DNA of 64,000 nucleotides from Panicum virgatum (Eukaryota; Streptophyta; Magnoliopsida; Poales; Poaceae): assembly GCF_016808335.1 (NCBI RefSeq), contig NC_053145.1, positions 24,144,258 through 24,208,257 on the forward strand. Direction: 5' to 3'. Position numbers and translations under genes: made by a program. This document shows positions 1 to 64,000 of this stretch, piece by piece. Below the pieces are notes generated by a model. The model was given only the letters and a program-made list of their open reading frames with translations, made no database searches and was not told the DNA's origin. Positions within the stretch are counted from its first letter, which is position 1, and the number at the start of each line of letters is the position of its first letter.

Positions 1-1254
1 TCCTTGGGTTGCATTTTGGTTAGTTGTGCTAGGTTGCTGCGCTATAACATATTCTGGTCCTTTTTAATTAAATTGATTAATGGTTTACTTGAATTTAATT
101 CTGAGAGTGGCCCTCTGTGTGGATGAGTGGCTCACGTCTCGTTAAAAGATGGTTTTTGTAGAAACATGGCTTAGGGGGCCAGCACGGTGCTTAGTGCTTG
201 GTTGGCCACTCTCCATAAGGACCGGTTCATAGAGCGACAACCTGGGACAACAGCGCTACCACAAGGCTAGAATGGGATAGACTTGGCTTACTAATTAGGT
301 CTTTTTGGTTTGGAGTAACTTACCTGCGGGGGAAGAGTAGTAAGCTTCAATGGTCCCTGCTCCTCCGGCTTGGTCTGTGCTTGGATTGCGCTCCTGTGCT
401 TGTACCCCCGGAGGTGGGCCCCATCGTCGCTGACCTATCTCTCGCGGTTACGCCTTACCAACGAGATTCTTTGTAACGGCCTCGTAGTGAGTCGCTAGCC
501 ATCTCACCTAAGGAAGTGTGATGAACAACTGGCGTAGCTCACGACTTGTGGGTAAAGATGTGCAACCTCTGCAGAGTGTAAAACTGGTATACTAGCCGTG
601 CTCATGGTTATGAGCGGCCCAGATCCTCCTTTTGATTAGTGGGGTTAGCTCCTTCCGACGAGGGGGTGCCTCTCGAGGTTACCTTGGTGGCTTGGTTTCG
701 GTTTGGTTCTCAGTAGTTTCTGATTTAATTCTGATTAGTTACTATGTAACTGGGTAAATGGTAATTCATCAACTGGTAGTAATTAGCTTTAATAAAATTT
801 TGCCAAGACTTAAAAGCTAATGCAGTCAGTCAGCCAACCTTAGAGCCTCATAGTTTGTGTTATACTTGTTGAGTACAAGATGTGTACTCACTCTTGCCTC
901 TTCTCTACTTTTTCCTCTTGTACACGCTACTGCTGCTCAGTTCCTGCCGACACGAGGGAGTTCGCTCAGCGCTACCAGGACTACGAGGACTTCTAGGTGT
1001 TCGTCTCCCAGTCGACGTCCCTGTGGCGCCCTACTCAGCTTCGGAGAGTTTTATCGTATTTGTACTTCGCTTCCGCTGTATCAGACATTCTTGTCATTAT
1101 TGTAATAAATAACATTCGTATTCGCTTTATTATATCTTTTTACGTGATATGTGCTATGATATACTGTTCATTCTGTTATATATACGTGTGACTTGATCCT
1201 GGCACGTATATGATTGCTCGGTTTATGTTCTTTTATAAACCGGGTGGTGTTACA
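1..1254 (+). mobile_element. Partial LTR of family N, 3' portion, plus orientation
   Basis: This stretch matches the second half of the LTR seen complete at 11664-27108, from the motif at 13944 onward, and ends in the family's terminal ...CCGGG(TG)GTGTTACA. It therefore is the downstream part of a family-N LTR, cut by the window edge. It carries the uninterrupted version of the site (GAAGT at 513-517) into which element N inserted in the solo LTR. Exon b of the LTR-encoded ORF lies at 941-996. No gag or pol follows it, so whether it was a solo LTR or part of an element cannot be told. Confidence 0.85.
941..996 (+). CDS. LTR-encoded ORF, exon b (family N copy)
   Basis: Predicted terminal exon of the small LTR-resident ORF. 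It begins after an acceptor-like ...CTGCTGCTCAG, reads in phase 1 as PADTREFAQRYQDYEDF and stops with TAG at 994-996. The same 56-nt exon with the same phase and stop occurs in the three other family-N LTRs of this window (14715-14770, 23278-23333, 26797-26852). The upstream exon a lies outside the window. Function unknown; coding status rests on the cross-family comparison of exon layout and phase. Confidence 0.5.
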
Positions 1255-1836
1255 AAAGGGCTCGGCGCCGACAAGCGGGGCCAGTGTGTCAGCGACACAG
1301 AGCGGGCGCGCGCGGGACGTGGCTGCGGGGTGAAAGGGCGCCGACATGTGGGGGCCACATGGCTGCGGGCCTAACGCGTGCGCGAGCGTGTGCGTTGCGC
1401 GGGGCGCGGGACCAGGCCGGTGCGGGCAGACCGAGCACGGGAGGGAGTGGGCCGAGCGAAGGAGGAGAGAGGGCTGTAGCGGGCCGGAGCGGAGAAGAGC
1501 TGCCTGGGCCGCGGGAGAGGGAGAGATGGGTTGGGCTGAGAAGGAAGTGGGTTGGGCTGGGTTCTTCTCCTTCTAATTATTTTCCTTTTTTATTTCTAAC
1601 TCAAACTCAAGCCAAATGAATTCAAATAAGTTTGAATTCAAACTCTAACCAAACAACAAGAGAAAAAGATGCTCCAGCATGAATGCAACAACAAGATTTA
1701 AACCTAGATAAAGTTTTGAATACTTGAGGAACAAAAATTAGATTAAATGCCATTCTAAACACAATAAACCTTAGAAATTTAAATAAAGCCAATTAAATTT
1801 ATTATAAAATACTGGAATTTAAATTAGGGTGTTACA
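1255..1836 (-). mobile_element. LTR head fragment, family N, minus orientation
   Basis: The right end (1580-1836) matches the 5' start of family-N LTRs in reverse orientation, including GATGCTCCAGCATGA and the terminus AATTTAAATTAGGGTGTTACA. The left part is GC-rich like the U3/leader part of the same LTR but more diverged. The fragment abuts the end of the opposite-orientation LTR piece at 1254/1255 without spacer, so one or both were truncated. No primer-binding site or polypurine tract flanks it. Confidence 0.7.
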
Positions 1837-1839
1837 AAC

Positions 1840-2501
1840 CACTTGTGCATCAACTAAAGAGTTGGATTATGAATGTCTCTGCACCGAGGTGCGAACTTGC
1901 CATGGACAACTTGACCCGAAATCCGGCCCCAAAACTCATGACGATTAAAACCTCGGCAAGCTTGGTTGAGAGAAATCGGCCAACGTTTGTTGAAATCGAG
2001 GTGGCCGGCAAAAGTTTTCCAAGAAAGCAAATACTCTTTCCCGAAAAATCAAAAATAAACCCCATTTTCCACCTCCCGAAGAGTGCAAAGAAATTGGATG
2101 GTGAGGAGTCGAGAACCATACTCCTCAACGGGAACGAAGTTATCCCATCCAATTTCATGCCAAACATTAGTGAAGTCTTTGTACATACCTATTTTGATGA
2201 GGAGGTCCGGATCGAATGCTCAGGTGTGGACGAAGCTTCTGTTCTTGAGGATGGCGTAGCCTTGTCATTCACGATCATCTCACAAGTCGAGGTACGGTTC
2301 ATCTTCTGTGTCAATCTCTATGACCTCAGCTTGCGGTTCGGCTTGCATCTCTTCGTATTGTTCTTCTTCCTCGTAGTCCATCGTGCTTGGTGTAGGCGTA
2401 GGTTCGGGTGTGTACGAGCTTGAGTCACCCCGAAAACGGGATAAACTTCCACCCGTCATCTTCTTGAATGAACCAGAAACCTTCCGTCCTATGCCTTTCA
2501 T
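1840..2501 (-). pseudogene. ATHILA ORF-1-like protein (PF03078 type), broken
   Basis: An ATG at 2501 opens a 73-codon frame with a basic start and an acidic Glu-rich stretch, which stops near 2280. Past the stop the same frame continues with further stops and resembles the plant ATHILA ORF-1 family, with the recognisable segments DPDLLIKIGMYKDF and EEYGSRLLTIQFLCTL near 2200-2080. That family is carried by Athila-type LTR elements and has no proven function. The fragment ends where family-N LTR sequence begins at 1836. Several in-frame stops make it a pseudogene. The family name comes from recognition of motifs, not from a search. Confidence 0.6.
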
Positions 2502-2639
2502 GATGGAACAAAAACAGCAAGTGCAACTCGAAACGGGTTACGTTAGTGAAATTGAATTGAATGTTCTTACCCGCGCATTTCTTCTTTTCTTGCAGCAGAG
2601 AAATGAGAGAGAGAGAGAGGTCTCTTGAATTCAAATCTT

Positions 2640-2935
2640 GAGCAAAAATCCAATGAAAACCCGAGAGCAAAGTTTGAGAGGGTTTGAGAGGGAGTGAGTG
2701 AATGAGAGTTGAGTGTGAGAGCTCAAAACTCACCCCTTGGCCTCTATTTAAAGTGAGAATGGCAGGGCACCATTGGGAGAGACCAGGCTCAACGGCTAGT
2801 GACCGTTGGAAAAGGCTGGGACAACTAGCCATTTGCAGGGGGGCGGTCGACCCTTGGGTTCGGCCGAACCCTAGGTGGGCCACCCTGCTGACAGCTAGGG
2901 CCACTGCCCTTCTAACGGTCAAAAACTTTTAAAAC
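2640..2935 (-). promoter_or_regulatory. Promoter-like region upstream of the ORF-1 remnant
   Basis: On the minus strand a TATA-like TTTAAATAG lies at about 2744-2752. It is followed by a pyrimidine-rich leader with CTCTCTC runs reaching toward the ATG at 2501. About 110 bp upstream of the TATA sits a perfect 16-nt palindrome with a CGGCCG core (2856-2871). The same palindrome-then-TATA arrangement occurs in the Athila-type LTRs of this window, so this looks like an LTR-type promoter placed before ORF-1. Transcription is not shown. Confidence 0.4.
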
Positions 2936-3280
2936 TTTGGTGCCGGCCAAACTTTGCTTCGAAAAGATGTTCAAATTTATTTTTCAAAGGATTTTCATGC
3001 TCGAAAATATTTTTGGATTTTTGTGAAAAACAGAAAAGGTGCTAGAAAAGTTTCTAGCATGTAAGGGTGTTTTGAAAATTCAAATATGCAGTGGGAAAAA
3101 TTGAAAAAGTCGAGAAAAGCAAAATGATGGAGGGTGAATATGAGATACGTATCGATTTACCTTCGGCAAGGGCTCGTTGTTTAGAGTCTGACGAGTGGGA
3201 CCTTTCTCCTGCTGTGTTTACCACTGCTCGGCTTGTCCTGGAGAATTGGACGAGGACGAGCTTGCGATCCTTCACCACAC

Positions 3281-3866
3281 CTTCTTTGAACGTCTTCTCT
3301 TTGATTGTGAGGTCGTAGGTTCTTTTATCTGAGGTTCTGGTGCACCCCAGAGTGGACTTCCGTTGTGAGCCTGCTGGATCATGAACCTCTGCTCCTTCCT
3401 GTGGAGGAATTTAAAGAATATATTGTCGACCCCGATGCGGAATTGGACTTCTCCAAATCCGACATCGATCCTAGCCTTCACACTATTCTGGAACGGTCAT
3501 CCGAGGATAAGGTCTAGTCCCAAGTCTTCATCCATGTTGAGGACGACAAAGTCGGCTAGGACGAAGCAATTCCGGATTCATATGTAGATGTTTTCGACTA
3601 TCCCTTTGGAATGTCGGACTGTGGAATCTGCAAGTTGTACGAACATACGGGTCTAGGAAAGAGCAGGATACTGCAATTGTTCAAAGATTACCTTGGGCAT
3701 GATGTTTATGCTTGATCCAATGTCGCAGAGGGCCCGTGTGTAGGATTGATCAAAGATGGAACAGCTGATCAAGGGCACCCCTGGATCTCCATGTAGTTTC
3801 GCTGTCAGCCCGCCCCACGCATTCATCCTTGGGTGCGTGGTTTGTCCTGCATGGTTAGTTTGAGAA
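3281..3866 (-). pseudogene. Athila-type aspartic protease remnant
   Basis: Minus-strand translation gives the retropepsin-like domain found between gag and reverse transcriptase in Athila elements. The active-site segment reads CDIGSSINIMPK (about 3693-3728), followed by LADFVVLNMDEDLGLDLILG and KARIDVGFGEVQFRI. In-frame stops and a frame change break it. Downstream comes a basic tail rich in Ser and Lys and then non-coding DNA; no reverse transcriptase, RNase H or integrase follows before the ORF-1 remnant. This points to a deletion derivative or a non-autonomous element. LTR1 at 3882 abuts its upstream end. Confidence 0.65.
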
Positions 3867-3881
3867 GTCTGCCGGGGAAGG

Positions 3882-5297
3882 TGTTGGGTATTTTAGTGTC
3901 ACGAATAAATCCGCAAGTGCACGGATACCGTTGTAGCTTTCACCTCAGAGTATTCCAAGGGTTATCGAATCCACAGGGAACGTGTGTGCACTCTCTTCTA
4001 TTCTAATCGGTCCAAGGACACACCAAGACAGATAGAAGGGTAGAGAGGATTCCTAAGATAGTGCTACTGCTGAGTTAAAGGTCGATCTCTCGGGCACAAT
4101 ACTCGCTTCGGGCACCGGCTTACAACTGGTCTGCCAGTCGACTCCGACCAACAGCTCTACGCTATATCCGAACGCGGAGGATTACGAAGGACCAATAGGG
4201 CTGTCACCACCTACGGCCTACCTCTAACAAACCGTGGGATATAAGGCAAACGAAGGATAATCTCTAGCCTAGACACCACGTCTACACTATAGATTACTAC
4301 TGCAGTCTAACTATGTTTGGTACCCCGTACCAAACTACAACACTCTGTACGAATGCAGAGCGACAAACCCGTGAGTAAGAGAACTGATCTCACTCTACTA
4401 CAAGCACTACTAGCATCTACTATACCAAGTAAAATACTAGAGATAGGAACCACGAATACTTACTAAATACCGAAGAATGTAGCAGCATCCGTAGATGTAC
4501 AAGCTGGGAGCAGAATGCCGACACCCTGGCACTTCTCCCGAACTAATCTCTCACTCTCGTAGAGGTACAATTTGGAGAAGAGCGCCGAATACCGACGGCC
4601 CTCCTGAGTACCTCTAAACCAAAGAGGAGGCTTGGATGAGCACTTGGTGGATGTGGAACTCCAACTTGGTGGTGTATCCCTATTCTCACCCCCTCCCCTT
4701 GTATTTATAGGAGGGAACCACTAGCCATTCGTCCGAGAACCTACCCAAACCGCCATGGAGGACCAATAGCACCTCGCTACGTGTCATCTGAGAGGCGGTG
4801 GGGCCCGTGGGCCATCTCCACTGGGTCAGGCGACCTGGAGGTCGGCCGACCGTGGGCCGGGTCTGTTTGGCCCAGTTTTCGGTTAGGTGGCTGCTAGGTG
4901 GACCCCCATGTGATATACATGTGCAAGGGCCTATCTTGAGGTGGTTTAGATGCTTTGGTGGCCCCGTAGATCCTCGTGAATGCGTCTGATTCGTTGAGAG
5001 GGTGTTGTCACGGATTGATGACGTGTCACCTTGCTTATGGGCTGCATTCCTTCTCATGTGAGGCTATTTATTGGGCCATTTGATCCTTGTACGTAGTTGC
5101 GCATTTTGCCTTGAACTGAGGAGTGTGTTTCCCTGCTCATGAAGTGTGTTTTCACCCTTATTTCACCTGCATACAAATATTTACCAACACTCGTGGAAAT
5201 GGTTAGTAGTAAATCCCTAACACTACGTTGATGTTTACATTTTATGTATTTATGCAGGAGTTGACGGCCTAGATTTAGTACTTAAGAGCCGTCAACA
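3882..5297 (-). mobile_element. LTR1, Athila-like family (3' LTR of minus-strand unit)
   Basis: A 1416-bp segment bounded by TGTTGGGTATT... and ...GCCGTCAACA, directly followed on its right by a polypurine tract (read on the minus strand). It is therefore the 3' LTR of the unit with gag at 8744-10377. It shares layout and short blocks with LTR2 and LTR3 (CCGTTGTAGC near the left end, GGGCTGTCACCACCT in the middle) but is too diverged to be the same family. No matching LTR lies at the other end of the unit, where LTR2 of the other family is found. Confidence 0.8.
4702..4851 (-). promoter_or_regulatory. TATA box and upstream palindrome of LTR1
   Basis: On the minus strand CTATAAATAC (TATA at about 4702-4709) is preceded about 130 bp upstream by the perfect palindrome GGTCGGCCGACC (4840-4851). 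The position within the LTR fits the U3/R boundary. Activity is inferred only. Confidence 0.5.
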
Positions 5298-5312
5298 ACT
5301 CCCCCACACTTA
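5298..5312 (-). other. Polypurine tract of the LTR1 unit
   Basis: Read on the minus strand the sequence TAAGTGTGGGGGAGT immediately precedes LTR1. Its position and purine run fit the primer for plus-strand DNA synthesis. Two near-identical motifs lie further inside the element at 6714-6729 and 7445-7460. Confidence 0.75.
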
Positions 5313-7861
5313 GCCTTTGCTCGTCCTCGAGTAAAGCAGCAAGGACTAAGGTGGAACATGACCTCCAAAGGTATGAAGCGAGCATAAGAGATATGCCAAC
5401 TCATACCTTGCACTTGCGAACTTTTGAATCTTGGGTAGTTGAGGCATGGAATGGTATTGAATCAAGTCACTTCTGCTCCTCATGTCAAGTAGCTTGGGAT
5501 TTTTGAATAAATTTTCAAAACAAACCTTGCTTAGCTCCTCATTTGATTCTCTCGGATCGCTCAATGTGTATATGTCCTTACCAAGGCATTTGACTTGCCT
5601 TTTCTTCATCCTACTTCTAGTGACAGCTATATGTGGAGCTCAAGGTAGGGCATGGAAGATAAGGCATACTTGTCTCACATATATTGCAAGGTTAAAGACC
5701 GGATCCAAAGAGAAAAACAAATCATACAATCAGATCAAGATGTGCACGTGTATGGATTGTGGTGGATGGAATGGAAACTCCTTTTCTGTGGTCTCTCTCT
5801 CTCTCTCTTTGAATCCTTTTGATAGCATGGCTATCTCTTCTTCTCTCTCTTCTTTTTTCAAGACCTTCAGGGGTCTCTTTCTCTTTTTTTTTCTCTTTTT
5901 TTCATGGACCCATGGACCTTCATGGATCTTTTTTTTTGATAACCCATGCCCCATTTTTTTTACAATAACTGGAGAGAGAGAGAGACCAACACATACTGTG
6001 GAGCATTTATTTTGTAGAATGGAGGGGTGATACAGTGCTAACTTCTCAAAGAAGCATAGCAAGGGGGTATATGGTGTGCACGTGAATCTTGATCATGAAA
6101 GCATGAAAAGAATTCTCTCAAGGGTCACAACAATTTGACAAAGCTCAATGCAAAAACAAGCAGCATATGTGTAAATGGTTTTCAATAAGTATCATCATAT
6201 GGCTTTGGTAGGACCTCGGCATATCAAAGAGGAGCTTTGCAAAGGTTTTACAAATTTTCAAATAAAGTTCCCAAGCACTTAAATAATAAAGAGCGAAGAT
6301 CATATCATTCAAACCATATCTCAAACGTCAACTACTTAGATAAGCATGCTTTCCTAAGGATTTTTGTTCACAAGCATCAAGATGATAAGCATGGAATAGA
6401 ACATATGCAAGCCAACCATAGGAAACATGTAGAGCAGGTGCAACACATTGATTCACTTTGAGTTTGATTTTAGTGAGTAAGATTCAAAGACCATTCAAAC
6501 TCATGAATCAAAGAGAGTTGAGAGGTATAGAATGCACATACTATCGCTCTTTAAGAGGGTGGGGATCAAGGCAATGGTGATTCAGCCAAACCACTAGGTG
6601 GCTGGCTGAATTTGGTGTCCTTGCCTTGTCTCTTGTCATGTTGGTGCAGACGATGTTGTGCGATACATATGTGGGAGATCTCGAACGTGTATGGCACTAA
6701 TGATCTTGAGAGTTCTCCCCCACACTTGTTCTTGTACCTGGTGTTGTATTCAATGGGATGGTGGAAAAGAAATAATGGCTCTGCTGGTTTTAAGAACCAG
6801 GGAGTTCCTCAAATTTATTTGAACTAAAATTTAATCTCACCAAGATACTTACTCAAGCAAGGCTGAACTAAGATTGCATCAACATGAGCATGTTGTGCAA
6901 CATTAATCCAAAACCTTATCTTACCTCTCCATTTGAATCCAGCTTAATGACTCACCCAATCAGATTTGAAGATTTCTGCAGGGGTTAGTCCACATATGCT
7001 ACCAATATCTATACAAGTATTAACTCTAGAACATCAATCAAACTTGACACAAAGTCTAGTTTGACTGACGAGGACATTTTAACCTAAGCACCATGCTTAA
7101 TTTAAAACACCTATGAATGTGTTGCATGCTACACATTCAAACCGGAGCATACAAGAGTAGATAAAGGAAGCATGAAGTATGATTAAGCTTTATTCAAAGG
7201 GAGATTGGTATGAGTACGAACCTGGCGATCCTCGGGCGACCTCCCGGTAGGGCTTTGTTTAATGTCAAAAGCAGGACATTGAGAGCACTTACCATGGTGT
7301 CTTGTTGATGAAGACTCAATGTTGTCACCATGTCAATTCCTCTCATTTTTTTCTTTTTTTTATAGAGAGCAAGATGTAGGAACTAACACCAATTCGAAGA
7401 CAAAATATGGATTGAGAAAGAACTTACTTCGGGGTACTCACATACCTCCCCCACACTTGGAGTTTGTAAAACTTCAAGTGCATGGAGTTCAAGTTTCCAT
7501 CTGTAGTTGTTCCTGCATCAAGGCATATCGAGGGGTTGTAGTTGGTGTAGCTCTCATGTTCGTTGGTGTTGCTTGTCCGTCATTCTTCTTGATCTTCCCC
7601 TGAAAAGGTTAGCGACCAAAAATACCTGAAGGAAAAAAATACATCCTAGAACATGCTCTTGCTTTTATTGAAGGGAAATAAATAAGTAAATAAATAAATG
7701 ATAATCCGGGCTATCTCCCGGCAGTGCTTTGCTTTTATGGTCATAAGCTCGACCATGAGACCCCTTGTAGCCATCATTGGTGATGGGTCATTGTTTCACC
7801 ACCAATTGTTAAAGCTAGCTACAAGGTTAGTGCCACGGTGCACCAACGAAATTTGCAATGT
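5313..7861 (-). other. Long 3' non-coding region of the Athila-like unit
   Basis: About 2.5 kb between the broken protease/linker and the polypurine tract. I see no reading frame with family resemblance here; the open frames are short and low-complexity. It contains pyrimidine and CT tracts at 5780-5990 and two extra polypurine-like motifs (6714-6729 and 7445-7460). Reverse transcriptase, RNase H and integrase should lie in this interval in a complete Athila element and are absent. Confidence 0.6.
5780..5990. repeat. CT/T-rich low-complexity tract
   Basis: Alternating CTCTCTCTCT runs, long T runs mixed with TTC, and a GAGAGAGAGA run near 5972. It generates spurious open frames on both strands. 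No gene seen. Confidence 0.8.
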
Positions 7862-8743
7862 TTACGATAAACAAATGCGTCTACAACCCCCCTCCTGAAG
7901 ATTTTGCAGGAAAACACCTTGGAGTGATTGCTTTTCTCGTGTGTGCGAGGCACTAAGCAAGCCTAACTCTGGAGAGGCATTAAATGAGCATGGTTCTTGT
8001 GGTATTTCAGGGGTGAAACTCCCATGCTTATCTAAGGAATCCTTTAGTTTGGACTCCAGAGTCGGTGCCTCATCAAATTCCATGGCCCATGTATTCTCCA
8101 TCTCAAGAGATTCGTCATGGGAAATCATAGTTGGATCTTGATCATGGTCGAGAACAACTTTCTCGGGGCCAGAGGGAAGAGGCTCAAACTCAATCAGAGG
8201 TCTAGGGGGAGTCTCAAACTCGGATATATCTACGGGTTTGACGGAATCATCTTCCTCCTCGATGAATCTTTCAGCATCTTTTTCAAGGAGGGATTCCAGT
8301 GAGTCAACAAGGAGAATTCCCTTAACCTCTTCGATTGGTTCAGAGTCAAGGGAAGGTTCTATCATGGAGTCTGTGGATTTAGCGATATGGACAGAAATTG
8401 TCTCCTTCCCTAGATGGACTTCGAGCTTATTTTGAGCCGGAGCATTTGTGAGAAATTTCTCGATGGGTTGCCCGACTAAGAGATAGAAGTCTTGGACGTC
8501 GAATATATGAAAGTCAAGGATTACTTCGACGTCCTCGTGTCTAATAGACACGTTCTGCAATGTCCCATATGCTTCCTGGATTTCTCCAGAGGAAGTCTGG
8601 AAGGTTTTGTCGGTTTTAACCAACGGCTCATCTCGCAAATGGCGAAATGCGCATTCGCTAGAGATGATGTTAGCCCCGACTGAGGGACTATAGAGGGTGT
8701 CTACCTGGGTTCCTTTTATGGTGCAAGGAAGGGTTGTGGAGGA
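7862..8743 (-). pseudogene. Protease/linker region of Athila-type gag-pol, broken
   Basis: A minus-strand frame with segments typical of the protease and the acidic linker that precedes reverse transcriptase in Athila proteins: DVEVILDFHIFDVQDF, LLVGQPIEKFL, then EKDAERFIEEEDDS and PPRPLIEFEPLPSGPEK. The frame is open from about 8743 to 7862 if read without the annotated ATG at 8638. It is separated from the gag frame by a frameshift near 8740. It runs into a short Cys/Arg-rich end instead of reverse transcriptase, so the polymerase part is missing. Likely a non-autonomous relative of Athila. Confidence 0.6.
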
Positions 8744-10377
8744 GAGCTGATCCGGAGTACTTCTGATGATAGCTCCATCTCTCTCAACCGCTTGCTGCTC
8801 ATAATGGTCGTTGACTTCTTAACATTTTGCCTACAGAAGGCAGCTTCTATGGGGTATGTAGAAGCAACGGGAACCGAAGGTCTCCTCTTGCAGACATAAT
8901 TCGACGTGTTTTCAAAATTTTCAGAAAGATCATCCTCGAATTTGAAATGGAGTTCTCGAGTTCGAATTTCTTCTTTCTCCAAAACTCGTGGTTCAGGAGA
9001 GGTTTCTAGGGCCGAATCTAAGGGTATTGATAGTGAATGATCGGGTTCAACTGCTAGAATGTCCTCATCACTTGACTTGCGCTGTTCTTGAGAGGGTGTA
9101 AACTCGGCTACGAAGGAAGTGTTCTCGCCAAGTTCTTCCCGTTGGGTAAACCCGATAGATACCATATTTGCAGTTTCAACGCGAGATTCGGGTTGCCCCG
9201 GGATCTTCCCGTTCTTAGAGACAGGAGCAGCAGCAGCGATTTGAGCCAGTTGTGTTTCTATCATTTTGTTGAAACTTAGTTGATTTTTATGAGCAGAAGA
9301 AAGAATTTCAACTTTAGCATTTATTCCTTCCAAAATTTTATCATCGGCAGCAAGCTTTCTGTTTAAGGATTTGTTGATTTTAACTTGGCCAAAGACTAAA
9401 TCTCTCAAGGAGGATTGGTTCGAATTGAAATTCGAATTGAAATTTGAGTTAAAATTGTTACCTCCTCCTTGGAATGGTGGGCGTGTCTGACCCCACCCCT
9501 GGCCTCCTTGTGGACGGAACCTGGTGGTGTTGTTGTTGATGTAGGCTGCATCTTCACGGGTCTGGGGGTAGTCATTCCCCAAGTGTCCACTGTCACCACA
9601 AACTTCGCATGTAAAGTACGAGTTCATGGCATGGACGGGAACATGCATTTGTTGCCGATTCCCTTCATCAAGCTTCTTCATTAGGAGGCCAAGTTTGGCG
9701 GTGAGCATGTCTGTTTCCTTGACGGTATGCATTCCACCTTTCGTTCTGGGCTGGGAACGCTCCTCGTTCCAGCCCTGGTTGGAGACCATTTTCTCGATTA
9801 AAGCCATAGCATTAGCAATTGTCAGGTCAAGATAGGCTCCTCCAGCAGCAGGATCAAGGTGGGCTCTGGGTGTAATTGTTAGCCCGTTGTAGAAGCTTTG
9901 GAGCACGAGTCACTCGTCCATCCCATGATGAGGACAGGAGAGTATGTATTCTTGCAATCTCTCCCAAGCTTCTGGGATGTATTTCATCCCCGTCTGCTGG
10001 AAACATGAAATTCTTCCATGTAGGGCATTGGTTTTGCCCAACGGGAAGAACTTGGCGAGGAACGCCGTGGAACACTTGTCCCACATGCTGACGGTTTCCT
10101 TGTTCTGATAAAACCACTGTATGGTTACAGTCACACCGCGGAGCCTGATGGCGTCAGCCATAATGCCCTGTATGGTTATGGTCTTGCATAACTCCAGAAA
10201 GTTTTGGAGATGGGCGTTGGCGTCCTCATTCGGCTTGCCATAGAATGGGCTAGCCTGCACCATGTTTATGAGGCTGGACTTCAGCTCAAAGTTCATGTCC
10301 CCAACATCAACATTGGGTCTAGTTGCCACATTGGCAGCTGAGGGGATGGAGGAGTCGCGGAGAGTCTTCTCAGCCAT
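8744..10377 (-). pseudogene. Athila-type Gag, broken by one nonsense codon
   Basis: The ATG at 10377 starts a Gag with the PF03732-like capsid segment: FLELCKTITIQG, then FLAKFFPLGKTNALHGRI, then AWERLQEYILSCPHHG. A TGA at about 9907-9909 interrupts it where the family normally has Trp before LVLQSFYNGL, so a G-to-A change is likely. The second part contains a degenerate zinc knuckle, C-X2-C-X4-H-X4-Y, with Tyr for the last Cys, and an Asn-rich stretch. A frameshift near 8740 ends it. Gag would form the particle and bind RNA; this copy cannot make full-length protein. Gene order matches an element transcribed from the right. Confidence 0.75.
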
Positions 10378-10646
10378 GAGTTCAGTTGATGGTGCTTGGA
10401 AAGCTGGTTTGCTTGTCGACTACGAGATCGTAGGAGGAACGACACGAGGTCGGACCCTTCTCACGAGCTTCTCGGGATTTTCAACAAAGTTTGTTGGCAA
10501 GGAGAAACCAGACATACACTACCTTGTTTTCATCCAATCAGGAGAAAACAAAAAGATAAACCCATTAGCATGTATAAGCAGTAGCTACCTCTTACTTATA
10601 TTGCCATGTTTATGTACTTTAGTAAATAACTTTACACCTAGTGCCA
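10378..10646 (-). other. 5' leader between primer-binding site and gag
   Basis: About 270 bp of leader on the minus strand between the tRNA-Asp-type primer-binding site and the gag ATG. I see no coding feature. It would hold packaging signals if any are present; none can be recognised by eye. Confidence 0.5.
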
Positions 10647-10664
10647 TCCCCGGCAACGGCGCCA
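10647..10664 (-). other. Primer-binding site, tRNA-Asp type
   Basis: The minus strand reads TGGCGCCGTTGCCGGGGA, which is complementary over 18 nt to the 3' end of plant tRNA-Asp(GTC) including CCA. It marks the 5' end of the internal region of the gag-bearing unit. The expected matching 5' LTR does not follow; instead a second primer-binding-site-like sequence lies 46 nt further on. Confidence 0.85.
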
Positions 10665-10710
10665 GAAATGCTTGTTTACATTTCTAAGTGTCGCCACTAG
10701 GAGTGGTTAG

Positions 10711-10728
10711 TTCCTAGCAATGCCACCA
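10711..10728 (-). other. Second, degenerate primer-binding-site-like sequence
   Basis: The minus strand reads TGGTGGCATTGCTAGGAA, a mutated relative of the tRNA-Asp-type site, ten bases from the start of LTR2 at 10739. The surrounding 50 bp align with the leader beside LTR3 (62306-62374), including the ACATTTCT and CACTAGGA blocks. It thus is the primer-binding site proper to LTR2, placed in tandem with the one at 10647-10664. Confidence 0.6.
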
Positions 10729-10738
10729 GAAATGCTGG

Positions 10739-11663
10739 TGTTGGTATTTCTTAACGTTTACAGAAAGATCCGCAATCGCACAGATATACCGTTGTAGCAT
10801 TTCACCCGGAAGTATTCAGGGTATCGTTATTTATATTTTCCCAAGGGATGGCTAGGTTGTGTAAAGTGTATTTACTTAGTTGCATAACCATGACACGTAT
10901 GAGCAAGATGAAGACCACTGACTATACAAGGGTAAGTGACATATAAATGATAATTAGGGGTAATGTGACACACATAGAATAGCCAACTCTCATGAATAAA
11001 AGAATAAACAAGCAATCCTAAGGTTAGTGGGAGCATAGGCAAAGATTCCTAGTATACTATTCATGTTAGCAGATAAGTTATGTTAGCCACATTGCTTAGA
11101 GCTGCAGGTGCCGGGAAATTAGGGACATCGGGGAGAATGACCCGCACTGGAGAACATCCAGTCCTGTTTCATTTTTGCATGAACTCCTACACTGTACCCG
11201 AACGTCGGGGAGTACGCTAACCGAGAAGCAGCTTCCCGGCGGACCGACAGGGCTGTCACCACCTGCGGTCGACCCCAGTCACACCGTGGAGCACCGTCAT
11301 ATCCGAAGGATCCCGCATACCCAGGCACCATGCCCGCAAATGAGGTCACTACCCTAGCACCACCGGGTCCCCCACCCTTCGGATGGACAGGTAAGATGCT
11401 AAGGCAAGCCCGAAAGCGCAACGAACCAATATCCTTACCCAGATCATCTGGTCAAAGCATGCAACTAGAATAACTTGGTAAAGCACAGATCAAGGCTAAG
11501 CAAGCTACGAACATAGCAAGATAACCAAGAACGAACTCTGAATGAATAGCATAAAGAAAGTCAGAATACAAAACCATACTAGAGGCCGAGGATTGCTCGT
11601 CGACCCCGAGGACGACTGGATTCGGTAAGTAGATGAAGTATTAGCCAAGCTCCACTACCCTAA
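10739..11663 (-). mobile_element. LTR2, left segment (Athila-like family 2)
   Basis: The segment starts with TGTTGGTATTTC and aligns with LTR3 (62375 onward) along its length. It is cut at 11663 by a solo LTR of family N and resumes at 27114. Together the two parts are 1462 bp, close to the 1437 bp of LTR3. It has a primer-binding-site-like sequence on its left and polypurine-like residues on its right. Confidence 0.85.
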
Positions 11664-12249
11664 TGTAACACCCTAATTCAATTTTCAGTATTTAATAATA
11701 AATTTAATTGGCTTTATTTAAATTTCTAAGGATTTTTTGTCCTAGTCTTGCATTTAATCCACCTTTGTTCCTCAAGTAATTAAAATTTTATCTAGGTTTA
11801 AACTTGGATGTTGCATTCATGCTGGAGCATTTATTTTATTTGCTTGTGTGCTTCAAGTTGTTGAAATTCAAACTTGGTTTGAATTTTAAATAGATTTGTT
11901 TGCTAAGAAATAGAGGTGGAAATAGAAACAAAACCCAAAAACCCGGCCCAGCTAAACCCTTGCGGCCCAAACCAAACCAGCCCAGTGCTTCACCTCTTCC
12001 ACCCGCGCGGCCCAGTCCGGCCCAACACCCCCGCGCGCCCAGGCCGCTCCCCCAGCGCGAGCTCGCCCGCTCCACCCCGGCCTGCTCCACGCCCGCGGTC
12101 TCGCAGCCCGCATCGCCCTCTCTCTCACTGCGCCCCGGGCCCACTCGTCAGCTTCCACCTTCCTCCGCGCGCCCCGGCCGTGCAGCAACGACCCGCCGCG
12201 ATCTCCGCCGTGGCTCCGCCAAGCACGCGTCCCCGAGATCCCCGGCTTG

Positions 12250-12496
12250 CACTTTATTAGCCCCCCATGGCTCCCCTGCACCCCATCCACCCACGCGTCG
12301 CCGCCCCTAACCCTAACACGCCACGCCCCATCGTGCCGCCGGAGCAGAGTCTCTGCTCCACAGCGGCCACGCCGCCCTGCGGCATCCCAGCCCCCACCAG
12401 CTTCCGTCCGGTTTCTACTCGACCCCAGGGAACCTCCCAATCTCCGATTCCGATCCCCAACCCCTGCAGCGGCCCGAATCGCCAATACCAACTCCG
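12250..12496 (+). other. Candidate first exon of the LTR-encoded ORF (family N)
   Basis: A weak TATA-like TTTATTA lies at 12253-12259 and a strong donor-like CTCCG|GTGAGT at 12496/12497. The frame in phase with exon a is free of stops from before 12250 to the donor, but contains no ATG. The ATG at 12267 is in another frame and ends at the donor. GC-rich DNA has few stops by chance, so this exon is uncertain; translation start is not identified. Confidence 0.25.
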
Positions 12497-13750
12497 GTGA
12501 GTTTTACGTCCGCCATGCAATTCCTGGTTACCGGCGAATCCCCGGACCACCCTGACCCCTGGATCACCTTCACAGCACTGCCACGCATCCACACGTGGAG
12601 CCCAGACGCCCGAAGAAGCGCCGCGGCGACCTTCCTCCGCGAGCTCCGCCACAACCCGCCGCCGGACCTCGACGTCAGTGCCCCGCACGGCCTCCCCGCT
12701 TGAAATCCAAGCCTCGGTGAGCTTCGCCTTCACTTGCCCTTCGTTTTGGACTAGAAATCGTAGGTGGGAGTACCCTTTAGGTGGCCGCGCACCGATCACC
12801 GGCGACCCTCGCCGCGAGCCCGCCATGGCGGACCGTGCTGCAGCACAGTTGGCCCACATGAACCTTGCCTTGGCTTGCACTAGCTCGGCGCACACCCGTT
12901 GAAGCCACAGCCCCAGTTCCTAGCTAGAGCAGCAAGCCCGAGCGCGCATGCCGGCGGGTCACGCCGCGCAGACCCGCCGCCGCCCGTGCAACCGCGTCTC
13001 AGAGCACCCCCGAGCCCAGAGGAGTGCTCAGGTGGATTGCGCATACCGCCCCGAGTGCCCCTGACCCAAACCTTGGTCTAAATGACCCTCGGAGCATCAA
13101 ATATGATGAAGTCCGGCGAGGAATCGATGAGCGCCGCCGCAGAAAACCCCAGTCCGGCGACTCGCGCCGCCGCCGGCGCGCCCTTCCTTCCAGAACCGTC
13201 CGATCCGTGGCCAGCGGATCAGATTAGATCCCGATCCCATCTGCTCCGAGCCACTAGATCAAGATCCAACGGTCCACGCGCGTAGATACCGGTTCGCCCT
13301 GGACATTTTGTTAAAGACCCCCCCCAGTTTTCCTAGAATCAACCCGCGGTCCCCAGCCATTCAAAAATAATTCCAGTTTGACCCTGTTTTTAGCACTTAG
13401 CCCCCTGAGTTATTTAGAAATAGAACCCGCCGTCCTTCCAGGGCTTTTTCACGCGTTAGACCCCAGAACTAACCTTTAATTATGTTTAGGCCCTCAGTTT
13501 TTGCAGAAAACCCCTGGAACTCCTGTTTTCTTACAATTAGGTCCCTGGAACTTGTTTTTAGCCTAGATTATGCGTTTTAGCTCCGTTTTAGGCATTCTTT
13601 ATGTCCACGCGATCGTTGTAACGCGTAGAATAGTTTTAGACTAGTTTAGTGTGCTGTTTTTATGTATTGATGTACTGTTTCTTAGCTTTTGCTAGTGTTT
13701 GCTTGTATGCTTATTATCGTGCATTGTTCTGGCCATGTGTTCGTGAGTAG

Positions 13751-13840
13751 ACGTTGATCCATCTGAGGAGCCCCAGTACCAGCACCCGGAGCAGCCGTCT
13801 TCCGAGCACTTTGAGCAGCAGCAGGAGCAGTACGAGGAAG
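13751..13840 (+). CDS. LTR-encoded ORF, exon a (family N, solo LTR)
   Basis: The exon follows an acceptor-like GTGAGTAG and enters in phase 1 (two bases complete the first codon). It encodes 29 residues rich in Glu, Gln and Pro (VDPSEEPQYQHPEQ... to ...EQYEE). It ends at GAGGAAG with a GC donor, GCAAGT, exactly as in the LTRs of elements B and C. Spliced to exon b at 26797, which lies beyond the nested element, the frame continues to a TAG. In this solo LTR the nested element now sits inside the intron between exons a and b. Function unknown. Confidence 0.5.
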
Positions 13841-14456
13841 GCAAGTATAACATGAACAACCTATCATCTTTAAATACAATTTCATACTGCATTTAATACT
13901 GTATGCCTATAAGGATTTCCTAGCCACATTTATCCTTTATATATTACCTTGGGTTGCATTTTGGATAGTTGTGCTAGGTTGCTGCGCTATAACACACTCT
14001 GGTCCTTTTTAATTAATTTGATTAATGGTTTACTTGAACTTAATTCTGAGAGTGGCTCTCTGTGCTTCGTGCTTGGGTGGCTCACGTCTCGTTAAAATTG
14101 GTTTTTGTTAGAAACATGGTTTAGGGGGCCAGCAAGGTGCTTAGTGCTTGGTTGGCCACTCTCCATAAGGACCGGTTTATGGAGCGACAACCTGGGACAA
14201 CAGCGCTACCACAAGACTGGAATGGGACGGTCTTGGCATAATAATTAGATCTTTTTGGTTTGGAGTAACTTACCTGCGGGGCAGGGGCGGTAAGCTTCTA
14301 TGTCCCTCGTACTGAGTGGCCTCGTCTGTGCTTCATGTCTTGACGCCCACTAGACCTACTCCATAGTCGCCGATCCACCCTCGCGGTTACTCCCTACCAA
14401 CGAGATTCTTTGTAAAGGCCTCGTAGTGAGTCGCTAGCCATCTCACCTAAGGAAGT

Positions 14457-17400
14457 TGTAAAACCCGGTTTATAAAAGGACATAAACCGAGCAATCATAT
14501 ACGTGCCAGGATCAAGTCACACGTATATACAACAGAATGAACAGTATATCACAGCACATATCACGAATAAGATATAATAAATCGAAATACGAATGTTATT
14601 TATTACAATAATGACATAAATGTCTGATACAGCGGAAGCGAAGTACAAAATACGAATAAAGCCCTCCGAAGCTGAAGCAGGGCGCCACAGGGACGTCGAC
14701 TGGGAGACGAACGCCTAGAAGTCCTCGTAGTCCTGGTAGCGCTGAGCGAACTCCCTCGTGTCGGCAGGAACTGAGCAGCAGTAGCGTAGCCAAGAGAAAA
14801 AAAAGTAGAGAGGAGGCAAGAGTGAGTACACAACTTGTACTCAACAAGTATAACACAAACTATGAGGCTCTAGGTTGGCTGACTGACTGCATTAGCTTTT
14901 AAGTCTTGACAAGATTTTATTAAAGCTATTTTCTATGAGTTGATGAATTACCATTAACCCAGTTACATAGTAATTAATCAGAATTAATTATGTAACAACT
15001 AAGAACCAAACCGAAACCAAACCAAGGGAACCCCGAGAGGCACCTCCCTCGTCGGAAGGAGACAACCCCACTAATCAAAAGGAGGATCTGGGCCGCTCAT
15101 AACCATGAGCACGGCTAGTATACCAGTTTTACACTCTGCAGAGGTTGCACATCTTTACCCACAAGTTGTGAGCTACGCCAGTTGTTCATCACACTTCCTT
15201 AGGTGAGATGGCTAGCGACTCACTACGAGGCCTTTACAAAGAATCTTGTTGGTAGGGAGTAACCGCGAGGGTGGATCAGCGACTATGAAGCAGGTCTAGT
15301 GGGCATCAAGACACGAAGCACAGACGAGGCCACTCAGCACGAGGGCCATAGAAGCTTACCGCCCCTGCCCCGCAGGTAAGTTACTCCAAACCAAAAAGAT
15401 CTAATTATTATGCCAAGTCTATCCCATTCTAGCCTTGTGGTAGCGCTGTTGTCCCAGGTTGTCACTCTATGAACCGGTCCTTATGGAGAGTGGCCAACCA
15501 AGCACTAAGCACCGTGCTGGCCCCCTAAACCATGTTTCTACAAAAACCATATTTTAACGAGACATGAGCCACCCAAGCACGAAGCACAGAGGGCCACTCT
15601 CATAATTAAGTTCAAGTAAACCATTAATCAAATTAATTAAAAAGGACCAGAGTGTGTTATAGCGCAGCAACCTAGCACAACTAACCAAAATGCAACCCAA
15701 AGGTATATATAAAGGATATAAAGTGGCTAGGAAATCCTTAAAGGCATACAGTATTAAAATGCAGTATGAAATTGTATTTAAAAGTGATAGGTGGCTCATG
15801 TTATACTTGCCTTCCTCGTACTGCTCCTGCTGCTGCTCAAAGTGCTCGGAAGACGGCTGCTCCGGGTACTGGTACTGGGGCTCCTCAGATGGATCAACGT
15901 CTACTCACGAACACATGGCCAAAACAATGCACAATAATAAGCATACAAGCAAACACTAGCAAAAACTAAGAAATAGTACATCAATACATAAAAACAGCAA
16001 GAAAAACTAAGCTAAAACTATCCTACGCGTTACAACGATCGCGTGGACATAAAGAGCGCTAAAAACGGAGCTAAAACGCCTTTTCTAGGCTAAAAACAAG
16101 TTCTAGGGGCTTATCTGCGATAAAAACTAAGTTCCAGGGGGTTTTCTGCAAAAACCGAGGACTAAAACGTAATTAACCATTAAATCTAAGGGCTAACGTG
16201 CAAAACCAACGGCCCTGGACGGCGGGTTTGATTTCTGGAAAGCTTAGGGGCTAAAGTGTTAAATCAGGGACCTAACTGGAATTATTTTTGAAAAGGCTAG
16301 GACCGAGGGTTGATTTGGCAAAAGCCCGAGGGCTCTTTAGCAAAACATCCATGCCGAAACGGTACGCTTGATTTGCGGCCGTCGGATCAGGATCGAGTGG
16401 CTCAGATCAGAAAGGGCCTGGATCTAATCATGGCCGTTGATTCAGGATCGGGCGGCCACGGGCGGTTGGGGACGCGGGCGGCGGCGCGGCTTGCCGGAGA
16501 CGAACGCCCGCGGTGGCGCATCGCCAGGAAAACAGGTTTCTGGGGCTACAGAGCTCCGTTTGGGCCGGGGTTTAGCCGGGGAGATAGCCGGTCGCATGCG
16601 TAACTCACTGGGGTGGATCTCGGGGTGTTGCGGTGGAGTAAGGCAGGCGCACGGCGTGGAGGCGGCTCGGTGCGATGGCAAGCCGCCGGCGGGAGTGCCC
16701 TTGTGCTGCGTGGGTGGGCTACGGCCTACCAAATCTAGCGCAAAAGAGGGAGAAGGTCGGGGTGTGGCTCACCGTGGGTGCAGACTGGGCCGGAGTAGCA
16801 GTGCAGCGACGCCGACGTGAGGACGGGCGGCGGTTCGCGGCGGAGCTTCGGGGACGGGTCGCTGAAGGGCGCCTTCGGGCGTCTGGGCAGCACGGCTCGA
16901 CCCGTGGTGGACCTGGGACGGTGTAGCGGGGTTTAAGGGAGTTCGGCGATCAACCGTGGCGAGAAAACGGAGCGGCTAAGCCTCTTACCGGCGGCGAGTC
17001 GGGGTGGAAAATCCGGCGTAGACGCGGTTCGATTCGGGGCAACAAGGGCTCGAAGCTGACCCAGGTGCCCAGGCGGTTGCTCTGCGGGGTCGTCGGCGCC
17101 CAGGGTGAGGTGGGGCGATGGTTTCACGGCGGCGCAGAGACACTAGCGTGGCGGAGCGGGGTGGTGGCGGCGCTGCTAGGGTTAGGAGTGGCGGCGCGGC
17201 TGGATGGGAAAGGCGCAGGGGTTCGGGGTGGTTTAAAGGGGAAGGACCGGGGATCTCGGTGTGCAGGCCTGCGGGGAAATCCCGGAGATCTCGCCGGACT
17301 TCCGTTGCGCGGCGAGGGAAGCGGGATGAGGGGGATGACCGGTGGGGTCTCCCTGTCAGCGGGACGACGCGCGCGGGCGAGCGGCTGAGGCGGGGCTGGG

Positions 17401-17839
17401 CTACGGAGCGAGCTGGGCCGCGCGGGGAGATCGGGCCGAATCGGTGAGCGGGACGCGGAGTATGGGCCGCGCGCGCTGGCAGGCCGGGTTGAGTAGGCCT
17501 AGCGTGGGGTTGGCCGGATTCGGAGTTTGGGCTGGGTTGAGGGTCTTGGGTTGGGTTTGGGTTTAAGGCTTTCTTCTATATTTCTATTTCTTTTCCTTCC
17601 TAATTCTAACCAAATACAACTAATTGAATTCAAACTAATTTGAATTCAAAACCTAACCACACAACAAAAGAAAAGATGCTCCAGCATGATGCAACAACAA
17701 AATTAACCTATGATGGATTTTAATTATTTATGGGACAAAAATTAGATTTAATGCAAGCTAAGAAAATTAAATCCTTAGAAAATTAAATAAACCAATTAAA
17801 TTTATTGTTAAATGCTGGAATTTAAATTAGGGTGTTACA
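14457..17839 (-). repeat. Element N 3' LTR (left), 3383 bp
   Basis: Matches the right LTR over its whole length with scattered substitutions. One obvious length difference lies near 17262, where the left copy has about 27 bp more, flanked by GATCTCG-like direct repeats. It contains a GC-rich middle (16430-17560) and AT-rich ends. Confidence 0.9.
14715..15900 (-). CDS. LTR-encoded ORF, exons a and b (element N 3' LTR)
   Basis: Exon a is 15811-15900 and exon b is 14715-14770, on the minus strand. Both have the same length, phase and boundaries as in the solo LTR, including the GC donor after GAGGAAG and the TAG after YEDF. The a/b intron is about 1040 bp. Exon a is intact here. The start codon is not identified. 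A hairpin with stem TGAGTACA/TGTACTCA precedes exon b. Confidence 0.45.
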
Positions 17840-17876
17840 GACCCTACCCCTTAAAGAAATCTCGTCCCTGAGATTT
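17840..17876 (-). other. Polypurine tract and adjacent hairpin, element N
   Basis: The minus strand reads TTAAGGGGTAGGGTC directly before the 3' LTR. Just upstream is an inverted repeat, AAATCTC-AGGGAC-GAGATTT (17857-17876), which overlaps the gag-pol stop region. The same hairpin with other loop bases precedes the polypurine tracts of elements B and C. Confidence 0.75.
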
Positions 17877-20800
17877 AGCTGGGCTGGCTAGCAAAGAGAT
17901 CTGGATATGTCTTCATCAGCTCATCTTCTCGCTCCCATGTAGCCTCAGCTTCACTGTGATGACTCCACTGAACTCTACACATCTTGATGTGCTTGTTCCG
18001 AGTAACCCTCTCCGATGTCTCCAGAATCTTCACCGGATGCTCAGTATAAATCAGATCTTCCTGCACATCTACTCCATCCAGTGGTGCCTGCTCCTCGGGT
18101 ACTCGCAAACACCTCTTCAGCTGGGATATATGGAAGACATCATGAACTCCTGAGAGGCCGAGAGGTAACTCCAGGCGATAAGCAACTTCGCCTTTCCGCT
18201 CTAGCACCTTGAATGGCCCCACATACCGAGGTGCTAATTTCCCCTTGACATTAAACTTGCGGATTCCTCTCATCGGAGACACCTTCAGGTATACATAATC
18301 ACCAACACTGAAAGTCAGGTCTCTCCGTTTGCCATCTGCATAGCTCTTCTGTCTGCTCTGTGCAATCCTCAGATTTTCTCACACAGCCTGAACCATTTGC
18401 TCTGCATCATCTATGATCTCAGGGCCAAAGAGCTGCTTTCTCACCAATCTGATCCCAATAGAGAGGAGTTCTGCACTTTCTGCCATACAATGCCTCAAAG
18501 GGGGACTTCTTCAGACTGGCCTGGTAGCTGTTGTTATATGAGAACTCAGCATATGAAAGGCACTTATCCCAACTAGTGCCGTACTGAATGGCACAAGCTC
18601 TCAGCATATCCTCCAACATTTGGTTGGTTCTCTCTGTCTGCCCATCTGTCTGAGGGTGATAAGCCGTACTAAAACGCAGCTTCGTATCCAAAGAATCATG
18701 AAGCTGCTCCCAGAACCGAGAAGTGAACTGAGACCCTCTGTCAGATATAATCTTCTTGGGCACACCATGTAAGCAGACAATCCGAGAAATGTTTAACTCT
18801 GCAAGTCTAGCACCGGAGTAAGTAGTGTTCACCGGAATGAAGTGAGCAACCTTCGTCAAGCGATCCACTACTACCCATATGGAGTTGTACCCTTTCTGAG
18901 TACGAGGCAATCCAACAATGAAGTCCATCGTGATCTTCTCCCATTTCCACTCTGGAATCTTCAAAGGCTGTAACAGACCTGCTGGCCTTTGATGCTCAGC
19001 CTTGACACGCTGACAGGTGTCACAAATAGCCACGTACTCTGCCACTGAACGCTTCATCCCATACCACCAGAAACGTCCCTTCAGATCATAGTACATCTTC
19101 GTGCTGCCCGGATGAATAGAGTAAGCTGTATCATGGGCCTCACTCAGAATCAACTTTCGGAGATCATGCACATCAGGCACGCAGATCCGGTTCTTGTACC
19201 ACAAGGTACCCTGATCATCCTCTCTGAAATGAGGAGCCTTGCCCTTCTTGAGCAACTCACGAATCTCCTGCAGCTTCTCATCATCTTTCTGATGCTGCCT
19301 GATCTCTGACTCTAGAGTCGGTACTGCCTCAAATGTTGCACTGGAGGTATGATGCAAGAAGCCCAGACTCAACTGCTCGAACTCCTCACATAACTCTAGA
19401 GGCATCTGGAAAGCCACGGCCATGTTGACATAACTTCTTCTGCTCAGAGCATCTGCTACAACATTGGCCTTGCCCGGATGGTAGTGAATCTCCAGGTCAT
19501 AATCCTTGACCAACTCTAACCATCTCCTCTGCCGCATGTTCAACTCATTCTGTGTAAAAATGTACTTGAGGCTCTTGTGATCAGTGTAGATATCACACCG
19601 CTGTCCATACAAGTAATGCCTCCAAATCTTCAGAGCATGTACAACTGCGGCTAACTCAAGATCATGAGTGGGATAATTCAGCTCATGCCGACGTAACTGC
19701 CGTGAAGCATAAGCAACCACTCTGCCCTCCTGCATCAGAACACACCCAAGACCATCCTTCGAAGCATCACAATATACCGTGAACCTCTTCGTCTGGTCTG
19801 GCAGAGTCAGGACTGGCGCCGTAGTCAACCTCTTCTTCAGCTCATCAAAGGCCCTCTGACGCTCATCAGTCCACACGAAAGCCACATTTTTCTCCAGCAA
19901 AGAAGTCAAAGGCTTCGCGATCTTGGAGAAATTCTCAATGAACCTCCGATAATATCCAGCTAAGCCCAAGAAGGACCTGACTTCCTTCATTGTCTGCGGT
20001 GTCTCCCACTCGAGCACATCCTTCACCTTGCTTGGATCAACAGCAATGCCTCCCTAAGAGATAACATGACCGACGAATGGAACCTCGTCAATCCAGAACT
20101 CGCACTTGCTGAACTTGGCATACAGCTGATGCTCCCTCAATCTCTGCAATACGAGTCTCAGATGCTCCTCATGCTCTTCTTCTGTCTTGGAGAAGATCAG
20201 AATATCATCAATGAAAATCACCACAAAGACATCCAGATAATCCATGAAGACCATGTTCATCAGATGCATGAAGAAAGCCGGGGCATTAGTCAAGCCGAAG
20301 GACATGACCGTATACTCATATAGCCCATACTTGCAGGTGAATGCCGTCTTCGGAATATCCCCAGGACGGATCCTCAGCTAAAAATAACCCGAATGAAGAT
20401 CGATCTTCGAGAATATACGAGCACCTCGAAGCAGATCGAAGAGATCCTCAATACGGGGCAGTGGATGCTTGTTCTTGATAGTAACTGCATTCAGCTCGCG
20501 ATAATCGACACACATCCTCTTCGAGCCATCCTTCTTATCTACCAGCAATAATGGAAAAGCCCAAGGAGAGAAGCTGCGACGGATATAGCCCTTGGCTAGC
20601 AACTCATCAATAGTCTTCTTAACTTCTTCATGCTCTATAGGTGCCATACGGTAGGGCCGCTTTGCAATAGGAGTTGTGCCAGGCAAGAGATCAATACAAA
20701 ACTCAATGGCGCGTTCAGGCGGCATACCTGGCAGATCATCCGGAAAGACATCCGGGAACTCAGACACCACGCGAATACTGTCCGTGGGTCTAGCCTCCAT

Positions 20801-21823
20801 CTGATGAAGAAATCCAGAAGGCTCTGAAGCACTGACTGTCACCTCTTGGCCATCAGATGCCGATAAGTGAACTGTCCGCTGAGCACAATCAATACGGACT
20901 CCCCATCTGGTAAGGGTCTCCATGCCCAAGATCACATCTATCCCCGAGGAGTCAATAACTATCAAGCCAGTGCGGAATTCTACCCCCTTTATGACAATAC
21001 TAACTCTGGAGCATATAGAACATGTACGAATCTGACCCCCAGGTGAGGTAACTACCATAGCTGTCCTCATACAAGAAACCGGTATACCATGCTGCTCGGC
21101 AAATGACTTGGAAATGAAAGAATGAGTAGCACCGGTATCGAAAAGCACTGTAGCGGGGTGAGAGTTGACCATGAACGTACCAATAACCACGTTAGGAGCC
21201 TCGGCCGCTGACTCGGCCGTCACGTGGTTCACCCGACCCTGTGCAGGCGCCCTGGGCTGAGCTGGGCACCCCTGCTGTCCCGCCTGCGCCTTCCGGGGGC
21301 AAGTGTTGGCGTAGTGCCCCGGCTGGCCGTAGTGATAGCAGACGCGTGCAAGTGTCGAAGCCTGCTGTCCGGTAGGAGCTGCCGGACGTGGAGCCTGCGG
21401 TGCTGGCGGAGCTGGTGGAGCAGCACGAGCCGGAGGTGCCGGTAACCTCGGGCCCTGACCTGCCTGCTGCTGTCGAGGCGGGTACTGCTGCGGCCTCTGC
21501 TGGTACTGCTGGGGAGGCCGATACTGCTGCTGCTGGTATGGCTGAGGCTGCTGGAGGCGAGGACGAGTGTTGCTGCCAGAAGCAACGGGGACAATCTTCC
21601 TCTTCTTGTCCTCCATCTCCAGGTGCTTGCGCTCAGTGTTGAGCGCGCTGTCAACCAGATGGTTGAAGTCGTCGAAGCGGAGGTTGAGCAGCGCATACTG
21701 GAGGTAGTCCTCAAGACCCTCCATGAAGTGCTCCTGCTTCTTGCGGTCATCCGCAACATCGGCAGGGGCGTAGCGAGCCAGCTGAAGAAAACGATCACGA
21801 TACTCCGTGACCGACATAGTCCC
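17875..21823 (-). pseudogene. Element N gag C-terminus and pol, broken
   Basis: In order on the minus strand: rest of Gag with a degenerate zinc knuckle ([14 protein letters not shown], Tyr for the second Cys), protease with DTGATHSF, reverse transcriptase with FIDDILIFS, RNase H with YCDAS, integrase with [12 protein letters not shown] and the D-D-E residues, and a C-terminal chromodomain (VQWSHHSEAEATWERE). Breaks: TAG at about 20378 (SGYF* where SGYHQ is usual), TAG near 20054 (VIS*GG), a +1 frameshift near 18440 and TGA near 18375. It would encode the polyprotein for reverse transcription and targeted integration. This copy cannot be translated in full. Confidence 0.85.
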
Positions 21824-21933
21824 CTGAAGTGACAAAGATAGATAGATATCGAAAGATTAACTCAAGATTCATAAGGATAGAACAAGGGGCATTAGCTCAA
21901 AAGAATCCGCTGAATAATTATATTTAAGATTAC
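21824..21933 (-). other. Predicted 110-nt intron within gag of element N
   Basis: The minus strand reads GAAGCAG|GTAATC at the left boundary and CTTTGTCACTTCAG|GGGACT at the right. Removing 110 nt joins ...EFLALKQ to [12 protein letters not shown] in frame (phase 0), which matches the continuous Gag of element B (EFLALTQ then [12 protein letters not shown]). The segment itself is AT-rich with a polypyrimidine run. Elements B and C have no intron here. Confidence 0.75.
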
Positions 21934-22449
21934 CTGCTTCAGTGCAAGGAACTCCTTCTGCTTCATCTTCATAACGCCCGCGGGGACGTTGTGGCTGCGG
22001 AAATGCTCCCTGAACTGGAGCCAAGTGAGAGACTCGCGGTCTTGAACTGGGTGGGACTCCCACTAGTCCAAAGCTGCCCCTCGCAGCTGTCCTGCTGCGT
22101 ATAGAACACGCTCCCGATCATCGCACTGGGCGATGTCCAGCTGACGCTCCACTGCACGGAACCAGTCGTCAGCCTGAAGAGGGTCTGACGTGTGAGAGAA
22201 CGTCGGCGGGTGACCCCTCAGAAACTCAGCACGCCTATTGCGAGGCTGCGGCGATGGAGGAGGCGGAGGTTGAGTGTGAGCCTGCTGAAGAGCCTGAACA
22301 GTGTTGTTCAGGGTGGCCATCATCTGCATCTGGAGCTGGAAGTACTGCTCCGGAGTCAAAGGCGGAGGCATCGGGATCCTGGTCCCCTGGGTGTTCTGTC
22401 CCTGGTTGTTCTGCCCCTGCTGGTCAGAACCACGCCTGGTGTTCACCAT
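21934..22449 (-). pseudogene. Element N gag, first exon, one nonsense codon
   Basis: The ATG at 22449 (MVNTRRGSDQQGQ) follows ...CCAAAATCAG directly, an acceptor-like site. I prefer it over the upstream in-frame Met at 22473, because it matches the start of family Gag proteins. The exon holds the proline/glutamine-rich N-terminus and the capsid start (HPPTFSHTSDPLQADDWFRAVERQ). A TAG at 22063-22065 sits where Trp is usual. It ends at the donor at 21934. Confidence 0.7.
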
Positions 22450-23004
22450 CTGATTTTGGACAAAAGATTTCACGGGTAAGGATATTGTAGGAATAAATTC
22501 AGATGGATATGATAACTCTTTGCGGAAAAAGACTCAGCCATGATAAAGTAGACAGGATAGAGTGGACTGTTTTACCCCCAACGATCTAACTCACTTTATT
22601 AATTAGTTAACTTTAACATCTGAGTGATTTTCTCTAAATAAATTTAAACTACTAAGCTATACAATCATTCAAAAATCCAAATCAAGCATGTAGCATAATA
22701 ACAAGCAGACAATTTTCACAACTTAGCCGAGTTTAACATACGACTCGACTAACACGACGCGTCGCAGAACGTGCTATCGTGTTATTATAAAAGGGTCACC
22801 TAGCTAACTCATGGTGGTCAGATGACTGATTCAGGCCAAATCTACGAAAACTATTCTTCAGAGAGAGAAATCAAGGCAAGAAGGGTAAAAAGTCAAAGAA
22901 GTCAAGGGGTATAATAGTAAAATAGTTTCAGCAGGCAAGGATTGGAGAGATGAAGTCCTAAAACTCGACCAGTTCTACCTAGGCTTCGTCCTACAGTCGA
23001 TACG
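22450..23004 (-). other. 5' leader of element N
   Basis: About 555 bp between primer-binding site and gag. No accessory ORF is present, unlike elements B and C. Donor-like sites occur (CCTAG|GTAGAA near the primer-binding site), so a leader intron ending at the CAG before the gag ATG is possible. Confidence 0.45.
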
Positions 23005-23016
23005 GCTCTGATACCA
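23005..23016 (-). other. Primer-binding site, initiator tRNA-Met, element N
   Basis: The minus strand reads TGGTATCAGAGC, complementary to the 3' end of plant initiator tRNA-Met, three bases from the LTR end at 23020. Confidence 0.9.
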
Positions 23017-23019
23017 CTC

Positions 23020-26000
23020 TGTAACACCCGGTTTATAAAAGGACATAAACCGAGCAATCATATACGTGCCAGGATCAAGTCACACGTATATACAACAGAA
23101 TGAACAGTATATCACAGCACATATCACGAATAAGATATAATAAATCGAAATACGAATGTTATTTATTACAATAATGACATAAATGTCTGATACAGCGGAA
23201 GCGAAGTACAAAATACGAATAAAGCCCTCCGAAGCTGAAGTAGGGCGCCACAAGGACGTCGACTGGGAGACGAACACCTAGAAGTCCTCGTATTCCTGGT
23301 AGCGCTGAGCGAACTCCCTCGTGTCGGCAGGAACTGAGCAGCAGTAGCGTAGCCAAGAGAAAAAAAAAAGTAGAGAGGAGGCAAGAGTGAGTACACAACT
23401 TGTACTCAACAAGTATAACACAAACTATGAGGCTCTAGGTTGGCTGACTGACTGCATTAGCTTTTAAGTCTTGACAAGATTTTATTAAAGCTATTTTCTA
23501 TGAGTTGATGAATTACCATTAACCCAGTTACATAGTAATTAATCAGAATTAATTATGTAACAACTGAGAACCAAACCGAAACCAAACCAAGGGAACCCCG
23601 AGAGGCACCTCCCTCGTCGGAAGGAGACAACCCCACTAATCAAAAGGAGGATCTGGGCCGCTCATAACCGTGAGCACGGCTAGTATACTAGTTTTACACT
23701 CTGCAGAGGTTGCACATCTTTACCCACAAGTCGTGAGCTACGCCAGTTGTTCATCACACTTCCTTAGGTGAGATGGCTAGCGACTCACTACGAGGCCTTT
23801 ACAAAGAATCTCGTTGGTAGGGAGTAACAGTGAGGGTGGATCGGCGACTATGAAGCAGGTCTAGTGGGCGTCAAGACACGAAGCACAGACGAGGCCACTC
23901 AGCACGAGGGCCATAGAAGCTTACCGCCCCTGCCCCGCAGGTAAGTTACTCCAAACCAAAAAGATCTAATTATTATGCCAAGTCTATCCCATTCTAGCCT
24001 TGTGGTAGCGCTGTTGTCCCAGGTTGTCGCTCTATGAACCGGTCCTTATGGAGAGTGGCCAACCAAGCACTAAGCACCGTGCTGGCCCCCTAAACCATGT
24101 TTCTACAAAAACCCTATTTTAACGAGACGTGAGCCACCCAAGCACGAAGCACAGAGGGCCACTCTCAGAATTAAGTTCAAGTAAACCATTAATCAAATTA
24201 ATTAAAAAGGACCAGAGTGTGTTATAGGGCAGCAACCTAGCACAACTAACCAAAATGCAACCCAAAGGTATATATAAAGGACATAAAGTGGCTAGGAAAT
24301 CCTTAAAGGCATACAGTATTAAAATGCAGTATGAAATTGTATTTAAAAGTGATAGGTGGCTCATGTTATACTTGCCTTCCTCGTACTGCTCCTACTGCTG
24401 CTCAAAGTGCTCGGAAGACGGCTTCTCTGGGTACTGGTACTGGGGCTCCTCAGATGGATCAACGTCTACTCACGAACACATGGCCAAAACAATGCACAAT
24501 AATAAGCATACAAGCAAACACTAGCAAAAACTAAGAAATAGTACATCAATACATAAAAACAGCAAGAAAACTAAGCTAAAACTATCCTACGCATTACAAC
24601 GATCGCGTGGACAAAAAGAGCGCTAAAAACGGAGCTAAAACGCCTTTTCTAGGCTAAAAACAAGTTCTAGGGGCTTATCTGTGATAAAAACTAAGTTCCA
24701 GGGGGTTTTCTGCAAAAACCGAGGACTAAAACATAATTAACCATTAAATCTAAGGGCTAACGTGCAAAACCAATGGCCCTGGACGGCGGGTTTGATTTCT
24801 GGAAAGCTCAGGGCTAAAGTGTTAAATCAGGGACCTAACTAGAATTATTTTTGAAAAGGCTAGGACCGAGGGTTGATTTGGCAAAAGCCCGAGGGCTCTT
24901 TAGCAAAACATCCATGCCGAAACGGTATGCTTGATTTGCGGTCGTCGGATCAGGATCGAGTGGCTCAGATCAGAAAGGGCCTGGATCTAATCATGGCCGT
25001 TGATTCAGGATCGGGCGGCCACGGGCGGTTGGGGGCGCGGGCGGCGGCGCGGCTTGCCGGAGACGAACGCCCGCGGCGGCGCATCGCCGGGAAAATGGGT
25101 TTCTGGGGCTACAGAGCTCCGTTTGGGCCGGGGTTTGGCCGGGGAGATAGCCGGTCGCATGCGTAACTCACTGGGGTGGATCTCGGGGTGTTGCGGTGGA
25201 GTAAGGCAGGCGCACGGCATGGAGGCGGCTCGGTGCGATGGCAAGCCGCCGGTGGGAGTGCCCTTGTGCTGCGTGGGTGGGCTACGGCCTACCAAATCTA
25301 GCGCAAAAGAGGGAGAAGGTTGGGGTGTGCTCACCGTGGGTGCAGACCGGGCCGGAGTAGCAATGCAGCGACGCCGGCGTGAGGACGGGCGGCGGTTCGC
25401 GGCGGAGCTTCGGGGACGGGTCGCTGAAGGGCGCCTTCGGGCGTCTGGGCAGCACGGCTCGACCCGTGGTGGACCTGGGATGGTGTAGCGGGGTTTAAGG
25501 GAGTCCGGCGATCAACCGTGGCGAGAAAACGGAGCAGCTAAGCCTCTTACCGGCGGCGAGTCGGGGTGGAAAATCCGGCGTAGACGCGGTTCGATTCGGG
25601 GCAACAAGGGCTCGAAGCTGACCCAGGTGCCCAGGCGGTTGCTCTGCAGGGTCGTCGGCGCCCGGGGTGAGGTGGGGCGATGGTTTCACGGCGGCGCAGA
25701 GACACTAGCGTGGCGGAGCGGGGTGGTGGCGGCGCTGCTAGGGTTAGGAGTGGCGGCGCGGCTGGATGGGAAAGGCGCAGGGGTTCGGGGTGGTTTAAAG
25801 GGGAAGGACCGGGGATCTCGCCGGACTTCCGTTGCGCGGCGAGGGAAGCGGGATGAGGGGGATGACCGGTGGGGTCTCCCTGTCAGCGGGACGACGCGCG
25901 CGGGCGAGCGGCTGAGGCGGGGCTGGGCTGCGGAGCGAGCTGGGCCGTACGGGGAGATCGGGCCGAATCGGTGAGCGGGACGCGGGGTATGGGCCGCGCG

Positions 26001-26371
26001 CGCTGGCAGGCCGGGTGGAGTAGGCCTAGCGCGGGGTTGGCCGGATTCGGAGTTTGGGCTGGGTTGAGGGTCTTGGGTTGGGTTTGGGTTTAAGGCTTTC
26101 TTCTATATTTCTATTTCTATTTCTTTTCCTTCCTAATTCTAACCAAATACAACTAATTGAATTCAAACTAATTTGAATTCAAAACCTAACCACACAACAA
26201 AAGAAAAGATGCTCCAGCATGATGCAACAACAAAATTAACCTATGATGGATTTTAATTATTTATGGACAAAAATTAGATTTAATGCAAGCTAAGCAAATT
26301 AAATCCTTAGAAAATTAAATAAACCAATTAAATTTATTGTTAAATGCTGGAATTTAAATTAGGGTGTTACA
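23020..26371 (-). repeat. Element N 5' LTR (right), 3352 bp
   Basis: Bounded by TGTAACACCC and GGGTGTTACA. As the upstream LTR it would drive transcription leftward. It begins, on the minus strand, with the AT-rich U3 and continues into the GC-rich leader part. Confidence 0.9.
23278..24465 (-). pseudogene. LTR-encoded ORF in element N 5' LTR, exon a interrupted
   Basis: Exon a is 24376-24465 and exon b 23278-23333. Exon b is intact, with a conservative Asp-to-Glu change (YQEYEDF). Exon a has a CAG-to-TAG stop within its glutamine run and a Gln-to-Lys change, so this copy is broken although boundaries and the GC donor are kept. Confidence 0.45.
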
Positions 26372-26796
26372 GAAGTGTGATGAACAACTGGTGTAGCTCA
26401 CGACTTGTGGGTAAAGATGTGCAACCTCTGCAGAGTGTAAAACTGGTATACTAGCCGTGCTCACGGTTATGAGCGGCCCAGATCCTCCTTTTGATTAGTG
26501 GGGTTATCTCCTTCCGACGAGGGAGGTGCCTCTCGGGGTTACCTTGGTGGTTTCGGTTTGGTTCTCTGTAGTAACTTGATTAATTCTGATTAATTACTAT
26601 GTAACTGGGTTAATGGTAATTCACCAACTTGTAGTAATTAGTCTTAATAAAATTTTGCCAACACTTAAAAGCTAATGCAGTTGAGTCAGCCAACTTTAGA
26701 GCCTCATAGTTTGTGTTATACTTGTTGAGTACAAGTTGTGTACTCACTCTTGCCTCTTCTCTACTTTTTCCTCTTGGCTACGCTACTGCTGCTCAG

Positions 26797-26852
26797 TTCC
26801 TGCCGACACGAGGGAGTTCGTCCAGCGCTACCAGGACTACGAGGACTTCTAG
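26797..26852 (+). CDS. LTR-encoded ORF, exon b (solo LTR, family N)
   Basis: Terminal exon for the exon a at 13751-13840. It enters in phase 1 after CTGCTGCTCAG and encodes PADTREFVQRYQDYEDF followed by TAG. A hairpin with stem TGAGTACA/TGTACTCA lies at 26726-26746, 50 nt upstream. Confidence 0.5.
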
Positions 26853-27113
26853 GTGTTCGTCTCCCAGTCGACGTCCCTGTGGCGCCCTGCTCAGCTTCGG
26901 AGAGCTTTTATCGTATTTGTACTTCGCTTCCGCTGTATCAGACATTTATGTCATTAATGTAATAAATAACATTCGTATTTCGATTTATTATGTCTTATTC
27001 GTGATATGTGCTATGATATACTGTTCATTCTGTAGTATATACGTGTGACTTGATCCTGGCACGTATATGATTGCTCGGTTTATGTTCTTTTATAAACCGG
27101 GTGTTACACCTAA

Positions 27114-27650
27114 GGACTACAAGTCACAAGAGAGTGTAGAGAGAGAGGCTTCCAACTAGTGTGTGTGTGTTGTGAGTGGTGTGAGGCCCCTTATATAGCT
27201 CCTTGAGGTCGGTTCCCGCCAAGATAAATATGAAAACATCATCAACCGCCTTCAGGAGGATAAGATAGAGCTTCCCGCCAAAACTTAGTCCATTTGGCTG
27301 CCAGGTGGGGTCGGCCAACCCCTCCTTGGCGCCATTGTCCACCGACCTTCTCTGGTATGCTGCCTGGTGGGTCCTGATGTCAGATGGTCAGTGCCGGGGC
27401 TTGGTTGGTCAGTTTGGTCTGGTTTGTGGGCCTCCTTTGCTCATGTTATGCAGGACACGATCGTCTGTGACTTCTGTCTGCATATTCATCGTGTTTTCAT
27501 CTTATTCCGGACTTGTGCTCCTGAAATCGTAAATTCTCGAAAACAACTATGGAGCTAGGTTAGTGATACAAATATGTGAGTAAGAGGTATAGTTTTCCTT
27601 CTTTAAGAGTATAGTTGAGGGTCATATTTCACACTTAACGAGCGTCAACA
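27114..27650 (-). mobile_element. LTR2, right segment
   Basis: Continues LTR2 after the solo-LTR insertion and aligns with 63296-63811 of LTR3 (AAGTCACAAGAGAGTG, then the TATA region, then ...GCGTCAACA). A minus-strand TATA, AGCTATATAAGGGG, lies near 27188-27201, and a CGGCC-containing near-palindrome near 27307. The right end abuts polypurine-like CAACCCC. Confidence 0.85.
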
Positions 27651-28793
27651 CAACCCCAGGCCGGCCGGCCTAGGCGAGGCCGGCCGGCCCCACCTTGCAC
27701 CCCCTCAAGTCCCGGCTTCACGTGGAAGACAAGCACACCGACCTTACCTGCTTACAACTTACGCTAACTGCATTACCGATCAGGAACCGACCTTGGAAGC
27801 CTACAAATAGAGAACCCATCCATCACTTGTAACACGCACCATTGGAGCTCTTCTCTCTTCAGTTGTACTTTCTAGAGTAGGTTAGTAGCTTGGGAGTTAG
27901 AGTCGAGTCGAGCTTGCTCGGGATTCCGGAGTCGTTGGAAGTCTGGTATAGCTCTTGTATCTTTTTTTGACATTATCAATATAAGTTATGTTCTTTACTT
28001 TTCTGAGTCAGCTTTACTTTCCGCTGTCTTTTATCTTCTCGAGTCTGAGAGTCCAGCTCGAGCACGGAAGTTTTCCTTTAGATTAGGCTAAGTTATCTAT
28101 CTAATAATCGGGATCTTACCTTACGAGTTTTCTCGCCCGGACTAGATTATCTCAAGTTAGTGCTCTAGGTTGAGGGGGATTTCTCTCGAAGGCCTCGAGA
28201 GAAATCCTAACACCGAATGTAGACGTGGTGTATGACCTTAGTGTTAGCTAGAAAGTGTGTTGCACCCCACGGAATCTTTGTGGTAGTCAGTAGGTGGTGA
28301 CACCCCTATCAGTCCTTTGTAGTCCACCACGTTCGGGTGTTTTCACAGCAGTAGTGCAGGTTGCCTTTGGACTCTCCTCTTATCCCTTTATGAAGTCCTT
28401 CCTCTTCCAGCCGCCGAAGTAAGCTCTGCTTTTCCGAGAACTAGTTAGGTGTTTAGTCTGATCTATAGAGGCTAGCTCGATAGTTAAGAAGTGTTTCAGG
28501 TGTCTTATCTCACCCATTGTCCTCCCAGCTGCTACCTCTCTAAGGAGTTGAACCTCTGTGTGTCACTCGATCATCGACTGTCCATTCATCTTACTTGTCT
28601 ATCTGGCTTAACCCCATCTAGTTAGTCGGTCGATTAAGCTAGTATGGTTATCACTCGATTTACGATACTCTTTACCATAGTGCTTCCCTGAGGAAAAATA
28701 CGATACCCTAGAATACTCGAAGGTGAAGTGCTACAGCTGTGATTCTGTGCGCTTGCGAAATATCTATTCTATCGGGCATAAGAAATGCCAACA
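27651..28793 (+). mobile_element. Truncated Athila-like LTR, third family, plus orientation
   Basis: It ends in ...AAGAAATGCCAACA at 28793, the plus-orientation terminus of an Athila-type LTR. It contains a TATA-like CTACAAATAGAG near 27806 with GC-palindromic GGCCGGCCGGCC repeats about 130 bp upstream (27659-27692). It also carries the block GTAGGTGGTGACACCCC, the reverse of a block shared by LTR1-LTR3. No TGTTG start is present, so the 5' end is missing and its exact left boundary against the polypurine-like CAACCCC is unclear. Confidence 0.6.
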
Positions 28794-29180
28794 TAGGCTA
28801 CGGCCTAACTACTTTCTCCTAGTGCTTTTCCCACTTGGTTAATCCTACGGCATTCAATCCTAACCGGTCAGCACTAAATTTGGAAATAGAACCAATCTAC
28901 TCGCCACTTTCGAGAACACTTCGCCTCTTAAGGCAAATACCTACAGGTAGGATACCCTGTATCTACCACTAAGATCGAGTAGGCGCGATGCCGCTAGAGC
29001 TCATAAAGTGTTCTCTATGATACTTTCTAAATAAATACTACTTGACAAACCAAAGGATTCTACAATCCTTTCAAAACAAACAAGCACTCAACGAAACATA
29101 AATCCAAACATTTGTACACAAGAGTACTTAGGGCACCACCAGCCCATTACATTATCCTTTTACAAAAAAACCCAGGAAGA
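28794..29180 (-). other. Non-coding region downstream of the PF04195 gene
   Basis: About 390 bp between the stop of the PF04195 gene and the truncated LTR. On the minus strand this is its 3' untranslated or intergenic region. I see no other feature. Confidence 0.5.
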
Positions 29181-29552
29181 TCAGCACTTGTTCAAGCTGT
29201 CCACTATCCTATCTGCAATGGTGGAGGTTTCTTCAAGATATTGATCAAACTGATCATTACTGCAATCTACTTTTGCACCCTCCCCCAGCGGATCAAGTGG
29301 CGTGCGTGACTAGTAGGACTTAACCAGCCTGAGTACATGTCCCACATACTGTCGGTTGGTCATGGAGACGTACTGCTGAAAGCATTCGGGAAATTTCTGC
29401 AGCTTCCCCGCCAACATGAGCGGCTCGTCCGCATTTCCATCTGGGATCTCCACGATGTCCTCCACAGCTTGAGCAACAACTTTAAGCTCCTCGAGCTCCT
29501 GCTGCACCAAGTCCTTGGACTCTAACAATTCCTTCAGCTTTTGGAGAGCGGC
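29181..29552 (-). pseudogene. PF04195 gene, 3' coding part (coiled coil and C-terminus)
   Basis: The last part of the gene that starts at 62300. It encodes a heptad-like stretch (ALQKLKELLESKDLVQQELE, then EELKVVAQAVEDIVE), a conserved C-terminal segment (FQQYVSMTNRQYVGHVLRL) and, after an in-frame TAG at 29310-29312, a further family-like tail (TPLDPLGEGAK to IADRIVDSLNKC) ending with TGA at 29181-29183. The TAG replaces what is probably Trp. Element B cuts the exon at 29553; the other half lies at 45836-45888. Function of these proteins is unknown. Confidence 0.7.
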
Positions 29553-29913
29553 TGTGGCGGAACCACCCAAAACTACTGGGCCCGGGTGCACTGATCTTCG
29601 TTGCTAAGCAACTCTGACCCAATTTGGCACTCACCGGTAGTTCCTCGAGTGAAGCCTCGATAAAAGCCACGCTATTCCAGGATCAGCAGACAACACTCAC
29701 ACGAAGGTGAGCCCAGAGATTACAACACAAACCATTTCATACATCTCAGAGTGATTGCAGCGGAAAGGAAAATTTATTACAAACCATGTTCAGACTAGTG
29801 AAGTACTAAGGAGTTCCAACTCCTCAAATTATTCAAGTCTCAAAGTTCAGCGGAAGCATTAAAAGATAACTAACGAAATAACGTGACGCATCGGTAAAGC
29901 CCGTACGAATGCG

Positions 29914-32860
29914 TCACTCAGCGGGAGGGTGATTAGCACTAGCTGAAGGGCCATCCCACTCAACCGACCAACCCGGAGGCAGAGTACAAGGCCAAGTAAG
30001 ACTCGCAAACAGATCTTCAAAGTTAGTACCTGAAAAACAGTGCCACAAGCAAGGCTGAGTATACTAATACTCAGCAAGACTGACCCGTCTCCGGATATAA
30101 CATAGTCCGATAACTATACATGCAAGCTTTTTGGTTGGAGAGGTTTGTTTGCCAAAAATGCCGCTAAGTGTTGATCCTTACTTTCAGGTTTTACTTAGCC
30201 AGATTCTAGTGGAATCAACCATTCTAAGTTTGCAACTAACTCTACTCAAACATGGTAGAGCAACCATTTAATCAACCAGCAGTATTATCATCATCCTGTT
30301 CCACTTGTTACTCTATGTGACCGAAATCATTAAGCAATCTCATGCCGTGAGAGGCGGACGATTCCGAATCGAATTTCAACCTGGCCAGGGGAACCTAGAC
30401 CACACGCATGGGGATTGACTTCGCTCCCGCCCACGCTACTTTTCCCCTTTCTTTCCAGTCCGTGGATCCGGCACACCCTCCCCGACTACAGAGTCCGACC
30501 ACTCTGCACCCGTACGTCGCGACATAAAATAAACCCTACTTCTACCAGGAGGGTGCGAGATCGTTCCACTCGCCGGTCCAATCAGGTACTTAAGCTTACC
30601 GATTACCATATTTCTCGGTATGTGGCTAGTACTTTCAAACGCTTAACAAAATGAGCCACACACCTCGACCTTAGCCATTTTTGACTATACCAGCGGGGTA
30701 TCACAACTACACAACCCCGCCCGTTGTCCTTACATTTCAACAGGAAATAAAGTCAGTACAATTCCTATTGCTCGCGAGAGGCAGAGAACCACTCGACTTC
30801 TACCGTGCCTATTTAGCATGGCAACTAGTCGATAAAAAGTTCCGGTATCAAACATAGGTTCCTATGGATCATGCATCTAGGGTTCTCGATCAACGCCTAG
30901 AGAACTTATATGCAGAAAACCAACTATTACCATACATTAGTAAATAGATAACAGAATGGTAATTCGGAAAAATAGTGGGATTATGCTCCGGGGCTTGCCT
31001 TCTTGGGCACTGTCAGGCAGAAAAACTTCGGGGGCTTGGCCCAGGTCTTGAGACAAGTTAGTACAGTTCAGATTAATCTCCTGCTCCGCACGAGAGTCCG
31101 CGGGCACCAGTTCGTAGTCTCCGTCCGCGAGATTAACCGTTTCTATATGCAATGCAAGATTATGAGTTATTCATGGATAACAATTTCTTTCCTTCACGAT
31201 AAAGTTGTAGTCCACGTAAGTTAATTTAGTGCCGATTTCATATTTCATTGCATGGGCAATCGTTTATAGAGTAGTAAGCATAACTATGGTTATTCATGAA
31301 TGAGTGGGGTTTTAGGTTTTCATTTTTAATTTCAACACATAACATGCTTTCATTATTTCTTAACATCACAACTACTAAAGAGCTAGTGATGAACACTAAA
31401 GTAACTCAGATTCAAAATAAGTAATTATGGTATAGATTTCAGCATTTAACCATAAAGCAAAAACTATAACTAATCATGCAAATGGATTACTCTAGTTACT
31501 TCATATTTTTGTACAGAATGTTCCACATGGATTCTGATGCTACAAATTTTATGCAAGCAACTTCAAAGCATACACTCAGTACTGAAATTTTTCCAGATTT
31601 TATACACTTATATAGCAGAGGTGATAAAAAGATTAAAAACGGCAAGCCATTAACAAAGATTAAATCTACAGAAAGTTTTACTAAGGATTTGGTTCTCAAA
31701 TTTTTACCAGAGACTAGTACTGAGTTAAACATACTCCAGAAAATTTTTCAAGATTTAACTCACTATACTAAATTAGTTATTCAGTTAACTTAACATGAGT
31801 TTGCATAATTTTCTCAAGATGTATTTGACCAGCATTGCATCTGAACTTTTTATCAAGGGTAGAACATACTCTAAGCAAGATCATGCCCAAAAATAAAGAT
31901 CAGAAACATTGTAGATTTCTCAGAACAAAAAATAGTAACCCTAACCATAAGATGCTAAGCATGATTATTCGACAAATCCAAACTCAGTAAATGCAGCTCA
32001 AAATTTTTATATAGGGACACAGAGCTAAAAAGAGACTCCAGAAATAAATATGGATTTTTCCGAGCATAACAACTATATATGAGGAATTAAGTTGATTAAA
32101 CAAGCATAAATCATGGTATATAGCAAATGAACTCTAATAAATTTGAAATTTAGAGACTTACAGGGATTCAGTGGCACAAGACTGTAGTAAAATTTTCAGA
32201 GCAAGTTCATGTACATATTTTCCAGAATTAAATCGAGAGTGCTAACAACAGATTAGAGAATCTTGATTGTTCTAACCTGATAACTGTTTTGGTTTGATGT
32301 CATCTTTTTACTGTGATCTTAGCATCCCATTAGTTATAACATATCCAAAAATCAATGTCATTTGATGAGCAGAACTTCATGAACATGCATAAGGTGATTT
32401 TCTTAATCTTTTCCCTAGATTAAATTCGGTTGAGTTTCTGCAAATGTGAATGTTACAAAATTTGTAGATTTTGTTACAAGGATTCCAGATCAGTTGAGTT
32501 TGCATTTTTCTGATTTTTCTGTGATTTGTTTCGCATTTTAGAAGTTCACTGGTATACACTGTAAAACTTGCAGAGACACCCTTGAACGAAAAAAAGAAAT
32601 TACAACCGGGTCCTTCGCCGGCCTTCTCCGCCGTGGCATCTTGCCGGTGGTGTTCTGCGGTGCAGGGCTTACCGGGGCTGCCACGGGGAGGCGCGTGGGG
32701 GAGAAAGGATCGAGGAACACCTACCCTGGTCGACGTTCGAGCGATTGGAGCACAGGTTCAAGCTCGTCGGCGTTGATGGCGGGTCGGTTGTTCGGTTCGC
32801 CGGCGCTGGAGGCGAAGGAGGGCTTGGGGTAGGGGAACAAGGCGCGCACGAGCACCGCAT
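29914..32860 (-). CDS. LTR-encoded spliced ORF (element B, 3' LTR), about 131 aa
   Basis: Predicted exons on the minus strand: exon 1 32860-32725 (ATG at 32860; donor CCAGG|GTAGGT), exon a 31142-30999 (acceptor CATATAG, GC donor AAG|GCAAGC), exon b 30029-29914 (acceptor TTTTTCAG, stop TGA). Introns are 1582 and 969 nt, both phase 1, and the frame stays open throughout. Exon a contains LADGDYELVP; exon b contains FEDLFASLTWPCTLPPGWSVEWD. The element C homologue has LSDGTYELIP and FEDQIASLTYPCSLPPGWSVEWD, with many third-position changes between them, the pattern of a conserved protein. A TATA box lies upstream at 33161. Short ATG frames precede the proposed start, so the start is the weakest part. 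No known domain; function unknown. Confidence 0.6.
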
Positions 32861-33160
32861 GAGCTCGTGGATGCTTCTGGGGTAGCTATCGGGCTCGGTC
32901 TTCCCCGGAGCTGGCCGGTCCGCGGTGAGCCCGAGCTCGCCGGCGGCGGCGCAAAAGGGGAACGGCGTCGGGAGGGGGTTTGGGTTCGATTCTGCGCGCG
33001 TGGAGCGTAACTGGGAGGTGGCGAAGCTGTTGCGGTGGTCAGAGGGGGCAATGTGGGGCTGGGCTAGCCGGTCCGCGCGAGCTGGATCTCGGCGGCCATG
33101 GCGGAGCGGCGGGAGGAGGAAGAAGGGGAGAAGGGGCGCGACTGCGGGGGTTCTGGGGGT

Positions 33161-33168
33161 CTTTATAG
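33161..33168 (-). promoter_or_regulatory. TATA box of element B LTR (left copy)
   Basis: The minus strand reads GGCCTATAAAGACCCCC, a good plant TATA context, between a GC-rich U3 and the candidate exon 1. The identical box in the right, 5' LTR at 45048-45055 would start the genomic transcript. Confidence 0.65.
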
Positions 33169-33937
33169 GCCACAGAGCTCCTGGGTGAGGAAAGGAGTGA
33201 CTGGGGGCGGTCGATTCGGCCTGGGCGAGTCGACGGCGAGCGGGCGGAGGAGGCAGCGGCGCGGCGCATGGCTGGGGGCGTCGTGGCGGCTCGGGAGCGG
33301 CCTGGGACACGTGTGGGCGTGGGAGGGCGCCAAGGGGCAGGCCAGGTGGCGCTAAACGGTTTCCCCGGGTCCATTTGGTCGCGGGCGCGCGGTGGACGAG
33401 GTCCACCGGCGGCGTACGGCGGGCGGCGGGAAAACAGAGCACCGGGAGAGAGAGAGATGGAGATGGGGGCTCTTTTGTGATTTCTGAAATTTCCAGGGAC
33501 CTCTCGGTAAACTAAAATTTTCTCCTAATTAGAGGGCTCAAATGGAAAAGTGTTGAATACCATTTTTGCATAACTTTTCAAGATCTACAACTTTTGTGTT
33601 ATGCAAATTTTCATTTGAAAATCACATTTTGAACTATTGGCACATTTGCATATTTGCACAAAAGGACTTTAGTTTTATTCAGTTTTTGACTTGATTTTGG
33701 CTGAAGTTCAATTGAGCACATGTCAATTGAAACACCTCTCATGAGCCAACAAAAATTTTGTGCACATTTTTGAATTAAATTTTGAGTAGCTTTTCACTCC
33801 TTTTTCTTTTCCTTTAATTTCTTTTGTATGATTTGTCTTTTATTTGATCCTTTCTCTTTAAATTAATTTCTCAAATTTTTCTTTTAACTTTAACTAAGGT
33901 ACATTGATTGGATTTAAAGGTGCTAACACCTGAGGTG

Positions 33938-36900
33938 TCACAACCTACCCCCCCTTAACAAGAATCTCGTCCCGAGATTGGATGATTGAATTTGAGGTGG
34001 GGAAAATGATATACCTGAGGTAGAGCTAAGGAAACCCGGATAGTGTCGATTAAGATAATCCTCCGTCTCCCAAGTGGCTTCTTCTTCAGTGTGATGAGAC
34101 CACTGAATTTTATACATTTTTACCACCTTTCGACGAGTACCTCTCTCTTTTTGATCCAGAATTCTGAGTGGATATTCGGTATATGAGAGATCGGGCTCCA
34201 CTAAAATTTCCTGTTGATCAATGATTTCCGTAGGAACTCGAACACATTTCTTGAGTTGGGATATGTGGAAAACATTATGGATGGCGGCAAGTCGTGAAGG
34301 AAGTCGCAAACGATAAGCCACGGGTCCACATTCTTCAATGATTTCATATGGCCCGACATAGCGAGGTGCGAGCTTACCCCTAACTCCGAAACGTTGAACG
34401 CCTCGAGTTGGAGACACTCGTAAATAGACGTGGTTACCAACCATGAATTTCAAAGGATCCCTTCTTTTATCGAAATAACTCTTTTGCCGGGACTGAGCTG
34501 CTCGGAGATTAGCTTGTACTATTTTGACTTTCTCCTCAGCCTCGACAACTAATTCGGGTCCAAATATTTGACGTTCCCCAGTCTGAGACCAATTCAAAGG
34601 AGTTCGACACCGTCGACCATACAAGGCCTCGAAGGGTGCCATCTTCAGACTGGCCTGATAGCTGTTGTTATAAGAAAACTCCGCCAAGGATAAACATTTG
34701 TCCCAGTTCTTGTCATAATGGATGACACATGCTCGAAGCATATCTTCAAGAATTTGATTAACCCTTTCGGTCTGCCCGTCAGTCTGTGGATGGTAAGCTG
34801 AGCTTCGAATTAATTTAGTTCCGAGAGCCTCTTGGAGTTGCTCCCAAAACCTTGCCACAAACTGAGGACCACGATCCGATATAATTGTTTTGGGTATACC
34901 GTGTAGGCAGACAATTCGATCAATATAGATCTCAGCATATTTCTTGGCTCGATATTCAGTATGCACTGGAATAAAATGAGCAGTCTTTGTGAGCCTATCA
35001 ACAATGACCCAAATGGAATCATGGTGCTGAAAAGTATTTGGTAAGCCCACGATGAAATCCATGCTGATATCTTCCCATTTCCAAGACGGAATTGGTAGAG
35101 GTTGGAGAGCTCCAGCAACTTTCAAGTGACTAGCCTTCACTCTCTGACAGGTGTCACATTCTGAGACATATTTGGCAATCTCTCTCTTCATGCGAGTCCA
35201 CCAAAAATTTTGTCTGAGATCTTGGTACATCTTGGTGCTACCCGGATGAATAGAAAATTTAGAGAGATGTGCTTCGTCTAGGATTTGTTTCCGCAAATCA
35301 GTATTTTTGGGAACGACTAGGCGATCCTCGAACCACAAAATTCCTTTATGGTCCACTCGAAAACACTTATATTTATTTTCACCTTCTACTACTTGCTGCT
35401 TGATGATACCAACACTTTTGTCGTGTAATTGTGCCATGATGACCTGGTCATAGAGTGTCGGTTCCACCGAAATATGATTCAAAGAGCCCTGAGGAATAAT
35501 TTCTAATTTCAGCCTTTGCATTTCAGCACACAATGTGTCATTATATGACTCCATTGAAAGGCAATTGCAGTGAACCTTGCGACTGAGCGCATCGGCTACC
35601 ACATTTGCCTTGCCCGGATGATAATGAACCTCCAGATCATAATCTTTGATTAATTCCAGCCATCTTCGTTGCCTCATATTCAGCTCACTTTGAGTGAAAA
35701 TGTATTTGAGACTCTTATGGTCGGTATAGATATTGCAATGGGTGCCCATAAGATAATGTCTCCAAAGCTTGAGAGCATGAATAACGGCGGCTAGTTCCAG
35801 ATCATGAGTGGGATAATTTAGCTCGTGTGGTCGAAGAGCTCGGGAAGCATAAGCTATCACCCGATTGTCTTGCATTAGAACACAACCAAGACCAGTGCCT
35901 GAAGCATCACAATAAACGTCGTATGGTTTATTGTTGTCAGGTTGAGCCAAGACTGGTGCAGTGGTTAGATGTGCTCTCAATGTATGGAATGCTTCATCAC
36001 ACTTTGTGTTCCATTTAAACCTGACATCTTTTCTTAGTAGTTCTGTCATGGGCTTAGCAATTCTGGAGAAGTCCGGAATAAATCTGCGGTAATACCCCGC
36101 CAAGCCGAGAAAACTGCGGATCTGATGAACTGAAGTAGGAGGTTTCCAGTCCATCACTTCTTGTACTTTGCTGGGATCAACTGAAATGCCTTCACTAGAT
36201 ATAGTGTGACCCAAAAATTTGACTGTGTCCAGCCAGAATTCACACTTGGAGAATTTTGCGTACAGCTTATGATCTCTGAGACGTTGAAGAACAATGCGCA
36301 GATGTTGCTCATGTTCCGCCTCATCTTTGGAATAGATCAGAATGTCGTCAATAAAAACAACGACAAACTTGTCAAGTTCCGGCATAAATACCGAGTTCAT
36401 GAGATACATAAAATAAGCCGGAGCATTGGTGAGACCGAAAGACATAACCAAGTACTCATAGAGACCATATCGGGTTGAGAAGGCGGTCTTGGGAATATCA
36501 CAAGGCCGGATTTTAATTTGATGATACCCCGAACGGAGATCAATCTTGGAGAAGATCTTTGCCCCAGCCAACTGATCAAACAGTACATCAATGCGGGGAA
36601 GTGGATATTTATTTTTGATGGTCACCGCATTGAGAGGCCGGTAGTCAACACACAACCTCAGACTGTCATCCTTCTTCTTTACGAACAGTGCTGGGCAACC
36701 CCATGGTGAAGCACTTGGGCGAATAAAACCCTTGTCCAGAAGTTCTTGCAGCTGGATTTTTAATTCGGCTAATTCTTTGGGCGGCATTCGATACGGCCTT
36801 TTTGAAATAGGGGCTGTACCAGGCTGAAGTTCAATGATAAATTCGATATCCCGGTCTGGCGGCATACCAGGTAAATCATCCGGAAACACATCTGCATATT

Positions 36901-38479
36901 CACGGACTACCGGAATATCTTCGAGACGAGTATCTTTCATGGCATAGGCACAAGAGTTCTTGCATTGGTGATGAGGTAAATATAGAACCGAATGACCATG
37001 AGTTGGAGAATTTATTTCGACAGCTCGGGAAGAGATATCTAACATTACCCCATGTCTGTTCATCCAATCCATTCCCAGAATAATGTCCATACCTTCTAGT
37101 GGCAGCAATATTAAAGTGGTAGGGACAGTTTTACTACCCAAACTTAGTGGCGCATTATTAACGATTTGGTTTGATGCAACTTTGCCACCCGGAGTAGATA
37201 TCATGAATGACCCTTTTGTGTGGCAAAAATCTAACCCAACCCTTGCTCCGAATTTAGAACTAATGAAGCTATGAGATGCACCAGAATCGAATAAAATGAC
37301 TGCGGGGTGATGGTTTATAGAGAATGTACCCGACATGATTGGTGCTCCCTCAGGTAGTTCAGCAAGGTTGGTGAAGTTAAGTCGGCCCTGCCTGACTTGG
37401 ATGGTTTGCCTCTTGCCCTTGTTCTGATCGTTTCTGCGAGGAGCCTGCCCTTGAGATTGTCCCGCCTGGGGGCACATCTTGGCAAAGTGATCCGGACTCC
37501 CGCATCTGAAACAGCGGTTATTATTATCGGGGCGAGCGGCTGGCTGGGCATTCGGCCTAGGGCCGTTCTGCTGCTGTTGAGGTGCAAATCGAGCTTGCTG
37601 GGGAAGCCCGAATCGAGTCTGCTGCTGCTGTTGAGGAGGCCTAATAATCCAACGCCCTGGCTGAGGGGCCTTCTGAGAGAGTGCGGGTGGGCTATTTTGC
37701 ACAATACGATACCTCGGTGCAGAGGCACTCGAGGGTCCAGCAGGTGCCTTGCGCTTCTTTTCAGCGCGGTGTGCAGAAATAAGATCATCCTGAGATATAG
37801 CCATATTCACCAATTCATTGAAGGAGTCCGCACGGACAAGATTTAGCCTTTCTTGTAACTTGGTACTGAGGCCTCGACGGAAGCGTTCACGCTTCTTAGC
37901 GTCGGTGTCCGCGTGATGTCCAGCATATTGACACAATTGATGGAATACTTGGGCATACTGCACCACAGTACGAGTGCCCTGAGTCAAGGCCAAGAACTCG
38001 TTGAGCTTACGGTCAAGAAGTCCGGCTGGAATATGATGATCTCGAAAAGCCAGTTTGAATTCATTCCAATTCACCACATGATCAGCCGGTAGCATCCCGT
38101 GGTAATGATCCCACCACATACGAGCTGATCCGCGAAGCTGCTGCGCGGCATAGCGAGTTTTGTTCGCTTCGGAACAAGGAGTAGTCAATAGAGAAAACTT
38201 GGACTCGATCGTGCGAATCCAAGCGTCAGCGTCCAGAGGCTCATCCGCTTTATTGAACAGCGGAGGCTGAGTGCTGAGGAAATCTTGGTAGCTCGCCTCT
38301 TGTGCGTGATGAGCATGATGCCCACCCCGCGGTTGTTGCTGAGCTTGAACCAACTGCCGCAAAATCTTTGTCTGGGCAGCAAGAACCTCAGCAATACCCA
38401 CTGGTGGAGGAGGTGGAGGTGAATCGCCATTCCCTCCGGCTCCAAAACCACTAGGGGTGCCTCGAGTTGATCCAACCAT
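33938..38479 (-). CDS. Gag-Pol polyprotein, element B, intact
   Basis: One open frame of 1513 codons from an ATG that directly follows ...CACATTTCAG. Gag residues 1-360, zinc knuckle C323-X2-C326-X4-H331-X4-C336; protease DSGAS at 399-403; reverse transcriptase about 550-760 with FIDD at 709-712; RNase H about 850-970 with D858, E895, D920 and D963; integrase about 1060-1300 with H1071, H1078, C1108, C1111 and the D1141-D1202-E1238 triad; GPY/F-like segment near 1375; chromodomain about 1435-1484 ([16 protein letters not shown]). All catalytic residues I can check are present. The TGA stop at 33938-33940 is made of bases 3-5 of the 3' LTR. Chromodomains of this type direct integration to heterochromatin. 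Most likely a functional Tekay/Del-clade polyprotein. Confidence 0.93.
33943..33979 (-). other. Polypurine tract and hairpin, element B
   Basis: The minus strand reads TTAAGGGGGGGTAGGT immediately before the 3' LTR, and upstream of it the inverted repeat AATCTC-GGGAC-GAGATT (33963-33979). Both lie inside the 3' end of the gag-pol frame. Confidence 0.8.
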
Positions 38480-39138
38480 CTGAAATGTGAGTACTTTTGC
38501 ATTAGGTTCATCATTATCATCATTTCAAATGGAATATACAACTCAACATGACATGGAGATACTGGAAATTGCTTAATAAGGTTGTGCAGCAAAACTAGCG
38601 ATACGAAAACGCTCATAACTGGAGTTCGGTATATGATATAAACTTGAAATTTTTACAGGAGATAGATAATTTCATGATCTACAACTTTGGTAGTCATCAC
38701 AAAGTCAGATTTCCAGAGTAGGTTAGTCGAAAAATTCCATTACTCCTCCTCTGTTTTTTTTTTCTGCTTCACAGAAAACAGAGCTTCTGTAAATTGCGAT
38801 TATCTCCTGCAATACCAATCCGTTTGGGCTGAAATTTTGCGAGTAGGTTCCTGATGAAATTTGGAACAACTTTGGTATTCAACTCAGGAGCTAAATCCGA
38901 AAGGAAAAGAGGATAAAAATTCGAACTAGCTGCTGCCTTCAGCTTTTTTGCAGATCACTTATAATTAACACTAGTAGCATTAGGGGTTCATTACATCCAT
39001 CGTTCTCTCATTTCTACTTGGTCACTCCTAACATCAGTACTAAGGGGGTTACTCAACTCTAAGTTAGCCTAGTAGCCATGATCCAAAAGTAGGCCACACT
39101 AAGAGGAGTCTACAAAAGCTAAGAAACAGCGCCTCGGT
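38480..39138 (-). other. Spacer between accessory ORF and gag, element B
   Basis: About 660 bp, AT-rich, with no supported reading frame. It ends on the minus strand in TACTCACATTTCAG before the gag ATG, so it is best read as the tail of an intron or as untranslated spacer. Confidence 0.5.
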
Positions 39139-40038
39139 CTACATGTTGACCGATGCCTCACTCGCCGCGGGAGTGTGAACCTCAACCGGTGCGGGCTGCG
39201 GCGCCTGGTCCTCGAAGTCCATCTCTGAAAAGCCCTCGATCTCCTGGGGCTCGTCCTCCTCGTCCACCTGCATCTCGTCGGGAGGTGCGTGAAGGGCATC
39301 CTGCGCGTGCTGTATCGCGTGGAGCTGCCCCTGAGCCTCGTCCACCTCAAGCTGCAGGTCGTGAAACTGGTCCTCCAGGAAGTTGATCGTAGCGTCACGA
39401 TCCGACACAGTGTCCTGAAGCTCGTGAACCTGGCCGTGGAGCTGGGCGATAAGAGTAGCCCTACTCTCGAGCTCGGTACTAGCCTCCTGAAGCTGCCCAT
39501 CTCTCAGCTGGACTGCCAGGTGCAAGGCCTGAGCGTGGTCCACCAACTGAGCGACGGCGTAACTCTGGTAAGTGTGAAGCCTGTAGAGGCCGTCCAAGCA
39601 CATCGCTGTCGTCCGAAGTGCCCCGACCGGGTCAAGGGTAGCGACCACGTCCACGTGTGCCATCCGGTCGAGCCAAAGCGGGTCTGCCGGGTCAGGTGCA
39701 GGGAACAACCCGAACGCGGTCAGAACCACCTCCAGAGGGTGCGAAGAGCAAAAGGTGGTCATCGCCCTCATGGCGGTAAGCTCCCAGGTGTCCAGCAGAT
39801 AGTGACCGACCATCTGAGTCACGATCGGCTCCCACCCGTTGAGCGGGTGCTGCGGGATCACCATCGTCACACTGCAGCGACGAACTCCGTCCTCAACAAA
39901 CTCGTGGCCATCGTAAACCGGTGGCTGGAGGTAACCGGCTGCACTCAAAAGCTCCCAAAGACGGCGGGGAAACCCGTCCCAGTGCAGGCAGGCGGAGTGC
40001 ACGTGCCCCTGCGCGTCAACGACCAGCAGCTCTTCCAT
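39139..40038 (-). CDS. Accessory ORF (aORF) upstream of gag, element B, 299 aa
   Basis: The ATG at 40038 (MEELLVVDAQGHVH) directly follows ...TTGTTGGGACAG, an acceptor-like site; the in-frame codon at 40050 is TTG and is not preferred. Residues 1 to about 150 form an unrecognised domain with LHWDGFPRRLWELL, VTMVIPQHPL and TAMRAMTTFCSSHP. Residues about 165-245 show heptad spacing (ESRATLIAQLHGQVHELQDT), a likely coiled coil. The acidic tail contains DEEDEPQEIEGFSEMDFE. Element C carries a broken homologue in the same place with the same three-part layout. It is in sense orientation, unlike some known extra ORFs. Function unknown; it resembles uncharacterised grass retroelement proteins. RNA or protein binding through the coiled coil is only a guess. 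Confidence 0.8.
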   Translation of the reverse strand: MEELLVVDAQGHVHSACLHWDGFPRRLWELLSAAGYLQPPVYDGHEFVEDGVRRCSVTMVIPQHPLNGWEPIVTQMVGHYLLDTWELTAMRAMTTFCSSHPLEVVLTAFGLFPAPDPADPLWLDRMAHVDVVATLDPVGALRTTAMCLDGLYRLHTYQSYAVAQLVDHAQALHLAVQLRDGQLQEASTELESRATLIAQLHGQVHELQDTVSDRDATINFLEDQFHDLQLEVDEAQGQLHAIQHAQDALHAPPDEMQVDEEDEPQEIEGFSEMDFEDQAPQPAPVEVHTPAASEASVNM

Positions 40039-41423
40039 CTGTCCCAACAAAAGACCGATAGATCAGCTGATGGTAACAAGAACTACTAACTCTGGAACAG
40101 TGAAAGAAATGGCCAAAACTGTAGAGAACTTGCTTCAAAAATTCTCAAAAATTTACACAAGATCCCTCTGATATTAAGGAACAATTCACCTAGTCATCAC
40201 TAAGCTCAATTCGGATTCCATGGGGGTGATATGCTCAGGTATTCAGAGTGATGTCAACCAGGAAAACTGAGTGTCCAGAGAGGGTGTATTTTGACTATAA
40301 CTCTCAACCCAGACGTCAAAAATTTTTCAAATTTTTATGGTAAGCTCATCACTTAGTTGTCTACAACTTTCATGTTGAACGATTTTTAGTTTGAACAACT
40401 TATAATGGTCGAAAAATTTCGTCTGTATAGACTGTTCAGAGTTAACAGTTTTACACAGGGTTGATCCAAAAATACAAATACCATGCTAGAAGACTTCAAA
40501 AATTCTCAAATTTTTACAGCAGCTTGATAACTTAGGAAACATCATTTAGTCTTACTACCCCAAGTCGATTTGAGTAACTTATCAGAAGGTAAAAATTCGT
40601 GGAAACCAGGTGGCAGACTTTCTGGATACTCCCTAGGATAGTGTTTTAACTGATTTGCTTGCGATTTCCCCAGAGATTTATTTGCTAATCTTTTTGAGAA
40701 TGAATGCAGAACCTATACGTCCTCACCAAGGAAAAAATCGCCAAGTAATCTTGGTCTTACGCAATGACTTTGGTGGCATACATATTACGTCTCTCACTAT
40801 ATAGCTACTCGATATAGCTAGATAGCCTGTAATTCGATTTCAAGTTAGCGTACCTGCAGAAGATTGACAGCATATAAAATGAACCTCTCGTGCCAGCACT
40901 CACGAAAGCGTCCCCATACATTACCGATCATTATAGAATCGGCATCCATACTATTACCGCCGTATGGACAACGTTAAGCATACGTTATCGAAACAACGTA
41001 TTGACTGAGTACCGTCTTTGACGGGGAATTGAATTCCAATTTCGAACCATTACTCCCCATATACTCAACCGAAGTTGGTATATGGGCAGCAGCTCAAGTA
41101 GGCCACTGCTTGAGCTTCAGCGTTCGGCTCGCATCACCGACGGGAAGGTCAGACTCCCTCAGCTGACTGAGTAAGCATACCTTCGTAGCGACGATGTAGT
41201 TGCAGAATTTAAATTGCGGAATTTAAATACTGAAAAGTAATGTGCTGGAAGTTAGCCATACAAAATAAGCTACCTGATTATACCCATAAGATCCCCTAGG
41301 GCTTTACGTCCTAGACTTGTCCTTGGAGATCCTAAACTCTTTCAAAAACATTAGTAGTTTTGAAGTCAAGTTTTGATTTATTGTTTTGAAAACCGAGGCT
41401 GTCATCTCTGGTAGGCTGTCTGC
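40039..41423 (-). other. 5' leader of element B with conserved splice donor
   Basis: About 1.4 kb from primer-binding site to aORF. At 40854/40853 the minus strand reads TCTGCAG|GTACGCTAAC, a strong donor also present in element C (TATGCAG|GTACACTAAC). Acceptors directly before the aORF and gag ATGs would give introns of 815 and about 2374 nt. Two hairpins shared with element C lie at 41056-41116. No ORF of note. Confidence 0.55.
41056..41116 (-). ncRNA. Pair of conserved leader hairpins, element B
   Basis: Hairpin 1 (41056-41086, 31 nt) has a stem CCCATATAC/GTATATGGG with an inner CAAC/GTTG stem. Hairpin 2 (41091-41116) has a stem AGCTCAAG/CTTGAGCT. Element C has hairpins in the same order with a changed but still paired stem, CCAATATA/TATATTGG (51526-51556, also 31 nt). 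The position after the primer-binding site fits packaging or dimerisation signals; the role is inferred. Confidence 0.45.
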
Positions 41424-41437
41424 GAGCTCTGATGCCA
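41424..41437 (-). other. Primer-binding site, initiator tRNA-Met type, element B
   Basis: The minus strand reads TGGCATCAGAGCTC next to the 5' LTR, differing by one base from the common TGGTATCAGAGC. Confidence 0.8.
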
Positions 41438-41439
41438 GC

Positions 41440-44400
41440 TGTGGCGGAACCACCCAAAACTACTGGGCCCGGGTGCACTGATCTTCGTTGCTAAGCAACT
41501 CTGACCCAATTTGGCACTCACCGGTAGTTCCTCGAGTGAAGCCTCGATAAAAGCCACGCTATTCCAGGATCAGCAGACAACACTCACACGAAGGTGAGCC
41601 CAGAGATTACAACACAAACCATTTCATACATCTCAGAGTGATTGCAGCGGAAAGGAAAATTTATTACAAACCATGTTCAGACTAGTGAAGTACTAAGGAG
41701 TTCCAACTCCTCAAATTATTCAAGTCTCAAAGTTCAGCGGAAGCATTAAAAGATAACTAACGAAATAACGTGACGCATCGGTAAAGCCCGTACGAATGCG
41801 TCACTCAGCGGGAGGGTGATTAGCACTAGCTGAAGGGCCATCCCACTCAACCGACCAACCCGGAGGCAGAGTACAAGGCCAAGTAAGACTCGCAAACAGA
41901 TCTTCAAAGTTAGTACCTGAAAAACAGTGCCACAAGCAAGGCTGAGTATACTAATACTCAGCAAGACTGACCCGTCTCCGGATATAACATAGTCCGATAA
42001 CTATACATGCAAGCTTTTTGGTTGGAGAGGTTTGTTTGCCAAAAATGCCGCTAAGTGTTGATCCTTACTTTCAGGTTTTACTTAGCCAGATTCTAGTGGA
42101 ATCAACCATTCTAAGTTTGCAACTAACTCTACTCAAACATGGTAGAGCAACCATTTAATCAACCAGCAGTATTATCATCATCCTGTTCCACTTGTTACTC
42201 TATGTGACCGAAATCATTAAGCAATCTCATGCCGTGAGAGGCGGACGATTCCGAATCGAATTTCAACCTGGCCAGGGGAACCTAGACCACACGCATGGGG
42301 ATTGACTTCGCTCCCGCCCACGCTACTTTTCCCCTTTCTTTCCAGTCCGTGGATCCGGCACACCCTCCCCGACTACAGAGTCCGACCACTCTGCACCCGT
42401 ACGTCGCGACATAAAATAAACCCTACTTCTACCAGGAGGGTGCGAGATCGTTCCACTCGCCGGTCCAATCAGGTACTTAAGCTTACCGATTACCATATTT
42501 CTCGGTATGTGGCTAGTACTTTCAAACGCTTAACAAAATGAGACACACACCTCGACCTTAGCCATTTTTGACTATACCAGCGGGGTATCACAACTACACA
42601 ACCCCGCCCGTTGTCCTTACATTTCAACAGGAAATAAAGTCAGTACAATTCCTATTGCTCGCGAGAGGCAGAGAACCACTCGACTTCTACCGTGCCTATT
42701 TAGCATGGCAACTAGTCGATAAAAAGTTCCGGTATCAAACATAGGTTCCTATGGATCATGCATCTAGGGTTCTCGATCAACGCCTAGAGAACTTATATGC
42801 AGAAAACCAACTATTACCATACATTAGTAAATAGATAACAGAATGGTAATTCGGAAAAATAGTGGGATTATGCTCCGGGGCTTGCCTTCTTGGGCACTGT
42901 CAGGCAGAAAAACTTCGGGGGCTTGGCCCAGGTCTTGAGACAAGTTAGTACAGTTCAGATTAATCTCCTGCTCCGCACGAGAGTCCGCGGGCACCAGTTC
43001 GTAGTCTCCGTCCGCGAGATTAACCGTTTCTATATGCAATGCAAGATTATGAGTTATTCATGGATAACAATTTCTTTCCTTCACGATAAAGTTGTAGTCC
43101 ACGTAAGTTAATTTAGTGCCGATTTCACATTTCATTGCATGGGCAATCGTTTATAGAGTAGTAAGCATAACTATGGTTATTCATGAATGAGTGGGGTTTT
43201 AGGTTTTCATTTTTAATTTCAACACATAACATGCTTTCATTATTTCTTAACATCACAACTACTAAAGAGCTAGTGATGAACACTAAAGTAACTCAGATTC
43301 AAAATAAGTAATTATGGTATAGATTTCAGCATTTAACCATAAAGCAAAAACTATAACTAATCATGCAAATGGATTACTCTAGTTACTTCATATTTTTGTA
43401 CAGAATGTTCCACATGGATTCTGATGCTACAAATTTTATGCAAGCAACTTCAAAGCATACACTCAGTACTGAAATTTTTCCAGATTTTATACACTTATAT
43501 AGCAGAGGTGATAAAAAGATTAAAAACGGCAAGCCATTAACAAAGATTAAATCTACAGAAAGTTTTACTAAGGATTTGGTTCTCAAATTTTTACCAGAGA
43601 CTAGTACTGAGTTAAACATACTCCAGAAAATTTTTCAAGATTTAACCCACTATACTAAATTAGTTATTCAGTTAACTTAACATGAGTTTGCATAATTTTC
43701 TCAAGATGTATTTGACCAGCATTGCATCTGAACTTTTTATCAAGGGTAGAACATACTCTAAGCAAGATCATGCCCAAAAATAAAGATCAGAAACATTGTA
43801 GATTTCTCAGAACAAAAAATAGTAACCCTAACCATAAGATGCTAAGCATGATTATTCGACAAAGCCAAACTCAGTAAATGCAGCTCAAAATTTTTATATA
43901 GGGACACAGAGCTAAAAAGAGACTCTAGAAATAAATATGGATTTTTCCGAGCAAAACAACTATATATGAGGAATTAAGTTGATTAAACAATCATAAATCA
44001 TGGTATATAGCAAATGAACTCTAATAAATTTGAAATTTAGAGACTTACAGGGATTCAGTGGCACAAGACTGTAGTAAAATTTTCAGAGCAAGTTCATGTA
44101 CATATTTTCCAGAATTAAATCGAGAGTGCTAACAACAGATTAGAGAATCTTGATTGTTCTAACCTGATAACTGTTTTGGTTTGATGTCATATTTTTACTG
44201 TGATCTTAGCATCCCATTAGTTATAACATATCCAAAAATCAATGTCATTTGATGAGCAGAACTTCATGAACATGCATAAGGTGATTTTCTTAATCTTTTC
44301 CCTAGATTAAATTCGGTTGAGTTTCTGCAAATGTGAATGTTTCAAAATTTGTAGATTTTGTTACAAGGATTCCAGATCAGTTGAGTTTGCATTTTTCTGA

Positions 44401-45830
44401 TTTTTCTGTGATTTGTTTCGCATTTTAGAAGTTCACTGGTATACACTGTAAAACTTGCAGAGACACCCTTGAACGAAAAAAAGAAATTACAACCGGGTCC
44501 TTCGCCGGCCTTCTCCGCCGTGGCATCTTGCCGGTGGTGTTCTGCGGTGCAGGGCTTACCGGGGCTGCCACGGGGAGGCGCGTGGGGGAGAAAGGATCGA
44601 GGAACACCTACCCTGGTCGACGTTCGAGCGATTGGAGCACAGGTTCAAGCTCGTCGGCGTTGATGGCGGGTCGGTTGTTCGGTTCGCCGGCGCTGGAGGC
44701 GAAGGAGGGCTTGGGGTAGGGGAACAAGGCGCGCACGAGCACCGCATGAGCTCGTGGATGCTTCTGGGGTAGCTATCGGGCTCGGTCTTCCCCGGAGCTG
44801 GCCGGTCCGCGGTGAGCCCGAGCTCGCCGGCGGCGGCGCAAAAGGGGAACGGCGTCGGGAGGGGGTTTGGGTTCGATTCTGCGCGCGTGGAGCGTAACTG
44901 GGAGGTGGCGAAGCTGTTGCGGTGGTCAGAGGGGGCAATGTGGGGCTGGGCTAGCCGGTCCGCGCGAGCTGGATCTCGGCGGCCATGGCGGAGCGGCGGG
45001 AGGAGGAAGAAGGGGAGAAGGGGCGCGACTGCGGGGGTTCTGGGGGTCTTTATAGGCCACAGAGCTCCTGGGTGAGGAAAGGAGTGACTGGGGGCGGTCG
45101 ATTCGGCCTGGGCGAGTCGACGGCGAGCGGGCGGAGGAGGCAGCGGCGCGGCGCATGGCTGGGGGCGTCGTGGCGGCTCGGGAGCGGCCTGGGACGCGTG
45201 TGGGCGTGGGAGGGCGCCAAGGGGCAGGCCAGGTGGCGCTAAACGGTTTCCCCGGGTCCATTTGGCCGCGGGCGCGCGGTGGACGAGGTCCACCGGCGGC
45301 GTACGGCGGGCGGCGGGAAAACAGAGCACCGGGAGAGAGAGAGATGGAGATGGGGGCTCTTTTGTGATTTCTGAAATTTCCAGGGACCTCTCGGTAAACT
45401 AAAATTTTCTCCTAATTAGAGGGCTCAAATGGAAAAGTGTTGAATACCATTTTTGCATAACTTTTCAAGATCTACAACTTTTGTGTTATGCAAATTTTCA
45501 TTTGAAAATCACATTTTGAACTATTGGCATATTTGCATATTTGCACAAAAGGACTTTAGTTTTATTCAGTTTTTGACTTGATTTTGGCTGAAGTTCAATT
45601 GAGCACATGTCAATTGAAACACCTCTCATGAGCCAACAAAAATTTTGTGCACATTTTTGAATTAAATTTTGAGTAGCTTTTCACTCCTTTTTCTTTTTCC
45701 TTTAATTTCTTTTGTATGATTTGTCTTTTATTTGATCCTTTCTCTTTAAATTAATTTCTCAAATTTTTCTTTTAACTTTAACTAAGGTACATTGATTGGA
45801 TTTAAAGGTGCTAACACCTGAGGTGTCACA
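41440..45830 (-). repeat. Element B 5' LTR (right), 4391 bp
   Basis: Nearly identical to the left LTR. TATA box at 45048-45055. As the upstream LTR it would drive the genomic RNA leftward. Confidence 0.92.
41801..44747 (-). CDS. LTR-encoded spliced ORF (element B, 5' LTR)
   Basis: Same predicted gene as in the left LTR, shifted by 11887: exon 1 44747-44612, exon a 43029-42886, exon b 41916-41801. All boundaries, phases and the GC donor are intact. Because this copy lies downstream of the promoter that starts the genomic RNA, it would form the first coding part of that transcript, before the primer-binding site, aORF and gag. Confidence 0.58.
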
Positions 45831-47179
45831 GCGGTTGCCATCTCTTTGTCAGAGTCCGCCTTGATCCTCTTGAGCTTTTCAATCTCATCTATGTTTCAGT
45901 ACATAAGAATCTTTAGATCCAGTACTAAGCTTTCCTCAATCATCAACGATTTAGTGAGGGCTGTGTACTCGATTAAAAGCGAAACTCTTATAAATACCAG
46001 ATGAATCAAACTAGTCGACTTCAATTTAGAAAGCAAAGACTAACCTCACTTAGCATTGGAGATCTTCTTTTTTTTCTCTTGGAAGTAGCGTTCTCAGACG
46101 TGAGCTTGTTCACCTACTCCCTCAGAGCGAGTAGCTCCGAGTCGTCCCGGGGATGGTTGCTCCCCTGCTCCAACAACTCCTGCCAAAGTGTAAAAGCAAA
46201 AATTTAGTATCTACTACTCGATCAAACAAAACAAAAGTACTCGAATTGTTCGATTACTTACTGCTAAGAGCTTGTGCGCAAGCTTCAACTTTTTTTCCTA
46301 TGGTAGGGCATTCCCGGTTAAGCAAGGGAAGTACTCGCCCTCACCACAGGGCCCGCCTCTATACGCGGTGCCCCTTCAATTTTCTCCACAGTATCCCCTT
46401 GATTTTGGGAATCTAGAGAAAAATTTGGGATACAAAAACCAATAAAACGAGAACAAAAATCGGAGAAAAGGCATAACAAGCTTACTTGTGGGGGTCTCCT
46501 TGGGGCACTTCTTGCCTCTTCCTTCCTCTGGGAGCTTTTCGCTCCCCTGCTCAGCATTTGGAGTTGGTGAATCGCGCAGCATGGAACTCACCATTTCCTC
46601 CACCTCACGAGCATCCACATCAGGAGTGCTCGAGGGCTTCTGCGCTAATGGTTTGGGGGCTGAAGTAACTTCAGTTGTCCCCCTAGCCTCCAAGAGCGCA
46701 TCGCTGAGAATCCACATTAGAGTTAAAATGTACTCGACACAAAGATAAAAATCTACAAACAAGTACTAAGAAACTTACGCAGATGCTCTTACTACGGAGA
46801 GCTTTTTTATGGCAAACTTGGGGAGCGGCTTATTGATTAGAGCACCGTCCCCGGTGTTTCCAGCATCACTAATATTGGAACTACTCGCCGGCGCAGATTT
46901 CTGCGGCAGAGTAGTCCTCGTCCCCTTTGACGAGTCTGCTGGGGTGGAAGGGACCTTGGTTCCCACCACAACATCATCCCTAGATGCTGTAGACCGTGGC
47001 ATCTTAGCCGCCGGACTTGAAAAGCAAAATACAGATTATGAAAGCAAATCGACAAACTTCAACAAAGTACTCAATTGCAACAAACTAGCCACCTACCTGT
47101 CGGTAGTTGTCTGCGCGGAGCTGTGACGCTTCCGCGCTACCAATCGGGTACCCTTCGGGTGATCCGCCCGGGTATCACC
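45831..47179 (-). pseudogene. PF04195 gene, middle exons
   Basis: Several exons with plausible splice sites lie here on the minus strand: 47179-47097 (exon 2, left half), 47015-46779, 46703-46486, 46412-46262, from 46179 leftward, and 45888-45836 (start of the coiled-coil exon). Exon text is low-complexity and Ser/Pro/Glu-rich (VSSMLRDSPTPNAEQGSEK). The exon at 46412-46262 has an in-frame TAA and the exon from 46179 an in-frame TAG. Element C cuts exon 2 on the right and element B cuts the coiled-coil exon on the left. Exon borders are by eye. Confidence 0.55.
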
Positions 47180-50100
47180 TGTGACACCCTAGGTGTCTGC
47201 ACATTAGTGTTGCATACCTTTTATACATCATGTGCTTGTTTTGCTTGAAAAAGGACCTTTTTGTAATTATAAAAGGTTATATGTGTAATTATGATTTTAT
47301 GCAAGGTCCTTTCTGCAGTTATATTTGAATTGGGTGTGCAATTATAGCTTTTGTGGAGGGTGCTTTTGCAAAATGTGGTGTAATCATTACATGGCAGAAA
47401 ACTTTTCAAATCAGCCCAAGATTGGAGTGAAATTTCATTGAAAAAGACAAATTCCTTTGAATTCAAATTCCTTTCTTTGTTTTCAAAATTAGCTCTCTAT
47501 ACTTTGGTCAAATAAATTTTTGCACAACATCAAAGTTGTAGATCTTGAAAAGTTGAACAACTTTCATGTTGAGCACTTTTTCATTTGAGCTTTAGTTTAA
47601 AAGTTATTGCTTATTTACAGTTTGGTCCCTGAAATTTTCAGAAATTGCAAACCAGCCCTTTTTCTTCTTCCTCCATCCCTCTCCTCTGTTTTTCTCTGCC
47701 GCCGCCGCAGAGCCTGTCGCCGGCGCCGTGGAGAGCCCGCCCGGCCGCCCTTTGCTCTGCGCTGGCGCCCACGCGTCGCCCCAGAGCTTCTCCACCGCCC
47801 TTGGCTGCGCGCTGGAGCCTCCCCTGCAGTGCCACGCCGCCCAGTGCCGCCGCATGGCCGCCACCGCGACGCCGCCGTGGAGCGCCCCCTGCAGAGGCCG
47901 CCGCCCTTCCCTAGCGCGCGCACAGGCACTACTTAAACCCCAGAGTCCTATTCCTCATGCCCTTTTGCTCTCTCCTCGTTCCCACGCCACAGAACGCCGC
48001 CGCCGTCACCCACAGAACCCCGGCGAGCTCACCTCGCTGCGGAGCCGCCTCACCGCCGCTCCTCCGCCCGCTCTGACCCCCTAGCAAGCACCGCTTCGCC
48101 CTCGCGCAACTCCCAGGCCACATCCCCACGCCCGAACCCCACCGGAGCCACCCCGCCGCCGTGCTCCGAGCCCGCAAGCCGCCGCTCGCCGTCGAACCGC
48201 CATCTCCGGCCCTCCTCTCGAGCTCCAAAGCCACCCAGAGGTGCGCCTTGGTTTCCTTAACCACCCACGCCCCTCCACTCTCGCCGCCGGCGCTCACCAT
48301 CGCCGGATTTGACCGGCCATCCTCCCTCTGATCTTTTCCCCATGGCCGAGGACCCCGTGCTAGAATTTGAGAAACCCCAGGGGGTTTTCTGAGTAGTCAG
48401 TGACACATTTGAATAGTGCTATAGGGACTTGTTTGTAATAGTTTGCTGCAAACTTTGAAATTCTATATCAATTCATAGGAAATTCGTAAAATAGAAAATA
48501 TTGATGTTTTGGAATCCTCTTGATGAGCTCTATGCAGTAGAACCATAATATGTTAGGCTTTAGTTGCAAGTTTTTGCTGAAAAATTTGATTTGTGTTACT
48601 AGCGCATATATATTAGTTGTTTTTATCTTTTTCTTAGCTACTGTTTGAAAGATTGTCTTGCTCTGAAACTTTTATGGTGGTTTGCTATTATAACACTAGT
48701 ATTGATATAAATATTTCATGGTCAGTTCTCTGTTGTAGCTATTTATTTGATTTAATCCTTGTTTAGTAGACTTTATTTATGGTAAATAGTTTCTGTTCGT
48801 AATAAATCATGAAAATATTTATGCATGTTCTTCTTGAGTAGTTTAGCTTGTCCAGGAAGTTTGAGCCTCAGTTCATGAATAGAACAGGAGCTAAAAATGA
48901 ATCTTGCTAATCTGTTGTTCTGTTTTGTTTATTTTATCATAATTATTTGTATGTAGATAAAATCATGAAAATTTCACAGTAGCTAGATAATTTCTGTGTA
49001 GATCTCCTATTAAATTTTGAGCTTCTGATTTGTTCTAGTTTGACCTGTATAATTCAAGTTTGTTCTATGTGCTGTCTGAATGATTGATTTGTTCTGATTA
49101 AATGGTTAGATGTTATGGCATGATTTTTACAGGCTAGATTACTTTGTTCATGTTCTGTTTTGTGAAATTTTGGCAGAATTTATTACTGGTTATGATCTGA
49201 GTGTTTAATTTATTGGCAAACCATGTTTTGTTTGTTATAGAAAACCACCCCCACTTGTTTATGGAGTAGTCAACATCATTTGTGCTGTTGATCATGATGC
49301 CTTGTGTAGTTAGGTTTGTTAGTTAACTACTCTATAAACGCTTGCCCATGTGTGTTTTTAATGTTGTTCTTGCATTACATATAGACACGACTGCCTTATC
49401 GGACGGGACGTACGAGCTGATCCCGGAGTCTGACGGAGGTGATCTCGAAGCTCAAGCAAACGCCGCTGAACTAACTGAAGCCCCGAACCAGAGTTCGGAA
49501 GAGCCTAGAGCTGAAATAGTTAGCAACTACCGAGAAGGCAAGCCCCGGACATAACCTATATTTCAAATTATTACCATTTACTGTTATTACTTGCTTATGC
49601 ATTTATAGTTCTTAGGATTTGAATTGAAACCCTAGATGCATGATCCTAGGAACCTATGTACTGAAAACTAGACTTGAGTTCGACTACTTGCTAAGCTTAT
49701 AGGACCGGTAAAAGTCGAGTGATTGCCTGTCACTCGCGAGCTTTATAGGAATTACTTGTTTACTTTCTGTTATCAATATAAGGACGACGGACGGGGTCGT
49801 GTTCGATATCATGACCTTTGGTGAGACCCCGTCTGTATTGATGAACTTGCTAAGGTCGCGGTGTGTGGTAGCGGTGGTTAAGTTTTTGAAAGTACTAGCC
49901 ACATGCCGTAAATATGGTACGCGGCAAGCCTAGTAGCCGATTGGACTGGGGAGTGGATATACCTGACACTCTCTCTTAGGGATATGTTTTATTTTTATGT
50001 TGCGCAACACTGCGACTTCAAGGGACAAGGGTGGACCTCGTAGAAGGGTGGACCTTGGAGCCCTGTAGTCGGGGAGAGTGTTCCTATCCACAAGCTGGAA

Positions 50101-51028
50101 AGAAAGGTCAATGGTTGTTTGGGAACGACCCGACGGTGTTCCAGACGTGTGTGCTAGGTTTATCCTTGCAAGGTTGAATTTCGATTCAGAATCGTCCGCC
50201 TCTCACGATGATATGAGATTGCTTGATCCCTTTGCCACACAGAGTAATAAGAGCAACATTACTATGATTAAACTTGATGTTTGCTTAAATTTCTACCATG
50301 ATTGTTTAGTAGTTGCTTACATAGAATGGTTAATCAACTAGAATCTTGAAAGCTAAAACTTGAAAGTAAGGACCTACTCTTTATTGCTTTTCAAGAAATT
50401 GGAGTGGCATGGATCCAACTGACCCAAAAGGAAAACCAGAGCCTCACAAACCTTGCATAGTCTAGCTATAGTGGGCTACTTAGACCCGTTGACGGTTAAG
50501 TCTTGCTGAGTATTAGAATACTCAGCCTTGCTGTTGAACTTTCTATCAGGTATGAGTTTTGAGGATCAGATCGCTAGCTTGACCTACCCTTGCTCGTTGC
50601 CTCCTGGCTGGTCCGTAGAGTGGGATACGTCTGCGACCGGCAATGACTATGACGAGTGATACCATGCTTGGGCTAGCCTGGTGTCCTTTTGCGACGTATT
50701 GTAGCCGTCGTGTTTTTTCTTCCGCTGTTTTAAACTCTGAACTTTTCATTATGGCTTGTATAACTGTTTACTAAGGTTGGTCTTGTAATAATACTTTAGA
50801 ACTGGCTTGTAATAACTTTTATGCCTGTGATGTAAAAATTGTGGTTGTAATATCTCTGGACTCGTCTTCGTGCGGGATATGCTTGTTCGATCCAAAAACC
50901 GGTGGTTGTATCGGGACGTTACCCGACAGACCAAGGATTGTTCCGTTTGAAATGCGTTTGAGCCGGTGTTGCCTTTATGGTGATGGCCTGCGCACTTGAG
51001 CCGGGATAATTCAGGTGGTTCTGCCACA
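47180..51028 (+). repeat. Element C 5' LTR, 3849 bp
   Basis: Bounded by TGTGACACCCTAGG and GGTTCTGCCACA. A TATA-like CTACTTAAAC lies near 47930, followed by GC-rich candidate exon 1 to the donor at 48240 (CAGAG|GTGCGC). Its frame in phase with exon a is stop-free from 47937 but lacks an ATG. Confidence 0.9.
49385..50659 (+). CDS. LTR-encoded ORF, exons a and b (element C 5' LTR)
   Basis: Exon a 49385-49537 follows TACATATAG and ends CGAGAAG|GCAAGC, a GC donor. Exon b 50550-50659 follows TTTCTATCAG and ends with TGA. Intron 1012 nt, phase 1, frame open across the junction. Exon a has ALSDGTYELIPESDGG and an acidic Ala/Glu-rich middle; exon b has FEDQIASLTYPCSLPPGWSVEWD. It is homologous to the element B peptide. 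Downstream sequence is T-rich with TTGTAATAA-like motifs, as in plant 3' ends. Start codon not identified. Function unknown. Confidence 0.58.
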
Positions 51029-51030
51029 GC

Positions 51031-51042
51031 TGGTATCCGAGC
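51031..51042 (+). other. Primer-binding site, initiator tRNA-Met type, element C
   Basis: TGGTATCCGAGC, two bases after the 5' LTR; one mismatch to TGGTATCAGAGC. Confidence 0.75.
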
Positions 51043-52294
51043 TACAAGTGTACACCAGAGGTGTTGGAACCTTAAAAATCGTTTTCCGTATAAAATTGGA
51101 ACAGCAAAGAATTTCGGAAAGCTACGTTGGATTCGTTAAGGGTTGTGCATAGAACGTAAAGTCCTAGGGAATTTACGGGAATTACTAGGTGGTTATTTAT
51201 GTTTGGTTTATGTTATCTGACTTCCAGCACTTTACTTTTTGTCAAACCATACTCACAAGCAACTCTTAATTCTTGTAACGACGCACCTACGTTGAGGTAA
51301 GAAGGTAAGGATCCTCAGTCAGCTGAGGGAGTCTGACCTTCCCGTCGGTGATGCGAGCCGAACGCTGCCCTCAAGCAGTGGCTTACTTGAGGTGCTTCCA
51401 ATATACCGACTATTAGTTGACTATATTGGAAGTAAAGTGTGCTCAATCAGCTGAGGGAGTCTGACCTTCCCGTCGGCGATGCGAACCGAACGCTGCGCTC
51501 AAGCAGTGACCTACTTGAGCTGCTGCCAATATACCGATCTCGGTCGACTATATTGGGAGTAAAGGAACTCGTGAATACGCCACTGAGTAGCGTATGTTAA
51601 CGTTGGCCATACGGCGGAAATTGTATGGCTGCCGCTTCTATAGTGAGCGGTAATGTTTGGGGACGCTTTCATGAGTGCTGGCATGAAAGGTTCATTGGAT
51701 ATATATATGTTCTGTCAATCTTATGCAGGTACACTAACCACGATTCGATAAGTTAAGAACGGTTAGAATGTATCGACTAGCTATATAGGGAGAGCCGTAT
51801 TTATGTATGCCACCGTGCTAACCACATAAGCCCAACGATAGTTGGCAATTGTTTATCTTGTGAGGACGGTCAGGACGTGCATGCATATCTAGTCGATGTT
51901 TGAATTGGTTCTTAGTGTTTGAAGTTGTTACCTAAGCTTTGTAAGGAATTTCTATTATGAATCCTCATAGATAAGTATTAGTGTGCTTAAATCATGAGTG
52001 AGTTAAATTTTGATTCTAGTAGCATGCTTGTTAAATGCTTAGGTTTCCTTGGATGAAAAGTATGGTTTTGAGTCTAGAGTTCACCCTAAGCCCCATCTTG
52101 TTATAAGGATCTTTTCATTCCTTAAAATCTCAAATGATGAACCAGTACTGATTGTGGTTTATTATTCTCCAAATTTAGAACCATGTCATCTTTTGAATTA
52201 GGATCACATTTGCTTTACCGCAGTCTTCTTAAAGCTTTATTTGAGAAGTCTTGAGATAATCACATTACTCACATTTGAATCCTTTTTGATTCAG
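51043..52294 (+). other. 5' leader of element C with conserved splice donor
   Basis: About 1.25 kb. It contains the 128-bp tandem duplication at 51319-51564 and the donor TATGCAG|GTACACTAAC at 51728/51729. The leader ends in TCCTTTTTGATTCAG before the aORF ATG (predicted intron 566 nt). No reading frame supported. Confidence 0.5.
51319..51564 (+). repeat. Tandem duplication of a structured leader segment
   Basis: Unit 1 (51319-51446, 128 bp) and unit 2 (51447-51564) both begin TCAGCTGAGGGAGTCTGACC. Each contains a hairpin CTCAAG/CTTGAG and a hairpin CCAATATA/TATATTGG. Element B has a single copy of this module at 41056-41180 (read on the minus strand). Confidence 0.8.
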
Positions 52295-53197
52295 ATGGCG
52301 GCTTGTCCCCAGATGTATTGGGATGAGGAGGGAAATGCTCATACCGACTGTCTGTACTGGGAGGGTTTTCCGAGGATTCTTTGGGATTCACTCCGTATCT
52401 TCCACTACCCAGATCCACCCCAGTACACGGGACGCCAGTTTTCTGAGGATGAAATTCAGAAGAACAGAGTTACCATGACCATTCCTCAGCACCCCACCTT
52501 GGATTGGCCACCTATTGATATTGAGGTGGTGGGATATCGTTTGGTGGATGCTTTTGAGACGGCAGCCCTCAGAGCTATTACTACTTTTTGTGAGCACCAT
52601 CCTGAGGAGGTAGCTGCATATCCTATTGGTTTGTTTCCAGCTGTCAGTGCTGGTAATGCAGAGTGGCTCTTCAGGACCACACACTTTGGGCACTTAATTG
52701 GAGATGTAGTTGTGGAGACTATTCAGGCAGTAGTCAGATATATGAATGCGCAGTCTCACTACCAAATACTTCAGCAGTGACACATGGAGCAGGTGAAAGA
52801 CTTAGCTCAGTCCTTCCAGTGAGGTCTTCGTTTGAGGGATACTCAGATTCAGGGACTTCAGGATGCCGTTGCTGGTAGGGATCAGGCCATTGCACAGTTT
52901 GAGCATCTGGCTTTAGAGCATGGTGCTGAGATAGAGCAGCGCAACACAGTTATTGGTTTTCTTCAGGGGTAGGTGAGTGAGCTTCAAGCAGATTGGGCTG
53001 ACGCTTTAGCCCATATTGGTGCGCTCCAGGAGCAACTAGATGTTCCAGCCGCGCCTGCAGCAGCAGAAGAGGACCCAGAGGAGATTGAGGGAGTTTCTGA
53101 CTTGGATTCGGAGCACGCACTTGCTGAGCCTAACCCTCAGCCGGACGACTCTTCTTCCGGCAGTGCCTCTTCTGTGGGCAACCTCGACGACTTCTAG
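52295..53197 (+). pseudogene. Accessory ORF (aORF) of element C, three nonsense codons
   Basis: The ATG at 52295 (MAACPQMYWDEEGNAH) directly follows TTTTTGATTCAG. The N-terminal domain aligns with the element B protein: LYWEGFPRILWDSL, VTMTIPQHPTLDWPP and ALRAITTFCEHHPEE. The frame is then closed by TGA at about 52778, another TGA and a TAG. It continues in the same frame through a coiled-coil-like part to the acidic EEDPEEIEGVSDLDSE and a final TAG at 53195. The three stops fit C-to-T changes of Arg or Gln codons. No frameshift is seen, so decay is recent. Confidence 0.75.
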
Positions 53198-53837
53198 GCG
53201 TCTTAGACTTTTCCTAGATAGTTGTGTTTTCTCTTATTGTAGCATTTGTACATAGGGAAGTGATGTTGTAAAATAGCCCTAGGAAGGAGTACCACTTGTT
53301 GTATTATATGTGGTAAGGATGTATGATGCTAGGTTGTATGAGAAAGGCTACTTTGGGATGTAATATAAGTAGCGACTACCAGTTTGAAAATCATGATCTT
53401 CCTACTTGCCAAATCTCTTCATTTGTGCATTTCCACGCTGTTTGATGAATACTAAGATATTGCAAATTTTGTGGCATGTATGCTCATCAAATTTTAGACT
53501 GTTGAATCTATGAGGCTATATTTTAGTCCAATCACTTTTATGATCTCTGTTGATTAGCAACGTAGCACAGAACGGTGAAGAGTGAATTGCTAGATTAGCT
53601 TCTTTACCCTTGTACTCTCAGCATTGAGTATCAATACGATGGAGCATGAAGCCATCTAACAGTTGACCAATTCTGAGTTTTATGGGTTGTACAATTATAT
53701 GTTGAGCATATTGTGCTACACCGCATTTAGTTAAATTCTACTGATTTTATTTTGATATCCAATGTTTGATCACTGCATTTACCATTGATTTTGGGAGCAA
53801 GAGAAATGTATCTAATGGATGTCTTCCATAATTACAG
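53198..53837 (+). other. Spacer between aORF and gag, element C
   Basis: About 640 bp, AT-rich, no supported reading frame. It ends CTTCCATAATTACAG before the gag ATG. Confidence 0.5.
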
Positions 53838-56800
53838 ATGGTTGGTCAAACTCGTGGAACGCCTGAAGGCTTCGGCCGTGAGAGTGGCAGTGGATCTCAG
53901 CAGCCACCGCCACCACCGTCGAATCTGCACGAGTTGATGGCCATGCAGACTGAGCTGCTTCGTCAGTTGGTCCAAGGGCAACAAAATCAGCCCCGCCAAC
54001 ATCATGGAGGTCGGGATGCTCAACCCGCGGGTTACCAGGAGTTCTTTGGTACCCAACCTCCACTCTTCAGCCGATGACCCACTGGATGCTGATGCTTGGC
54101 TTCGTACTATCAATTCCAAGTTTGCTCTGTTAGCGGTACCGTGTGCTGATGCCAACAAGGCCCACTTTGCCGCCCAACAACTTCGTGGTCCTGCACGCAT
54201 ATGGTGGGATCATTATTGTGAGATGCAGCCTGCTGAGCATGTCATCTCTTGGGAGGAATTTCGAACTGCCTTCAGATCACATCATATTCCTGAGGGACTG
54301 ATAGAGAGAAAGTTGAATGAATTCTGGGCTCTAAATCAAGGAACCCGCAGTGTTCTTCAATATGCACAGACTTTCAATCACCTGTGCCAATATGCGGGCC
54401 ATCATGCTGATACGGATGCCAAGAAACGTGACCATTTTCTTCGTGGCCTCACTACCAAGCTCAAGGAACACCTGAACCTTGTTCAGCCCAACACCTACAA
54501 TGAGCTGGTCAACCTAGCAATTACTCAAGAGGACTGCATCACTGCCCATCATGCTGAGAAGAAGCGGAAGGCACCCACAGGACCCTCGAGTGCCCAGCCA
54601 CCGAGGTATCGTCTGGTGCAAAATACTCCACCCAGACCTCCACAGGGAAATGCCCCAGTGGGCAAGCTTGTCTTTAGGCCGCCCCAACAGCAGGGAGGAT
54701 TCAGACCTCCAGTGCCTCAGCAGCAGCAATAGCAACAGCAGCAGCAGCAGCAATCTAGTCCAAGGCCGAATGCCCCACAGTTCAATAGTGGGAATGGTAA
54801 TAATCGATGGTTCAACTGCGGCAGTACATCTCACTTTGCCAAGAATTGTCCGCAGCCCAGAAGGAATAATCCAGGGCAAAACTCCAACTAGAACGACAAC
54901 AACAAGGGCAAGGGCAAGAGGCAAATGCTGCAAGTCCGGCAAGGGCGAGTTAACTTCACTACTCTCGCAGACCTTCCAGAAGGAGCACCAGTTATGACGG
55001 GTACTTTTTCTATCCACAATAAACCCGTAGTCATATTATTTGATTCTGGTGAAACGCATAGTTTTATAAGTGCCAAATTTGGAGGAAGAATAGGATTGGA
55101 CTTTTGTCATACTAAGGGATCTTTTATGATAACAACTCCTGGTGGGAAGATAGCTTCCAATCAAATCACTACACATGTACCCCTTAAGTTGGGTAGTAAA
55201 GTGATAAAGACAGACTTGATTTTGTTGAATTTAGAAGGCATGGATGTTATTTTGGGTATGGATTGGATGACTAAACATAAAGTACTGTTAGATATTTCTT
55301 CCCGAGCTGTCGAGATAGATTCACCACATCAAGGAGCCACCATACTCTATCTACCACAACGAGAGTGCTTCAACTCTTATGCTTATGCTACAAAAGAAAT
55401 TAAACTTGAAGATATCCCTGTTGTGTGGGAGTATGCGGATGTATTTCCAGATGACTTGCCTGGAATGCCTCCTGATAGAGATATCGAGTTTGTTATTGAA
55501 CTTCAACCCGGTACCCGCCCCTATTTCTAAGAGGTCGTATCGAATGCCTCCAAATGAGTTAGCAGAATTGAAAGTCCAACTCCAAGACCTTCTTGACAAG
55601 GGCTTTATACGTCCAAGTTCTTCACCCTGGGGATGTCCAGCCCTGTTTGTGAAGAAGAAAGACAACAACTTGAGGCTATGTGTTGATTATCTTCGTTCTG
55701 GCTACCACCAAATAAAGATTAGGCCTTGTGATATGCCAAAGACTGCTTTCTCGACCAGATATGGACTTTATGAATATCTGGTTATGTCTTTTGGTCTTAC
55801 CAATGCCCCAGCATATTTCATGTACTTGATGAATTCAGTCTTTATGCCGGAGCTGGATAAATTCGTCGTAGTATTCATTGACGATATTTTGATCTACTCC
55901 AAGAATGAAGAAGATCATGCTGAGCATTTGCGTATCGTTCTTCAACGATTACGAGATCATCACCTTAGAAAGCAAATTCTTGACGAAGCCCATCTATCGA
56001 AGTTTTCGATTCATCCAGGTAGTACAAAGATGTACCAAGACCTTAAACAAAATTTTTGGTGGACTCGAATGAAAAGAGAGATCGCCAGATATGTTTCTGA
56101 GTGTGATGTCTGTAAAAGAGTTAAGGCTAGTCACTTGAAAGTAGCTGGTACTCTCCAACCTTTACCCATTCCGTCCTGGAAATGGGAGGACATCAGTATG
56201 GATTTTATTGTCGGTTTACCGAACACTTCGCAGAAGCATGATTCTATTTGGGTAATCGTTGATAGACTCACCAAGACCGCTCATTTTATTCCAGTGCATA
56301 CAACTTATTCTGCCAAAAGGTATGCAGAGATTTATCTCGATCAAATTGTTCGTTTGCATGGAGTTCCAAAGACAATCATTTCTGATCGTGGGGCTCAGTT
56401 TATTGCACGTTTCTGGGAGCAATTGCAAGAATCCCTTAGAACTAAATTGATTCGTAGCTCAGCTTATCATCCACAAACAGATGGGCAAACCGAGCGAATC
56501 AATCAAATCCTTGAAGACATGTTGAGGGCATGTGCTATTCAATATGGCAAGAGCTGGGACAAATGCCTAGCACTGGCAGAATTCTCGTATAATAATAGTT
56601 ATCAATCCAGCTTGCAAATGGCACCATTTGAAGCGTTATACGGTCGAAGGTGTCGAACTCCTTTGAGTTGGTCACAAGCTGGAGAATGCAAAATCTTTGG
56701 GCCAGATTTAGTCTCTGAGGCAGAGGAGAAAGTCAAAGTTATCCAGACTAATCTTAAAGCAGCCCAATCAAGACAAAAAAGTTATGCAGACAAAAGAAGA

Positions 56801-57268
56801 GATCCTTTACAATTCGAGGTAGGGGATTTCGTATATTTACAAGTATCTCCTACTAGAGGTGTTCAACGTTTTGGCGTAAAAGGGAAATTAGCACCCCGAT
56901 ACATCGGACCTTTTGAAATTATCGAAACTTGTGGACCAGTTGCCTACCGACTTCGTCTTCCTTCTCAGTTGGCCGCCATTCATGATGTCTTCCATGTATC
57001 ACAACTCCGGAAGTGCACCAGGGTGCCTACTGAGATCCTTGAACCACAAGATATCGAGATTGAATCCGATCTATCCTATGCGGAGTATCCAATCAAGATT
57101 CTTGACACCAAAGAAAGAAGTACTAGAAGGGAGAAGATTAAAATGTACAAAATCCAATGGAATCATCATACTGAAGAAGAAGCGACTTGGGAGACTGAAA
57201 ATTTTCTCCAAAGAAACTTTCCCGACTTCCTTAGAACAAATCCAGGTATCAAACCTTTCCATTATTAG
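53838..57268 (+). pseudogene. Gag-Pol of element C, broken with two in-frame deletions
   Basis: The ATG at 53838 (MVGQTRGTPEGFG) matches element B. Breaks against B: about 5 nt lost near 54070, TAG at 54730-54732 in a glutamine run, first zinc-knuckle Cys replaced by Trp (WFNCGSTSHFAKNC), TAG at 54889-54891, protease DSGET for DSGAS, and one extra C near 55512. From there the frame is open to TAG at 57266. In it, 34 residues of reverse transcriptase are missing at about 55691 (B residues 614-647), and about 323 residues are missing at about 55971 (B 739-1061), removing the thumb, all RNase H and the connection. FIDDILIYS, the integrase zinc finger and core, and the chromodomain remain. Not functional for reverse transcription. 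Confidence 0.85.
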
Positions 57269-57277
57269 TCTTCCTGT

Positions 57278-57312
57278 AATCTCGGGGCGAGATTCCTTTT
57301 AGGGGGGAAGGC
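57278..57312 (+). other. Hairpin and polypurine tract, element C
   Basis: The inverted repeat AATCTC-GGGGC-GAGATT (57278-57294) is followed by TTTTAGGGGGGAAGGC at the LTR border (57313). Confidence 0.8.
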
Positions 57313-60300
57313 TGTGACACCCTAGGTGTCTGCACATTAGTGTTGCATACCTTTTATACATCATGTGCTTGTTTTGATTGAAAAAGGACCTTTTTGTAAT
57401 TATAAAAGGTTATATGTGTAATTATGATTTTATGCAAGGTCCTTTCTGCAGTTATATTTGAATTGGGTGTGCAATTATAGCTTTTGTGGAGGGTGCTTTT
57501 GCAAAATGTGGTGTAATCATTACATGGCAGAAAACTTTTCAAATCAGCCCAAGTTTGGAGTGAAATTTCATTGAAAAAGACAAATTCCTTTGAATTCAAA
57601 TTCCTTTCTTTGTTTTCAAAATTAGCTCTCTATCCTTTGGTCAAACAAATTTTTGCACAACATAAAAGTTGTAGATCTTGAAAAGTTGAACAACTTTCAT
57701 TTTGAGCACTTTTTCATTTGAGCTTTAGTTTAAAAGTTATTGCTTGTTTACAGTTTGGTCCCTAAAATTTTCAGAAATTGCAAACCAGCCCTTTTTCTTC
57801 TTCCTCCATCCCTCTCCTCTGTTTTTCTCTGCCGCCGCCGCAGAGCCTGTCGCCGGCGCCGTGGAGAGCCCGCCCGGCCGCCCTTCGCTCTGCGCTGGCG
57901 CCCACGCGTCGCCCCAGAGCTTCTCCACCGCCCTTGGCTGCGCGCTGGAGCCTCCCCTGCAGAGCCACGCCGCCTAGTGCCGCCGCATGGCCGCCACCGC
58001 GACGCCGCCGTGGAGCACCCCCTGCAGAGGCCGCCGAGCTTCCCTAGTGCGCGCACGGGCACTACTTAAACCCCAGAGTCCTATTCCTCACGTCCTTTTG
58101 CTCTCTCCTCGTTCCCACGCCACAGAACGCCGCCGCCGTCACCCACAGAACCCCGGCGAGCTCACCCCGCTGCGGAGCCGCCTCACCGCCGCTCCTCCGC
58201 CCGCTCTGACCCCCTAGCAAGCACCGCTTCGCCCTCGCGCAACTCCCAGGCCACTTCCCCTCGCCCAAACCCCACCGGAGCCACCCCGCCGCCGTGCTCC
58301 GAGCCCGCAAGCCGCCGCTCGCCGTCGAACCGCCATCTCCGGTCCTCCTCTCGAGCTCCAAAGCCACCCAGAGGTGCGCCTTGGTCTCCTTAACCTCCCA
58401 CGCCCCTCCACTCTCGTCGCCGGCGCTCACCATCGCCGGATTTGACCGGCCATCCTCCCTCTGATCTTTTCCCCACGGCTGAGGACCCCGTGCTAGAATT
58501 TGAGAAACCCCAGGGGGTTTTCTGAGTAGTCAGTGACACATTTGAATAGTGCTATAGGGACTTGTTTGTAATAGTTTGCTGCAAACTTTGAAATTCTATA
58601 TCAATTCATAGGAAATTCGTAAAATAGCAAATCTTGATGTTTTGGAATCCACTTGATGAGCTCTATGCAGTAGAACCATAATATGTTAGGCTTTAGTTGC
58701 AAGTTTGTGCTGAAAATTTTGATTTGTGTTACTAGTGCATATATATTAGTTGTTTTTATCTTTTTCTTAGCTACTGTTTGAAAGATTGTCTTGCTCTGAA
58801 ACTTTTATGGTGGTTTGTTCTTATAACACTAGTATTGTTATAAATATTTCATGATCAGTTCTCTAATGTAGCTATTTATTTGATTTAATCCTTGTTTAGT
58901 AGACTTTATTTATGGTAAATAGTTTCTGTTCGTAATAAATCATGAAAATATTTCTGCATGTTCTTCTTGAGTAGCTTAGCTTGTCCAGGAAGTTTTAGCC
59001 TCAGTTCATGACAAGAAGAGGAGCTAAAAATGAATATTGCTAATCTATTGTTCTGTTTTGTTTATTTTCTCATAATTATTTGTATGTAGATAAAATCATG
59101 AAACATTCACAGTATCTAGTTCATTTCTGTGTAGACCTCCTATTAAATTTTGACTTTCTGATTTGTTCTAGTTTGACCTGTATAATTCAAGTTTGTTCTA
59201 TGTGCTGTCTGAATGATTGATTTGTTCTGATTAAATGGTTAGATGTTATGGCATGATTTTTATAGGGTAGATTACTTTGTTCATGTTCTATTTAGTGAAA
59301 TTTTGGCAGAATTTATTACTGGTTATGATATGAGTGTTTAGTTTATTAGCAAACCATGTTTTGTTTGTTATAGAAAACCACCCCCACTTGTTTATGGAGT
59401 AGTCAACATCATTTGTGTTGTTGATCATGATGCCTTGTGTAGTTAGGTTTGTTAGTTAACTACTCTATAAACGCTTGCCCATGTGTGTTTTTAATGTTGT
59501 TCTTGCATTACATATAGACACGACTGCCTTATCGGACGGACGTACGAGCTGATCCCGGAGTCTGACGGAGGTGATCTTGAAGCTCAAGCAAACGCCGCTG
59601 AACTAACTGAAGCCCCGAACCAAAGTTCGGAAGAGCCTAGAGCTGAAATAGTTAGCAACTACCGAGAAGGCAAGCCCCGGACATTTACTGCTATTACTTG
59701 CTTATGCATTTACAGTTCTTAGGATTTGAATTGAAACCCTAGATGAATGATCCTAGGAACCTATGTACTGAAAACTAGACTTGAGTTCGACTACTTGCTA
59801 AGCTTATAGGACCGGTAAAAGTCGAGTGATTGCCTGTCACTCGCGAGCTTTATAGGAACTACTTGTTTACTTTCTGTTATCAATATATGGACGACGGACG
59901 GGGTCGTGTTCGATATCATGACCTTTGGTGAGACCCTGTCTGTATTGATGAACTTGCTAAGGTCGCGGTGTGTGGTAGCGGTGGTTAAGTTTTTGAAAGT
60001 ACTAGCCACAAGCCGTAAATATGGTACGCGGCAAGCCTAGTAGCCGATTGGACCGGGGAGTGGATATACCTGACACTCTCTCTTAGGGATAGGTTTTATT
60101 TTTATGTTGTGCAACACTGCGACTTCAAGGGACAAGGGTGGACCTCGTAGAAGGGTGGACCTTGGAGCCCTGTAGTCGGGGAGAGTGTTCCTATCCACAA
60201 GCCAGAAAGAAAGGTCAACAGTTGTTTGGGAACGACCCGACGGTGTTCCAGACGTGTGTGCTAGGTTTATCCTTGCAAGGTTGAATTTCGATTCAGAATC

Positions 60301-61106
60301 GTCCGCCTCTCATGATGATATGAGATTGCTTGATCCCTTTGCCACACAGAGTAATAAGGGCAACATTACTATGATTAATCTTGATGTTTGCTTAAATTTC
60401 TACCATGATTGTTTAGTAGTTGCTTACATAGAATGGTTAATCAACTAGAATCTTGAAAGCTAAAACTTGAAAGTAAGGACCTACTCTTTATTGCTTTTCA
60501 GCAAAAAGGAAAACCAGAGCCTCACAAACCTTGCATAGTCTAGCTATAGTGGGCTACTTAGACCCATTGACGGTTACGTCTTGCTGAGTATTAGAATACT
60601 CAGCCTTGCTGTTGAACTTTCTTTCAGGTATGAGTTTTGAGGATCAGATCGCTAGCTTGACCTACCCTTGCTCGTTGCCTCCTGGCTGGTCCGTAGAGTG
60701 GGATACGTCTGCGACCGGCAATGACTATGACGAGTGATACCATGCTTGGGCTAGCCTGGTGTCCTTTTGCGACGTATTGTAGACGTCGTGTTTTATCTTC
60801 CGCTGTTTTAAACTCTGAACTTTTCATTATGGCTTGTATAACTGTTTACTAAGGTTGGTCTTGTAATAATACTTTAGAACTGGCTTGTAATAACTTTTAT
60901 GCCTGTGATGTAAAAATTGTGGTTGTAATATCTCTGGACTCGTCTTCGTGCGGGGTATGCTTGTTCGATCCAAAAACCGGTGGTTGTATCGGGACGTTAC
61001 CCGACAGATCAAGGATTGTTTCGTTTGAAGTGCGTTTGAGCCGGTGTTGCCTTTATGGTGATGGCCTGCGCACTTGAGCCGGGATAATTCAGGTGGTTCT
61101 GCCACA
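57313..61106 (+). repeat. Element C 3' LTR, 3794 bp
   Basis: Same ends as the 5' LTR, shorter by several deletions. Confidence 0.9.
59518..60737 (+). pseudogene. LTR-encoded ORF in element C 3' LTR, frameshifted
   Basis: Exon a (59518-59669) has lost one G in the GGACGG(G)ACG run near 59535 relative to the 5' LTR, so its frame is broken. Exon b (60628-60737) is intact, and the GC donor and acceptor are kept. Confidence 0.55.
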
Positions 61107-62300
61107 TCACCGCTCGGGCTGGGGCTACGTTCCCCACCGCTGTCATCTCCAGCCGCCTCATCATATGCATAACCAAATTTAGATATCAATATTATCTATG
61201 AAACTTTCCATAAGACATGACTCTTCTTGGAATGGGTTGATCTTGCAAGAGCGCTAGGGAGAAGGTGGGAAGGATGATCAGTGCCTGGCAAGGGAGGGCT
61301 GCTCTTATACAGTTCCACGCCCTCCTACGCAAAAGCAAATTTTGATAGAATCATGCCAAGACAAAGTACTCGACAAATATAAGTCGACTGCTTTAACTCA
61401 GACCTTCTTTGGAGGATTCGCAGCCGAAAAAGCATCAGGGACAACCGGTACATCCTTCACAGTCTTAAGCAGCCGTTGTACCCAACTAAAGACTTCTCTA
61501 TCTGAGATCTCTTCCTCAGAGAATCGTGATGGGTCAGTTGTTCCCTGATACTGGAAACCAAATGTTTCCCGAGCCTGTAGCGGCTGGATTATTCTGTTCA
61601 ACCAGTCGAATATAACAGCCTCCCCAGGTATGTGCTTTTGCCTTAACCTGGCAATCCTGTCAAGTAGCTCGGGGATCTGGCTGTTGTCAACTGGTTTCTT
61701 ATTCCATTCAGGCCTCAGAGTCGGAGGGCCTGGGGTAATCGCTAGAAGGGTTTCCCATTGGTTTTCTATGTACAACCACTTTGGCTTCCAATCGATTACT
61801 TTGCTAGAAAGCTTATAGGAGATGTACACTTTATCCTTCCCCTGTCTAAGCTGGAGAGCCGCACCACCTACTACATCTAAATTGTAGGAGTCTAGCTGGG
61901 GCTTCAGATGAAATAGGAAGCGAAAGAGCTCAAAATAAGGCTCAATGCCCAGAAAAGCTTCGCACAAATGTACGAAGATGGAAATATGAACAAAAAAATT
62001 TGGGGTCAAGTGGTGAAGCTGGATCCTATAATAAGACTGGAGCCTAGAGAAGAATGCCAAACAAGTGAGCCCCAATCCCCGTTCAAAGTAAGAGGCAAAA
62101 GCTACAATTTCGCCCATATTTTCATACGGACGATCTTGACCCAAGGCAGGACGCCATTGGATGACCGATTTCACTGGCAACAAATCCGCAGAAACAAGGG
62201 CCTCCAAGTTAGAGTTAGAGCACTTACTTGGTACCCATCCCTCGTGGCGGATCGGCTCCGCAGCCACATCCTTGCCCTTGCTCAACTTCTTGGGTGCCAT
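61107..62300 (-). pseudogene. PF04195 'putative gypsy type transposon' gene, 5' exons
   Basis: The ATG at 62300 (MAPKKLSKGKDV) is preferred over the longer in-frame start, because upstream lies the primer-binding site. Exon 1 (62300-61404) encodes the conserved domain of this grass retroelement family: PVKSVIQWRPALGQDRPYEN, FVHLCEAFLGIEP, DVVGGAALQLRQGKDKVYIS and HIPGEAVIFDWLNR. It ends at a donor AAG|GTCTGA. Exon 2 starts at about 61156 and is cut by element C after SPSPSGD; it resumes at 47179. The gene is the only coding content of the LTR2/LTR3 element, which thus is non-autonomous. Role of the protein unknown. Exon 1 itself is open and uninterrupted. Confidence 0.75.
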
Positions 62301-62347
62301 TCGGAAATTGTTGACATTTCTTAGCGCAATCACTAGGAACGGGGGTG

Positions 62348-62365
62348 TCCCTAGCAACGGCACCA
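62348..62365 (-). other. Primer-binding site beside LTR3
   Basis: The minus strand reads TGGTGCCGTTGCTAGGGA, two to three mismatches from the tRNA-Asp-type site, nine bases from LTR3. It marks LTR3 as the 5' LTR of the PF04195-bearing element. Confidence 0.7.
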
Positions 62366-62374
62366 GAAATGTCA

Positions 62375-63811
62375 TGTTGGTATGTCTTAACGTTTACAAA
62401 AAGATCCGCAAGCGTACAGATATACCGTTGTAGCATTTCACCCAGAAGTATTCAGGGTATCGTTATTTATATTTTCCCAAGGGATGGTGAGGTTGTGTAA
62501 AGATATTTACTAGTTCCATAACCATGGCTTTATGAAATAAGGTGCGGACTACTGATTATGCAGGGGTAAGTGATAAACAAAAGATAATCAGGGGTAATGT
62601 GACACACACAGAACAATCAACTCTCATGAATAAAGAATAAACAAGGACACCTAAGGTTAGTTGGCTCATAGGCACAGATCCTAGTATACTATTCATGTTA
62701 GTAGGTAAGTTATGTTAGCCACATGCTTAGAGCTGCAGGTGCCGGGAAATTAGGAGCATCGGGGAGAATGACCCGCATTGGAGAACATCCAGTCCCGTTT
62801 CATCTTTGCATGAACTCCTACACAATACCCGAACGTCGGGGAGTACGCTAACCGAGAAGTAGCTTCCCAGCGGACTGACAGGGCTGTCACCACCTGCGGT
62901 CTACCCCAGTCAAACTGTGGAGCACCGTCATATCCGAGGGATCTCGCATACCCGGGCACCATGTCCGCATATGAGGTCACTACCCTAGCACCCCCAGGTC
63001 CCCCACCCTTCGGATGGACAGGTAAGATGCTAAGGTAAGCCCGAAAGCACAACAAACCGATATCCTTACCCAGATCATCTGGTCTAAGCAAGCAACTAGT
63101 ATAACTTGATAAAGCACAGATCAAAGCTAAGCAAGCTAATAACATAGCAAGATAACCAAGAATGAACTCAATATGAATAGCATAACGAAAGTCAGAATAC
63201 AAAGCCATACCAGAGGCCTAGGATTGCTCGCCGACCCCGAGGATGACTGGATTCGCTAAGGGAGATGAAGTACTAGCCTAGCTCCACTACCCTAAGGAGT
63301 ACAAATCACAAGAGAGTGTGAGAGAGAGGCCTTCAAGTGGTGTGTGTGGAGGGAGGGCCCTTATATAGCTTGGATACGTCGGTTCCCACCAAAATAAATA
63401 TGGAAACATCATCAACCGCCTTCAGGAGGACAAAAACCGCCTTCCGACCAAAATGCACCTAGACAGGTTTCAGGGGGGGTTCACCCGAACCCCTGGTTCA
63501 GTCGGCCCCACCTTGCCGCCTCTGGCCACCGTCTTTCTCTAGTACACTGCCTGGTGGGTCCTGATGTTGGTATGTCGGTGCCGGGGCTTTGTTGGTCGAT
63601 TTGGTCTGTCAGGTGGGCCTCTTTTGCATGTGTTACGCAGGACGCGATTCATGTTTTCATCTTATTCTGGACTTGTGCTTCTGAAATCATAAATCTTCGA
63701 AAACAACTGCGGAGCTAGGTTGGTGATACAAATATGCGAGTAAGAGGTATGGTTTTCCTTCTTTTATGAGTATAGTTGACGGTCATATTTCGCACTTAAC
63801 GACCGTCAACA
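62375..63811 (-). mobile_element. LTR3, Athila-like family 2, 1437 bp
   Basis: Bounded by TGTTGGTATG and CGACCGTCAACA; aligns with LTR2. It has a primer-binding site on its left and a polypurine tract on its right, so it serves two internal regions. A minus-strand TATA (AGCTATATAAGGGC) lies near 63357-63370. It keeps the empty target CTACCCTAAGGAG (63288-63300) of the solo-LTR insertion seen in LTR2. Confidence 0.85.
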
Positions 63812-64000
63812 ACACCCCCAAGCTAGCCTGTTGCTCATCTCGAGCAAAACAAGGCGCTCGTTGTTGATCAGGAGTTGCTATGATTTTGAATTTCCAACTC
63901 ATACTTAGGCACAACTAAATGCTTCTTATCTTGATTTTGAAGAAGTTGGCCTTTGTTCTTACCTCTTACCTTACTCCTATAGAGCTTATAGTTCACCTCA
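63812..64000 (-). other. Start of another Athila-like internal region
   Basis: The minus strand reads GCTTGGGGGTGT before LTR3, a polypurine tract. The next 40 bp resemble the region right of LTR1 (TAGCCT, TTGCTC and CTCGAG blocks). The rest is non-coding 3' region cut by the window edge. Confidence 0.6.

Follow-up and report, generated by a model that had tools for sequence, protein, structure and literature searches.

A probable small spliced gene encoding an acidic protein within long terminal repeats of plant Ty3-type retrotransposons

Within the long terminal repeats (LTRs) of one large family of plant retrotransposons there appears to lie a small, spliced gene whose acidic protein product has been preserved by evolution. 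A reading frame borne within the LTRs of two related elements, B and C, is under protein-level selection and is divided between two exons, a and b. Both elements lie in a 64,000-nt stretch of the Panicum virgatum genome (contig NC_053145.1, 24,144,258-24,208,257), hereafter the window (Table 1). Taken as a whole, the observations are probably best explained by a small, real gene situated in what would be the R-U5 part of the LTR, from which an intron that is itself a folded RNA is removed by splicing.

Table 1. Positions of LTRs, exons, introns and associated features of elements B and C in the window
Feature	Position	Strand	Remarks
Element B 3' LTR	29553..33942	-	Recent copy, both exons open; 12 substitutions in 4390 aligned sites relative to the B 5' LTR
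Element B 5' LTR	41440..45830	-	Exon a ~42886-43029, exon b ~41801-41916, both open
Element C 5' LTR	47180..51028	+	Exons open
Element C 3' LTR	57313..61106	+	Exon a ~59518-59669 frameshifted; exon b ~60628-60737 open
Exon a, element B 3' LTR	30999..31142	-	144 nt, both ends in phase 1; 5' boundary uncertain
Exon b, element B 3' LTR	29914..30029	-	Ends in TGA; core FEDLFASLTWPCTLPPGWSVEWD
Exon a, element C 5' LTR	49385..49537	+	153 nt
Exon b, element C 5' LTR	50550..50659	+	Ends in TGA
GC-AG intron of B	30030..30998	-	969 nt, conserved, structured RNA; fold z -3.4
GC-AG intron of C	49538..50549	+	1012 nt, structured (folded minus its first 62 nt)
Hairpin GCTGAGTATTAGTATACTCAGC	30054..30075	-	24 nt before exon b; predicted 9-bp helix
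AATAAA 3' of exon b stop, element B	29773..29778	-	AATAAC in element C at 50811
Proposed exon 1 of B	32721..33137	-	Donor between 32721 and 32720, TAG/GTGTTC; 5' end guessed from TATA box
TATA box of B	33158-33168	-	By motif
Proposed exon 1 donor of C	48240..48241	+	CCAGAG/GTGCGC
Extra ORF of element B	39139..40062	-	ORF0 position, upstream of gag, outside LTR; context only
ORF0-position ORF of element C	52202-52780		Between 5' LTR and gag-pol

Elements B and C are Ty3-type LTR retrotransposons, as seen from their paired LTRs, TG..CA ends, target duplications and domain order. The LTRs are 3.8-4.4 kb long and differ little within each pair (K 0.0027 in B and 0.0255 in C), and the 5-bp target duplication is exact in C (TCACC) and imperfect in B (GCGGC/GCGGT). 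Each element also has PBS-like and PPT-like stretches. Pfam places Gag, protease, RT, RNase H and integrase in Ty3 order in the 33938-38524 ORF of element B; the coding region of element C is in several pieces, one of which was put through Pfam. For the chromodomain by which a chromovirus of the Tekay/Del-like kind would be known, matches to Chromo at the integrase C-terminus scored 21.9 and 24.8 bits, under the Pfam cut-off of 25.1.

Direct reading of the sequence bore out the positions, strands and phases that a sequence-only reading had given for exons a and b in the B and C LTRs. The peptides of the two elements align as that reading had claimed (LADGDYELVP with LSDGTYELIP; LPPGWSVEWD identical in both), and codons for identical residues differ at third positions (GAA/GAG, AGT/AGC, CCG/CCT, GGT/GGC, TCG/TCC, GTT/GTA). 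To widen the sampling, 60 more LTR copies were taken from the genome to which the window belongs, giving a 64-copy set. These loci were hand-picked on one contig from sites of a 17-nt motif of the intron, which has 3313 exact copies in the genome (reversed control, 0), so every added locus has the exact motif; most obvious LTR pairs are represented by one member, and two of the loci, L037 and L038, look identical. Exon a was matched in 54 of the 64 copies and exon b in 48. Some copies are broken, the exon b core being open in 41/48 and exon a in 37/45.

Exon b evolves as protein, and so, under weaker constraint, does exon a. Among 34 unique open copies from the own genome, omega for exon b is 0.188 (lnL -758.2 vs -798.0 at omega 1), compared with 1.52 and 1.86 in the wrong frames. 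Exon a, for which 45 copies were extracted and 34 were open and unique, gives 0.377 (lnL -1893.0 vs -1928.0 at omega 1), compared with 0.82 in wrong frame +1. These sets hold open copies only, with stops, frameshifts, unreadable donors and duplicates removed; codon columns with stops were removed from the wrong-frame tests, and the log records a kappa of 1.000. Selection on protein had been proposed from the sequence, with dN/dS near 1 named beforehand as the outcome that would tell against it; neither exon has such a value. Between subfamilies, pN/pS for exon b is 0.16-0.43 in frame and 0.93-2.54 in the other frames. The B-C pair repeats the pattern in the exon b core, where 15 of 23 mismatches are third-position changes (binomial P 0.0017), an excess matched by none of 36 overlapping ungapped 75-column segments of the intron, and pN/pS is 0.16 (bootstrap 0.06-0.32). 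For exon a the same pair gives a non-significant 0.87 (0.56-1.41), and constraint is visible only when more copies are included.

The donor after exon a reads AAG/GC, with no GT at that place. Of 54 copies, 11 could not be read at this site, and 42 of the other 43 have the GC. AG acceptors are kept in 46/48 copies before exon b and in 48/49 before exon a, counts that may favour intact sites, the copies having been found via peptides that span the acceptor residues. The a/b junction occurs, exactly where predicted and with the frame kept across it, in P0001, P0002, P0004, P0005, P0087 and P0157, six database proteins that belong to different subfamilies. Most of the 221 retrieved proteins containing exon a continue past the donor (212; 211 by script and P0264 by eye); eight depart exactly at it, five into exon b and three into other sequence that was not placed, and one (P0156) breaks before it. 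No convincing match within the window was obtained for the tails of P0076 and P0078. All eight exact departures are JGI proteins (8/28 vs 0/193 others; Fisher 2.5e-8). In the 1.13-Gb own genome, a 24-nt pattern of the intronless B junction had no match at up to three mismatches, and the corresponding C pattern matched once, at the window's own unspliced C copy, the sole member of the 64-copy set expected to match; the reach of this search is sequences close to B or C. Because the search found no junction lacking the intron among genomic sequences similar to B or C, and given the departure pattern, the JGI junction proteins are likely to derive from RNA. Together, the exact junction in six database proteins and the failure to find such a junction among B-like or C-like sequences of the own genome make a strong, if indirect, case for probable a/b splicing.

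Splicing upstream of exon a, which the sequence-only reading had also claimed, fared less evenly: the acceptor AG is conserved, but four of the five informative a/b-spliced proteins (P0001, P0004, P0005 and P0157; P0002 is ambiguous) read through it, and therefore do not show upstream splicing. A conserved donor further upstream is proposed to end a candidate exon 1. In B it aligns with CACCnAnAG/GTGCGC of other subfamilies, and AG/GT is found in 18 of 22 aligned copies. Exons a and b of B contain no in-frame AUG, exon 1 holds no start AUG common to B and C and yields no common ATG-based coding model, and 19 of 22 one-phase ORFs at the conserved exon 1 donor lack M. It is possible, if rather unlikely, that the gene instead starts at exon a, with its promoter at the 25-nt block CTACTCTATAAACGnTTGCCCATG just before that exon and an AG that is not a splice site, an arrangement compatible with a real gene. 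This block is 96% identical between B and C, and the four read-through proteins fit such a start. However, the AG persists although residues further upstream vary widely, the exon 1 donor is conserved, and B has no in-frame AUG between the last upstream stop and exon a. A repeat unit in P0003, moreover, is 153 nt, the length of C exon a, and is joined donor to acceptor. Exon a is also enlarged by in-frame repeats of 23 codons each in P0006 and P0156.

The conserved part of the predicted product comprises ~85 residues, is strongly acidic (pI ~4) and ends in FED..ASLTWPC.LPPGWSVEWD followed by a short tail. Its structure model is of low confidence (pLDDT 55). The product has no Pfam or NCBIfam match over cut-off and no relative in PDB (best E 0.26); two DNA motifs and two protein scans run against viral contigs found no relative, and plasmids gave no match. 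The sole match on a genome contig (L001, LPPGWSVEWGGQFE) was judged by eye to be a bacterial efflux-pump-like protein and was rejected as chance.

Conservation of a peptide could also reflect an upstream ORF (uORF), in which the a/b frame would be translated in the leader and, through stalling for instance, would govern how ORF0 or gag-pol is initiated, with no working protein. By position the frame would precede ORF0 and gag-pol in the leader, its conservation is highest in a short C-terminal block, and the B leader would contain 96 AUGs if transcription began at the upstream TATA box. In 108 of the 211 proteins the unspliced frame stops no more than three residues from GKx, and all 211 stop within 40; as this end lies after the donor, splicing would change the uORF. 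Stalling uORF peptides, however, are usually conserved at the very C-terminus, where the most conserved block of this product does not lie, and a uORF does not easily account for the constraint seen where exon a begins. We consider a uORF unlikely.

Comparison of copies shows that the 0.97-kb intron has a conserved RNA fold in which paired positions covary. In the B-C pair its share of identical positions (660 of 927 ungapped) matches that of the exon b core (55/78) and exceeds that of exon a (67/141). The B-C consensus fold has an energy of -170.9, compared with -111.5 (sd 7.7) for shuffles, 0/30 of which were as low; for 16 non-redundant copies the values are -131.1 and -52.1 (sd 6.0; 0/12). 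Covarying pairs number 22 of 152 in the 16-copy fold and 5-11 in shuffles, while the 23 compensatory pairs of the two-sequence fold lie within the shuffled range (mean 16, maximum 25). The hairpin GCTGAGTATTAGTATACTCAGC has a counterpart in C at 50505-50526 that differs by one base. Against Rfam the intron gave a chance match only (E 3.9). Elsewhere in the window, outside the intron, Rfam has one match. The intron's fold, like the GC donor and the conserved donor upstream, had escaped the sequence-only reading.

An intron so clearly structured and as conserved as exon b, beside an exon a that is near neutral in the B-C pair alone, could suggest that conservation here serves RNA or DNA alone, for folding, packaging or promoter activity, and that the open frame is a by-product. 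This is very unlikely in view of the position-3 pattern, an omega far under 1 only in the coding frame, and a frame kept over the junction in six proteins from several subfamilies. Also very unlikely is a captured fragment of a host gene whose selection lies in its past in the host, since, for all its introns within the LTR and normal-looking exon structure, it has none of the domain or structural matches sought above, and its spread across subfamilies with synonymous sites near saturation (pS up to 0.86) indicates that selection acted during travel with the elements.

With a small spliced gene as the preferred reading, the following working can be proposed. A transcript would begin at an LTR promoter, and removal of the GC-AG intron would join exon a to exon b, yielding the message for the acidic protein, which would most likely regulate the element's own expression or silencing. 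The RNA that retains the intron would be the genomic and Gag-Pol RNA, in which the folded intron may serve packaging, export or internal initiation. The function, argued from position, would be that of a small acidic regulator made when splicing discards an RNA element which unspliced genomic RNA retains. A bolder version, which we regard as doubtful, is that the LTR is a self-contained gene with a switch, evolved inside R-U5, in which one intron is removed to make the acidic regulator and retained as a genome mark, in a plant version of the early/late splicing scheme of retroviruses. If the gene is real, its selection would give a reason for the long LTRs of a family whose copies run into thousands. 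It would also bring in a so far unrecognised protein, one whose expression solo LTRs might in principle keep up, and would offer a concrete system for how plant retroelements apportion their RNA to translation and to packaging. The a/b frame may be present in plant gene annotation as orphan genes.

LTRs are usually regarded as regulatory only, and those of plants are normally annotated as non-coding. No description of an LTR-borne a/b gene was found in the open-licence literature. Among animal retroviruses, the MMTV superantigen is encoded in the LTR and HIV nef overlaps the 3' LTR, both as frames in U3 that are single and open within the LTR; what they have in common with the proposed a/b gene is a protein encoded within an LTR. 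The retroviral packaging signal sits downstream of the major splice donor, and the a/b intron may be analogous by position, as a structured RNA lost on splicing and kept in genomic RNA. A plant comparison is provided by BARE, a copia element. In the available part of its description, BARE has a facultative spliced RNA for Gag, separate from the packaged RNA; its intron is 104 nt, GT-AG and at the gag/pr border, whereas the a/b intron is 0.97 kb, GC-AG and within the LTR (PMC3735527). The aORFs of plant LTR retrotransposons are likewise extra element genes, of unknown function; in the portion of the source available they are placed in the internal region and, unlike the a/b gene, none is described in an LTR (PMC7264820). 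The grass family Retrosat2/RIRE3/RIRE8 is described, in the main text available, as Ty3-type, with LTRs >3 kb and an ORF0 besides the gag-pol ORF; that text treats the LTR as regulatory sequence only, does not contain 'intron' and has 'splic' only in a reference (PMC3485330). Elements B and C resemble Retrosat2 by description, having an ORF0 between the 5' LTR and gag-pol and LTRs >3 kb.

Exons a and b of the related Ty3-type elements B and C lie within the LTRs, at the positions that the sequence-only reading had assigned to them; the frame is kept over the a/b junction and a stop ends it (Table), with an AATAAA downstream of the stop in B. The donor after exon a is of the GC type (AAG|GCAAGC). 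Among LTR copies fetched from the same genome, GC occupies this site in 42 of the 43 that are readable and GT in none (11 of 54 copies were not readable). The exon b acceptor is AG in 46/48 copies and the exon a acceptor in 48/49. B and C each carry a near-perfect hairpin (GCTGAGTAT..ATACTCAGC) shortly upstream of the exon b acceptor.

Table. Coordinates of features in the window
Feature	Positions	Strand	Type or remark
Element B	29553-45830	-	Ty3-type; LTRs 4.39 kb
B exon a	30999-31142	-
B exon b	29914-30029	-
B hairpin	30054-30075	-
B 25-nt block	31251-31275	-	TATA-like core
B ORF0-like extra frame	39139-40062	-	ORF
Element C	47180-61106	+	Ty3-type; LTRs ~3.8 kb
C exon a	49385-49537	+
C exon b	50550-50659	+
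C hairpin	50505-50526	+
C 25-nt block	about 49326-49350	+	TATA-like core
C ORF0-like extra frame	52202-52780	+	ORF
Direct repeats	10672-11663; 62308-63295		89% identical
Element A LTRs	13153-16498; 23020-26373
Fragments related to A inverted repeats	1-1246
Rfam snoR71 match	9920-10026	+	49.7 bits; cut-off 40
ORF around snoR71 match	9910-10419	-

In the B–C pair, 15 of 23 differences in the exon b core fall at third positions (pN/pS 0.16); exon a is indistinguishable from neutral in this pair alone. Selection was then estimated from unique open copies among 60 own-genome copies and the four window LTRs. Exon b gives an omega of 0.188 (n = 34; log-likelihood -758.2 vs -798.0 with omega fixed at 1), the same codon model yielding 1.52 and 1.86 in the other two frames, and its pN/pS between subfamilies is 0.16-0.43 in frame vs 0.93-2.54 out of frame. 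For exon a, omega is 0.377 (n = 34, from 45 extracted; -1893.0 vs -1928.0), with 0.82 in the single control frame (+1) and between-subfamily ratios of 0.49-0.79, lower in the first 13 codons (0.32-0.75). Both exons thus evolve under protein-level constraint, which is far stronger in exon b.

Predicted proteins bear on splicing. A two-peptide search of 5.8 billion sequences gave 1258 matches and a profile search 4574, the best 120 of each being used; with a third search (39 matches), 268 distinct proteins were retrieved. Exon a is joined exactly to exon b, with no gap or insertion, in the retrieved proteins P0001, P0002, P0004, P0005, P0087 and P0157. Among the 221 with an exon a signature, reading continues past the donor in 212, as in DNA, one (P0156) breaks inside exon a before the donor, and eight depart at precisely the donor codon: five enter exon b, and three (P0076, P0078 and P0088, all JGI) continue into unplaced sequence, which could reflect use of other acceptors, chimeras or reading on into adjacent exons. 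Donor departures make up 8/28 JGI proteins vs 0/193 from other sources (Fisher 2.5e-8). Most simply, some contigs in the JGI set would derive from RNA, and living plants would splice out the GC-AG intron; we infer an RNA origin for the junction proteins. Searches of the own genome with 24-nt junction patterns (≤3 mismatches), which detect only sequences near B or C and gave no positive-control readout, returned no match for B; for C the single match was the intron-containing copy in the window itself, which alone among the 64 copies was expected to match. Separately, exon a is lengthened in P0006 and P0156 by tandemly repeated, in-frame units of 23 codons.

The intron itself is conserved as a folded RNA. 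It is 71% identical between B and C over 927 ungapped positions, similar to the exon b core (55/78) and unlike exon a (67/141), and its folds beat 20/20 dinucleotide shuffles in each copy (z -3.4 and -3.9; the first 62 nt of C were left out of its fold). Folded together as a two-sequence consensus, B and C reach -170.9 vs -111.5 (sd 7.7, 30 column shuffles), with compensatory pairs (23) not above shuffles (mean 16, maximum 25). Across 16 non-redundant copies the consensus fold is -131.1 vs -52.1 (sd 6.0, 12 shuffles), with covariation at 22 of 152 pairs vs 5-11 in shuffles. Rfam holds no credible family match for the intron.

The predicted product comprises about 85 conserved residues with a pI of 4.05; in B and C, 15-19 residues are acidic and 1-2 basic. 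A domain search gave nothing above cut-off, a PDB search no relative, and structure modelling a low-confidence model. A distant relative, P0154 (JGI, longest contig 11.8 kb), has a divergent exon b, followed by an acidic stretch and finally by a tail rich in arginine; this hints faintly at a role in the nucleus or with nucleic acids.

Exon a is preceded, at a distance of 1.1 kb (C) to 1.6 kb (B), by a conserved donor (CACCnAnAG|GTGCGC), which keeps its AG|GT in 18/22 aligned copies from several subfamilies and would end a proposed exon 1. In P0003, a repeat unit whose 153 nt exactly equal the length of C's exon a is joined donor to acceptor; this suggests that the exon a acceptor can be used. 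Pointing the other way, this acceptor is read through in four of the five a/b-spliced proteins reaching that far (P0001, P0004, P0005 and P0157), and P0002 is ambiguous there. For the 5' end, the main rival is that exon a starts at its own promoter. A 25-nt block around CTACTCTATAAACGnTTGCCCATG is 96% identical between B and C, with diverged flanking sequence. The translation start is the main gap of the gene model: no in-frame AUG occurs in B exons a and b, none is consistent in exon 1 and none is common to the copies.

In the reading favoured here, LTR transcription yields two RNA forms, of which the spliced one would encode a small acidic regulator protein, and the unspliced one, keeping the folded intron, would serve as genome and Gag-Pol message. 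The main rival to such a protein is that the a/b frame acts as a regulatory upstream ORF. The analysis establishes the exons, the selection on them, the splice sites and the intron structure; we infer translation of the frame, and the functions proposed here follow as predictions.

Within the 1.13 Gb genome, the window belongs to contig C10. The LTR pair of B has 12 differences over 4390 aligned sites and that of C 95 over 3794 sites; gag-pol is a single open frame in B and in pieces in C. Both elements have an extra ORF between 5' LTR and gag; these ORF0-like frames are alike by eye, and that of B has weak, sub-cut-off matches to coiled-coil families. The direct repeats are possibly LTRs of an older element hosting nested others, the LTRs of element A and their surroundings contain large inverted repeats (~87% over 1.3 kb), and the snoR71 match lies inside an opposite-strand ORF.

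Full-text searches of open-licence literature found no description of LTR-encoded ORFs of this kind or of the peptide strings. In the parts examined, neither the Retrosat2 paper (PMC3485330) nor an aORF review (PMC7264820) places a gene within an LTR. Two passages of PMC5408686 apply 'LTR-encoded' to ordinary retrotransposon proteins. BARE is spliced, according to the available part of PMC3735527, at another place, whereas the intron of B and C lies inside the LTR.
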